Shown here: in pieces, positions 1 to 64,000 of the stretch
Layout: each line of letters opens with the position of its first letter
Numbering within the stretch: the first letter of the stretch is position 1
NCBI GenBank assembly: GCA_020152595.1
Contig: JAIGNY010000696.1
Coordinates: 665,001 to 729,000 of the forward strand
Reading direction: 5' to 3'
From: Chiridota heheva
Taxonomy: Eukaryota > Echinodermata > Holothuroidea > Apodida > Chiridotidae
DNA: 64,000 bases
Notes under the pieces: model-generated
Seen by the model: the letters and a program-made list of their open reading frames with translations, nothing else
What the model was told of the DNA's origin: nothing
Databases searched by the model: none
Translations under genes and position numbers: made by a program

Positions 1-309
1 GGATAATATTAAATATACTCCATTGAAGAAAAACGAATGTCAGATTGCATTTTGACACATTTGATGCAGACTGTGAACCTGTACTATGGGTTCCTGATTT
101 TGCCAAACCTGTCTATCTACAAGCTGATGTGCACAATTTGGTATCACATAGGTGGCTCGCCATATGCGAAAGGGGTACACTTGTCCCCCCCCCCTCCCCG
201 CACTTGCCCCAAAAATAGATTTGTTTGATCATTGTTTTTGTATTGATTTATATATATCATGAAAATAATATTATTTTTTTTCTTTTTCTTCATATTTTAC
301 TTTCTTCAG
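1..309 (+). other. Upstream intron sequence with a poly-C tract
   Basis: No convincing exon is visible. A C-rich tract lies at about 186-202, and a long pyrimidine tract from about 270 leads to the acceptor at 308-309. The sequence is consistent with the 3' end of an intron of the gene containing the MICU-like exon. Confidence 0.5.
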
Positions 310-442
310 GATGAAGATAACACCACATTGTTGACAAACAGGGAAGAGCGATTTCGCTCTTTTGCATCCATCCACTATGAAGATCAGATTTACATGACGA
401 TGCAAGATTTTCTGGAGTCAGTGGTCGAAGAAAACCCAAGAC
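310..442 (+). CDS. Internal exon of a MICU-family (MICU2/MICU3-like) mitochondrial calcium uptake protein
   Basis: This 133 bp open segment has textbook splice borders. A long T/C tract ends in TTTCTTCAG directly before 310, and GTAAGA follows 442. It encodes 44 residues plus one base, in phase 0 at its start. The protein reads REERFRSFASI, then a short acidic linker, then IYMTMQDFLESV. From knowledge of the family, a basic 'RE-RFR-FAS' stretch followed by '-YMTP-DF--SV' is the conserved N-terminal block of MICU proteins, just before the first EF-hand lobe, and this copy looks closest to MICU2/MICU3. MICU proteins sit in the mitochondrial intermembrane space and gate the MCU calcium uniporter. 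The usual Pro after MT is Met here. I found no other exon of the gene in the window, so its neighbours lie outside or behind large introns. Family assignment is from recall of the motif, not a search. Confidence 0.72.
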
Positions 443-1680
443 GTAAGAATTATGCATAAATGGATGAGAAAATTATTTATTTGCGTTTAGCTAAGGAAAA
501 TCAGAGTCTTATTTCCTGGAGAGGCAGGTGGTTTGTTTAAAAGATACATGTGTTTGAAAAACATTGCCCCCCCCCCCTCTCCCCCCACTGTTGGAAGGAA
601 TAGTATGACGAGCCTGAGACGCAATCACTTGTCATGAAAATTTGCACAAAAAAAAAACAAAGCCCACACCTTTTAGTCAAATGAAGCTTTAGTAGCACTG
701 GTTTACTTGCGGATTGTTGATGTGTATCCAATGCTCTAGTACATTTGCCATATGTTTCAATAATCAGCCCTTTTGAATCTTTCCTTGCTTGTATTATATC
801 CATATGCATGTACAATTTTTTAACCTTGTGAATAAAATTTGTTAAATATTAAAATTATGTAGGTACTCGATAAACATTGAAGCAAAAGCATACCAAGAAA
901 TAGTGCACATATTCTTATTTTGTGCTCCACAATGATCTTGTTCTAATTGTTTTTAAAGCTCGTACAATTCCCCAGAAAGGTCTACCTGGTGTTTAAAGTA
1001 TCTACCTCATCACATGAAGAATGTGTTAACCAACAGTTAGGTCTCCTTTTAAATACTCACCACAACCAATCATAAAATCTTATCTAAACAATAATTCAAC
1101 TCTTGGCTTTTGAAGAATCCACCTATCAATTATAAATCACATCCTTCTCATGATCCAGGCATACCCTGGTACAATTGCAGACCTATTAAATACATTTTAC
1201 AGCCCACACCAAGTATAAATCCTTTTTGAATCTCCCAAGACGGTGACTTGATTCACTTGATGTGTAATTTGTTTCGCTGTTTGCGGTTTTTTGTAGCATG
1301 AGGAAGGGGGGGTTCCTACTAGATAGTTGGAAATATTGACCTTTGATGGTAATTCATATTGTTAAAGTGACAAGTTATTTTGAGCTGGAGCTGTTGGCAG
1401 CATGGAAGTAAATCTTGGAAGTTACCTTAGGAGTACCCTCTGGAGGGTATGATGGATGCTAAAACTGATTGCCTCCCATGGTATAGAGATAGACATAAAG
1501 GTTTGGAGGTAGTCAAATAAATCATCGTTATCATTTGGAGTTAAGTTCTATTGGAGCATCAGTTGCTGGTTGCAGTCTTTGCACTGGAGAAAATATCATT
1601 TCATTCATAACAGGTGGTTAAGCAAAACATGCAAAAAAATGAAAATAAACAAAAAATAATCACCCCTGTAATTACACGTG
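443..1680. other. Intronic or intergenic DNA, no gene seen
   Basis: It starts with the GT donor of the MICU-like exon. There is another poly-C tract at about 568-588. Short open frames show no domain, start context or splice pattern that I trust. Confidence 0.5.
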
Positions 1681-1682
1681 AA

Positions 1683-1760
1683 AAACTAAAGCCGCACATC
1701 CGCTCAGGTTTCGAACCCGGGCCATTCACATGAACTTCCCGAACACTAATCGCCACACTA
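1683..1760 (-). repeat. tRNA-derived SINE head (pseudo-tRNA)
   Basis: Read on the minus strand, this has an A-box-like TGGCGATTAGTG and, about 30 bases later, a good B box, GGGTTCGAAACC. These are the two internal RNA polymerase III promoter elements of a tRNA gene. There is no clean acceptor stem pairing, so it looks like the tRNA-related head of a SINE and not a working tRNA gene. It is one of three such pieces in the first 5.1 kb. Confidence 0.5.
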
Positions 1761-4320
1761 CACTGGGTATGTTTCAGTGTGTGGGTTTGTTTTAAGAGTT
1801 AAAATTACGGTGTGAACAAAGAGGGGTAGTTGCTCTGTGTGATTTCAATTAAAAATATGTAAAGTAAGCTCCTCGACACTTTTTTTTATACAGGGCAATT
1901 TTTTGCAATCAGAAACTACGTCAAGTTTTGCCAAATTATGGCTTCAAAAAGGCTATAAATCATGATGTTTTTCACAACTTTTGGCAAAAAAAGATATTGC
2001 GCAGTCAAAATTTAACTGGAGTTGGATGCATTATGTCTTTAACAACTCCTCATTTTTTTAGGCAAAAGCAAGGTCTAGAATAATAGCAAGTAAGTTTTTG
2101 AAGAAGAAGAAAATGTTTTTTTGTTAAATTTTTTTTTTTTTAATTTCCTCTATTTCAACCCAATTTTTCTCAAAATCTTCAACATAACCCCCATCGAAAA
2201 GTTAAATTTTCTGTAAGAACTATTTGAGCTCTTTCAAATGATACCAGGATCACTGTTGTGGGCTTATTTTGAAAACGGTTGACCGGTTTAGCGCTAAAAA
2301 GGTTAAACAGTTTAGAGAATGCTATTTTTACACAATTTTGGAGAAAGAAAAAAAAAACATTTGTTATCAGCATTTTTTCCCTATTCTTTGATCCCCAATC
2401 CTAAAGGCTGGCTGGCCATACCCCTGTGCAGACCTTTAATTTCCTTCCACAGAAGTTCATAGCTTTTCGAGTGACCCAAGGTCATGAAGTGACCCGATGT
2501 CACATGGATGCGAAGAAATTAGTAGCCAAGAATACAATGAGTCAAAACTGAACTAAACTATCCATTCCTCTTAATATATATTTCATCAGGGAATTTGAAC
2601 AAAAACCAACTCCCTGATTTGATCTTGTAATGCTCAATTAAATTTGTTAACACTTAATTATCAGGACATACAACAGGCTATTGATCATATGGTATGCATA
2701 TGTCAGAAATGATGTTAAAATGATAATCACATTGGAAAATATTAATCACAAGAAATATGTATTATAAGTACAAAGGGCACAAAGGTTTGGCTTTTTGTGG
2801 TCCTTTTTCGTTTCTGCCGGAGGTATTTAGTGGTTAAGCCACAGTTTCCGCAGAAAAATTAGTTTACAAATTGGGGCATTATAACTTCTTTTAATTTTGG
2901 TAAATGGCAGGCCCCATGGGGTGGTTTGAGGGGGCATTAGCCAAACCTCTTTTGACAGAAGCAGCAGGGACAGTCCTGTTCTCAACCATTTCTTTGGTGT
3001 GTTTCTTGTCTGGCGCAATGGTTTTGCCACGTTTGGTCTTTTTTAAATAATTTTTTTGCAAGTGGTTTTATGGTTAAGGCTGATTTGAAATTGCTCATTC
3101 ATGCTATTTTTTCTTTGTATTCTTTATTCTTAGGATGAAAGTAACTATTTTTACTTAACCAAGGCTAAATTGGTACATATATTTGTCATTGTTATTTTAG
3201 TCACATGTTGGTTAAATGTATATCTGGATAAAATTATCTTGTGGAAAAAAAAAAAAAAAAAAACCTTTTGAAATTAGTTTTTCCATCAGACCTTTCAATA
3301 TGTGTGTACAGGAATGAAAACTATTGCAGCAAAAATGCTTTTTGCCACCAGCTTCTGTAAGCTCTTTATACATTAATTCTTATATAGAAAATGAGAAACA
3401 ACAAGCAAGGCAACATCTAAAATTGATCCCATTTACATTAGATTGCCCAAATTTGTTTCTTTTCATGTAAAATTAGTGGAATATTGCAGTGCTTGCCTAG
3501 ATATTACTGAATTTTCAATCTCAATCAAGGCTTTTCTAAATTGTCCCTTTTCCAGGGTACAATTTATTCACCTGTTCCAATTTGTAATATTACTAGGTTT
3601 TCTTTCTTCACAAAGTAAACTGCAAAGAGCATCAGGATACAGTGGGTAATGGATGTATTTTGTAGCTCAACATTTAACAAATTTAAAGTGAAAAAAAAAA
3701 GCAGCAAAGTAAAGCGATTTTTTAAGGAACAACCAAAAAAATGTGTTTTTTGTATTATTTTTTATAATAATAAAAATACAAATTACTTAAAAAAAGTGTA
3801 TTTGTGAGCAAACACGTTAGGTTATTTGATGTACCATCAGGGGCGCAGATCTATGTCTGAGTTGGAGGGGGCGAAAACTTGAGCAGTGGCGAAGCTAGAC
3901 ATTTTGAGAGGGCAAAGAAAGTGAAATTTCCATCAATGTGTAGCCCCCCCCCTCTCCAAAAGAAAATAAAAAATCAAGTATGCAAATCTAAAAGAAGTTG
4001 TGTTTTCGATTGTTTTGTTAAAGATTTCAATTATTTTCTCCATTAAATTTTCTTTTATAGCTATGCAATATTTTCTCATAGTATTCATCAAAGCTTCCCG
4101 AAAATAAAAGGAAAGCAAATTTCACAAAAAGAAGCAAATTTCACGAACATGAAGGATATTTTTACAGAATTTTTTTCTTCAGAAAATGTCCAGAAAATCA
4201 ATAGAAATTTCTCCAAAATTTCCAGAAAATGAAGTAAATTTGTTGAAAATGAATGAAATTGCACGAAAATTGAAGCAAATTAACGAAAATGAAGGAAATT
4301 GCACAAACATTGATAACAAA
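1761..4320. other. AT-rich DNA with diverged dispersed repeats, no gene
   Basis: About 2040-2300 resembles 5320-5600. Both have a T-rich stretch, 'tctcaaaat', then 'aaatgatacca', suggesting two old copies of one dispersed repeat. A poly-A run lies near 3244-3263 and a C run at 3942-3950. 'CAGGGGCGCAGAT' near 3837 looks like the end of an old transposon. No exon is supported. Confidence 0.4.
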
Positions 4321-4324
4321 TTTA

Positions 4325-4557
4325 ACGAGGTTCCCATGGCGCAAGCGGATGAGAGTACATTATTCCACCTGGATGGGATGCCAGTCCATGCAGAGTAACT
4401 CCCCAGCAGTGCTGGTACTCATATTACAGCTGACTGGACTAAAGAAAGTAGAGTAAAGTGTCTTGCTTCAGGACACAATGCAGCGCACACGGCGGGAATC
4501 AAACCCGGTACCTTTAAATACGAGCATGACTCCTTATCCACTGGGCCACTGCCCCTC
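4325..4557 (-). repeat. tRNA-derived SINE, near full length
   Basis: On the minus strand the element starts at about 4557 with a tRNA-like head. The A box is GTGGCCCAGTGGATAAG and the B box is GGGTTTGATTCCCG. The body contains 'TTGTGTCCTGAAGCAAGAC' and 'GGGGAGTTACTCTGCATGG', and it continues through 'GGCATCCCATCCAGG' to about 4325. A 5'-truncated relative of the body lies at 38350-38500 on the plus strand. Bodies of this kind are common in marine invertebrate genomes (general knowledge). Confidence 0.7.
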
Positions 4558-4969
4558 TAATACAACTTTGTAAAGACCTCCTTTGGGAATTTTTCGTAAT
4601 GTTTTTTTTTATATGCTTTTCTGACAACTTTCCTTTCATTTTTTTTGTTACAAGTTTCATTGGAATAGAGGCTAAGATGTTTATCTTTTGAGTAATGAAA
4701 GCCATTTTAGGAAATATTGGACAAAAATATGCAATTTAAGCAATTTTTGGCTAAATTTGGTCAACAAATGGTCGATCTTTGCAGAAGTATAACTTCTTGT
4801 CAATATTGAAAACAGAGATTTATATTACATTTAGATTCTTTATGAAATTTTTTTCTCCAATGATACTAATCTATAATTTTTAGAAAGAAAGGAATGATGA
4901 AAAACATCAAAAATGATTAGTCAAAAGACCCCTGAAAGTTGCAGCAGAAAAATAATTATGCAGTCGTCA

Positions 4970-5035
4970 CGGTGAGACTCGAACCCGGAGTGCTCGCCAC
5001 GTACATTTCCTCTGCACCACGTAGTTGTTCAAATT
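4970..5035 (-). repeat. tRNA-like SINE head fragment
   Basis: On the minus strand, an A-box-like GTGGTGCAGAGG is followed by the B box GGGTTCGAGTCTC. The spacing matches a tRNA, but the ends do not pair well, so I call it a tRNA-derived repeat fragment. No long tail can be tied to it with certainty. Confidence 0.5.
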
Positions 5036-5039
5036 GGAG

Positions 5040-5648
5040 ATGTGAAATATGATTTTTATAGAAAAGGTTCTAAATAGAGGGGGGTATGCCTTTAATTATA
5101 TATCAAATGAAAGGAAATTTCAAGCACTTTTGAATGGCGGTTCAACGAAGCATGTGTGATGTACGGTTTGGGTACACAATTTTTTGAGAAGAAAACAAAT
5201 GGGTCAAAAATGGCAGAAAATCATGAAATTTTGAAGAAATTTCTCCAGAACAAAAGCTTGCAGGTAGGGATTATAAAATTAGACCAGAAACCAATACTAT
5301 CATGTCTTAGGACTTGCATGTTTGATTTTTAATCAAAAATGTGATCTTGAAGTTATTGTAAGATTTGAAAGAAAAAAAAAAATTTTTTGTAAATTGTTTA
5401 GCAATTTTTTAGTTTTACCATTTTTCAGTGTACTTGTTCTCAAAATTCTGTATATGACCCCTATAAAAAAGATATTTTGTGAAAGAAATATCCGAGTACT
5501 TCAAAATGATACCAAGATTACTCTTATAAGACTGTGGTAAAGTCCCAATTTTATTTTTAGAAAAAGGTGGTTTGAAAATGATAAGGGTTAGAAAATGAAA
5601 GACATGTTTGCAAGAAGTCTATAATCTCAGGTCTTTTAAAGTTTATTT
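5040..5648. other. Diverged dispersed repeat next to the large minisatellite, no gene
   Basis: About 5320-5600 aligns by eye with 2040-2300, and both carry 'aaaatgatacca' (older copies of one repeat). It ends in an A-rich run at 5647-5660, directly before the C-rich array. No exon is visible. Confidence 0.4.
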
Positions 5649-5663
5649 AAAAAAAAAAAGACC

Positions 5664-8600
5664 TGTCTCTGACTGCCCCCTCCCTGACTGCTGTCTCCCT
5701 GACTGCTCCTTCCTGACTGCCCCTCCCTGACTGCTTCTCCCTGACTGCTCCTCTCTGACTGCCCTCCTGACTGACTGCCCCTCCATGACTGCTGTCTCCT
5801 GACTGCTCTCTCTCTGACTGCCCCCCCCTGACTGCTCCTCTCTGACTGCCCCTCCCTGACTGCTCCTCTCTGACTGCCCCTCCCTGACTGCCCTCTCTGA
5901 CTGCCCCTCCCTGACTGCTCCTCTCTGACTGCCCCCCCTGACTGCTCCTCTCTGACTGCCCCTCCATGACTGTCTCCTGACTCTCCCTCTGACTGCCCCT
6001 CCCTGACTGCTCCTCTGACTGCCCCTCCCTGACTGCTCCTCTCTGACTGCCCCTCCTGACTGCTCCTCTCTGACTGCCCCCCCTGACTGCCCTCTCTGAC
6101 TGCCCCTTCCTCCCTGACTGCCCCTCCATGACTGCCCCCTGACTGCTCCTCTCTGACTGCCCCTCCTGACTGCTCCTCTCTGACTGCCCTCCATGACTGC
6201 TGTCTCCCTGACTGCCCCTCCCTGACAGCCCCTCCCTGACTGACTGCCCTCCCTGACTGCTCCCTGACTGCTCCTCTCTGACTGCCCCCTGACTGCTCCT
6301 CTCTGACTGCCCTCCTGACTGCTCCTCTCTGACTGCCCTCCCTGACTGCTCCTCTCTGACTGCCCCTCCCTGACTGCTCCTCTCTGACTGCCCCTCCTGA
6401 CTGCCCCTCCCCTGACTGCTCCTCTCCTGACTGCCCCTCCCCTGACTGCTCCTCCTGACTGCCCCTCCATGACTGCTGTCTCTCCTGACTGCCCCTCCCT
6501 GACAGCCCCTCCCTGACTGCTCCTCCTGACTGCCCCTCCCTGACTGCCCTCTCTGACTGCCCTCCTGACTGCTCCTCTCTGACTGCCCCTCCCTGACTGC
6601 TCCTCTCTGACTGCCCCTCCCTGACTGCTCCTCTCTGACTGCCCCTCCATGACTGCCCCTCCATGACTGCCCCTCCCCTGACTGCTCCTCTCTGACTGCC
6701 CTCCTGACTGCTCCTCTCTGACTGCCCCTCCATGACTGCCCCTCCATGACTGCCCCTCCTGACTGCTCCTCTCTGACTGCCCCCCTGACTGCTCCTCTCT
6801 GACTGCCCTCTCTGACTGCCCTCCTGACTGCTGTCTCCCTGACTGCCCCTCCCTGACAGCCCCTCCCTGACTGCCCTCCCTGACTGCTCCTCTCTGACTG
6901 CCCTCCCTGACTGCTGTCTCCTGACTGCCCCTCTCTGACTGCCCCTCCATGACTGCCCCTCCATGACAGCCCCTCCCTGACTGCCCCTCCCTGACTGCCC
7001 CTCCCTGACTGCTCCTCTCTGACTGCCCTCCCTGACTGCTCCTCTCTGACTGCCCTCCCTGACTGCTCCTCTCTGACTGCCCCTCCCTGACTGCTCCTCT
7101 CTGACTGACTGCCCTCCCTGACTGCCCTCCCTGACTGCTCCTCTCTGACTGCCCCTCCCTGACTGCTCCTCTCTGACTGCCCCTCCATGACTGCCCCTCC
7201 ATGACTGCCCCTCCCTGACTGCTCCTCTCTGACTGCCCCTCCCTGACTGCTCCTCTCTGACTGCCCCTCCATGACTGCCCCTCCCTGACTGCTCCTCTCT
7301 GACTGCCCTCCCTGACTGCTCCTCTCTGACTGCCCCTCCCTGACTGCTCCTCTCTGACTTCCCTCCCTGACTGCTTCTCTCTAACTGCCCCTCCATGACT
7401 GCCCCTCCCTGACTGCTCCTCTCTGACTGCCCCTCCCTGACTGCTCCTCTCTGACTGCCCCTCCCTGACTGCTCCTCTCTGACTGCCCTCCCTGACTGCT
7501 TCTCCCTGACTGCCCCTCCATGACTGCCCCTCCCTGACTGCTCCTCTCCTGACTGCCCCTCCCTGACTGCTCCTCTCTGACTGCCCCTCCCTGACTGCCC
7601 CTCCATGACTGCCCCTCCCTGACTGCTCCTCTCTGACTGCCCTCCTGACTGCTCCTCTCTGACTGCCCCTCCCTGACTGCTCCTCTCTGACTTCCCTCCC
7701 TGACTGCTTCTCTCCTGCCCCTCCATGACTGCCCCTCCCTGACTGCTCCTCTCTGACTGCCCCTCCCTGACTGCCCCCCCTGACTGCCCTCTCTGACTGC
7801 CCCTCCCTGACTGCTTCTCCCTGACTGCCCCTCCCTGACTGCTCTCTGACTGCCCCTCCCTGACTGCTCCTCTCTGACTGCCCTCCCTGACTGCTCCTCT
7901 CTGACTGCTTCTCCCTGACTGCCCCTCCCTGACTGCCCCTCCCTGACTGCTCCTCTCTGACTGCCCCTTCCCTGACTGCTTCTCCCTGACTGCCCCTCCC
8001 TGACTGCTCTCTGACTGCCCCTCCCTGACTGCTCCTCTCTGACTGCCCTCCCTGACTGCTCCTCTCTGACTGCCCTCCATGACTGCTGTCCCCTGACTGC
8101 TCCTCTCTGACTGCCCCCCCTGACTGCTCCTCTCTGACTCCCTCCCTGACTGCTTCTCTCTAACTGCCCCCTCCCCTGACTGCCCCTCCCTGACTGCTCC
8201 TCTCTGACTGCCCCTCCCTGACTGCTCCTCTCTGACTGCCCCTCCCTGACTGCTCCTCTCTGACTTCCCTCCCTGACTGCTTCTCTCTAACTGCCCCTCC
8301 ATGACTGCCCCCTGACTGCTCCTCTCTGACTGCTCCTCCCTGACTGCTCCCTCTCTGACTGCCCCTCCCTGACTGCTCCTCTCTGACTGCCCCTCCCTGA
8401 AATCCCCTACCTGACTGCCCTCCCTGACTGCTCTCTGACTGCCCCCTGACTGCCCCTCCCTGACTGCTCTCTGACTGCACCTCCCAGACTGCCCCTCCCC
8501 TGACTACTCCTCTCTGACTTCCCTCCTGACTGCTTCTCTCTAACTGCCCCTCCATGACTGCCCCTCCCTGACTGCCCCTCACTGACTGCCCCTACCTTAC

Positions 8601-9009
8601 TGCCCCTCCCTGACTTCCCTTCCCTGACTGCCCCTCTCTTACTGCCCCTACCTGACTGGCCCTCCGTGACTACCCCTCCCTGACTGCCCCTCCATGACTG
8701 CCCTCCCAGACTGCCCCTCCTGACTGCCCCTCCATGAATACCCCTCCTGACTGCCCCTCTGTGACTTCCCCTCCATGACTGCCCCTCCCTGACAGCCCCT
8801 CCCTGACTGCCCCTCCCTGACTGCTCCCCTCCCTGACTGCTTCTCTGTGACTTCCCCTCCATGACTGCCCCACCCAGACTGCCCCACCCAGACTGCCCCT
8901 CCTGACTGCCCCACCCAGACTGCCTCCCTGACTGCCCCTCCCTGACTGCCCCTCCCCTGACTGCCCCTCCCCTGACTGCCCTTCCCGACCGCCCCTCCCT
9001 GACTGCCTT
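5664..9009. repeat. C-rich 14-15 bp minisatellite, about 3.35 kb
   Basis: The unit is CTCCCTGACTGCCC with a common alternate CTCTCTGACTGCTC, repeated well over 200 times with single-base insertions, deletions and transitions. The plus strand is almost free of G outside TGACTG, so strand asymmetry is extreme. All three minus-strand frames stay open over long stretches. The longest is 888 codons (5636-8302), rich in Gly, Ser, Gln, Arg and Glu. The three frames give the same kind of peptide, and the start codons are repeat units that read ATG through a C-to-T change. I regard this as non-coding. The last part (8400-9009) is more diverged, with TTCC, CACCCAGAC and ATGA variants. Confidence 0.95.
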
Positions 9010-9944
9010 GTGTATGATCAACCTTCAAGATTTAGACTTAACCTCTGTAAATTTGGTTAAGTGCTACCTTGTGGTGCTGATACTAGGTCTAAACAGAGGG
9101 CAGTCTTTAAAAGTTGGAATTAGTGGAAGTGTTGTGAATACAGGTTACAGCACAGAACCAATCATTTCCTTTGTTGAAGCCTACAATAAAAACAAAGAAA
9201 AAGATCAATTTTGAAGTGTTATTTTCTGATCAAATTTCATGTTTTTAAAAATTTTTCCAGAAAGAGGATGCGTAAGGAATAAGCGCATTATCTCTGAAAA
9301 AATGTTAAATTATCATTTAGTCAATGAGGGTATTTTCAACTAAGTTGTTGGCTCTTTTTTGGTTTCTGAAGTAAGACGGTATTAAATGGATGATATTCTA
9401 CTAAGTGTATTGCCATATAATAGAAATAAAGTTCGCCAAAGAACTTTTCCTGAAGGTTTTTTCAACCAAATTTAGTATCCCTGACCAAAAATTTATTATC
9501 TATAGCTTGTTGTTCTGTAAAATAACATTGAATACATTTTGTCTCTAAGTGTTTTTCATGTTTTGCCCTTTGAGTAATACTTAAATAGTTACATTTTGCT
9601 ACCTATGCTTCAAATGGAAAATATTTTTAGGAAAATGCTTTTCCTGTTTATTTAAATTTGTTGAGATCAAATTTTAGTTAGGAACCTCGGACAAGACATT
9701 AAATTTGCATGTTTTTTGTGTTGAAAGAAGGTTAAGTGACATAAGGAGTGGGTGGAGGGTGTGTTTGATGAGGGGTATGGTTGGGACGCACCATCTGTGT
9801 ACAATATCTCCTGCCATTCAGCTCACTTTGAAACTTGCTATTTGGTATATAACGACTACTTTAATACTTAATTAGGATTACACAATAATTGGATTATAGG
9901 ATTACATTGGTTGGATTATAGGATTACATATTGGACAATACGAT
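9010..9944. other. AT-rich DNA, no gene
   Basis: A 68-codon open frame at 9008-9214 begins inside the array edge and has no recognisable domain. At 9890-9945 'GGATTATAGGATTACA' repeats two to three times just before the retrotransposon remnant. Confidence 0.4.
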
Positions 9945-11125
9945 TATACAATACCCACTACCACCACCTGGGTCATACCCCCCCTCCCCTCCCACGGCAA
10001 GTCTTCCTATGCCTCTCTTCTTTTATGAAAGCTCATCACAACCCAGCCTTTTTTTTCTCCAAATACTGTCAACTTCATTGACACTTCCACAACTACTCCT
10101 TTCTTTTTACTGACGGATGCACATGTGAAGGTACCTCAGCAGCTGCCGTCTTCTGTCCCGGCCTTACCCTTTTTTCGAGACTACCAGATGGAGCCTCCTA
10201 TCTATTCTGCTGAGGCAAAGGCTATCCTCCTAGCTTTAAACTTTGCAGAACTCTCCTTCTGCTCTCACTTTGTCATCTTCTCTGGCGCCAAATCAGTCCT
10301 CACAGGCACACTCAATATGTGCCTGCCTAATTCCCTCATCTTACAAATCTTAAACAAAATGCACACTCTCTCCTCCTCTTGCAAGAAAATCTTTTTCTTC
10401 TGGACCCCCAGCCACGTCGTTATCCCTGGGAACAAAAGGGTCGACAAAGAGCCAACAACTCTCTGTCAAACCAAATTTCTTCTATCGATATACGTTACTC
10501 AGACTTTTGCCAAAATACCTCCAACTACCTTAGGAGGATTTGCAAAACTCCTGGAATCTTGAGACTAATAATAAACTCAACACTAATAATAAACTTCACA
10601 CTATCAACCCTCCCTACTAAGTCGCAATCGCAGAGAGGACTTGGTCATCACCCACATTCGCCTAGGCCACACCTATCTCACCCACTCTTACCTCCTTTCT
10701 GGCTTTCCCAAACCTATCTGCCGCACTTGCAATACTAATCTCTCAGTCAATCATATCCTCTTAACCTGTCCAATTTACACCAACTCTAGAATCTTTCCTA
10801 TCCTCTGCCACCACTATTTCCGACTTCTTCAAGAACAATCCCCCTCCAACATTATCACCTTCCTCCGCAACAGCAACCTTTTCCACTTGATTTAATCTCC
10901 CCACACCCCCATCCTTTCCTATCTCACATCCCTCTACCTCTCTCCTTCTTACCACCTTTTCTGCTCCAGCTTATTTCCTCTGAAATTTTCACTTCTCTCC
11001 ATCCTTTCCTACTTTTCCAATCATCTCTTTCCTAACCTTTGCACCTGATTTATTTAACACCCTCTTGGCACGTTTGACTCTGACTGTCGCAGTGCCGTCA
11101 AACCTCATCAAACCAAACATAAATT
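9945..11125 (+). mobile_element. 3' end of a Jockey-like non-LTR retrotransposon, broken
   Basis: Fragments in different frames keep the order of a non-LTR element's C-terminus. They are: a Pro-rich linker after the lost reverse transcriptase; an RNase H domain with FTDG at 10106-10117, then YSAEAKAILLAL, WTPSH and IPGNKRVD; a linker with NNKLHTINPP near 10600; then THIRLGHTYLTHSYLL and a Cys/His end (ICRTCNTN, NHILLTC). The frame changes near 10205, between 10440 and 10470, and again near 10560 and 10620. The third acidic position of RNase H, normally Asp in a S-D-S motif, reads SGA. Open sequence ends near 10895, and a pyrimidine-rich 3' UTR follows to about 11125. The 5' end, including the endonuclease and reverse transcriptase, is missing, as usual after abortive reverse transcription. 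It is not functional. Confidence 0.85.
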
Positions 11126-11461
11126 ACACTTGCAAGGGTCTTTTAAATGGGTTGTGAGTGGGTATATTTGTCGTGGTAGTCAGTCATAATTGTGTGGAGG
11201 GGTGTAGATGGGGGTTATCATTATAAGTTCTCCATGTGGCTGTAAATGCAGGAGAACTGGGTTAATTGGTCTGTTGCTCTGTGGTCATCCTCCTGCATGG
11301 TGTGTTATGGAAGATGTACAGTTAAAAAAGCATTTGGCCTAATAGTGGGGATGTAATATTCTTGGGTCCCTGATTTGTAATTGAGTACTACTTTGAAGAA
11401 CCAAGATGGCATTAAAACTACTCGAAAATCCTTGTATCTGATTGTTGGATAGCTTAGCATG
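11126..11461. other. G-rich unique DNA after the retrotransposon, no gene
   Basis: G-rich stretches (GTGGAGGGGTGTAGATGGGG) at about 11195-11215 may belong to the 3' UTR of the retrotransposon. Nothing else is supported. Confidence 0.3.
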
Positions 11462-11701
11462 TTAAAGGAGGACTAGACCAAAAAGTGAGGACGCCCGTTT
11501 TTGCGAATTTCACAGATATATTTTCCACAACAGATTGATCAACTTCATACCTCCATAGCCCACAGATGACGTGAGGGCAAAAGTTACTTGAATATTCATA
11601 TTTACCAGAAAATTGCTATTCGTTTTGTGATAGATAAGCATTTGATATTTTGGGGACCCCCTAAAAATACGCCCTCACTTTTCGATCTGGTGCTCCTTTA
11701 A
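11462..11701. mobile_element. MITE with TTAA target duplication (piggyBac-type ends)
   Basis: The left end is AAAGGAGGACTAGACC and the right end reads, inverted, AAAGGAGCACCAGATC. The match continues through AAAAAGTGAGG / AAAAGTGAGGG. TTAA flanks both sides, which is the target duplication of piggyBac-like elements. At 240 bp with no coding capacity it must have been moved in trans. Confidence 0.7.
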
Positions 11702-11889
11702 AAAGTTTCATCCATCAATGGTGGTGCTATTGGATTTTGGAGTTTGTTTTGAATGATCCCTAATAAAAAGAATTGAGCTAGATTTAAGCTCGCTGTTAGT
11801 TCACAGGAACTCCCCATAATGAGCTTGAAGTTATGTCATTGCTGATCTTCTAGCTCATTAGTTTTCCACTTGCTAGCCCATTTCAAACA

Positions 11890-12062
11890 TAATCTTACAG
11901 AAAAACTAGCTTGCTGCAAGCTTGCAAAAACTTTTTGCAAGCTTGCGCAAGCTAATGTTAGATTGCGCAAGCCTGCATTTGATCCAAATATTAGCTGCCA
12001 AGCTAGTATTAGCTTGTCGCATGCTTACCGCAACTTCTGCAAGCTAGATTTTTCCGTAAGGG
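11890..12062. mobile_element. Small MITE rich in CAAGCTTGC palindromes
   Basis: The ends are inverted copies: CTTACAGAAAAACTAGCTTGC near 11892 and GCAAGCTAGATTTTTCCGTAAG near 12040. The interior repeats GCAAGCTTGC-like palindromes. No coding capacity. The exact borders and target duplication are uncertain. Confidence 0.55.
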
Positions 12063-12203
12063 TAAAATTTCATAAAGGTTTCTCATGCGAGATTGCAGTA
12101 AACGCATAGTGAGTTTAAAGCGAGCTCACCAATTCTGACATATCAGGTGGAACAGGCTTCTTATTCCAGTAATAATAATTAGGTTAAGGTTTAATCTTTT
12201 GAA

Positions 12204-12516
12204 GTACTGTATAAGACATAATAAGTGCCCGGGGCGCATACGAAAACAGAATTGCACCACTTTTTAGGCCCAAACTTTCTTCCTAATAAGCGCTCTTGCT
12301 CCAGGCGGCGTACAGTGTGGTAGTCGAACTGTATTGTGTGAACTGGTTCTATACTAGCCCCACAAGAACCACCACAATAATCTTGTAAGCATCACAAGAT
12401 AAGCAGATAATGTTACAAAATTTATTTCAAATAAATGATGTGAAATTTGTGAATAGTCAAACAATGTTGGGTGGGCGCTTATTAGAGCAGGGCGCTTAAT
12501 ACTCTAATACGATACT
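12204..12516. mobile_element. MITE with GGCGCTTATTAG ends, copy 1
   Basis: It begins TACTGTATAAGACATAATAAG and ends with GGGCGCTTATTAGAGCAGGG then GCGCTTAATACTC. The two ends are inverted relatives of each other. The internal part (ATTGTGTGAACTGG, CCACAAGAACCACC) is shared with 33605-33822, so this is one family with two copies in the window. Confidence 0.6.
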
Positions 12517-13061
12517 CCTTAAAACATGCTTTAGAAAGGAGCGGACACTAAGAAAAGTTTTGATTAATGACTGGATTCCCATACTTGTATTACCATGACT
12601 TCCCCTGCTTCTCCCAGAAGTATATAAAAGGCTGGGTTCAGCACACTTTTCATGTTTTTTTCATTTTACCTTTTTATAGTGCTTTTTTAGGTGTTTCTAG
12701 TGTCTTTTATTTTTGGGTCCAGCACACTTTTTATGTTTTTTTCTTTATTTTTTACTTTTCATAGCATACTCTTGAGCATTTTTACTTTTGTTCAGGCATT
12801 TTAATTTTGTAAAAGGCTGGGTCCAGCACACTTTTTATGTTTTCTATTTTTTCTAGCGTACTTACGGACATGTTTACTTCTTTTTTTTTTTTTCTTCGGG
12901 CATTTTATTTTTGTGTTTTTATTTTTCATTATTTTTTTTAGTTTTGGCTGTTTTTTAATTTTTTAATTTTTTAAATTTTGTTTTCACTAAAAGTGGACTG
13001 GGGTTCTGACACATTTATTATAATGTTTTCAAAGGAGTTGAGGCTGTTTTTCACCCTAAAA

Positions 13062-13632
13062 TGAGCTGGGGGTTCTGGTCCACCCTGAGGGGGTTCTGGT
13101 CCACCCTGAGGGGGTTCTGGTCCACCCTGAGGGGGTTCTGGTCCACCCTGAGGGGGTTCTGGTCCACCCTGAGGGGGTTCTGGTCCACCCTGAGGGGGTT
13201 CTGGTCCACCCTGAGGGGGTTCTGGTCCACCCTGAGGGGGTTCTGGTCCACCCTGAGGGGTTCTGGTCCACCCTGAGGGGTTCTGGTCCACCCTGAGGGG
13301 TTCTGGTCCACCCTGGGGGGGGTTCTGGTCCACCCTGAGGGGGTTCTGGTCCACCCTGAGGGGGTTCTGGTCCACCCTGAGGGGTTCTGGTCCACCCTGA
13401 GGGGGTTCTGGTCCACCCTGAGGGGGTTCTGGTCCACCCTGAGGGGTTCTGGTCCACCCTGAGGGGTTCTGGTCCACCCTGAGGGGGTTCTGGTCCACCC
13501 TGAGGGGGTTCTGGTCCACCCTGAGGGGGTTTTGGTCCACCCTGAGGGGCTTCTGGTCCACCCTGAGGGGCTTCTGGTCCACCCTGAGGGGCTTCTGGTC
13601 CACCCTGAGGGGGTTCTGGTCCACCCTGAGGC
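13062..13632. repeat. 20-21 bp minisatellite in the left arm of the fold-back element
   Basis: The unit is GGGGGTTCTGGTCCACCCTG plus A, about 27 copies. The usual 21 bp unit equals seven codons (RVDQNPL on the minus strand), while 20 bp variants shift the frame. The right arm has only three recognisable copies, at 18175-18232. The G5 runs make it G-rich on the plus strand. The peptide frames are by-products of the repeat. Confidence 0.95.
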
Positions 13633-13849
13633 ACCAGCATCGCAAGATCCTTGAAAAATTAAAAGTGGGTACTATGGGGCTCTTCGCATTCACTTTACCA
13701 AACATGAATGACCGTAAAACACTACCCACACCAGCACATTTAACCATGTGGAAAACAGCTCCAGTGATACTAGTAGGCAAAATGTATCAAATGTGTTGCT
13801 CGAGCTACAACACAAGCAAATACTCATCAGTTCTACAATTAGTAAATTC

Positions 13850-14355
13850 TATTTTCTTTTTCAAAATTTATAGCAGTGTTGCTCCAGTAGCATAAAGAAC
13901 TCTAAAGCATTTGCTGGCATGTTTCCCGGATGCACTACCATAGATAAATGACGTGTAATTTTGATAATGACATCTTTATTGCTTATGAACGATGTGATTT
14001 CTTGTTTCATATGGAGATCCTTTTTATTGCTTGATAAATATTTTATTTCACCATCAATGGTTTCGTTAAGCGGCACTCGGTGTGTCAACTGGCACTCTGC
14101 GTGTCAACGCATTATTTTGAAGTTTCAGTGCCAAAAGAATCATACTGAAGCTGTTTTAAAACCCCATACAACTTGTTAATATCTATCCCATTGCTAGTCT
14201 TTTGTGACAACAAATCGATAATGCGGATGTTTTTATTGTGATACATCAGCCATGCAGAACCCATGGCAATACACAATGATGCGCTCTACGTCAGTTCCAA
14301 TGTGCATCATTGTGTTCATCAAAACGACGTATGCATTCTTTTGACTGTTGGCCAT
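13850..14355 (-). pseudogene. Left-arm copy of a possible death-effector-like gene, truncated
   Basis: This is the inverted counterpart of 17330-17933. On the minus strand it starts with an ATG at 14355 (MANSQKNAY) and has the same helix-rich blocks, but the frame breaks after VSQ and again before a second block (NETIDGEIKYL, then PANALEFFMLLEQHCY). Compared with the right arm, roughly 110 bp are missing after HCY, which removes the C-terminal helices. It lies 3' of the TRAF-like gene in the same orientation, as in the other arm. It is not functional. For the basis of the domain guess see the right-arm entry. Confidence 0.5.
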
Positions 14356-14388
14356 AACGATATGATTACAAAAAATAAATTAAATTAT

Positions 14389-15364
14389 CTATAGTTCATC
14401 AATGGTACTGGTGTCAACTATTATTTTTATGAAAAACACATCATTGTCCACATAAGTTGAGCACACTTTGAGTGACAAATAGTGAGCACCAGTAACAATT
14501 TTCATTTCACTAATGGGTTTCTAAAACTGCTTGAAATTGGGTCTGGTTTGAACTTTTCACTTAAAGAGCGCATTCCTGTTTTTTGGTCTAAAAGCATCAT
14601 GGTAACTTTGTGTATAAAGTGCCATTTGTGGAGATCATCATAGTCACCTTTCATAATAACGAAGAACACACTCATGTGGATGTTGTTCCCTACCCCATCA
14701 CTGTTCAGATACACACGAGCACACAGTTTATACTCATAAGAAACTGTCTTACAGCCGATAGGATCCTGCCTACGTCATTTAAAAATTTTAATCTTCCATA
14801 TTAAAGTTCCGTTGTAGCTTGTTGTTCCGTGAATTTACAAACGCACATTGTGTTCAGAAAGACCTATCGCTTGAAGATTAAGCTGTGTTTCTACTGTGTT
14901 GATACGTCAATCTACACCCTGAGAGATACCTTTTACTTTATGGGTAGATTTTTCTTCCAGGGTTTGAAAGCTTTTTTTTAAAAGAGTTGTGGTATGTTTT
15001 AAATTTTTTCAACAGTGTCCTGTTTATGTTTCAAGTGTTCTATTTTTGCTGTTAGCTCTTTCTGAGTTTTGTTTAAGAACGATTCGAAAGAAGTAAGTTT
15101 TTCAAATCGTTGTATCATGGAAGATTGCATTTTCATTAACATACCTCAAATCGTTTCATTATTAGTAGGAGAAGATGATATCTTATGATACGTGTTCATT
15201 ACATTTCTTTTCCACGTGTGATTTTACCTTCCTACATAGCATTTTTTTGTCACACCCAATACTTTTATAAACACAGTTGATAATTTCATTTGGGCACTCA
15301 TTTTTAAATGATACGCAAAGTCAGTGACTGGCATATCACAATCGTTTAAGCATCTATGTTCCAT
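14389..15364 (-). pseudogene. Left-arm TRAF-like gene, frameshifted (zinc finger, coiled coil, MATH)
   Basis: Read on the minus strand from 15364. A TRAF-type zinc finger (NECPNEI, SIGC, CRKVKSH, KKCNEH) is followed by a charged coiled-coil stretch and then a MATH/TRAF-C domain (open block 14502-14714 with NIHMSVFFVIMKGDYDDL and HFIHKVTMMLLDQ). It ends at a TAG at 14389-14391. TRAF proteins are cytoplasmic adaptors that couple TNF-receptor and innate immune receptors to NF-kB and JNK signalling, binding receptors through the MATH domain. No RING is visible. Frame changes lie inside the zinc finger, the coiled coil and the MATH domain, so it cannot make a full protein now. It is closely similar to the right-arm copy, with about six differences over the 70-residue open block. 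Confidence 0.75.
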
Positions 15365-15829
15365 TTGATTAATAAAATGTTAAAAAACAGAATATTCCAC
15401 ATACCTTCAAACAGTGCCAGTAGGCTGGAGCTTGTTTTTGACCATCCACTGGTATTTAAAACAATATTTTTATATTTAGAAACATCAAAGGTAGGAACTT
15501 GCACATCAGGTGTGACCCAAGTGGTCTTTCTATATTTTCGCAGGAACCAAATGTGTAAAAATGGGGTTCTTGTTACAATACCAGGTGCGCGTATGAATCA
15601 CTACTATTGTGAAAAAACGTTTTAGGTTGGGTTAAACCGAGAAAATGCTAAAAAATTCTTCACCACTATAGACAAAACGTTTTACAAAATTTCTCTACAA
15701 CAGGACAAGCACAAACCAGAAAGGCATAAATTTTCACTTAAAGACTTTGATGTTGACAAGGAGTGTATTTACAAGTTAACAACATTGTTGTTTGAGCGTG
15801 ATAAGGAGCTTATTGCTATAGGAAAATAA
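15356..15829 (+). pseudogene. Unrecognised spacer gene with one in-frame TAG
   Basis: An ATG frame of 89 codons runs to a TAG at 15623-15625, and the same frame continues open for another 67 codons to TAA at 15827. It is followed closely by AATAAAG. The second half is Lys/Asp-rich and helical-looking (KFSLKDFDVDKECIYKL). The first half holds VVFLYFRRNQMCKNG. This lies in the single-copy centre of the fold-back element, so unlike the arm genes it has no second copy. I do not recognise the family. It may be a gene proper to the element. The start overlaps the first bases of the left-arm TRAF-like gene, so the true start may lie elsewhere. Confidence 0.35.
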
Positions 15830-15998
15830 AGAAAATACCCACACACTTCAATGGACGTTGAGTTCTAAGCACTTTAAAAACAGTTACCAGCAACGTTTCA
15901 AGCAGCACACTACTAACAATTGAAAAAATTGGGAAATCACCTTTGTGTTTTTCATACAACCGCCCCACCACACTAGACGGTTTTCAGAAGTGTGCTAT

Positions 15999-16196
15999 TC
16001 ACCACAAAAAATAGGTCTGTTCGATTCTGTAGGTGAGGATCAGCTGTTCAAGTGTACAGTTTTGAGTTTCTGACATCCGCACGTTTGCAGCTGCGATGCT
16101 TGCTGCAAATGTGATTATTTCGTGTGGGGATGACGATTTAAGAGTACAGCTATTCGTGATGTTTTTTTCTGCGGTTTCATTCACACCGCTAATCAA
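15999..16196 (-). other. Unrecognised 65-codon frame in the fold-back spacer
   Basis: This minus-strand frame has an ATG start and an ordinary residue mix, with no membrane segment. An opposite-strand frame (16096-16278) overlaps it, and I cannot tell which, if either, was coding. It sits in the unique spacer, facing the other spacer gene tail to tail. Confidence 0.2.
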
Positions 16197-16293
16197 TTCA
16201 TCTTATTTCACACTCTATGCACTTTACTTCACTGATTACCTTAAAACCACATTAAAATCACTAGAATATTTTAACTAACATTTTATGAATCAA

Positions 16294-17299
16294 ATGGAAC
16301 GTAGTTGCATAAACAATTGTGATATGCCAGTCACTGACTTGGCGTATCATTTAAAAATGAGTGCCCAGATGAAATTATCGACTTTGTTTATAAAAGTATT
16401 GGGTGTGACAAAATAATGCTATGTAGGAACTTAAAATCACACTTGAAAAACAAATGTAATGAACACGTATCATAAGATATCATCTTCTCCTACTAATAAT
16501 GAAACAATTCCAGGTACGTTAAAGAAAATGCAATTTTTCGATTTTTTGTGTGAAAAACTTACTTCTTTGAATCGTTCGTAAACAAAACTCAGAGAGAACT
16601 AACAGCAAAAACAGAAAACTTGAGACATAAACGGGTATCTGTTGAAAGAAAAGTTTTAAGATTTAAAAGTACACACGACTCTTTTGAAAAAAGGTTTCAA
16701 ACCCTGGAAGAAAAATCTACCCATAAAGTAAAAGGTATCTCTCAGGGTGTTGATTGACGTACCAACACAGTAGAAACACAGCTTCATCTTCAAGCGATAG
16801 GTCTTTCTGAACAGGATGGGCATTTTCAAATTCACGGAACAAGAAGCTACAACGGAACTTTAATATGGAAGATTAAAATATTTAAATGACGTAGGCAGGA
16901 TGCTATCGGCGGTAAGACAGTTTCTTTATACAGCCAACCGTTCTTTACCAGCAGTTATGAGTATAAACTGTGTGTGTATCTGAACGGTGATGGGGTAGGG
17001 AAAAACATCCACATGAGTTTGTTCTTCGTTATTATGAAAGGTGACTATGATGATCTCCACAAATGGCCCTTTATACACAAATTTACCATGATGCTTTTAG
17101 ACCAAAAAACAGGAATGCGCTCTTTAAGTGAAAAGTTCAAACCAGACCCAATTTCAAGCAGTTTTAGAAACCCATTAGTGAAATGAAAATTGTTACTGGT
17201 GCTCACTATTTGTCACTCAAAGTGTGCTCAACTTATGTGGACAATGATGTGTTTTTCATAAAAATAATAGTTGACACCAGTACCATTGATGTACTATAG
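16294..17299 (+). pseudogene. Right-arm TRAF-like gene, frameshifted (zinc finger, coiled coil, MATH)
   Basis: The order matches a TRAF C-terminal half. The zinc finger lies at about 16294-16465 (Cys/His pairs, then CRNLKSHLKNKCNEH). A coiled coil is at about 16570-16800 (FEKRFQTLEEKS). The MATH domain is at about 16840-17299, with NGTLIWKIK, LYSQPF in a shifted frame, YLNGDGVGKNIHMSLFFVIM, WPFIHKFTMMLLDQ, FKPDPISSSF, and a last strand FFIKIIVDTS before TAG. The MATH core GDYDDL-x3-WPF is the family signature. At least one base is lost at FRNP, and further shifts lie upstream. The same FRNPLVK break is seen in the left arm. It is a pseudogene in its present form, and the family is clear from several motifs in the correct order. 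Confidence 0.8.
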
Positions 17300-17329
17300 A
17301 TAATTGAATTTATTTTTTGTAATCATATT

Positions 17330-17933
17330 ATGGCCAACAGTCAAAAGAATGCGTACATCGTTTTGATGAACACAATGATGCACATTGGAACTGACGTAGA
17401 GCGCATCATTGCGTATTGCCATGGGTTATGCGTGGATGATGTATCACAATAAAAACATCCGCATTATCGATTTTATGTCACAAAATACCAGCAATGGGAT
17501 AGATATTAACAAGTAGTATGGGGTTTTAAAACAGCTTCAGTATGATTCTTTGGCATTGAAGCTTAAAAACAATGCGTTGACACACAGAGTGCCAGTTGAC
17601 ACACAAAGTGCCGCTTAACGAAACCATTGATGGTGAAATAAAATATTTATCAAGCAATGAAAAGGGTCTCCATATGAAACAAGAAATCACATCGTGCATG
17701 AGCAATAAAGATGTCATTATATCAAAATTACACTTCATTTATCTATGGTAGTGCACCCCGTAAACATGCCAGCAAATGCTTCAGAGTTCTTTATGCTACT
17801 GGAGCAACACTGCTATGTTACCAATGATGACATAGAATCATGGATTCAACTTGCAGAAAATTTTATGTCAGCAGACATGGAAAACCACACCGATATCATC
17901 AAAAATACACAAATTTTGAATAAGAGAAAATAA
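17330..17933 (+). pseudogene. Possible death-effector-like gene, right arm, frameshifted
   Basis: An ATG at 17330 opens MANSQKNAYIVLMNTMMHIG, with a first helical block ending in a conserved-looking IIAYCHG. After a frame change, IRIIDFMSQ and DINKLYGVLKQL follow. A second block runs from about 17600, and its open part, 17745-17933, has PANASEFFMLLEQHCYVTND, an amphipathic helix and a basic tail. Two six-helix blocks with 'L-x-L-I...C', 'FM--N', 'I--L---L' spacing resemble tandem death-effector domains as in FLIP/caspase-8 prodomains. This is a pattern guess, not a match to a signature such as the DED RxDL motif, which I do not see. It sits directly 3' of the TRAF-like gene, same strand, 30 bp away. 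An alternative is an unrelated helical protein. Confidence 0.35.
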
Positions 17934-17989
17934 AATGTACTAATTGTAGAACTGATGAGCATTTGTTTGTGTGTAGCTCAAGCAACACA

Positions 17990-18290
17990 TTTGACACATT
18001 TTGCCTACTAGTATCACTGGAAATGATTTCCACGTGGCTAAATGTGCTGGTGTGGGTAGTGCTTTACTGTCGTTCACGTTTGGCATAGTAAATGCGAAGA
18101 GCCCCATAGTACCCACTTCTATTTTTTCAGGGGATATGTTTTTTCTGATAGGATCTTGCGATGCTGGTGCCTCAGGGTGGACCAGAGCTCCTTCAGGGTG
18201 GACCAGAACACCATCAGGGTGGACCAGAACCCTATCTCATTTTAGTGCAAAAAACAGCTTCAACTCGTTTTAAGGAGATAAACCGTAATA
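17990..18290. other. Arm-end segment open on both strands
   Basis: The plus strand is open from after a TGA to 18273 (ends in GWTRTPSGWTR from three minisatellite units). The minus strand is open over the same stretch with GTMGLFAFT, LPTPAHLA and FPVILVGK. The left-arm counterpart at about 13640-13810 is also open on both strands. Between the arms the minus-direction peptide differs more conservatively, hinting that the coding direction may be inward, but the evidence is slight. I recognise no domain. Confidence 0.25.
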
Positions 18291-18691
18291 CAAACATTAT
18301 AACAAATGTGTCACAACACCAGTCCACTTAGTGAAAACAAAAATTAAAAAATCAAATATAAAAATGGCCAAAATAAAGAAATAATTAGAAATAAAATGCC
18401 TGAAAAAAAAAGGAGTAAAAATGCCCGTAAGTGCGCTAGAAAAAGTAGAAAATGAGAAAACATAAAAAGTGTGCTGGACCCAGCCTTTTACAAAAATGAA
18501 ATGCCCGCACAAAAGTAAAAAGTGCTCGAAAGTATGCTATAAGAAATAAAAATGAAAAGAAAAAAAAACATGAAAAGTGTGCTGGACCCCAAAATAAAAG
18601 ACCTGAATAGCACTAGAAACACCTAAAAGTGCACTATAAAAAGGTAAAATGAAAAAAACATGAAAAGTGTGCTGGACCCAGCCTTTTATAT

Positions 18692-19207
18692 GCTACTCTC
18701 CCACCTATTTTCACGGACCTATTTTCATTGGCTCCACATCAATGTTTAATTGATTTGGAAAGACCATAAATCAATTCTATTGACGGTTGTATATTATATA
18801 CAATCATTATTTTCAGTAACCTAAAGAATTGCTCATTTCCAGAAACTGATATATCGGTCTGGATACTTTGGGAGAAGCGATAACTTATATTTTGGTTGTA
18901 AAAGCACATGAATTTAATGTGGCAACATGTATTGTTTCTTTGTACACATCATCATAATATATGTTTTACACTTAATCATGTTATTATGGTTATGTTCTGC
19001 TGTGTTTATTTCACTTGGATACTGTATATACTGAAGGTGTACCTATGGAGAGGTCATCACAACTTTTACAAGCAGGAAAGAATACATTTCTTGATTCCTA
19101 CTTTATTGATAAATAAACCATTCTGGCCCAATCGTCAGGGCAATGACTTCCAATCTGATTTTTTTTCCCTTCAGCTTTTCAATCCATTTGCTGTTCAAGC
19201 CTATGTT
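18692..19207. other. Unique DNA after the fold-back element, no gene
   Basis: A 100-codon frame at 18908-19210 is Cys/His/Phe-rich with no recognisable domain and no coding signature. I see nothing else. Confidence 0.35.
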
Positions 19208-19290
19208 TAAGGTATATAGACAGGTAGATCCTATGTTAAAGGTATATAGACAGGTAGATCCTATGTTAAAGGTATATAGACAGGTAGAGG
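19208..19290. repeat. Three-copy 30 bp direct repeat
   Basis: The unit contains AGGTATATAGACAGGTAG then ATCCTATGTTAA. Three near-perfect copies follow each other without spacers. Confidence 0.9.
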
Positions 19291-20164
19291 GATCCTTGGT
19301 TTAATTGATCTAAAATCCACAACAACAACAAAACCATTCAGAAAGCAATAAAATTCATCAAAAATGATTAAAAATTAACTGTTTTGCAGCTTTTTGGATT
19401 TTTTTGTGTTACTCTTGTGATGTAGGAACGGGTCGTAGTCTTTATTTTCTCATGTAAATCTCAGCCATTTCTCTTTGAAAAAGCAAAGATAATTCTGATG
19501 AAGATGTTTTGATCATTACCACACCCCCAACCAACCTCAAGCTGGAGAAGGCATTTGGACATTTCAAGGTCTGAAATTAAAGAAATTAGAAATACATGTA
19601 TAAATATAAACAAAAGCATTTTGAAGTGTTTCCACTTGACACTTTTTAATATATTAAAAAAAAGTCAAACTTTGATTACTTTTCACTTGAAAACTACACA
19701 TGCTATTTTCAAAGTTCAAAGACTTTTGAACTCTGAATTAAGTTTTCTGATTTGCTACTTATACATAATTAGTATATTAAGAGAATACTACAATCTGAGT
19801 GTAGTTAATTGGTCATGATTTATCACTAAAAGACAATTTAAAAATTTATTTTCAATTAGTTAATACAAATTCAGTTCAATTTCAATGAAATACAGTAAAA
19901 GCTGTTAAGAATTGCAAGGTAGGACATCATTCTGCTTTTGAAAACTCTACTTTTAAAATGTATGTACTGTTTAATATCTTTGCAATTTTCTCAATATGTC
20001 ACTACTTACAATCATTGAATATATTAAGAGAATATTAAAAGCTTAGTGTACTAAAAGCTTAGTGTATTTCATTGGTCTTGATGTATTCAAATCTGAAAGC
20101 AATTTGGATACATTAGAGAAAACAAAAATCAATTACATTTTCTTAAAATACATAGCTGTTAAGA
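19291..20164. other. AT-rich leader of the satellite with a solitary monomer
   Basis: About 19770-19950 and 20025-20200 are diverged direct repeats of each other (both have 'tattaagagaata' and 'agctgttaaga'). The first ends in one isolated satellite-like monomer at about 19912-19952 (GGACATCATTCTGCTTTTG), the second leads straight into the main array. The short open frames carry no domain. Confidence 0.5.
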
Positions 20165-23100
20165 TATTCAAGGTTGGACATCATTCTGCTTTTGAAAACT
20201 CAAGATATTCAAGGTTGGACATCATTCTGCTTTTGAAAACTCAAGATATTCAAGGTTGGACATCATTCTGCTTTTGAAAACTCAAGGTATTGAAGGTTGG
20301 ACATCATTCTGCTTTTGTAAACTCCAGGTATTCACGGTTGGACATCATTCTGCTTTTATAAACTCCAGGTATTGAAGGTTGGACATCATTCTGCTTTTGA
20401 AAACTCAAGGTATTGAAGGTTGGACATCATTCTGCTTTTGTAAACTCAAGGTATTCAAGGTTGGACATCATTCTGCTTTTGTAAGCTCAAGGTATTCAAG
20501 GTTGGACATCATTCTGCTTTTGTAAACTCAAGGTATTGAAGGTTGGACATCATTCTGCTTTTGAAAACTCAAGGTATTGAAGGTTGGACATCATTCTGCT
20601 TTTGAAAACTTAAGGTATTGAAGGTTGGACATCATTCTGCTTTTGTAAACTTAAGATATTCAAGGCTGGACATCATTCTGCTTTTGTAAACTCAAGATAT
20701 TCAAGGTTGGACATCATTCTGCTTTTGTAAACTCAAGATATTCAAGGTTGGACATCATTCTGCTTTTGAAAACTCAAGGTATTCAAGGTTGGACATCATT
20801 CTGCTTTTGAAAACTCAAGGTATTCAAGGTTGGACATCATTCTGCTTTTGTAAACTCAAGGTATTGAAGGTTGGACATCATTTTGCTTTTGAAAACTCAA
20901 GATATTCAAGGTTGGACATCATTCTGCTTTTGAAAACTCAAGGTATTGAAGGTTGGACATCATTCTGCTTTTGTAAACTCAAGATATTCAAGGTTGGACA
21001 TCATTCTGCTTTTGTAAACTTAAGATATTCAAGGTTGGACATCATTCTGCTTTTGTAAACTCAAGGTATTGAAGGTTGGACATCATTCTGCTTTTGAAAA
21101 CTCCAGGTATTGAAGGTTGGACATCATTCTGCTTTTGTAAAGTCCAGGTATTCACGGTTGGACATCATTCTGCTTTTGTAAACTCCAGGTATTGAAGGTT
21201 GGACATCATTCTGCTTTTGTAAACTTAAGATATTCAAGGCTGGACATCATTCTGCTTTTGTAAACTCAAGATATTCAAGGTTGGACATCATTCTGCTTTT
21301 GTAAACTCAAGGTATTGAAGGTTGGACATCATTCTGCTTTTGTAAACTCAAGGTATTGAAGGTTGGACATCATTCTGCTTTTGAAAACTCCAGGTATTGA
21401 AGGTTGGACATCATTCTGCTTTTGTAAAGTCCAGGTATTCACGGTTGGACATCATTCTGCTTTTAAAACTTAAGATATTCAAGGTTGGACATCATTCTGC
21501 TTTTGTAAACTCAAGGTATTGAAGGTTGGACATCATTCTGCTTTTGAAAACTCCAGGTATTGAAGGTTGGACATCATTCTGCTTTTGTAAACTCCAGGTA
21601 TTGAAGGTTGGACATCATTCTGCTTTTGTAAGCTCCAGGTATTGAAGGTTGGACATCATTCTGCTTTTGAAAACTCAAGGTATTCAAGGTTGGACATCAT
21701 TCTGCTTTTGTAAACTCAAGGTATTCAAGGTTGGACATCATTCTGTTTTTGTAAACTCCAGGTATTCAAGGTTGGACATCATTCTGCTTTTTGTAAACTC
21801 AAGGTATTCAAGGTTGGACATCATTCTGCTTTTGTAAACTTAAGATATTCAAGGTTGGACATCATTCTGCTTTTGAAAACTCCAGGTATTGAAGGTTGGA
21901 CATCATTCTGCTTTTGTAAACTCAAGATATTCAAGGTTGGACATCATTCTGCTTTTGTAAACTCCAGGTATTGAAGGTTGGACATCATTCTGCTTTTGTA
22001 AACTCAAGGTATTGAAGGTTGGACATCATTCTGCTTTTGAAAACTCAAGGTATTCAAGGTTGGACATCATTCTGCTTTTGTAAACTCAAGATATTCAAGG
22101 TTGGACATCATTCTGCTTTTGTAAACTCAAGGTATTGAAGGTTGGACATCATTCTGCTTTTGTAAACTCAAGGTATTCAAGGTTGGACATCATTCTGCTT
22201 TTGTAAACTCAAGGTATTGAAGGTTGGACATCATTCTGCTTTTGTAAACTCAAGGTATTGAAGGTTGGACATCATTCTGTTTTTGTAAACTCAAGATATT
22301 CAAAGTTGGACATCATTCTGTTTTTGTAAACTCAAGATATTCAAGGTTGGACATCATTCTGCTTTTGTAAACTCAAGATATTCAAGGCTGGACATCATTC
22401 TGCTTTTGTAAACTCAAGATATTCAAGGTTGGACATCATTCTGCTTTTGTAAACTCAAGGTATTGAAGGTTGGACATCATTCTGCTTTTGTAAACTCAAG
22501 ATATTCAAGGTTGGACATCATTCTGCTTTTTGTAAACTCAAGATATTCAAGGTTGGACATCATTCTGCTTTTGAAAACTTAAGGTATTGAAGGTTGGACA
22601 TCATTCTGCTTTTGTACACTTAAGATATTCAAGGCTGGACATTATTCTGCTTTTGTAAACTCAAGATATTCAAGGTTGGACATCATTCTGCTTTTGTAAA
22701 CTCAAGATATTCAAGGTTGGACATCATTCTGCTTTTGAAAACTCAAGGTATTCAAGGTTGGACATCATTCTGCTTTTGAAAACTCAAGGTATTCAAGGTT
22801 GGACATCATTCTGCTTTTGTAAACTCAAGGTATTGAAGGTTGGACATCATTTTGCTTTTGAAAACTCAAGATATTCAAGGTTGGACATCATTCTGCTTTT
22901 GAAAACTCAAGGTATTGAAGGTTGGACATCATTCTGCTTTTGTAAACTCAAGATATTCAAGGTTGGACATCATTCTGCTTTTGTAAACTTAAGATATTCA
23001 AGGTTGGACATCATTCTGCTTTTGTAAACTCAAGGTATTGAAGGTTGGACATCATTCTGCTTTTGAAAACTCCAGGTATTGAAGGTTGGACATCATTCTG

Positions 23101-26100
23101 CTTTTGTAAAGTCTAGGTATTCACGGTTGGACATCATTCTGCTTTTGTAAACTCCAGGTATTGAAGGTTGGACATCATTCTGCTTTTTGTAAACTCAAGG
23201 TATTCAAGGTTGGACATCATTCTGCTTTTGTAAACTCAAGGTATTCAAGGTTGGACATCATTCTGCTTTTGTAAACTCAAGGTATTGAAGGTTGGACATC
23301 ATTCTGCTTTTGTAAACTCAAGGTATTCAAGGTTGGACATCATTCTGCTTTTGTAAGCTCAAAGTATTCAAGGTTGGACATCATTCTGCTTTTGTAAACT
23401 CCAGGTATTGAAGGTTGGACATCATTCTGCTTTTGTAAACTCAAGATATTCAAGGTTGGACATCATTCTGCTTTTGTAAACTCAAGGTATTCAAGGTTGG
23501 ACATCATTCTGCTTTTGTAAACTCCAGGTATTCAAGGTTGGACATCATTCTGCTTTTGTAAACTCAAGATATTCAAGGTTGGACATCATTCTGCTTTTGT
23601 AAACTTAAGATATTCAAGGTTGGACATCATTCTGCTTTTGAAAACTCAAGGTATTGAAGGTTGGACATCATTCTGCTTTTGTAAACTCAAGATATTCAAG
23701 GTTGGACATCATTCTGCTTTTGTAAACTCCAGGTATTGAAGGTTGGACATCATTCTGCTTTTGTAAACTCCAGGTATTCACGGTTGGACATCATTCTGCT
23801 TTTGTAAACTCAAGGTATTGAAGGTTGGACATCATTCTGCTTTTGTAAACTCAAGGTATTGAAGGTTGGACATCATTCTGCTTTTGAAAACTCAAGATAT
23901 TCAAGGTTGGACATCATTCTGCTTTGAAAACTCAAGGTATTCAAGGTTGGACATCATTCTGCTTTTGTAAACTCAAGGTATTGAAGGTTGGACATCATTC
24001 TGCTTTTGTAAACTCAAGGTATTGAAGGTTGGACATCATTCTGCTTTTGTAAACTCCAGGTATTGAAGGTTGGACATCATTCTGCTTTTGAAAACTCAAG
24101 GTATTCAAGGTTGGACATCATTCTGCTTTTGAAAACTCAAGGTATTCAAGGTTGGACATCATTCTGCTTTTGTAAACTCAAGGTATTGAAGGTTGGACAT
24201 CATTTTGCTTTTGAAAACTCAAGATATTCAAGGTTGGACATCATTCTGCTTTTGAAAACTCAAGGTATTGAAGGTTGGACATCATTCTGCTTTTGTAAAC
24301 TCAAGATATTCAAGGTTGGACATCATTCTGCTTTTGTAAACTTAAGATATTCAAGGTTGGACATCATTCTGCTTTTGTAAACTCAAGGTATTGAAGGTTG
24401 GACATCATTCTGCTTTTGAAAACTCCAGGTATTGAAGGTTGGACATCATTCTGCTTTTGTAAAGTCCAGGTATTCACGGTTGGACATCATTCTGCTTTTG
24501 TAAACTCCAGGTATTGAAGGTTGGACATCATTCTGCTTTTGTAAACTTAAGATATTCAAGGCTGGACATCATTCTGCTTTTGTAAACTCAAGATATTCAA
24601 GGTTGGACATCATTCTGCTTTTGTAAACTCAAGGTATTGAAGGTTGGACATCATTCTGCTTTTGTAAACTCAAGGTATTGAAGGTTGGACATCATTCTGC
24701 TTTTGAAAACTCCAGGTATTGAAGGTTGGACATCATTCTGCTTTTGTAAAGTCCAGGTATTCACGGTTGGACATCATTCTGCTTTTAAAAACTTAAGATA
24801 TTCAAGGTTGGACATCATTCTGCTTTTGTAAACTCAAGGTATTGAAGGTTGGACATCATTCTGCTTTTGAAAACTCCAGGTATTGAAGGTTGGACATCAT
24901 TCTGCTTTTGTAAACTCCAGGTATTGAAGGTTGGACATCATTCTGCTTTTGTAAGCTCCAGGTATTGAAGGTTGGACATCATTCTGCTTTTGAAAACTCA
25001 AGGTATTCAAGGTTGGACATCATTCTGCTTTTGTAAACTCAAGGTATTCAAGGTTGGACATCATTCTGTTTTTGTAAACTCCAGGTATTCAAGGTTGGAC
25101 ATCATTCTGCTTTTGTAAACTCAAGGTATTCAAGGTTGGACATCATTCTGCTTTTGTAAACTTAAGATATTCAAGGTTGGACATCATTCTGCTTTTGAAA
25201 ACTCCAGGTATTGAAGGTTGGACATCATTCTGCTTTTGTAAACTCAAGATATTCAAGGTTGGACATCATTCTGCTTTTGTAAACTCCAGGTATTGAAGGT
25301 TGGACATCATTCTGCTTTTGTAAACTCAAGGTATTGAAGGTTGGACATCATTCTGCTTTTGAAAACTCAAGGTATTCAAGGTTGGACATCATTCTGCTTT
25401 TGTAAACTCAAGATATTCAAGGTTGGACATCATTCTGCTTTTGTAAACTCAAGGTATTGAAGGTTGGACATCATTCTGCTTTTGTAAACTCAAGGTATTC
25501 AAGGTTGGACATCATTCTGCTTTTGTAAACTCAAGGTATTGAAGGTTGGACATCATTCTGCTTTTGTAAACTCAAGGTATTGAAGGTTGGACATCATTCT
25601 GTTTTTGTAAACTCAAGATATTCAAAGTTGGACATCATTCTGTTTTTGTAAACTCAAGATATTCAAGGTTGGACATCATTCTGCTTTTGTAAACTCAAGA
25701 TATTCAAGGCTGGACATCATTCTGCTTTTGTAAACTCAAGATATTCAAGGTTGGACATCATTCTGCTTTTGTAAACTCAAGGTATTGAAGGTTGGACATC
25801 ATTCTGCTTTTGTAAACTCAAGATATTCAAGGTTGGACATCATTCTGCTTTTGTAAACTCAAGATATTCAAGGTTGGACATCATTCTGCTTTTGAAAACT
25901 TAAGGTATTGAAGGTTGGACATCATTCTGCTTTTGTACACTTAAGATATTCAAGGCTGGACATTATTCTGCTTTTGTAAACTCAAGATATTCAAGGTTGG
26001 ACATCATTCTGCTTTTGTAAACTCAAGATATTCAAGGTTGGACATCATTCTGCTTTTGAAAACTCAAGGTATTCAAGGTTGGACATCATTCTGCTTTTGA

Positions 26101-27778
26101 AAACTCAAGGTATTCAAGGTTGGACATCATTCTGCTTTTGTAAACTCAAGGTATTGAAGGTTGGACATCATTTTGCTTTTGAAAACTCAAGATATTCAAG
26201 GTTGGACATCATTCTGCTTTTGAAAACTCAAGGTATTGAAGGTTGGACATCATTCTGCTTTTGTAAACTCAAGATATTCAAGGTTGGACATCATTCTGCT
26301 TTTGTAAACTTAAGATATTCAAGGTTGGACATCATTCTGCTTTTGTAAACTCAAGGTATTGAAGGTTGGACATCATTCTGCTTTTGAAAACTCCAGGTAT
26401 TGAAGGTTGGACATCATTCTGCTTTTGTAAAGTCTAGGTATTCACGGTTGGACATCATTCTGCTTTTGTAAACTCCAGGTATTGAAGGTTGGACATCATT
26501 CTGCTTTTGTAAACTCAAGGTATTCAAGGTTGGACATCATTCTGCTTTTGTAAACTCAAGGTATTCAAGGTTGGACATCATTCTGCTTTTGTAAACTCAA
26601 GGTATTGAAGGTTGGACATCATTCTGCTTTTGTAAACTCAAGGTATTCAAGGTTGGACATCATTCTGCTTTTGTAAGCTCAAAGTATTCAAGGTTGGACA
26701 TCATTCTGCTTTTGTAAACTCCAGGTATTGAAGGTTGGACATCATTCTGCTTTTGTAAACTCAAGATATTCAAGGTTGGACATCATTCTGCTTTTGTAAA
26801 CTCAAGGTATTCAAGGTTGGACATCATTCTGCTTTTGTAAACTCCAGGTATTCAAGGTTGGACATCATTCTGCTTTTGTAAACTCAAGATATTCAAGGTT
26901 GGACATCATTCTGCTTTTGTAAACTTAAGATATTCAAGGTTGGACATCATTCTGCTTTTGAAAACTCAAGGTATTCAAGGTTGGACATCATTCTGCTTTT
27001 GTAAACTCAAGATATTCAAGGTTGGACATCATTCTGCTTTTGTAAACTCCAGGTATTGAAGGTTGGACATCATTCTGCTTTTGTAAACTCCAGGTATTCA
27101 AGGTTGGACATCATTCTGCTTTTGTAAACTCAAGGTATTGAAGGTTGGACATCATTCTGCTTTTGTAAACTCAAGGTATTGAAGGTTGGACATCATTCTG
27201 CTTTTGAAAACTCAAGATATTCAAGGTTGGACATCATTCTGCTTTGAAAACTCAAGGTATTCAAGGTTGGACATCATTCTGCTTTTGTAAACTCAAGGTA
27301 TTGAAGGTTGGACATCATTCTGCTTTTGTAAACTCAAGGTATTGAAGGTTGGACATCATTCTGCTTTTGTAAACTCCAGGTATTGAAGGTTGGACATCAT
27401 TCTGCTTTTGTAAACTCAAGGTATTCAAGGTTGGACATCATTCTGCTTTTGAAAACTCAAGGTATTCAAGGTTGGACATCATTCTGCTTTTAAAAACTCA
27501 AGATATTCAAGGTTGGACATCATTCTGCTTTTGAAAACTCAAGATATTCAAGGTTGGACATCATTCTGCTTTGAAAACTCAAGGTATTCAAGGTTGGACA
27601 TCATTCTGCTTTTGAAAACTCAAGGTATTCAAGGTTGGACATCATTCTGCTTTTGTAAACTCAAGGTATTCAAGGTTGGACATCATTTTGCTTTGAAAAC
27701 TCAAGATGTTTAAGGTTGGACATCATTTTGCTTTTAAAAACTCAAAGGTATTCAAGGTTGGACATCATTCTGCTTTTG
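20165..27778. repeat. 40 bp satellite array with a 3.32 kb higher-order period
   Basis: The monomer is GGTTGGACATCATTCTGC, TTTTG(T/A), AAACTC(A/C)A, G(G/A)TATT(C/G)AA, about 190 copies with very few gaps. Variant patterns recur at long range. A block at 20789 recurs at about 22758, 24111 and 26079. The rare variant TACACTTAAG at 22613 recurs at 25934. AAAGTCTAGG at 23109 recurs at 26430. All these give a period near 3321 bp (83 monomers), split as about 1969 plus 1353. Open frames of 60-105 codons are by-products, because three monomers equal 40 codons. No unique spacers exist, so this is not a CRISPR. Confidence 0.97.
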
Positions 27779-28895
27779 ATAATGATAATGAGAGGGAATA
27801 TGGTTTGTATCTGCACGTCCATAGACCTTTAGTGTATGCTTTTATCAAAAATAATATTTGCAATCTGTACTGAAGTACTGGCTCTTATAGAGCCTCATTA
27901 TATATTAGAAATGCTTATACTAAGGAATTTGAAAGGCTTTTATTATGTGACAATAATCTTGAAACAATAACATTTGGCTTCATTTGTAGGTGTTTAGCTG
28001 ATAAGATTTTAATGAAACATATAGATAAAGATTTCATGAAACTTGAGCTTTCTACAAATATTTTTTAAATACATGTAAGATGAGATTAATTATCTATCAT
28101 TTGTAATTTGGACGTGATGCTGGCCACGTACCTACGTGCACAAAAGCCAAGCCAAGTTTATATTTTTTTTTTGCATTAGCTGATGATGCAAGAAATAGTT
28201 TCAAAGTGTAGACCATAACACCTTTAAGAAAGAAGGTTGAATAATTTTCTTTGTTCCTGATTGAAACTCATGCCAAGTTTCCGAGGAGATACGAAGATAA
28301 ACACTCGGTAAATCTTCCTTACTCGTAAATTTACTGTATCTCTCCAGTTGCTTCCAAAATCAAAAGAAAGGTTTAGTTTTATTGAAGCTCCGAGGCTTTG
28401 TAGACTAAACCATGTACATCTAAAGAAGATGGATATCAATCTATTCCTTTCATCTAGGTTTTGTTTTTTCAAAAGCTTGTGCTGACCTGGGGAGGTGGCT
28501 TGTTTAAAGTGTGAACTAGCTCTTCTTTCAAAGATGAATGATTCATGGGAAATCCTGTTTTAGTTGCTTATTATCTGAACACTTTGGAATATAAGTAAAA
28601 TGTTTTGGTGTTAGTTTGCAGAAAATTGTGACCACTTACAAACACCCAACATGCATCCTTTGCTGGCAATATCTTTATTAGAATTCTTTATGGAAGGATA
28701 ACATTTTATTGAAGATTTCAATAATTAGAAATACATTTTAATAATAAAAATAAAGAAATTTTCTTTGTTGAGAAGCAGAAGGGTGACTGTATTGCAACAT
28801 TCTCTTTTGGTCCCAACATAATCTACAGCCACAATAATGTGCATTACTAATGAATGAATAATGTATAAAATGTTTGTTGCAAAAAGTACAACATT
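27779..28895. other. AT-rich DNA after the satellite, no gene
   Basis: GATAATGATAATGAGAG marks the array exit. A minus-strand 82-codon frame (28224-28472) has no recognisable domain. Nothing else is supported. Confidence 0.35.
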
Positions 28896-28897
28896 TT

Positions 28898-29315
28898 TAG
28901 GTATCATTTATTGCAAAATAGTATATCATTTATTGCAATATAATGTATCATGTAATGGGAAATGGTGTATCATTTATTACAAAATAATGTATCATTTATT
29001 ATAAAATAATGTATCATTTATTACATAATAATGTATCATTTGTTAGAAAATAATATATCATTTTTATTTGTTATAAAAAATGATTATTATCATTTATCAT
29101 TTGTTAGAAAAAAATACAAAATGATGTATCATTTTATTATGTAAAATAAAATGTATCATTTATTACATAATAATGTATCATTTGTTAGAAAATAATATAT
29201 CATTTATTACAAAATGATGTATCATTTATTACAAAATAATGTATTATTTATTATAAAATAATGTATCATTTATTACAAAATAATGTATCTTTTATTACAT
29301 AATAATGAATCATTT
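28898..29315. repeat. 22 bp AT-rich minisatellite
   Basis: The unit is AATGTATCATTTATTACAAA plus TA, about 18 copies, with GTTAGAAAATAATATATC variants in the middle and a disturbed patch at about 29060-29130. Confidence 0.92.
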
Positions 29316-29600
29316 CGCTTCATGAAGGAAATCTTTAACAGTAAATCAGTTTGAATCAGAGTAACAGTAATAGCACAGAAGAATGAAGGAAATATTCTTG
29401 CTTGAGTCCAACTTTTGTTTATCATCATCACCATAACTATTTTACAGTAACAAATGTATATATATATATAACCATGAATGTTTCTTTGGATACTATACAT
29501 ACTTATTCAATTGCATTCCTTTCTTCCATGGTTTGTAACATCAGTTAATAACCAATGTATCTATATGTCATAAAATGCAATTAAAAGGAGATATGCTACA
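29316..29600. other. AT-rich DNA with a TA microsatellite, no gene
   Basis: A short TATATATA run lies at 29455-29470. No gene or regulatory motif is evident. Confidence 0.35.
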
Positions 29601-30350
29601 TTGATATCAATGTAATGACAGCAAACAAACTGATGACTATTAATTATCCACGCTTCAGAAGAACTTGAACTTCTCAGATCTTTCACCGGAGTGCACAAGG
29701 CCGTAGAGGTAGACAGAAATACCAAGGCAAGTGCTGGAGACCTCCTTGCCGGACTCAGTTTCATATCCCATCAGGCATCAGTGTCTTCGTCTTTCTTATT
29801 TAAGCATGCCCACTGCTGGTCGCTTTGTGTACAAAGCCACAGGGTCCCTTAGATATGCCCCATTAGCTGGTCCAGGCTCTATCGTCCTATGCACTACACT
29901 GGGTGCATTTTCTTCATTTCCAATGAAATCCACTTAATTGATCATTCAGTCAGACAGGGAAGATGATACGGCTCCTAATAGAAATTTGTTTTTATGAACC
30001 AGTTCAGTTTCCAATCAAATTCCCACATAGGCTATAAGATCTGAAGAAGGATTCCCCCCTTAAGTAAACAAGAAGAAGAAAAAAACCCTGAGGATCTTTG
30101 CAGGGCACTGATTGGTTGGTCTGAGACGGCGAGTGAGGCTTGATGGGGTGACACTTCAAACGGAGAGAACAAGTCATCGGCACTTTTGTGGTCAAAGTGG
30201 AGAAGAGGCAGTGGAGGCGGAAGACCTGAATAGAGCATGCTGTCTGGGTAAACATGGTGTCGTTAGCACTTGGGTCTGATTGGAGATGAACAAGACGAAT
30301 GGAGATGAACAAGATGATTGGCGATGAGAAGATGTTTGGCGAATGCAGTT
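29601..30350. other. Coding-like island of higher GC, unassigned
   Basis: GC content rises well above the flanks, and several frames are open. One plus frame, about 29635-29850, reads SEELELLRSFTGVHKAVEVD before a TAG, a composition unlike random AT-rich DNA. Overlapping minus frames (29561-29764 and 30004-30312) are also open. I recognise no family and no convincing splice borders. It could be a decayed gene, a transposon piece, or a first exon/promoter region. Confidence 0.25.
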
Positions 30351-30462
30351 TAACTTGAGAGATGATTATTGTAAATTGCCTCGATCCATCGTGTGATGTT
30401 GAACCTGAGCGATTTAAAACCTAAATTCTGTATCAGCTTTCTCAATTGCTGTAAAGTTTCAA

Positions 30463-30802
30463 AAAATGACTCAATATTAGTAAATTTAGAATGACTCATA
30501 TTAATAAATTTAAAATGACTCATATTAGTAAATTTATAATAACTCATATTGATAAATTTAAAATGACTCACATTAATAAATTTAAAATGACTCATATTAG
30601 TAAATTTAGAATGACTCATATTAGTAAATTTAAAATGACTCATATTAGTAAATTTAAAATGACTCATATTAGTAAATTTAAAATGACTCATATTGATTAA
30701 TTTAAAATGACTTATATTGATAAATTTAAAATGACTCATATTGGTAAATTTAAAATGACTCATATTAGTAAATTTAAAATGACTCATATTAGTAAATTTG
30801 GA
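30463..30802. repeat. 24 bp minisatellite with an AP-1-type site in nearly every unit
   Basis: The unit is ATGACTCATATTAGTAAATT plus TAAA, about 14 copies. TGACTCA, the consensus AP-1 (Fos/Jun, also GCN4-type) site, is intact in twelve units (first at 30467, last at 30780) and mutated in two (ATAACTCA near 30539, TGACTTA near 30708). The unit is eight codons, so frames on both strands stay open (e.g. 177 codons on the minus strand). I regard these as non-coding. Confidence 0.93.
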
Positions 30803-31838
30803 TGTAATTTCCATGGATACCCAGCAGGAACCTATTAAGATCCTCATTGTAGTGCATTTATTGAGGTCTGACTTGGCAAACATGTTTTCACTGTAGGTCT
30901 CCGTTACGTTACAAGTATGGAATATGGAATATTTTATTGTGTCTCTTTAACCTTTTTTTGTTGGTATAAAGTATCAATTTGATTGATGGTAGAAATATTT
31001 TGGTAGATGTTTTGGATTGATTGAAATTCATGTGATTTTTGACTTGAAGAGTATTAGGTATTTTTTAGAATACTTATTCTTTATTACCCATTAGCCATTA
31101 CCATTAGCAATATGAATGGGATGACTTTTTGGGTGTTGCCAGAAGGTCAACAAACGTCATAAAATCACCTTTTTTGCCTTTGAGTAAAGTTCTAGCCTCA
31201 CAATTTCCATATTTTAGGTCATATTTTCATACTTTCCCATTGCAACCAACCAACAAGTAATGATACATTATTCTGGGGTCCTACAGTATTTGAATACACT
31301 TTTTAAAGATGAAAAAACAATAAATTAGTTCATTATTTCCCCCTCCCCTCACTTTTAATAATTTTCCAGTGCCATTAGATTTTCACAATCAAAGAATTTA
31401 TAAAAAGTACACAATCTTGTGACATTGTAGATATATATAACTCCTTGTTTCTTTCTAAGATGGATCTCATTTTATATAGGAAGAACTTTCTGATTTTAGG
31501 AATACTTTGTAATACCTTGATTTACCATCCAATTGAGGAAGCCTCAATTTGCCAGTGGAGCAAAGTAAGGAGTGCTGGCCTCAGGCATATGTTTACTAAC
31601 TTTCCCTCGTAGTAGCAAAAATTCAGAAGAATGTTTTATTTTATTTTTACTTCTGCATCAAAATACAAGAAGATACATCAACATCTCAGCTTAAAATATT
31701 TGGAGATCGTGGAGTAACAATGGTTGCTACTAACAGTGCCAATATGTGCACTTATTAATTGTTTTTATGATTGGTAGCCTACTTACGTTTTTTCAACCCC
31801 ACCCAGCTAATGACTTTTCCTTCCCCTATATCAATAGT
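30803..31838. other. AT-rich DNA, no gene
   Basis: I see no exon, tandem repeat or inverted repeat of note in this stretch. Confidence 0.35.
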
Positions 31839-32175
31839 GTAATGCAAAATGTATGATGTGTGACTGGGTGAACAGCTCATAAATTTAATGTAATTCTTTC
31901 ATTTTCATTCCTAAATGTCAGCTACTGGAAATGATAAGAGTCTATTCCTGCTGAATTTGGTTTTGAGGGATGTGGATAAAGATTCAATAACGTTTTGTCA
32001 TGAATGCTGCACCCATTTAAATTTGGATTATGATAGACAATTAAACAAAGAATAAATTAAAGACAATACCAAGGTTGCTCTTCTGAGTTTTGCATCACAA
32101 ATTAGCATAAAAATCAGTATATTGATGCCTGAAAAAGCTGTAAAGTGATCAATTGTTGACCTAATTTCATCAAAA
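31839..32175. repeat. Dispersed repeat, array-poor copy (relative of 54780-55680)
   Basis: It shares in order with 54780-55680: CAAAATGTATGATGTGTGAC, 'ctaaatgtcag', 'gaaatgat', 'atgctgcaccca', 'attatgatagaca', 'aataccaaggttgc' and 'ttagcataaaaa'. In this copy the GCTGCACCCATTTAAATTTG stretch at about 32007 is present once, whereas the other copy has about 26 tandem units there. Confidence 0.75.
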
Positions 32176-33250
32176 TATTTCCAAATTTCATAGTTTTTGA
32201 TAGATTTTAGATTAAGAATGCTGTCTTTTTCTTCTGTATATTTGAATATTGGCTTCTCGATCCGTACTCTTTTGTGAATAAAATGTGAGCAAAGAATCTT
32301 GCTTTAAAAGAAAGAAACAAAGAGCTGCATTTCCTAGAAATCAGAGATGTATTACAGATCAATTTGGGGACAAGTACATGACAGACATTCTTTGAATCCC
32401 GACATTTATGGCAGATTGCCTGGGGATTTGAGGTTAAGATATATTTGTTGTAAATTTGCAATTTACAAAAATATTAAGAAATTATTTGTTTGTGTTTGCT
32501 ATTTTTTTTTAAACCAAAATTGACCCACAACTATGAGGATGTAAATTGATTCAGAATGTATGGATTGCCCCAAGCTGTGTTTGATGGGAAAGTTTGAGAT
32601 TATATAGTCACATCAAATTGGAATTGTCTGGTCTGGCTTATTTTTATGGAATATTTTTCATTTTTTCCCTTTTTTTTTTTTTTTTTTTTTTTTGCAAAGG
32701 ACACTATATTGGGGTATGGCTTAACGGTGCACTTGACCTAAATTATTCTGGAGTCTCAAGAATATCCAACGTTTCTTTCGCTTTCAAGCAAGAGTGGTTT
32801 AAGATGATTAAAGGGTAGGGTGGCAAGTAACATTCTTCATATGACAAAGTATAATTATATCATGCCACAATGATCGCAATGAAATGATTTAATCTGACAT
32901 TGACATCAGAGGTAAGTCACAGACCCTCCATTTTGTGATTAAATGGATAGATTTTAAGCTTTTCTCTACTTTGCAGTAATAATATTTCCGTTTTGGGTGC
33001 CCGATCTTTGACCCCACCTCCCAAGCACGCTTTCAAAACAGTGGCTGGTAGAGTGAGGGTTAAAGAGGCGTTTCATTTATAAAGAGTGGCTTCATGCATT
33101 TTTTGAGTTGCTGGGTGGGTCTACTCGATCAAGGTATCTTAAAGCCTGTCATAAAATGATGTGAAAATCTCAAACAAAGGAAAAGGCAAGTGCATCCTTC
33201 AAAGCTTTGTAATTTGTAATAAAAATGTTTCCTATAGCCCATTACTACAT
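32176..33250. other. AT-rich DNA with a 24-nt poly-T, no supported gene
   Basis: The poly-T run at 32670-32693 could be the poly-A tail of something inserted on the minus strand. The plus frame after it stays open to 32818 and ends near a GT, but I recognise no domain. I do not call an exon. Confidence 0.35.
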
Positions 33251-33604
33251 ACTGTATTCGACGTAATAACTGATATTCGCATCCCTTTTTAGGCCCAAAA
33301 TTGCCCATGCTCTAGGGCTGCCAGTGGGCGGGCGTTGCATTTGGAAAACAGGGGGCGTTTATTCGAGGGTAAAGTATGAAGAAAAAATGTAACTTGCAAT
33401 TTCTTTTAGGCCTATGATATTAGTTTCTTTCAGCGATTTTTGTGTTTTTAGCTTGCATGGATTATTAATGGAATGCCTTTGCATATTTTCCACTTGGTTA
33501 GACTTACAGGTCACATTCGTAAGTTAAACGACGTTGTTACATCCTGGAAGTGAAAAATGACGGGGGCGTTTATTAGAGGGGGGCGTTTATTAGAGAAAAT
33601 ACGG
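33251..33604. mobile_element. MITE-like element with TACTGTATTC ends
   Basis: The left end is TACTGTATTCGACGTAATAA and the right end, inverted, is TACCGTATTTTCTC. Near the right end GGGGGCGTTTATTAGAG occurs twice. It is related in style to the 12204-12516 family, and it abuts a second copy of that family. Confidence 0.5.
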
Positions 33605-33822
33605 TATGCGAATTGCATTGTGTGAAGTGGATCTATTAGCCTCACAATAACCACCGCAAAAACATCGTCAACGTCAGATGAAAAATAAGCAAATAATGTA
33701 ACAAAACTTGAATAGGGAACCTATTTCAAGTCTTCAAATTGATCAAATAAATGATGTTCATCAGACACAAAATGTTGGTTGGGCGCTTATTAGTGTAGAG
33801 CGCTTAATACGTCCTATATGGT
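33605..33822. mobile_element. MITE with GGCGCTTATTAG end, copy 2
   Basis: It matches the inner and right part of 12204-12516: ATTGCATTGTGTGAAGTGG, 'ctcacaataaccaccgc', 'aaataatgtaacaaaa', and a right end GGGCGCTTATTAG with GCGCTTAATACG. Its own left end appears lost against the neighbouring element. Confidence 0.6.
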
Positions 33823-34149
33823 TGTTCCCTCAACAAATGCCCTTTCTCTAAGCAGCAAGCTTGGAATAGTCTAGCATGCTGTCCTTCCAACAGTTCTAGT
33901 TTTACATGTTACTACACTGAAATGTCATATAAATGTGGAGTTCTTGTAGTTCCATGTAATTTAGTAGTGATTTATAGTTATCACGACAGCACTATATTAA
34001 TCATAGTTGCCCTACAATTAACCTTACCCACAGTGAATTGTCTTCACCTTGTAAAATTCTCTGTGGGTTTTCCTGTCAAATAAATAAACTTTGGGAGATA
34101 CCTGGGATAGGATATTTTTGTCATTGTGCAAGAGGTTTGTCACCACACT
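33823..34149. other. AT-rich DNA, no gene
   Basis: I see nothing supported here. Confidence 0.3.
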
Positions 34150-34900
34150 TGAACTTGCATTATAGGTTTAGTGTGCAGCAAATTGAGGCTGGAGATATGA
34201 GTGTTATCACATGATGAAAACTCTTGCCCTCAAAAAAATCATGATGGTGATTTACAAGTCGCACCTTAGACAAGAGGGACTTCTGCCCTCACTTTGTCAT
34301 CTTCAGTGGTCATTGTTAGGGGTCATTTCAGTGGTCATAAAGTGCATGGTTTTGGTTAAAGCCAACATTCATAGCTAAAATGGTTTCTAAATATCGCAGT
34401 GGTGAACTTCCAGCCTAGGTTTAGTCTACAGTGAAGTGAGGATTGAGATGATAAGAGTGTTATCACATGATGAAAGCTTCTGCCCGCAATGATGGTGATT
34501 TATAAGTCGACACCTTTAGACAAGAGCTAGGCTGTCATCAGACCTCTGCCCTTGATTTATCATTTTCAGTGGTCACTTTTAGTGGTCATAAAGTACATAG
34601 TTAGGTTAGAGCCAATATTCATAGCTAAAATGGTTTGTAAATATCGCAGTAGTGAACTTCCAGCTTAGGTTTAGTCTGCAGTGAAGTGAGGATTGAGATG
34701 ATATGAGTGTCATCACATGATGAAAGCTTCTGGCTGCAATGATGGTGATTTATAAGTTGACACCTTAGACAAGAGGCTGTCATCAGGACCTCTGCCCTCA
34801 CTTTGTCATCTTCAGTGGTCATTGTTAGGGGTCATTTCAGTGGTCATAAAATACATGGATACTGTATGTTAAGAGACAACATATGGTTTGTAAAAATTTT
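34150..34900. repeat. Three direct repeats of about 250-256 bp
   Basis: The marker TCACATGATGAAA lies at 34207, 34463 and 34713. Each copy carries GATGGTGATTTA, 'caccttagacaagag', 'ccctcactttgtcatcttc' or close variants, 'cagtggtcat', and a right part with TAAAATGGTTTGTAAATATC and 'cagtgaagtgaggattgag'. A fourth right-end piece occurs at about 35075-35100, just before the next array. Confidence 0.85.
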
Positions 34901-35109
34901 GATGGTGGATATTCCACTCTACAATCCTTGACAAAAGTATTTGAACCCTTTTTTTATCTCTTTTAGCCCATTTCAATATTGGAAATGAATGTTAGAAGTT
35001 GCAGGTCCAAGTCATGTCCCCACATTGAAACGGGATAGAAGAGGGGAAAAGGGTCAAGACTTTGTCCAGGATTGTAGATTTAGTCTGCAGTAAAGTGAGG
35101 CCTTATTAA

Positions 35110-35540
35110 GAAGGGTTGGGAAGGGATGTATTAGGATGGGATGCATTGGGAAGGTATGCATTGGGAAAGGATGCATTGGGTAGGGATGCACTAGGAAGGG
35201 ATGTATTGGGAAGTGGATGTATCAGGAAGGGTTACATTGGGAAGAAATGCATTGGGAAGGGATGCATTGGGATGGGATGCATTGGGTAGGGATTCATTGG
35301 AAAGTGGATGCATTGGGTAGGGATGCATTGGGAAGGGATGCATTGGGAAGGGATGTATTGGGATAGGATGCATTGGGTATGGATTCTTTGGGAAGGGATG
35401 CATTGGGAAGGGATGCATTGGGAGGTGGATGCATTAGGAAAGGATGCATTAAGAAGTAGATTCATTGGCAAGGATACATTGAGAAGGGATGTATTGGGAA
35501 GTGGATGTATTGGGAATTATATTGGGGAGTGGATGGGTAT
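35110..35540. repeat. 15 bp minisatellite GGATGCATTGGGAAG
   Basis: About 28 copies of a 15 bp unit, sometimes with GTGGATG insertions. The unit is five codons, so frames on both strands (MHPFP repeats on the minus strand) stay open without being genes. Confidence 0.93.
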
Positions 35541-38349
35541 TGTGGGCTGACAGGTGGTTTTATTATGTTTTTGATTGATTATTTCCCTCCCTTTAATTCT
35601 TATTTCCAAGAAATTGACAGATTTTGAAGGCTAAGACTGCAATGAAATGGACAGAAGCATACGTTTATAGTTAATATGGGTTGCATGGGTGGTTCTTTGA
35701 TGAGTAATGAATTTCTCAGGTCATTCACTTCAGGGTTAAAATGAATTGATTTTTTAACCCATAATTCACCTGCAAGTTGTTCAGCCAAATTCATTTAGTA
35801 CCATCATGATTAATGATCTCAAACCTCGAATTGAAAGAAAAGTTTTTAGAAAGTAGTTAAAATTGAAAGAGTATGGTATAGTTTTAACTCAAATGCTAGA
35901 AAATTATTTATTTGAATTGTGGGAGTAGGGTTGTGACACATCCTGTTCTGAAACTAATAGCATTCAGCCAGTATTTATTTTACATTTTTTGGCTTTTAAG
36001 TTAATGGAGGCCTGGCGTCTGCATGTTTATAGCTTTTCATAAAAGTAAATAAATGGGGATTTTAACTTTTATCAGAAACCAGCTAAAATAAAACCAAGGT
36101 CATCGCTTTCTTACATTTTTCAATTTCTTTAAAGGTTTTTGTACAGCTGTGAAAATTTTTCCTTGTTTGTTTTATATCACAAGGAGCACTTATTCTTAGT
36201 CAAACAGTTTGAAAGTAACATTGATTGATTGATTGATTTTCCATTTTCATGCTTATATTACAATATTTATAATAAAAACACAAAAATTTATAAGAAAATT
36301 GTGGAAGGGCTTATTTAACATATTTAATGCTAAAAGAGGGAGTCCTGTCTTAGTAAAATTGTGATCTTCATATCTTCCATGTGTCATCCAATTGTAGATC
36401 AATTCTCATTAAAGGACTATCGACATCTAGAGGCAACATGGGCTTAATTGTTTTAGAATATGATATAAACTATTAAAACAGCAGAATATTCCATTACAAT
36501 TGGTTAAGAATTGACCAATTTACAGCATTTTTAATTTTCAGCTGTTATTGTACATTAATGTGTGACATCAATGGGGGAAGGATCCTTCATTACCTTTTAT
36601 AAAACCTTTGGGTTTTTTCTTCTGTCAATGTTGTCTGAAATATAGAATTGGACTTTGTCATACCCTGATTCATCATGTATCTAGAAAGACATTCTGAAAT
36701 TCACAAGTAGCTGAATTTATGAACAGAATTTAAAGAATTATATAAAGATTTTGAGATGTGTTCCTCTTAGTATGAAAAATTTCGGACATATGAACAAATC
36801 ATGCAATTTTGTGTAGTGGTAGCTTGAAACTAAGTAAACTTTTGACAAATAAAAATCGTTATTCTACTCCTTTCTCCTTTCAGTCAGTACTGTAAGCATT
36901 GTGTATGTACAGTGTGCTGGTCACTTCCATGGCAGGTATTGATTGGTTGTCGTTATTTATGACCTATCAGAAGCGTTGACTTTTATTGTATACCACTGCC
37001 CATGTTAACATGATATCTGGCCTTTAAATTATTGCCGATCAAAATTCGAGTTGTTTTTTTTTTTAACGGAATCTCGTCTTAAGAAAATAGCTTGACATGT
37101 CGCGGGTAATTCTGATACATATGTCTACTATAGTTAATTCACTTTCGCTGCGGTTATTGATTGACTTGTAAGTGCAATTATTTAGACCAATCAAAAACTT
37201 TCAATTGCAATGTATAACATGTTAACATGTGGCCTTTAATATACACAATTTGTGAGGCACAAATCAGAAGATTGCACAAAATCTTAATGTAATACTTAAA
37301 ATTTCTTCCCTAAATTTTAGTCATTGTAATTTACGAGAAATTCTTCTCCTGATGAATTTCATAGGAAAGAATTTTGCTAATTAAGAATTTCCATTATTCT
37401 GGAAATATCTACACCATAGAAGCAAAGAATTTTTTTTAGAAAATTATGCATTACAAAATATAGTAACATTTTTTAACATTTATGTCATGTCATGTCCATG
37501 AAGTTGTTAAATGGTCAACTTTGAACCAAACTTGTTGCTATTTTTGTGGTTGTGAATTCATCAAAAGCAAATCCAGCAAAGATACCTTTGACATTATAGA
37601 CTTTTAAGAAGGAATAATACTTTTTGCATGAGTGTAGACCGTAATCTGATTTTTGGAAGTCCTTGAGTGGGCTGGTCCATTACTCCAGAATAGATCAAAT
37701 GAAACCATTGGCGTAGCTCATGATCATTGTAAATGAACAAATTGTCTTTATAAGATAAAGACTGATAGTCATACCTGCCAATAATCAATAGGAATCTCTA
37801 TATATAGCTTTGTTTGGATCTCTATATATAGCTGTGTTAGGTATACTGCCATCTATTTTAAGATCAAACTGAAAAGAATTAAGGTATTTAAAGATTCTGT
37901 TCCTGGTAGTTCATTTGATTTGGGAAGATAATCTGTTTTAAGAAGGTTCAGATTTAAATTGTATCATGAAGTCACCTTGAATTCATTGAATGATGTGGTC
38001 ATTGATGGATGAAGGAACCATCAGCTGGATTCAACCATGGAGCTATTAACTGGCTTCATGATCCAACAATGTATGGGTGTAAACAATTGTTCTGTTATTT
38101 ACTGTATTAGATGGCTTCTGTGCCATTGTTTCATCATTATATTTTTTGCCAAAATGCAAAGACCTGAACAGAACTTCTTTCTAAAGCATTTGAATATTTT
38201 TCTTGAAAAGAAGTGTTTGTATGGATATTTTTCTTGGAAAGAAAGTGTTTGTTTATTTTTTTTATATTTTTTTTGTGAGTACTGGTAGAGTTACATTTCA
38301 AATGAATAAATGATTTGTGACAAACTGATCTTAATGTTACACTGTTATG
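35541..38349. other. AT-rich DNA with MITE-like pieces, no gene
   Basis: TTGATTGATTGATTGA lies near 36221. 'atgttaacatg' followed by 'tggcctttaa' occurs twice (near 37003-37030 and 37208-37230) and resembles the ends of the TTAA-flanked MITE at 41518. A two-copy CTCTATATATAGCT repeat is at 37795-37832. The YYY-AG at about 36887 has no open exon after it. No gene is supported. Confidence 0.35.
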
Positions 38350-38500
38350 GTTTGAGTACTAGCATTGCTGGGGAGTTGACCTATAATGGACGGGCATCCC
38401 ATCCAGCGGGAGTCATGTGCTCTCATTTGCTTAGGCTATGGAAACTGAGGATAGGCACCGAACAATATGGCTAAGGTGGATTTAACCTTTACATTGGTTT
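38350..38500 (+). repeat. 5'-truncated SINE, same family as 4325-4557
   Basis: GAGTACTAGCATTGCTGGGG, 'gggcatcccatccag', 'ctctcatttgct' and 'atggaaactg' match the SINE body at 4325-4557 (there on the minus strand). The copy goes on with GATAGGCACCG. The tRNA head is missing. Confidence 0.65.
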
Positions 38501-38979
38501 GTATAGAATTGTAAACATTTTATCCTTCAATTTTAACGTGCTCATGAAGGATGGGGGGAGGGGGTGAGAAGATGAAAGAAAAACTCTCTCCGCGAGTGAC
38601 CTTTGCCTTCACTTTCTTTGAATTGGAAATTTCAGTTGTTTTATCTCATTTTATTGTATTTGTTTAAATCAGTAATAAATCAATTGAAAAACATGAGGTA
38701 AGTATCATAAAGATGGATTTGGGGGGTGGGGGAAAGACCTTAAGAGTGGGGTACTGTAAGTGGCCCCTTTCATAGGTTTAATATCAACAGTAGTAGTTCA
38801 ATCAAAAAGTTTCATCAGGTGTAACCCAAAAACTAAACATGGTATGTCCTGAACACAAACTCTTTTTCTCCCCAGATTTATAGGCCCATGTCCTTTTTTA
38901 TAAGAAATGAAAGAGCATATTTGAAGTTGTGTATATACCCCTCTGTTTGTCAGTGAATAGAGTTAGATTAAAGGAATAT
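38501..38979. other. Unique DNA, no gene
   Basis: G-rich patches at about 38552-38565 and 38718-38732 are the only feature. No gene is supported. Confidence 0.3.
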
Positions 38980-41086
38980 TCCTATTTTTGGTTCGCATGC
39001 GAAGCATATTGCGAACCTATGTAATGGCGATTGGGTCTGTCCGTCCGTCCGGCCGTCCACAGATTTGTCCTGAGATTTCCTCAGAAATGGTAAATTTTCT
39101 TGAGAATTCTTCAGAAAAAGTTAGTTTCTTCAGATATTCTTATGGAAGGTTAGAATTTTCTTACACAATGTTTAAGTTTTTCAAAGATACTTAAGATAGG
39201 ATAGAAGACTAGTTTCCTTAAAAATCTACAAAACATTTGATATTTTCTTAGAAGATAACTGTAAAATGATAAATATTTTCCAATATTTTATAGAGATCAT
39301 CAAGTCTCTCTTGTAGCACTGGGGATTTAAAATCCTTAAAATTCTTCAAAATATTTGGGCACCAACAGTTGTATCAGGCGTGATTATTAAACTCCACCTT
39401 CATTATTGTGGTCATTTGCATAAAGTTGCTACAGTATATGAACTGACCAGACTTTTTTATTTAGTATGCTAAGTCAAGGAGTGTGACAGGATGTGATTGC
39501 ATATGGACATAGGGAGGGATGCCGTGTGGGACATGGATGGGGGCCATGAGGGACATTTGATATAATATTTACCATGTGGTATACACCAAAAGCTATATCA
39601 GGCATAATTATTTGACTCCACTTTTTTTCTTATTCAACAAGTCATTTGCATATAAGTTATTATATGAACTGACACTTTCATACATAGTATGCTCAATCAG
39701 GGACTGTGATAGCTAGGATGAGACTTCTTATGGAGCCTGTGGGACATGGGGTGGGATGCCATGTGGGACATGGGGTGGGATGCCATGTGGGATGCAATGT
39801 GGTACATGGGTGGAATACCATGTGTAACGGTGGAATGCCATGCAGGACATAGGGTGGAATGCCATGGGATGGGATGGAATGTTATGTGGAACATGGCGTT
39901 CCACCCCATTTTAACAACTCATTTGCATATAAGTTATTATATGAACTGACACTTTCATACATAGTATGCTCAATCAGGGACTGTAATAGCTATGATGAGA
40001 TTTGTTATGGAGCCTTTGGGACGTCATGTGAGACATTGGGTGGCATGCCATGTGGGATGCAATGTGGTACATGGGTGGAATACCATGTGTAACGGTGGAA
40101 TGCCATGCAGGACATAGGGTGGAATGCCATGGGATGGGATGGAATGTTATGTGGAACATGGCGTTCCACCCCATTTTAACAACTCATTTGCATATAAGTT
40201 ATTATATGAACTGACACTTACATACATAGTATGCTCAATCAGGGACTGTAATAGCTATGATGAGATTTGTTATGGAGCCTTTGGGACGTCATATGGGACA
40301 TGGGGTGGAATGCCATGTGGGACATGGTAGGATTCCAGGAGTAACACAGAATGTGACATAGGATGGGATGCCATGTGTGACATAAGGTAGGATGCCATGT
40401 GCGACATAAAGTAGGATGCCATGTGGGACATATGGTAGGAGGCCATGGGGACATGGGATGTGATGCCATGTGGGACATAAAGTAGGATGTCATTGGGACA
40501 CAGGGAGGGATGCCATGTGGGACATAGGGAGGGATGCCATGTGGGACATAGGGAGGGGTGTCATGTGGTACATATGGTTGGGTTAATGTGGGACATACAT
40601 GTAGGATGGGATCCATGTGGGTCATAGCGTCGGATGCCATGTGGAACATATGATGGAATGCAATGTGGGACATGGTGGAATGCCATACGAGACACTGTGT
40701 AGTGAAATGTCATGTGGGAGATATAGTGGAATGCCATGTGGGAGATTTGGTGGAATGCCATGTGGGACAAGGCATGGGATGTCATATGGGACATGAGGTG
40801 GAATGTCATTTGGGACATGGGATGGGATCCATGTGGAACATAGGGTGGAATGCCATGTGGGTCATAGGATGGGATACCCTGTGGGACATATGATGGAATG
40901 CCACGTGGGACATGGGATGGAATGGGTTGTCATGTGGGACATGGGGTGGGATGCCATGTGGGACATGGGATGCCATGTGGGACTTAGTGTGAGATGCCAT
41001 TTTTATTATTAGCTGGGTCATATGATATGGGTGTCAATTTGCATGGGCATGCGAACCATGACAGTATTTACCATTCTAGTTTTATA
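38980..41086. mobile_element. Dispersed element A with an internal 24 bp array
   Basis: The head has GGTTCGCATGCGAAGC at 38990, with 'cctatgtaatggcgatt' and CCGTCC repeats. The tail has GCATGCGAACC at 41047. GGTTCGCATGC is therefore inverted at the two ends. The same head, a leader with TCAGATATTC and 'gactcc', the same array and the same tail (GGGTCATATGATATGGGTGT) occur in element B at 51700-53456. Two copies with the same borders indicate a mobile unit. No protein is encoded, and the many open frames come from the eight-codon repeat. Confidence 0.7.
39505..41015. repeat. 24 bp minisatellite inside element A, with nested 268 bp duplication
   Basis: The unit is GGGATGCCATGTGGGACATG plus GGGT, strongly varied. 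Within it a 268 bp block (TGGGATGCAATGTGGTACAT, then 'gcatataagttattatatga', 'tatgctcaatcaggga') lies at about 39787-40050 and again at about 40055-40322. Older pieces of its unique half lie at about 39405-39480 and 39640-39740. Confidence 0.9.
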
Positions 41087-41517
41087 ACCTTTCGTAAGAA
41101 AGAGAAAAGTATCAGAAACAATTTAGTACAAAAATCATGTTGATATGTTATTCCCACCAGGGATATTCAAATTTTAAGGTTCACAAAAAATGCCAATAAA
41201 CAAATAGGAAAAGGCTCAGTATGACATCACAGCAAGACATTCTCTACAAAGTTTATGTATTTCATTAAAATCTAATATCCTTTTTTATTAGTAAAACCTG
41301 CTATAAAAATAAATCAATGAAAGTAAGGTATTTATATACATTGCCAAATATACCATACTTCTATAACTTTTGGAAAATTGTTTCTAATCCTTTCTAATCC
41401 TACAGAAACAACCAATCAACATTCAAAGAAATACAAAACATTTGCAATGGAATTGTCTCTATGACATCATCAAACACAAATTCATCATACTGTACAGAAA
41501 CTGCACTTGGGAAATCT
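41087..41517. other. AT-rich DNA, no gene
   Basis: 'ttctaatcct' is directly doubled near 41385-41402. Nothing else is supported. Confidence 0.3.
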
Positions 41518-41686
41518 TTAAAGGCCATCTATCGTGATTAAAATGTGGTGGCATACAATTTATTCCACAACGATACTGATTGGACTATCATTGTAAGTTC
41601 ACACTGTACATTGTGTTTCGACCAATCAAAACACAGGAATTGAATTTTATTTACCTCGTGTGTTAGAGACGATAACTGGCCTTTAA
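41518..41686. mobile_element. MITE with TTAA target duplication
   Basis: Left end AAAGGCCATCTATCGTG and right end, inverted, AAAGGCCAGTTATCGTC. TTAA lies at both borders. At 169 bp with no coding capacity it is a piggyBac-type non-autonomous element, distinct from the one at 11462 but with the same target. Confidence 0.7.
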
Positions 41687-44600
41687 AAATCTATATCTCA
41701 TGAATGTAATTTATCATCCCGATTTTGTACCAAATTGGTTCTAAAATTTGCTCTTTCAAATAAAATTAGATCAAAACTTGGGAATATTCCTTAAACCACA
41801 TGGTAACCACTGACTCCCATTTAAAGCCAACTAGTCTTAAATTCAATCTTGATGCAAATCCATTTGTTACAAAGTCAGATTTTTTACCTCATTTTGAGGG
41901 GAAACATTTTTGCAATCTTTGCTATAATGATTGAGAAGTTTCCTCTTTGTGGATCTAAAGATTTATCTCTTAACAGATGACTAATTTGAAGTGGTTGGTC
42001 TCTACACACTCAAGTACAGTAATGGTAATTGGGTGATCAATGGTGTGTGGTGGATGTGGTGGACTACATTTGTGAGTGGTAATGGTACCACACATTCTAT
42101 AATAAGACCTTGAAATTAGCTACAAAGAATATCATCACTCCTAAAGCTTAGCCTTCTTACCTCAATTAACTGTAATTTTACCAGAGTCATCAGCACTTCT
42201 TTATTTACAAACACTACTGGAGAATTGGTTGATTGGTCAAAAAAGACCTATTTGCAGTCACCAGAAAGGCTTTAACTATTGTCAGTGTGAAGAGTGTAAT
42301 AGTGATTTGGTCTTTTTATAGATGAGGTTGTTCCACAAATGATTTCCTTTCCTGTTTCCTGTAGGAGTTTCCAAGAAAGCTCATTGTCCTCCTTGTGTCA
42401 GGGTTGTGTTGAAAAGTCAAATCTCTTCTCTGTCATTATTTCTTATTTCATCCCAGACTGCTGTAAATCACAATCTCCGGATGCCACGGAAAATATAACA
42501 ACATGACAAAGGCTTTGTTTACATCAGAAGAAAGTTTTTGTTTATTTATTTATTACAGTGCTTTTTTGAGGTTAAAGAATTTTGGCACCACAGTTAACAA
42601 TAAAACTATTTCAAGAGTTTTCTAATGTGCGTCACTAAGACGTCTTCTTTCTCAAGAACCAGGGTTGTGTCATCACTCCAAATTAAAGGTCCGTGGGCGT
42701 GTGGAGTCATCAGTAAAGGGAATATAACCCAAATCACTTTAAGATTCAGGAAAGTAGCAAATCAGAAAAGGTTCCAAATTCATCAATGTAACTTTTTCAT
42801 AAATGAATTTGTGGATGAATTCATTGGTGAAAAATTTATCGCTCAAAAATTCATCAACGATGAAAAATCATTTTATCAGTGAAGAATAAAATGTATCACC
42901 AATTTTTTACCCTTCTGGTGTTCCATAAGATTTAACATCCATGTTTGTTGTTATAGATATCATTTATGGTGTATGTTTTTTCTCTGTATCATGGAAATAG
43001 GAACGTTTGGACATATTTGATGAAGTTTAGGGTCTAGTGAGGAGCTCTTGATAAGTGATAAGTCTGCTACACTCGCCGCCCCCAGTTTTTTATTTTTACT
43101 TTGTTAATGATGAATCAAAATATACCTACAGGAAAAAGGGGAAAAAAGATAAAAAGCGCTAATTTGGATACAATTCTCATTGCAGAGTAGTTGTGATTGT
43201 AATTCATTTTGTGCATTGGCTTCATAAAAGCATATTTGTGAACAAGATGTTATTGAATATGAGACTGTTTATATAGTAACCGATAGTATGTATGATCATG
43301 ATTCCAGAAAATAAAAACAATTAAGGATTGATAAAAAAAAAAAAAATGTAGAATCATGATTTGGAAAAGGTATAAAAGTTAAAGGGATCATTCTATAGAA
43401 AAATATAAAATTCATGAGGGTGGATTGGAAATTTTAGGGAAATTAAATGATACCCCTCCCCCCTCCCCTGAAACAAATCTACGCTACTGGCTTGAGAGCA
43501 CAATTCGACTATAGTGAGCTTCAACACGTTTTAAACACTTCTGGCATCAGCGAAAAAACAATTTGAAGTGCAAGCATCCTGCTACAAGGGGGTGCAATCA
43601 AAACTGTCACAAAACATAATTTTTGTGTTCTGTTTTTGACACCAGAGATCAATATTGACATAATGTAAATCTGTCCAGAGAGCTTTAAGCAGCTGTGTCC
43701 AATTCCTCACTGAGAGCAAATTACCAGAGGTGATAAGTTATCTGTCCCTGACAACAGATTGGTCACTCAAACAATGACCCCTAGGAGGTGGACATAACAT
43801 CTTACAGAAATAAGCAAGTTGCTCCCACCATCTTTAATTGGAGGAATATTTGTGGTTGGTTTGGGTGAGTACTTAGATCATTTGAGGACATCTCATTCTG
43901 AATGAAGTGAGGATGAGTTAGTCATTATAGTGTCAGGCTGCAGGCAGTTTTTGAAGGCTAGATTTGTATACATGTGATATTGACCTTCAGCTTCTTATTG
44001 GGCATGCATAAAGGATTTTGCAATGTATCAACGCATATATCAACACATTACATATTTGTAATATGGAATCGCAATTAGCATATATTTAAAATTAATCAAA
44101 CTTTGATCAACCATAATTCGGAAACTAAAAGTTTTTTTTTCTTAAATTAAAAAAGAGCTCACATTGTAAACCTCTTTAAGCCAAAATAATTTAGATATTC
44201 CTAATGTGTTACATCTTTATAGACTATTAACATGTAAGTATCATATTGGCAGACAAAACCTCTGCTAAATTGTGATATGTAGAATTATGAAAATATGACT
44301 TTAAATTCCTGCTTTATAACAACAATGATTTGTAGATGAAACATTAGTTGGATTCCTTATAATAATAAAAAAAAACAGAAAACATAGAAATACATGTTTA
44401 GAAGAAAGTTTTATATGAAAATGTCACCATTCCCACCTAAAAACTAAGGAATTTGAGATCAAAATTTTTGCAAAATGGTGACCATTTTGAAGGATTTCTA
44501 TAAGTACAAAATTCATATCCTTGGCTGATAAAATTTGTTACTAATTTGTACTTGTTGAACTTGTCAACTCTATTGAACCCACAGGGGAATTTAAAAGAAT

Positions 44601-46009
44601 TTGCTGTGAATTTATTATTTCTGAAGAAATGGGTCACATTTTGGAGGTTGTCCCTTGACATACTAGTGTCATGCAGCTTATGAAGGCTACCATCATCTTG
44701 AAGTCTTGTATGGTTGAGGAAGAGGCAATATTAGCAAAATTGCTATCCACACAAAAACCTCAATTTGGTTAAATATAATAAATGGAGATATCTGTCCTTA
44801 AAGAACAAGTTTATAAACATTGCCATAATTTTGCTAATATTTGTATTACCCAGTTTTGTTGGAACCGAACAAACAATTTCCGCCCAAAAAAAAAAATCCC
44901 TGCAAACTAGGCAAAGAAAAAGTATGCTATGTTATATATACCTAGAAATGACACCACCTTGATTATGCATACACACAGATGAATCTACTGTAGGGTAGAT
45001 GAAATTTAGATGTACTAGACCATATGTAGCCACAACAACACATCTTTTCCCCAGCAAATTCATTAAGACCTAATCAGATCTTATATAATCATCTCTATCC
45101 GCATAATTTACAAGCGAGGAGCAGACGAGACAGGCCTCTGGGAAGTTAAGACAATCACTGGATGTCAGTTCCAGTTTATTCCTTTCATCTCATGCACATC
45201 TTTGAACAAACTGCTGCAAGATTCCTTGAGTTGGAAAAAGGATTCTTAGAGAAAAAAGGTGCTTCGAGAAAAAATGGTAGAATTGAGAGTCAGAACAAAC
45301 TACTGATTACTACTTGTGCTAAATCGGCAGCTGAATTGCCATATTTCATGATGATACATTACACAAAAAGATGAAATTGTTGGGATCATTTAATGGTTTA
45401 GTGATAGTGATAGCATTGACCTTTATATGGAATTATATGAAAGAGGACAATTATGAATTAGTGAAAAAAACATGTATATATCTTATACGTCTAGGAGTTA
45501 TTGCATTTTTAATTTTCTTTTAATGTGTAGGGAAGTGACTGGTGTAGTAAGTCTAATTTAACAACCTGATGTCATATGTGCCCTTCTTAGTCAATTACTT
45601 ACGTATTTCTTTAAAATGAATCATATATTCTATGATTTCTTTCAAAATCAGCAAAACATTCCGATTGATTGCTGTGATGACAAACACCTCTAGATTGGAA
45701 TTGTACTTTGCTTAATATACTTTGCATATACTTTGCTAGTAAATTTCCTAATATGTTTAAAATGCCTGCTCAAATTTAAACGGAACAAAGAAAAAAACAT
45801 CTTAGCATACAGGAATTTAAGTTCAAACAATTTGTTCAGCTCTAAGGTCAAAAGCTCATATAATTTTAAGCACCTGCTATATTAACTACAATAACATAAA
45901 AACAGCAATATATGAATTACCTTCAAATGACACCTCTTTGGTCAAGTTTGGACCATAACCTTTAGAGTTACAATACTTTTCAAGTTTGTTAGCCATGCTT
46001 ATTTTGATG
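41687..46009. other. AT-rich DNA, no supported gene
   Basis: A splice-acceptor-like TTTCCTGTTTCCTGTAG ends at about 42365, but no recognisable exon follows. 43446-43490 has a C-rich tract then 'ctacgctactggc', which resembles a transposon end. 45525-45570 (GTGACTGGTGTAGTAAGTCT) resembles 59573-59600. I see no gene. Confidence 0.35.
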
Positions 46010-47896
46010 ACTTTGAAATGGCCATAACTTTAAAATGGCCATGACTTTAAAATGGTCATAACTTTCAACTGGCCATGACTTTCGAGTGGCCATAATTTTC
46101 AAATGGCCATAACTTTTAAATGGTCATAACTTTCAATTGGCCATAACTTTTCAATGGTCATAAGTTTCAAATGGTTATAACTTTTAAATGGTCATGATTT
46201 TTGAAAGGACCATGACGTTCAAATGGCCATAACTTTCAAATTGCCATAACTTTCAAATGGCCATAACTTTCAAATGGCCATAACTTCCAAATGGCCACAA
46301 CTTTCAAATAGCCATAACTTTCAAATGGCCATGATTTTCAAATGGCCATAACTTTCAAATTGTCATAATTTTCAAATGGCCATAACCTTCAAATGGTCAT
46401 AACTTTCTAATGGCCATAACTTTCAAATGGCCATAACTTTCAAATGGCCACAACTTTCAAATGGCCATGACTTTCAAATGGCCATGACTTTCAAATGGTC
46501 ATAACTTCCAAATGGCCATAACTTTCAAATTGCCATAACTTTCATAATGGCCATAACTTTCAAATGGCCATAACTTCTAGATGGCCACAACTTTCAAATG
46601 GCAATAACCTTTAAATGGTCATAACTTTCTAATGGCCATGACTTTCAAATGGCCATGACTTTCAAATGGTCATAACTTTCAAATGGTCATAACTTTCAAA
46701 TGGCCATAACTTTCAAATGGCCATAACTTTCTAATGGCCATAACTTTCAAATAGCCATAACTTTCAAATGGGCATGACTTTCAAATGGCCATGAATTTCA
46801 AATGGTCATGACATTCAAATGGCCATGACTTTTAAATAACCATAAATGGCCATAACCTTTAAATGGTCATAACTTTGTAATGGCCATGACTTTCAAATGG
46901 CCATAACTTTCAAATGGTCATAACTTTCAAATGGCTGTAATTTTCAAATGGCCATAACTTTCAAATGGCCATAACTTTGTAATGACCATAACTTTCTAAT
47001 GGCCATAACGTTCAAATGGCCATAATGTTCAAATGGCCATAACTTTCAAATGACCATGACTTTCAAATGGCCATGACTTTCAAATGGTCATGACATTCAA
47101 ATGGCCATGACTTTCAAACGGCCATGACTTTCAAATGGTAATTACTTTCAAATGGTCATAACTTTCAAATGGCCATAACTTTCAAATAACCATAAATGGC
47201 CATAACCTTTAAATGGTCATAACTTTCTAATGGCCATAACTTTCAAATGACATGATTTTTAAATGGCCATGACTTTCAAATGGTCATGACATTTAAATGG
47301 CCATGACTTTCAAATAACCATAAATGGCCATAACCTTTAAATGGTCATAACTTTCTAATGGCCATGACTTTCAGATGGTCATAACTTTCAAATGGTCATA
47401 ACTTTCAAATGGCTATAATTTTCAAATGGCCATAACTTTCAAATGGCCATAACCTTTAAATGGCCATAACTTTCTAATGGCCATAACTTTCAAATGGCCA
47501 TAACTTTCAAATGGCCATGACTTTTAAATGGCCATGACTTTCAAATGGTCATGACATTCAAATGGCCATGACTTTCAAATGGCCATGACTTTCAAATGGC
47601 CATGACTTTCAAATGGTAATTACTTTCAAATGGCCATGACTTTCAAGTGGCCATGACTTTCAAATGGCCATGACTTTCAAATGGCCATGACTTTTAAATA
47701 GCCATGACTTTCAAGTGGCCATGACTTTCAAATGGCCATGACTTTCAAATGGCCATGACTTTCAAATGGCCATGACTTTCAAATGACCATGACTTTCAAG
47801 TGGCCATGACTTTCAAATGGTCATAACTTTCAAATGGCCATGACTTTCAAATGGCCTTAACTTTCAAATGGGCATGACTTTCAAATGGGCATGACT
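46010..47896. repeat. 17 bp minisatellite ATGGCCATAACTTTCAA
   Basis: About 110 copies. The first half favours ATAACTTTCAA, the last quarter ATGACTTTCAA. Most units contain ATGGCCAT, which is its own reverse complement. At 17 bp the unit shifts frame each time, and stops are frequent, so no long frame arises. Confidence 0.96.
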
Positions 47897-48215
47897 TTTG
47901 ATTCCTTGGTCCAGTTTTGCTGAAATTGTGGATTTTCTGTGTCTTTCAATAAACAAACATGCAGACTAAATGTCATCAAAATCTGATTCTTAAGTGAATT
48001 AATCTAAAAAATATATACTGGGTGATTTGTGATATGACCCTGTATCATCAATGTATGGTTAGAAGTGGTCAAAAGATAAATTAGTTCTCAGTTTACTAAC
48101 CTCCCAAGTTGATGAGAATTATATTGCTTCATTTCACAAACAACCACCACATTTGAGAATTTAGTCAACTGTGCCTGGGTGAATCCTGGTATTGTTTTCA
48201 CTTTCAAACCTAGTT
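47897..48215. other. Unique DNA, no gene
   Basis: I see nothing supported here. Confidence 0.3.
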
Positions 48216-48280
48216 TTAGTCCTTACCGGTTGATTAATATCTACTTTAGTCCTTACCGGTTGATTAATATCTACTTTAGT
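48216..48280. repeat. Two-copy 30 bp direct repeat
   Basis: TTTAGTCCTTACCGGTTGAT followed by TAATATCTAC occurs twice in direct succession, and TTTAGTC starts a third. Confidence 0.85.
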
Positions 48281-49127
48281 CATAAACAAATGTTTTGATT
48301 CATTTTCCTTTTCAACCCCATCTGAATTATGGGTCACCTGCTGATTGTTTTTTCAACACTTGAAGAAGAAGAAAAGTTCTTAGCAGGAATATAGCTTCCC
48401 TGAAGAACAAATCTTTTAGACTCCAGACACCTTCTTGAACGTAGACAGTTTCCTATATCATGGAATTACTTTCCATTGGATGATAGGGCAATGTCACCAG
48501 TGGACATCTCAATGTGTCATCTTTAATGATCACATCTCTAAGAAAAGACACAAATCATCTCAAAAGAAAGTTCTAAGTGTTCTACTTTGATCAAATAATC
48601 AAGACAATTTACTTCTCTCAAGAATAATCCAAACAAATACAGATGACGAACTGTTTTCCCCAGGTGTCTTGTGGCATTAAGCCAAGATATCTTGTGAATT
48701 CTACAGAATAAATATATATATATATATGATATGATATATGGAACTTATATGGCAGATTTTCTAGTTTAAAGAACTATTCAAATGCGCTCTACAACTAACT
48801 GACTACTTCTCCGGCTGCCTATGGGCGCACATCAACTTAGTACTTGAAAGGAAAAGTGAATGAACACCGCGTTTTTATGTTTTCCTTCTCAAATAGTGTT
48901 CAGAGAACCAGGCAGGGGTAACTCTCCTGCCATTGGGACTGACAGCTTAACGTCCCTTCCGAAGGATGGTGTGTACCATTCAACCATTGTCACTTTTGTC
49001 AACAGCTGAATTAGGAGTAGGAGCTGCAGACGAAATGCTTCCGCTTCGTCTCTTCATCTGCATGCATTCTCTGTCTGAAGGACATTTGTTACCAAAGAGC
49101 AGAGATAAACAACAATGTATTTAAAAA
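48281..49127. other. Unique DNA, no gene; possible old transposon end
   Basis: A TATATATATA run lies near 48713-48727. 'ctcctgccattggga' and 'acgtcccttccgaaggat' near 48928-48967 look like parts of a dispersed repeat, but there is no second copy in the window to prove it. Confidence 0.3.
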
Positions 49128-49500
49128 TTCAAGGCAATAGCTAGTGATGGTATTCAAGGCAATAGCTAGTGATGGTATCAAGGCAATAGCTAGTGATGGT
49201 ATTCAAGGCAGTAGCTAGTGATGGTATCAAGGCAATAGCTAGTGATGGTATTCATGGCATTAGCTAGTGATGGTATTCAAGGCAATAGCTAGTGATGGTA
49301 TTCAAGGCAATAGCTAGTGATGGTATTCAAGGCAATAGCTAGTGATGGTATTCACGGCAATAGCTAGTGATGGTATCAAGGCAATAGCTAGTGATGGTAT
49401 TCATGGCAATAGCTAGTAATGGTATTTATGGCAATAGCTAGTGATGGTATTCTAGGCAATAGCTAGTGATGGTATTCAAGACAATAGGTAGTGATGGTAT
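49128..49500. repeat. 25 bp minisatellite
   Basis: The unit is AAGGCAATAGCTAGTGATGG plus TATTC, about 16 copies with 24 bp variants lacking one T. Confidence 0.95.
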
Positions 49501-49904
49501 TTAGGTGAGGTGAGGAGAAATTCTTTCACAATTTATTATAATTTGCCTTTGGCTCAAGAAATGAACTCTAGACTCACATACACCCCACTATTTTTGAGTT
49601 AGGTACAGCCCTGCTGAAAGAACTGGCACTACCTAAGTGAGGTGGTGGTTTATGTTCCCAACAAAACATCTGTAGCTCTCAGAAATTTGGACTTATTTCT
49701 TCTGGTATCATAGACAGTTCTCCTAACAAATGTTTTGCACTCATCCACCAGCAAATGAATCCTTTGCATTCTTACATCATAAATTTTTTCCACAAAGTCA
49801 AGTATCATGCTGACAAAGAATGGGAAAGATAATTACAGCATTATGTTTCTGCATACTAACAGGGATGATTTTAGCTCTGGTAATTCTTTAGCTATTATTT
49901 TGTG
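49501..49904. other. Unique DNA, no gene
   Basis: I see nothing supported here. Confidence 0.3.
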
Positions 49905-50247
49905 TGTTGAAGAAAAAAAACATCTCCATCAGTGATAAAAACACATCTTTATCAGCGAAAAGAAATTATACCAGTGAAATTAAAAAACAACTCTATCAGC
50001 GGAAAAAAAATTAAGAAATATCTCCATCAGTATAAAAATCATCTCTATCAGTGAAATTTAAAAAAAGGAAAATAAAAAATATCTTCTATCAGAAAAAACA
50101 AAAAACATCTTCATTGGATGAATAAACATCATTGGATGAATAAACATCATTGGATGAATAAACATATTCATTGGATATTGTTTGATCTTTTCCTTATTGA
50201 TGATGGTTATTTTTATCTATTATTATAAGATAGCATCTTCATTGGAT
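49905..50247. repeat. Degenerate CATCTTTATCAG repeat, left (inverted) half
   Basis: Units such as CATCTCTATCAGTGAAATT are separated by A-rich stretches. CATTGGATGAATAAA occurs three to four times at about 50112-50178. These are the reverse complement of the units to the right of 50260. Confidence 0.75.
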
Positions 50248-50259
50248 AAGATCCAATGA
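50239..50259. repeat. Perfect 9 bp palindrome at the array inversion point
   Basis: TCATTGGAT and ATCCAATGA are separated by AAG. To its left the array runs as CATC, to its right as GATG. Confidence 0.85.
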
Positions 50260-51420
50260 CTATATGGTTATACATTATCTGATGAAGATGGTTAGTTGAT
50301 CCAATGAAGATGGCTATTTGATTTAATGAAGATGGGTATTTTATCTAATGAAGATGCCTATTTGATCCAGTGAAGATGGTCATTTTATTTGATGAAGATG
50401 CTTATTTGATCCAATGAAAATGCTTATTTGATCCAATGAAGATGGTTATTTGACCCAATGAAGATGGTTATATCATCTGATGAAGATGGTTATTTTATCT
50501 GATGAAGTTACTTATTTTATCTGATGAAGATGGTTATTTGATCCAGTGAAGATGGTTATTTTATCCAATGAAGATGGTTATTTTATCCAATGAAGATGGT
50601 TATATCATCTGATGAAGATGGTTATATCATCTGATGAAGATGGTTATTTTATCTGATGAAAATGCTTATTTTCTCAGATGAAAATAGTAATTTAAGTGAT
50701 AAAGATGGTTCTTTCCCTGATAAAGATGAGTATTTTATCAATGAAGGTGCTTGCTTTTGGGTATGGGGGGTATTCAAGACAGTGAAGTTTTATTGATGAA
50801 GTTGGCTCCTGTCTCTGATGAACATCTTTATTTTATCCAATGAAAATGCTTGTCTGATGAAGATGATTATTGACACTTAAGATGGAATTTAGTTCCTCAT
50901 GACATTTTTTGTTTTACATTGATGAAGATAGTTATTTGATAAAGATGGGTTATTTTCTCTGATAAAGTAGTTATCTATTTGATGAAGTTTGTAATTTACA
51001 CTAAAGATGGATACTTTTAGTTAATCATGAAGATGGGGTTGCCACGAATAAAAATGTTTATTTTCTTCTATAAAGATGGATATTTTCATTGGGGCAGATG
51101 GATATTTTACTTATGGTGATGGTTTTACTAGTGAAGATGCTTATTTTCTTTGATGAAGATATTTATTTTCACTCAAGAAGATGAGTCAGTTTTTTCAGCT
51201 ACTCACGAAGGGTTTTCACTGATGAAGATATTTATCTGCTCTGCTGAAGATGGTTGTCACTGGGGCAGATGGATATCTTCAGTAATGATGATAGTTACTA
51301 TATCTGATGAAGATATTTTGGAGAATTTCACTGAATATGGATTTTATTGATAGGTGTCTATTTTTAATATTTTCTCTCATGGAGATGTTCATTGTCACTG
51401 ATGAAGTTTATTATTTTGAT
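50260..51420. repeat. Degenerate GATGAAGATGGTTATTT repeat, right half
   Basis: Units of about 21-25 bp: GATGAAGATGGTTATTTGAT with CCAAT or CTGAT endings. Regular from 50270 to 50690, increasingly diverged towards 51420 (GATAAAGATGG, ACTCAAGAAGATG). Confidence 0.85.
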
Positions 51421-51436
51421 AATGAAGACATTCAAT

Positions 51437-51632
51437 AATTTTGCTGATTAAGATGACCATTTTGCTGATTAAAATGACCATTTTGCTGATTAAGATGACC
51501 ATTTTACTGATTAAGATGACCATTTTGCTGATTAAGATGACCATTTTGCTGATTAAGATGACCATTTTGCTGATTAAGATGACCATTTTGCTGATTAAGA
51601 TGACCATTTTGCTGATTAAGATGACCATTTTC
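51437..51632. repeat. 21 bp minisatellite
   Basis: The unit is TTTGCTGATTAAGATGACCA plus T, nine near-identical copies. It is seven codons long, so one frame is open on each strand. It may have grown out of the GATGAAGATG repeat next to it. Confidence 0.95.
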
Positions 51633-51699
51633 AAATGTTTGCGGAGGTTACATTTTGAAATAAAAGATGAAATTACATATCGGATAATGGTTTATTTTA

Positions 51700-53456
51700 T
51701 TGGTGAGCATGCGAAGCATAATGTGAACCTATGTAATGGCGATTCCGTCCATCCGTCCATCCACAGTTTTGCCTAAGATTTCCTCAGAAACGTTAAAGTT
51801 TTTTGATAATTCTCAGATAATGTTAGTTTTTTCAGAGTTCCTCAGGAAAGTTAAAAGTTTCTTCAGATATCCTATGGAAGGCTGGAATTTCCTTACTACA
51901 TGTTAAAGTTTTCCAGAGACTCTTAGACAGGTTGAAGATTAGATGCCCTATGGGACATGGATGGGGGCAATACAGGACATAAAAAGAATACATACCATGT
52001 GGTATCACCAAGGGCTATATCAGACATGATTATTTGACTCCGCATTTTTCTTATTCAACAGGTCATTTGCATATAGGTTATTATAACTGACAGACTTTTA
52101 TAAATAGTGTGCTCAATCAGGGACTTTTAAGAGCTAGGACAAGACTTCTTATGGGGCCTATGGGATGTCATATGGGACATGGGGGTGGAATGCCATGTGG
52201 TACATTGGGTGGGATGCCATGTGGAAGAGGGTGGGATGCCATGTAGGATATATGATGGAATGCCATACAAGACATGGGTGGAATGCCATGGAATGGGATG
52301 TCATGTGGGACATGGGATGTCATGTGGGACATGGGATGTCATGTGGGACATGGAGTGGGATGCTTTGTGGAACATGGGGGGATGCCAAGAGTAACACAGT
52401 GTGACATAGGTTGGGATGCCATGTGTGACATAGAGTAGGAGGCTATGGGGACATGTATGGGATGTGGGACAAAATAGGATGTCATTGGGACATTGGGAGG
52501 GATATCATGTGGAACATATGGTGGGATCTAATGTAGGACATAAGATGGGATGCCATGGGGGACATAGGGAGAGATGTCATGTGGGAAATAGAGAGAGAGG
52601 CCATATGGGACACAGGGAGGGATGCCATGTGGGACACAGGAAGGGATGCCATGTGGGACACAGGGAGGGATGCCATGTGGGACACATGGAGGGATGCCAT
52701 GTGGGAAACAGGGAGGAATGCCATGTGGGGACACAGGGAGGGATGCCATGTGGGACACGGAGGGATGCCAAGTGAAACATGGTTAGAATAATGTGGGACA
52801 TAAGATGGGATCCATGTGGGTCGTAGGGTGGGATGTTATGTGGGACATATGGTGGAATGCCATGTGGGACATATGGTGGAATGCCATGTGGGACATGGTA
52901 GAATGCCATGTGGGACATATGGTGGAATGCCATGTGGGACATACTGTATGGTAGAATGCGATGTGGGAGATATGGTGGAATGCCATGTGGGACAAAAAAT
53001 GGGATGGGATGGGACATGGGGTGGGTGGGATTCTGTGTGGTAGATATGGTGGTATGCCATGTGGGACATGGTGGAATGCCATGTGGGACATACTGTATGG
53101 TGGAATGCCATGTGGGAGATATGGTGGAATGCCATGTGGAAGATATGGTGCAATCCCAAGTGGAAGATATGGTGGAATGCCATGTGGGACAAGAGATATG
53201 GGATGGGATGTCATGTGGGACATGGGGTGGGATGCCATGTAGGAGATATGGTGGAATGCCATGTGGAACAAGGGATGGGATGTCATGTGGGATGTAGGGT
53301 GGGATGTCATGTGGGACATGGGGTGGGATGCCATGTGGGACATGGGATGCCATGTGGGACTTAGTGTGAGATGCCATTTTCATAATTGGCTGGGTCATAT
53401 GATATGGGTGTCAATTTACATGGGCATGTGAACCATGGCAGTATTAACATTCCTAG
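51700..53456. mobile_element. Dispersed element B with an internal 24 bp array
   Basis: It has the same order as element A: head GCATGCGAAGCATAATG with 'cctatgtaatggcgatt', leader with TTTCTTCAGATATCC, 'gatgggggcaata', 'atttgcatataggttatta', then the array and the tail 'gggtcatatgatatgggtgt' with GCATGTGAACC at 53424. It is shorter than A and lacks the nested 268 bp duplication. No coding capacity. Confidence 0.7.
52150..53374. repeat. 24 bp minisatellite inside element B
   Basis: The unit is GGGATGCCATGTGGGACACA plus GGGA in the first part, and GGTGGAATGCCATGTGGGAC variants after 52840. Long frames on both strands (up to 273 codons, minus) come from the eight-codon period and are not genes. 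Confidence 0.93.
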
Positions 53457-54280
53457 TTTGTTCTTTCTTTAAAGTTTCTGATCAAGTGTTTTGTGTTTTT
53501 TGTGAATAATTTGAAGAAAAAACTGTTGTATGATGTCAATAATCTCCATGTGTTATTAAAGGTCTTATAACAGGACCTCTAAGTTGTGAGCAAGAGTTTC
53601 AAACCCAGGAGTGTATAACATTCTCTATTAATAGAATATGAAGATGACATACTGAAGGTGCTTGTTTATGAATGTTAACATGACAGTTGTTTGTAGTTTA
53701 GACCTGGGAGTCATTTAATAGCTGTCTGTTAGCTGGTTTGTCAGGGTAGTTGCAAATAGGTTATCTTGTCCGCTGACTCCCAATAAATCATTCATTTTAA
53801 GAACCACATCAATCACAAGTGGTGATAAAGAGATAGGTAAGGATCATCCACTTCAAAATGGTGAAATTCAGCAGTAAAAATCTGAGAGAGGAATTGACCT
53901 TTTTGGGTCATGTATTTTAGATAAGAGTTTTCTGATTGTGTCAAAACTTTTTCCATGGTCAATTATGCAGTGAAGTGTTTTATATGACTCTCATCTTTGG
54001 TGATAAGATTGAGAACAAAATTGGTTTATGTGTGTGTGGGTTAGTTGGTGGAGAATGTTGCAAAGTGTGTTTGATTCCCATAAGGAGGAATTTATCATTA
54101 CAGTTACATGAGCATAAAATAAAGCGTTTGGTGACACATGATATGCAGCTGTCTTTAATACAGGTTTTTCAATCAACATATTGATCTGAAATAGACATTC
54201 TTGAATTGAGATCATATTCAGAGTACATTGTATCTAGTCTGGCCTCTGAAATCATATTTAAATGAAATGTCTACTTCCAC
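53457..54280. other. Unique DNA, no gene
   Basis: Overlapping open frames near 53936-54215 on both strands show no recognisable domain. Confidence 0.3.
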
Positions 54281-54283
54281 TCA

Positions 54284-54575
54284 CTTCAATCAATCAATAT
54301 ATCAATCAATCAATCTATCAATCAGTTATCAATCACTGGCATTAGAAGACCCCCTAATCCAAACAGAAAAGGGTTCTAAGCTGATGTCATTAATTCTGAT
54401 GATACACCAGAGTTGTAATCAAGTCATATTTTGTCAAGTCACAAGTCACTTGTTGGCAAATCAAGTCAAGTCACAAGTCATTTACTCACAAATCAAGCCA
54501 AGTCACAAGTCATTTGCTCACAAATCAAGTCAAGTCACAAGTCATTTTTCGTCAAGTCACAAGACAAGTCAGAAT
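54284..54575. repeat. ATCA microsatellite and short AAGTCACAAGTC repeat
   Basis: ATCAATCA runs lie at 54284-54335. From about 54420 to 54570, three to four copies of CAAGTCACAAGTCATTTGCT with CACAAATCAAGT follow. A related AAGTCACAAGTC cluster is at 56935-57030, same orientation. Confidence 0.8.
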
Positions 54576-54779
54576 TTTAAACTAAAGGCATTTGCAATTT
54601 TCTGCTATGGTATAGCTTAATGCAATTTTATGAAAGCTAGTCTACAATGATTACAGAAGAAAAATATAGAAATTACAATTTAAAACATTTAATGATCTAT
54701 AGACATGCAATTTATATATTAGTAGAAAGAGTATAAAACAGCAGATCAGTGTTTGTTTGAAAACAAGTTTTAAATTTGT

Positions 54780-55690
54780 ACAAAATGTGTGATGTATGAC
54801 TGGGCTGCTGGGCAGGCAGATCAAAATCTTTATGCAAATCTTTTAATTTCCTCCTAAATCTCAGTCACTGAAATGATGGGAGTTCATTCGTGCTAGAATT
54901 TGATTGGGAGCATGACAAAAACTTTAAACTTTAAGTCAGAACTTGCTGCACTACTTAAAGTAACTTGCTGCTCCACTTAAAGTAACTTGCTGCACCACTT
55001 AAAGTAAATTGCTGCACCACTTAAAGTAACTTGCTGCACCACTTAAAGTAAATTGCTGCACCACTTAAAGTAAATTGCTGCACCACTTAAAGTAACCTGC
55101 TGCACCACTTAAAGTAACTTGCTGCACCACTTAAAGTAAATTGCTGCACCACTTAAAGTAACTTGCTGCACCACTTAAAGTAAATTGCTGCACCACTTAA
55201 AGTAAATTGCTGCACCACTTAAAGTAACTTGCTGCACCACTTAAAGTAACTTACTGCACCACTTAAAGTAAATTGCTGCACCACGTAAAGTAACTTGCTG
55301 CACCACTTAAAGTAAATTGCTGCACCACCTAAAGTAAATTGCTGCACCACTTAAAGTAACTTGCTGCACCACTTAAAGTAACTTGCTGCACCCCTTAAAG
55401 TAACTTACTGCACCCCTTAAAGTAACTTGCTGCACCACTTAAAGTAACTTACTGCACCCCTAAAGTAACTTGCTGCACCACTTAAAGTAACTTGCTGCAC
55501 CACTTAAAGTAACTTGCTGCACCACTTAAAGAATTATGATAGACACTTAAAACAAAGGATTTACAAAAACAAATACCAAGGTTGCCCTATAATACATTAC
55601 AAAATTTGCATAAAAAATGCAAATTACTGCCTGAGATTTAAAATGGTCAATGTCTAACTGAAGTTAATGAAATATTGTGCTACTATGGTA
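54780..55690. repeat. Dispersed repeat carrying an expanded 22 bp array
   Basis: The flanks 54780-54948 and 55530-55690 match the array-poor copy at 31839-32175 in order and orientation. The inner array occupies the place of a single GCTGCACCC unit of that copy. Confidence 0.75.
54943..55530. repeat. 22 bp minisatellite CTGCACCACTTAAAGTAACT
   Basis: The unit is the 20 bases named plus TG, about 26 copies. AAATTG and AACTTG endings alternate irregularly, and three consecutive units near 55390-55450 have CACCCCT in place of CACCACT. Confidence 0.96.
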
Positions 55691-56934
55691 GGTCTTGATA
55701 TATTGTACAGTAATGTTGCTCTGTTGCCGCTATGTACACGCTTTCTGTTAGCTGACAAGTTTCATAACTATCCTAAACAATTACAAGAAAAACCTCTGTT
55801 ATTTATAACATAAACCATGAAGACAGATGTCAGTCCTTGCGGTGGATTGTTTCTGACGCCATGCATAATCATCCATTGCTATAATGAGAAGAAGCTGCAT
55901 CACTTGTACGTTGATGGTGAGCTCATTAAGAACTGAAGAAAGCCATAGCAATGAATTGTATTAATACTTTTGTTTATATCTCACCTAGACCCATTTAATT
56001 TAAAAGCGTTTGATCTATTTTAGCTCTCTTGCTTCAAACTTTCCTTGGTATAATATTAACTGATGACTTCTAAAACAGCATATATGACATAAACGTGATT
56101 AACAGAAGAAAATATATGTAAAGACAAAAAACGATTTATTTACTGTGGTAAATGACTTATATAGCCTAAGGATGCACTCATTTCTTCTAAAAGTGTATGT
56201 GGGGGAGTGGGGTACAAAAATATGATGCAGACTACTGTGAAATGAGAGAATTTTCTGTACACCTGCCCAAAAATACCTTTTTTTATGCTCATAAGTTTAT
56301 GCACTCAAAAACCAATCAGCGGTTGATTCATGTAAGCCATTTTCAATTGTAGGAACCTGGTACAACGTTTCCCCCATACCACTTTCATGTCACAGTCTGT
56401 TTATAGGACATATAAACTGTTGCGATGCAAAACATATATTTGTCAGCATCTTCTTGTTCAGCCTAGGAGGTATATAGATGTAATGATGAAGCATGTATGA
56501 GGCATCATTTTCTTGACGTTCCCAATTTCCTTCAAGTTCAACATTGGAAATGGAAAAGGGTGAGAAATTGAGGAAGGAAATAATCAAGAAAAATACACTT
56601 AATACCTCTTATAAAGCTGAATTGTTTCTACAGCTTTGTCCAATATTGTAACTAGAGTTTGCACGCTTACAAAAGTATCGATTCTCTAACCTATTTATTT
56701 CATTCTATAAGTTCCCTAAAACCCTTCGCATCTTTCGATACCTTCAAATGCAGTAAGCCTATGTTCTTATTGTATACGAATTGTATTTTATAAAGATTCT
56801 TGCAATGGAAGGATACAGGGTATATGCGTCCAGTTTGTGTTGCAATATATACAATTAAAAATATCTACAACTTCTTTAGTTTCTTCAAAGCCATTATTCA
56901 GTTTTCAGTTTTTTGTTAAAATGCTTAATGTTGA
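55691..56934. other. AT-rich DNA, no gene
   Basis: I see no tandem repeat or exon with support. Confidence 0.3.
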
Positions 56935-57080
56935 CAAGTCAAATTTTGTCAAGTCAAGTCACAAATCATTTGTTCGCAATTAAGTGAAGTCACAAGTCAT
57001 TTGTTTGCAAGTCAAGTCACAAGTCAAAAAAATGTGACTCGAGTTGTTCTCGAGTTCAAGTCAGTTACTCGCATCAACAA
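56935..57080. repeat. Second AAGTCACAAGTC cluster
   Basis: AAGTCAAGTCACAAATCATT, 'gaagtcacaagtcatttg' and 'caagtcacaagtc' follow closely, ending in GACTCGAGTTGTTCTCGAGT, which contains two CTCGAG sites. It is related to 54420-54570. Confidence 0.7.
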
Positions 57081-58376
57081 CTCTGCGATATGTTTGCTCG
57101 AATTGGTGAAAATTGTTTCGTAAAAAAAATGTCAAAGAACTGAGTTAGTTACTTTAATCTCACTTCATGCAGATCTGGCAAAATAAACTTTGGTGAAATA
57201 CACTTAAACAGAATGATTTTGAAGAGCTATACATAAGATTTGAAGCATCTTTCAATCATTTTGGTGATATCTGCCTTCTTGGGAACCTCTCTTTATAGCT
57301 CATTAGCAACTTGCAATGATCAAGTCCTTCACGTTCCTTCACTGGCATTTTATGTATCTGTCTTAATTGCTTGTACAAGTACAAAATGTGTAGACGATTT
57401 AATATGTGTTAAAAGTCGTGAAGTTGACCGCATCACTTCACCACCATACCATGTTGATCAGTCACAAGTGCTAAGTGAAGTCGTTATTCAAAATGTGTGT
57501 CATTTAGGAGTCGGCTAGGCTGTTGATTTGGGGCCTCCAAGAGCCTCTTAAACTTACCCGCAAATAAGTAATGATGAGAATTTTGTCAGTTTTTCTCTGT
57601 ATCCGAGTCAAAAGAGAGGATAAGACCTGTGTTTATATCAGCTCATTTATCATCCTTGGAGGGAACTTGAGAATCAATAATGTGAGGAGATATATGGAGG
57701 AATAATTCATGAGGTTTAGCAGCTGACCGGTCAATTCTCTAAAGGCTGTATTTATTGTTACAGATGACCAGCAAGGTCTCCAATTGCATGGGTGTAACTG
57801 AATACAGAGATTAATCCAGTTTGGTTTAATTCAGTGGTTTTTGATATTATGATTTTTTTTTTTTTAATCTGTATATCACTAATTTTGCATGTGTTGAAAA
57901 ATCCTTAAAGGTATATGGACAGGGACAGGTAGTGATTTTGCCATAAATATGTTCCATTTAATATTCTGAACATTTCATGAACATACATCTATCAGAAATT
58001 TACACTCGTTTCTAAGATATTCATAAAAAATTAAAAATTAATAACTTACAGTGTCACTGTGTTGCATTGACCTAGGCTACTTCAAAACATCAGTTTCATT
58101 GAGAATATTGCTTAATTAGCAATATGCTTACTATTTTAGGACATTTTCTCGTGCATATTGACTCAAGTTCTGATCCATCATTTCTTTATGATTGGCGAAC
58201 TCGACTTGTTATGTTAGGCTGTAAATATTACTGTACGGTACATTGTAATTTTCACATAACGTTAGCGTTGTACTGTCCTATCCTTACCTCACGAAAAAAC
58301 CAATACATCATGAGCGTATGTTTGGAGACCTAAAAATAAACCGGATTTTTCACATAGTGGGATGGATTTAGTAAGA
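57081..58376. other. AT-rich DNA, no supported gene
   Basis: A 93-codon open frame (57237-57518) begins after a stop with no ATG and starts hydrophobic. I find no splice borders or family. A T-run lies near 57853-57866. No gene is called. Confidence 0.3.
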
Positions 58377-58377
58377 A

Positions 58378-58866
58378 AGTGTTTGTGGTGAGTGTTTATG
58401 AAGGGCATTTGTATCAATTTATGCAAAATGTTTGTGGTTAGTGTTTATGAAGGACATTTGTATCAATTTAGGCAAAGTGTTTGTGGCGTGTGTTTATGAG
58501 AGCATTTGTATCAATTTTTGAAGAGTATTTGTGGTGTGTCTTTATGAAGGGCATTTGTATTAATTTATGCAAAGTGTTTGTGGTGAATGTTCATGAAGGG
58601 CATTTGTATCAATTTATAAAGTGTTTGTGGTGAATGTTTATGAAGGGCATTTGTATCAATTTATAAAGTGTTTGTGGTGAATGTTTATGATGGGCATTTG
58701 TATCAATTTCTGCAAAGTGTTTGTGGTGAGTGTTTATAAAGGGCATTTGTATCAATTTAGGCAAAGTGTTTGTGTGAGTGTTTATGAAGGGCATTTGCAT
58801 CAATTTATGCAGTGTTTGTGGTGTGTGCTTATGAAGGGCATTTGTATTAATTTATGCAAAGTGGTT
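58378..58866. repeat. About 49 bp minisatellite
   Basis: The unit is GTTTATGAAGGGCATTTGTA, then TCAATTTATGCAAAGTGTTT, then GTGGTGAGT. About ten copies, several lacking the TGCAA stretch (near 58615 and 58660). Confidence 0.93.
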
Positions 58867-59009
58867 GCTACCCTCCATGTATTTTTAAGATTTAATTTTA
58901 TTCACTTCGGAAACAAAAATATTATTTTCAAAATTTAACCATGTCCTTCTAAAAATGTAGATGTCTTTTTTAGTAGGTTATGTTCAACTCTAGACCTTTA
59001 GAGGTACAC

Positions 59010-59342
59010 ATTGTTCAGGATTCTGTACTTTATTCTATACATTAGGATTCTGTACTTTATTCTATACATTAGGATTCTGTAATTTATTCTATACATTAGG
59101 ATTCTGTACTTTATTCTTTACATTAGGATTCTGTACTTCATTCTATACATTAGATTCTGTACTTTATTCTTTACATTAGGATTCTGTACTTTATTCTTTA
59201 CATTAGGATTCTGTACTTTATTCTATACATTATGATTCTATACATTATTCTATACATTATGATTCTGTACTTCATTCTATACATTATGATTCTGTACTTT
59301 ATTCTATACATTAGGATTCTGTACTTTACTCTATACATTATA
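59010..59342. repeat. 27 bp minisatellite
   Basis: The unit is GGATTCTGTACTTTATTCTA plus TACATTA, 12 copies. The only notable variants are TTCTTTACATT and ATTATGATTC. Confidence 0.95.
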
Positions 59343-59435
59343 GTGCTTAGAATTGGGTTATTTCAATCCAGTAAATACAGTATAAACAACCAAACCATAC
59401 ATTTCCATTTTGTCAATGAATGAAAACCTTGAATT

Positions 59436-60012
59436 AAAGGATTAGTTAGTGGTCAAGCAAGTGTATCTTACATGCAAGAGGACTTTAATAGAAACACAAT
59501 GGTGAAGAAACAACTTCAATATCTTATTCCATTGAGGAGATATTCAGTTTAAAGCTCTTGTCTTTTCTGTGTAGAAGTGACTGGTTTAGTAAGTCTACTA
59601 TGGAAGGTTGGCCCCTCATCCTTAATTCATAACAATTGTTAATGTATTTTAAAGAAAATTCATAGAACTTTTTTACTATCTGAATCATTTTTCCTCAAAC
59701 ATTCTTCAGGTGGTAAATTATAATTAACCATACTAGATTCTGTTTTGCTACTTTCTTAACACATCCAATGGTTTATAAGATACAAAACCACAGGACAAAA
59801 TATAATAGAATACATAAAGACTTTGAGGAATCTGAGGTTATGACATCACAACTAGTCTGATTTTAGTCTTTTCTACACAAATGATACCAAACTTTAAACT
59901 TAGATATCTCCTTAACGGAATAAGATTTTTGAATTCTTTCTTCACCATTTTGTTTCTTTTGAAGTCCTCTTTTATTTAAGATGAACTTGCTTGACTACTG
60001 AACTAATCCTGT
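59436..60012. mobile_element. Inverted-repeat element of about 580 bp
   Basis: The left arm (59436-59572) and right arm (about 59870-60012) are inverted copies. GGATTAGTTAGTGGTCAAGC at left matches GGATTAGTTCAGTAGTCAAG from the complement at right, and the match goes on through 'gaggac', 'atggtgaagaaa', 'tcttattcc', 'ggagatat'. No coding capacity. Part of the centre resembles 45525-45570. Confidence 0.65.
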
Positions 60013-60917
60013 AATAAAAGTTGCCTCGGTTCTTCTTTATGTCATTAAGCATGCAACTATCCATCTTCATTAGTGTCATTTACCTGTAAGTGTTTGTTGG
60101 CAAGAAGTTCTCATGTCCAGATTTTATGCAACGAACTGATGAAGATGCAAGGCCAACTCGGCTTTGATTGTTAGATGTGGGAGAATTACCATGCCTCTTT
60201 CTTCCTTATAAGTAAGTTTTGCCCTCTAGGTTTTAAGAGGCACATGAACTTGAAGAAATTTTGAAGATGAGATTAGATATACAATATTTATAAAGGGATT
60301 TCAGTCACATCACACGTAAAACAAACAGACTCGATCTAAATCATACGCTGGGCGAGTAAAACACGTGCTGGGCATATAAATATGTGCTGGTTAAAATGAA
60401 CCGGCCAGATGAATACATTTTTGTATATAAAATGTTATTTTAAAAAATAATGATAATAATAAAAAATAAAAAAAAATAAAAAAACAGTCTCTCCTACAAA
60501 ATAGTGATGTAAACAAAGTCATGTGACCTCATGACATCAGCTGAAACATCCTTATATACAAACTGATTATTTGTGACAAATTGATAAAATTTTGTAAGTC
60601 TTCAAGGAATGGTGTACAGGTTGGAAGGGATAAGAGCTATATGTCAAAATAAAATCTTTCAAAAATGATATCAGATTTTAGCACAAAATCATTAAAATCA
60701 GTTAAATAGTAAGTAGAGGTCTGAATGTAAGACGCCTCTGACATACAGTAGATTTGTTGTTACGTTTTTGGTGAATTTCTAGTAATAATTTTAGGATTTA
60801 GGATGATGCTGATTTAAATGTCTGTAAAAGTTGTCTGTTTAATAGTTTTTATTGAAAAGAGTAGTAGTAGCTTACATTTCAAGTAAAAGAGTGTAAATTT
60901 TGAAGAAAAAACCCAAC
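60013..60917. other. AT-rich DNA, no gene
   Basis: An A/T-only low-complexity patch lies at 60424-60484. Nothing else is supported. Confidence 0.3.
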
Positions 60918-62738
60918 TCAGAGAGGGTCTGTGGTTAATTGCTTTCCATTGTGATGTAAGAAAGGGAAAGCCACTCAGAGAGGGTCTGTGGTTAATTGCT
61001 TTCCATTGTGATGTAAGAAAAGGAAAGCAGCTCAGAGAGGGTCTGCGGTTAATTGTTTTCCATTGTGATGTAAGAAGGGGAAAGCAGCTCAGAGAGGGTC
61101 TGTGTTTAATTGTTTTCCATTGTGATGTAAGAAAGGGAAAGCAACTCAGAGTGGGTCTGTGGTTAATTGCTTTCCATTGTGATGTAAGAAAGGGAAAGCC
61201 ACTCAGAGAGGGTCTGTGGTTGATTGCTTTCCATTGTGATGTAAGAAAGCAACTCAGAGAGGGTCTGTGCTTAATTGTTTTCCATTGTGATGTAAGAAAG
61301 GAAAAGCAACTCAGAGAGGGTCTGTGTTTAATTGCTTTCCATTGTGATGTAAGAAAGGGAAAGCAACTCAGAGAGGGTCTGTGGTTAATTGCTTTTCATT
61401 GTGATGTAAGAAAGGGAAAGCAACTCAGAGAGGGTCTGTGGTTAATTGCTTTCCATTGTGATGTAAGAAAAGGAAAGCAGCTCAGAGAGGGTCTGCGGTT
61501 AATTGTTTTCCATTGTGATGTAAGAAGGGGAAAGCAGCTCAGAGAGGGTCTGTGTTTAATTGTTTTCCATTGTGATGTAAGAAAGGGAAAGCAACTCAGA
61601 GAGGGTCTGTGGTTAATTGTTTTCCATTGTGATGTAAGAAAGGGAAAGCGACTCAGAGAGGGTCTGTGGTTAATTGCTTTCCATTGTGATGTAAGAAAGA
61701 AAGAGGATCTGTGGTTAATTGCTTTCCATTGTGATGTAAGAAAGGGAAAGCAACTCAGAGAGGGTCTGTGTTTAATTGCTTTCCATTGTGATGTAAGAAA
61801 GGGAAAGCAACTCAGAGAGGGTCTGTGGTTAATTGCTTTTCATTGTGATGTAAGAAAGGGAAAGCAACTCAGAGAGGGTCTGTGGTTAATTGTTTTCCAT
61901 TGTGATGTAAGAAAGGGAAAGCAACTCAAAAGAGGATCTGTGGTTAATTGATTTCCATTGTGATGTAAGAAAGGGAAAGCAACTCAGAGAGGGTCTGTGG
62001 TTAATTGCTTTCCATTGTGATGTAAGAAAGGAAAAGCAACTCAGAGAGGGTCTGTGTTTAATTGCTTTCCATTGTGATGTAAGAAAGGGAAAGCGACTCA
62101 GAGAGGGTCTGTGGTTAATTGCTTTCCATTGTGATGTAAGAAAGGGAAAGCAACTCAGAGAGGGTCTGTGGTTAATTGCTTTCCATTGTGATGTAAGAAA
62201 GGGAAAGCCACTCAGAGAGGGTCTGTGTTTAATTGCTTTCCATTGTGATGTAAGAAAGGGAAAGCAACTCAGAGAGGGTCTGTGGTTAATTGCTTTCCAT
62301 TGTGATGTAAGAAAGGGAAAGCAACTCAGAGAGGGTCTGTGGTTAATTGTTTTCCATTGTGATGTAAGAAAGGGAAAGCCACTCAGAGAGGGTCTGTGGT
62401 TAATTGTTTTCCATTGTGATGTAAGAAAGGGAAAGCAACTCAGAGAGGGTCTGTGGTTAATTGTTTTCCATTGTGATGTAAGAAAGGGAAAGCGACTCAG
62501 AGAGGGTCTGTGGTTAATTGCTTTCCATTGTGATGTAAGAAAGAAAGAGGATCTGTGGTTAATTGCTTTCCATTGTGATGTAAGAAAGGGAAAGCAACTC
62601 AGAGAGGGTCTGTGGTTAATTGTTTTCCATTGTGATGTAAGAAAGGGAAAGCTACTCAGAGAGGGTCTGTGGTTAATTGCTTTCCATTGTGATGTAAGAA
62701 AGGGAAAGCAATTCATAGAGGGTCTGTGGTTAATTAAC
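60918..62738. repeat. 57 bp minisatellite, open on both strands
   Basis: The unit is AACTCAGAGAGGGTCTGTGG, TTAATTGCTTTCCATTGTGA, TGTAAGAAAGGGAAAGC, about 32 copies. It is exactly 19 codons, so one plus frame (266 codons, 61151-61951) and one minus frame (276 codons, 61886-62716) stay open. The peptides (REGLWLIAFHCDVRKGKQL per unit on plus) have no family. Long-range duplications exist. The variant TCTGCGG lies at 61041 and 61491 (450 bp). A shortened unit with GAAAGAAAGAGGATC lies at 61697 and 62541 (844 bp). Confidence 0.96.
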
Positions 62739-62973
62739 CTCTCCAGGTTTCCAAATAGGCCACGCCCAGCATAGCAATGCGGTAACTAAACAAACAAACC
62801 TCAAATCTGCAATGGTGTATTACCAATGCGTTGACATTTAGATGTTCGAGAGGCCTGCTGCAAGCTTTGATTTGTTTATGGCACTTCTACGGATTTTTAG
62901 AGTTTTTAGCAAATAGGGTAAAGAAAATTCAGTTTGCTAACTGTTCTGGGTAACAGCAATCAGATTTACAAAG
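62739..62973. other. Unique DNA between two arrays
   Basis: No gene or repeat is evident. The sequence is less AT-rich than average. Confidence 0.3.
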
Positions 62974-63386
62974 CCAGCAGTGGGCCTGTAAGAAGCCCGC
63001 AGTGGGCCCGCAAGAAGCCCGCAGTGGGCCCGCAAGAAGCCCGCAGTGGGCCAGCAAGAAGCCCGCAGTGGGCCCGTAAGAAGCCCGCAGTGGGCCCGTA
63101 AGAAGCCCGCAGTGGGTCCGTAAGAAGCCCGCAGTGGGCCCGTAAGAAGTCCGCAGTGGGCCCTAAGAAGCCCGCAGTGGGCCCGTAAGAAGCCCGCAGT
63201 GGGCCCGTAAGAAGCCCGCAGTGGGCCCGTAAGAGCCCGCAGTGGGCCCTAAGAAGCCCGCAGTGTGCCCTAAGAAGCCCGCAGTGGGCCCGTGAGAAGC
63301 CCGCAGTGGGCCCGTGAGAAGCCCGCAGTGGGCCCGTGAAGAAGCCCGCAGTGGGCCCGTAAGAAGCTCGCAGTGGGCCCGTAAGC
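62974..63386. repeat. 22 bp GC- and CpG-rich minisatellite
   Basis: The unit is AGAAGCCCGCAGTGGGCCCG plus TA, about 19 copies, with short units that lack CCGT. Each full unit has two CpG and the palindrome GGGCCC. Two minus-strand frames are open as by-products. Confidence 0.95.
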
Positions 63387-64000
63387 GCAAGTTTCGTTCA
63401 CCATTTTTCGCCACTCATTCTGTGTGTGCAGAAAATTGTTTTGTACAGTAAGTTGCATTGACTACATGAGCATACACCGTTAGCTAGCTGTACTGTACCA
63501 GTACCACGTAGGATGTTTACCCCCACTTAGTTACGCAGATTTTGTTGCAAAGCAAATTTGTCTGGTGATTGGTTAAAACAAGCTGTCAATCATTAAACCC
63601 AGAAAGGTTACTTGCTTTCCATGTATGTCAAAATTAAACACACAATTACCATTAAACTTTTAATGCTTCAAATCTGGGATAAAAATGAACAAAAATGGGA
63701 TTATTCTGACCAAAGTGATATTTAATGGCATTCACAACAGAACAAATCAGAATTCTATTCCTAAAAGTATATCTCTGAAAGTATCATTCTGAATTTTTTT
63801 TATTTTTACGATCAACTATTGGATCAAAAATAGAAAGGTGCCTATTTTTGACCCAGCTGTGACCCTCATCAAAATGCTTGTTTTACTTGATGCCAAAATA
63901 TGATGTCTCTGTGAGGTTATAAACATCTTTTAAATATAGCAGAGCAACAAAACCTGCAAAAAACACCCTCTTGTTTGTTCTTTAATTGAATGGTTTGTTG
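63387..64000. other. AT-rich DNA at the window end, no gene
   Basis: I see no exon or repeat with support. Confidence 0.3.

What the first reader, a model, noticed from the sequence alone, without database searches (positions are those of the whole stretch)
12622..18691. Fold-back element that carries a TRAF-like gene in each arm
Seen: two inverted arms of 2.4-2.75 kb with matching tips, three subterminal motif copies each, and a unique centre. Both arms contain TRAF-type zinc finger, coiled coil and MATH motifs in the correct order. Known: MATH/TRAF proteins steer NF-kB and cell-death signalling, and large DNA viruses and virus-like transposons often capture such regulators. Inference: this is cargo of a mobile or viral element, not a host gene. 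I know of no described element with this arrangement.
Basis: partly seen in the sequence, partly recalled or inferred. Interest (0 to 1): 0.78.

Follow-up and report, generated by a model that had tools for sequence, protein, structure and literature searches.

The report
Maverick-like element with doubled TRAF3 gene
A decayed, virus-like jumping element in what looks like an animal genome carries, in mirror image in its two ends, broken intron-less copies of the immune-signalling gene TRAF3; elements whose ends stretch inwards are known, but I found no report of one of this kind carrying TRAF3.

Summary
Two inverted arms (12616-15382, 16276-18697; 91.9% identical outside a minisatellite) enclose an 893-bp centre, carry three tip-motif copies each, and each hold a broken TRAF-type gene (MATH 3e-26 and 4e-22; nearest solved structure TRAF3). 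The same tips occur on eight other contigs of the 1.1-Gb assembly. Elements with these or related ends encode an rve integrase and a family-B-type polymerase, start AGTAGT, and leave a 5-bp target duplication (4 of 5 two-ended elements, this one included: CTCCC). So it is a non-autonomous, Maverick-like element, not a host gene duplicated in place. The host TRAF3-type gene has an intron inside MATH; the element's copies do not. Against host TRAF3, synonymous sites are saturated and 24% of non-synonymous sites differ: long restraint on the protein. Between the arms there are 0 synonymous and 10 non-synonymous changes: decay. Both arms share stops and frame changes. Best reading: a captured TRAF3 copy beside one terminal repeat was swallowed when that repeat grew inward. 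The TRAF segment was found nowhere else in this genome at DNA level. New variant of a known kind.

The parts
12611..12615 (.). left target-site duplication CTCCC
   Evidence: exact 5-bp match directly outside both tips; random 5-mer pairs in this window match at 0.2%
12616..15382 (+). left arm (extended terminal inverted repeat), starts AGAAGTATATAAAAGG
12634..12843 (+). three copies of the tip motif (12634-12658, 12715-12739, 12819-12843)
   Evidence: same motif at the tips of other elements
12967..13029 (+). subterminal stretch shared with a second subfamily of elements (C2282, C1360), so the terminal repeat is a mosaic
13068..13631 (+). 21-bp minisatellite, 27 copies
15183..15379 (-). left-arm TRAF-type zinc-finger remnant (frame broken)
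   Evidence: Pfam zf-TRAF 6.6e-4, below cut-off; ORF pieces
14389..14774 (-). left-arm MATH domain in two frame pieces (14502-14774, 14389-14520)
   Evidence: Pfam TRAF-mep_MATH 3.9e-22 for the first piece, no hit for the second
15383..16275. centre without partner in the other arm; no match in the fetched relatives given
   Evidence: genome search with it did not complete
16276..18697 (-). right arm (inverted copy)
16279..16475 (+). right-arm TRAF-type zinc-finger remnant (frame broken in the same region as on the left)
   Evidence: Pfam zf-TRAF 0.035 for 16338-16475, no hit for 16279-16416; ORF pieces
16554..16889 (+). right-arm stretch between finger and MATH with two in-frame stops shared by both arms; 16758-16889 aligns with the host TRAF3-type exon
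16890..17299 (+). right-arm MATH domain in two frame pieces (16890-17186, 17168-17299)
   Evidence: Pfam 3.1e-26 for the first piece, none for the second; human TRAF3 1kzz 1.6e-35
18172..18230 (-). 21-bp minisatellite, 2.8 copies
18457..18679 (-). three copies of the tip motif (18457-18481, 18565-18589, 18655-18679)
18698..18702 (.). right target-site duplication CTCCC

Best explanation
A non-autonomous, decayed member of a family of virus-like DNA elements related to Polintons/Mavericks (family-B-type polymerase plus retroviral-type integrase). Steps: (1) an intron-less TRAF3 copy was captured by an element of this family and evolved for long under restraint on its protein sequence (shown: no intron at the tested place, saturated synonymous and restrained non-synonymous change; inferred: that this happened inside the element, and that it served by tuning NF-kB/interferon or cell-death signalling). 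(2) The gene lay beside one terminal repeat; by conversion or strand-switching that copied one end onto the other, the repeat grew inward and took the gene along, giving two mirror copies and a short unique centre (inferred; relatives have shorter repeats). (3) The fold-back form integrated as one unit, with enzymes from full-length relatives (shown: 5-bp duplication outside the two tips; inferred: enzymes in trans). (4) Both copies decay (shown).
For: Tips on 8 contigs besides the window's. C494 (L048): integrase (rve 3e-8, above cut-off) and polymerase region (Pfam DNA_pol_B 0.036, below cut-off; motif YTDTDS) on one strand, ending near the tip; C2282: rve (1.2e-7, 32.4 bits, just under the 32.6 cut-off) between its tips, and a stretch matching the C494 polymerase region. 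Relatives' ends mostly start AGTAGT, the (AGT)2 motif given for vertebrate Mavericks in PMC8097293 (passages). 5-bp duplication exact in 4 of 5 two-ended elements. Host TRAF3-type gene on C3659: exon ends inside MATH at a GT donor, next exon about 4.6 kb on; the element is continuous there. Right arm versus host pS 0.84, pN 0.24 over 176 codons; left arm versus host pS 0.87, pN 0.30 over 118; arm versus arm 0 synonymous, 10 non-synonymous over 131 codons. Inverted ends of relatives as best blocks: about 424 bp (C1449), 221 plus 365-388 (C1259), 399-436 (C1360), about 230 (C2482), 120 (C2282), against 2.4-2.8 kb here.
Against: No polymerase, integrase or capsid gene was found in the window element itself. 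The family's duplication is 5 bp, Mavericks' is 6; C1360 has none. The two tips here differ at 2 of the first 6 positions. Tip boundaries of relatives were set by eye with the flanks in view. No TRAF-bearing parent was found in this genome (one search scored 40 of 66 candidates). Three stops and two frame changes are shared by both arms, so the gene was dead before doubling, or the arms were homogenised later. On 96 residues the element shares 66 with host TRAF3 and 59 with human, but host and human share 75 of 98, so the donor species is open. Base composition differs between element and host exon, which inflates synonymous change.
Confidence: 0.72

Rival explanations
1. Local inverted duplication of a host TRAF gene or TRAF retrocopy, with no mobile element involved.
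For: The TRAF segment was found at DNA level only in this one locus; lesions shared by both arms fit duplication of an already dead copy.
Against: Arms end exactly at tips that occur at the ends of polymerase/integrase elements elsewhere; 5-bp duplication outside both tips; the host intron is absent.
Confidence: 0.05
2. Doubling in place: one element with one TRAF copy inserted, and one of its ends was later copied over the other by repair or template switching.
For: Shared stops and frame changes; only one such locus.
Against: None decisive: it predicts the same CTCCC outside both tips and differs from the best explanation only in whether doubling came before or after insertion.
Confidence: 0.17
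3. A Foldback/Galileo-type (P-superfamily) transposon with long, internally repetitive terminal repeats that picked up TRAF.
For: Same look: very long terminal repeats with inner minisatellite and copy-number difference between arms; PMC3573991 describes this for Galileo (passages).
Against: Tips belong to polymerase/integrase elements; 5-bp duplication, while Galileo's is 7 bp.
Confidence: 0.03
4. Two neighbouring solo ends of TRAF-bearing elements inserted head to head, the centre being host DNA.
For: The centre has no match in the fetched relatives.
Against: Two separate insertions would not share one target duplication across the outer ends.
Confidence: 0.03

Closest known systems
Polinton/Maverick elements (PMC8097293, PMC4028283, PMC6431247; passages seen)
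   Same: relatives have a family-B-type polymerase, an rve integrase and inverted ends starting (AGT)2; growth of Polinton inverted repeats is cited in PMC3573991
   Different: 5-bp instead of 6-bp duplication; no core gene was found in the window element; its 2.4-2.8 kb terminal repeats hold a TRAF3 gene
Galileo of Drosophila, copies with extended terminal repeats (PMC3573991, passages)
   Same: non-autonomous copies whose terminal repeats recruited inner sequence and can hold tandem repeats
   Different: P-element superfamily, 7-bp duplication; the recruited sequence described is the element's own, not a captured gene
Viral TRAF ORF111L of ISKNV, an iridovirus of fish (PMC3352826, abstract)
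   Same: TRAF-like gene in a DNA virus; binds TRADD and acts through caspase 8
   Different: unrelated virus; effect compared there with zebrafish TRAF2; a working gene, not a fossil
Burro giant retroelements of planarians (PMC6431247, passages)
   Same: mobile element with a MATH/TRAF-C motif beside apoptosis-related motifs
   Different: Gypsy-like LTR retroelement; the motif is part of a polyprotein

Membership tests
[quoted passage not shown]
   Not found in the window element. In tip-sharing relatives motifs were read by eye (recalled as typical); Pfam DNA_pol_B 0.036 in L048, below cut-off; Endonuclease_7-type finger 0.0013, below cut-off
Polinton/Maverick | retroviral-type (rve) integrase | tested here: inconclusive
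   Relatives: rve 3e-8 in C494 and 1.2e-7 (0.2 bits under cut-off) in C2282 between its tips. Not found in the window element
Polinton/Maverick | terminal inverted repeats with 5'-(AGT)2 or (AG)3 ends | tested here: met
   AGTAGT at most ends of relatives; AGAAGT and AGTAGC here; motif from PMC8097293
Polinton/Maverick | 6-bp target-site duplication | tested here: not met
   5 bp in 4 of 5 two-ended elements, none in the fifth
Polinton/Maverick | packaging ATPase, protease, major and minor capsid genes | tested here: inconclusive
   IVa2-type ATPase 5.4e-5 and rve 7.9e-11 lie 5.3-7.8 kb from one tip in L049, match the separate Polinton L009 and may be a nested element; none found in the window element
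TRAF3 | TRAF-C/MATH domain nearest to TRAF3 | tested here: met
   3.1e-26; TRAF3 first; host TRAF3-type gene 71%, other host genes 34-49%
TRAF3 | TRAF zinc fingers | tested here: inconclusive
   zf-TRAF 0.035 and 6.6e-4, below cut-off
TRAF3 | N-terminal RING finger | tested here: inconclusive
   no RING hit among the 19 element ORF pieces scanned; part of the centre (15830-16278) was not scanned
TRAF3 | intact reading frame | tested here: not met
   stops and frame changes in both arms
Galileo/Foldback | 7-bp duplication | tested here: not met
   5 bp
Galileo/Foldback | P-type transposase | tested here: inconclusive
   no such hit in Pfam scans of the pieces given; no dedicated search

The most novel reading that the evidence does not exclude
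The tip-sharing elements are a separate lineage of animal DNA viruses or virus-like elements (5-bp duplication, polymerase with an endonuclease-VII-type finger, an integrase that matches the neighbouring canonical Polinton's over one short stretch only), and one branch carried a working TRAF3 copy as a regulator of the host's NF-kB/interferon response, later doubled by inclusion in both terminal repeats.
Probability: 0.25. Interest if true: 0.75.

Novelty: new variant of a known kind. Interest (0 to 1): 0.5.

Why it matters
TRAF3 sits at the fork between NF-kB and interferon signalling (general knowledge). A TRAF3 copy kept under restraint in a Maverick-like lineage would be evidence that such elements met, and tried to steer, animal innate immunity, which bears on whether Mavericks live as infectious viruses. 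The doubled arms also show how terminal repeats of such elements can swallow a neighbouring gene.

Tried and rejected
Death-effector-like reading of the ORFs between MATH and the minisatellite (e.g. 17709-17933, 14233-14379): no such Pfam hit, only matches I take as chance in solved structures and none, single-sequence fold with mean pLDDT 46.9: dropped. Link between the tip at C426:838 kb and the Polinton at C426:809-819 kb: not shown, retroelement ORFs lie between. Similarity of L010 capsid-like ORFs to the L009 ORF that I took for a Polinton minor capsid: blastp E 0.01 in a two-sequence set, phmmer none: too weak to use. IMG/VR: 0 for the tip pattern; no relative confirmed for the MATH piece and three pieces of relatives. 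MATH piece in phage records: no match. Rfam at gathering score: 0. One search mixed several loci in one file and is not used. Papers: the held library has 0 papers with both Polinton and TRAF3; of 377 papers with two of Polinton/Maverick/TRAF I saw the 25 listed, none titled on this ('TRAF' there also matches 'traffic'); further listings. Opened: PMC4028283, PMC8097293, PMC6431247, PMC3573991 (passages) and PMC3352826 (abstract and outline).
Full report
Observation. Two inverted arms, 12616-15382 and 16276-18697, enclose an 893-bp centre. Outside the 21-bp minisatellite they are 91.9% identical over 2149 aligned bases, K2P 0.086. Six copies of the tip motif, three per arm, are the only ones in the window. 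The minisatellite has 27 copies on the left and 2.8 on the right. Each arm holds a TRAF-type gene read outward to its tip: MATH 3.1e-26 (right) and 3.9e-22 (left), zinc finger only weakly. The best solved structure is human TRAF3, ahead of TRAF5, 2, 1, 4 and 6. A coiled coil was not tested with a predictor.

Whose element. The window is part of C693 of a 1.1-Gb assembly with 3744 contigs; that it is an animal is my inference from its intron-bearing TRAF genes. A genome search with the right arm (40 of 66 candidates scored, so counts are lower bounds) finds the TRAF part only in the two arms, but parts of the outer 330 bp on eight other contigs (C494, C2482, C1449, C1259, C3644, C426, C2170, C3689), and a subterminal stretch of up to about 160 bp on 21 further contigs. 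Several come as inverted pairs 8-21 kb apart. Beside or between such ends lie an rve integrase (C494 3e-8; C2282 1.2e-7, 0.2 bits under the cut-off) and a family-B-type polymerase (motifs YLDANNLYG and YTDTDS, recalled as typical; Pfam DNA_pol_B only 0.036) with an Endonuclease_7-type finger (0.0013, below cut-off). The ends read AGTAGTATATAAAAGG or close to it in relatives, AGAAGT and AGTAGC here. PMC8097293 (passages) gives (AGT)2 as one of two end motifs of vertebrate Mavericks, with 6-bp duplications.

Insertion. Directly outside the two tips stands CTCCC. Here the tip positions coincide with the arm ends found without regard to flanks. The same 5-bp rule holds exactly for C2482 (AGTTT), C1259 (AGAAC) and C2282 (GGATG) and fails for C1360: 4 of 5 two-ended elements; C1449 could not be read because its left tip is lost. 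Random 5-mer pairs in this window match at 0.2%. In the relatives the tip boundary was set by eye with the flank in view, in C1259 with a shortened and in C2282 with a changed right tip, which favours a match. The duplication lies outside the whole fold-back: either the fold-back form inserted as one unit, or one end was later copied over the other inside the inserted element.

The TRAF gene. A MATH protein search of the genome gives, besides the arms, C3659 at 71% identity, three genes within 90 kb on C561 (47-49%), C569 (44%), C1767 (47%) and C3 (34%). C3659 is the host's TRAF3-type gene (75 of 98 residues shared with human TRAF3): its exon ends inside MATH at a GT donor, and the next exon lies about 4.6 kb downstream. 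The element's copies run through that place without an intron, so they descend from a spliced copy. Right arm and host differ at 84% of synonymous but 24% of non-synonymous sites over 176 codons; left arm 87% and 30% over 118. Base composition differs between the genes, which adds to synonymous change, yet the protein was clearly restrained. Between the arms there are 0 synonymous and 10 non-synonymous changes in 131 codons, compatible with no selection. On 96 residues the element shares 59 with human and 66 with host TRAF3: a long branch, donor open.

State of the gene. Three TGA codons in the frame of the MATH piece stand at the same place in both arms, the third just behind the frame change; two frame changes, in the finger and near the end of MATH, fall in the same places too (ORF coordinates). 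Either the gene was dead before it was doubled, or conversion between arms spread the lesions. Conversion is plausible: there is a 210-bp identical run, and a 337-bp span with only four mismatches inside it is longer than in any of 2000 permutations of the mismatches over arms that are otherwise 93% identical. Present function is therefore unlikely; I name no mends.

Mechanism. Inverted ends of relatives match as blocks of 120 to about 430 bp (C1259: 221 plus 365-388 bp, with a retroelement ORF between them on the right), and in C1259 and C1449 the block reaches the end of the polymerase region. Here the repeat is 2.4-2.8 kb. Repeat growth by copying one end plus adjoining inner sequence onto the other end is the explanation given for Galileo, where the longest repeats are in non-autonomous copies, and that paper cites the same for Polintons (PMC3573991, passages). 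The outer repeat here is a mosaic: 12616-12955 matches one subfamily and 12967-13029 another, which also speaks for exchange between ends. Which came first, doubling or insertion, is not settled.

Known or new. TRAF-like genes in DNA viruses (ISKNV ORF111L, PMC3352826, abstract) and a MATH/TRAF-C motif in a retroelement (Burro, PMC6431247, passages) are on record. No held paper contains both 'Polinton' and 'TRAF3'. Because the 6-bp duplication was tested and not met and core genes were not found here, I call it Maverick-like and do not file it as a member.

Noticed in passing
window 5669-9007, 20161-27778, 46010-47898, 60914-62735: Very large minisatellite arrays (14-bp x 243, 41-bp x 186, 17-bp x 112, 57-bp x 32 copies) in one 64-kb window.
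   Followed up: no
L009 (C426:809000-818999): A separate Polinton: IVa2-type ATPase 1.9e-6, rve 1.7e-6 (below cut-off), capsid- and polymerase-like ORFs by eye.
   Followed up: partly
L049 (C3644:108700-117500): Tip and polymerase of the present family followed on the same strand by ATPase and rve genes like those of L009: nested element or chimera.
   Followed up: partly
C561:1218377, 1262949, 1306459: Three host TRAF genes within 90 kb with open MATH exons, 47-49% identical to the element piece: a local TRAF expansion.
   Followed up: no
window 14112-14379 and 17300-17751: ORF pieces just after MATH, conserved between arms, without a convincing family match in the pieces scanned.
   Followed up: partly
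L044/L045 (C1449, about 222480-227500): About 5 kb of N between the two ends of this element: assembly gap or withheld stretch.
   Followed up: no
window 12616-12640 and reverse complement of 18673-18697: The tip TATATAAAAGG looks like a TATA box facing inward at each end; could be a promoter (by eye only).
   Followed up: no
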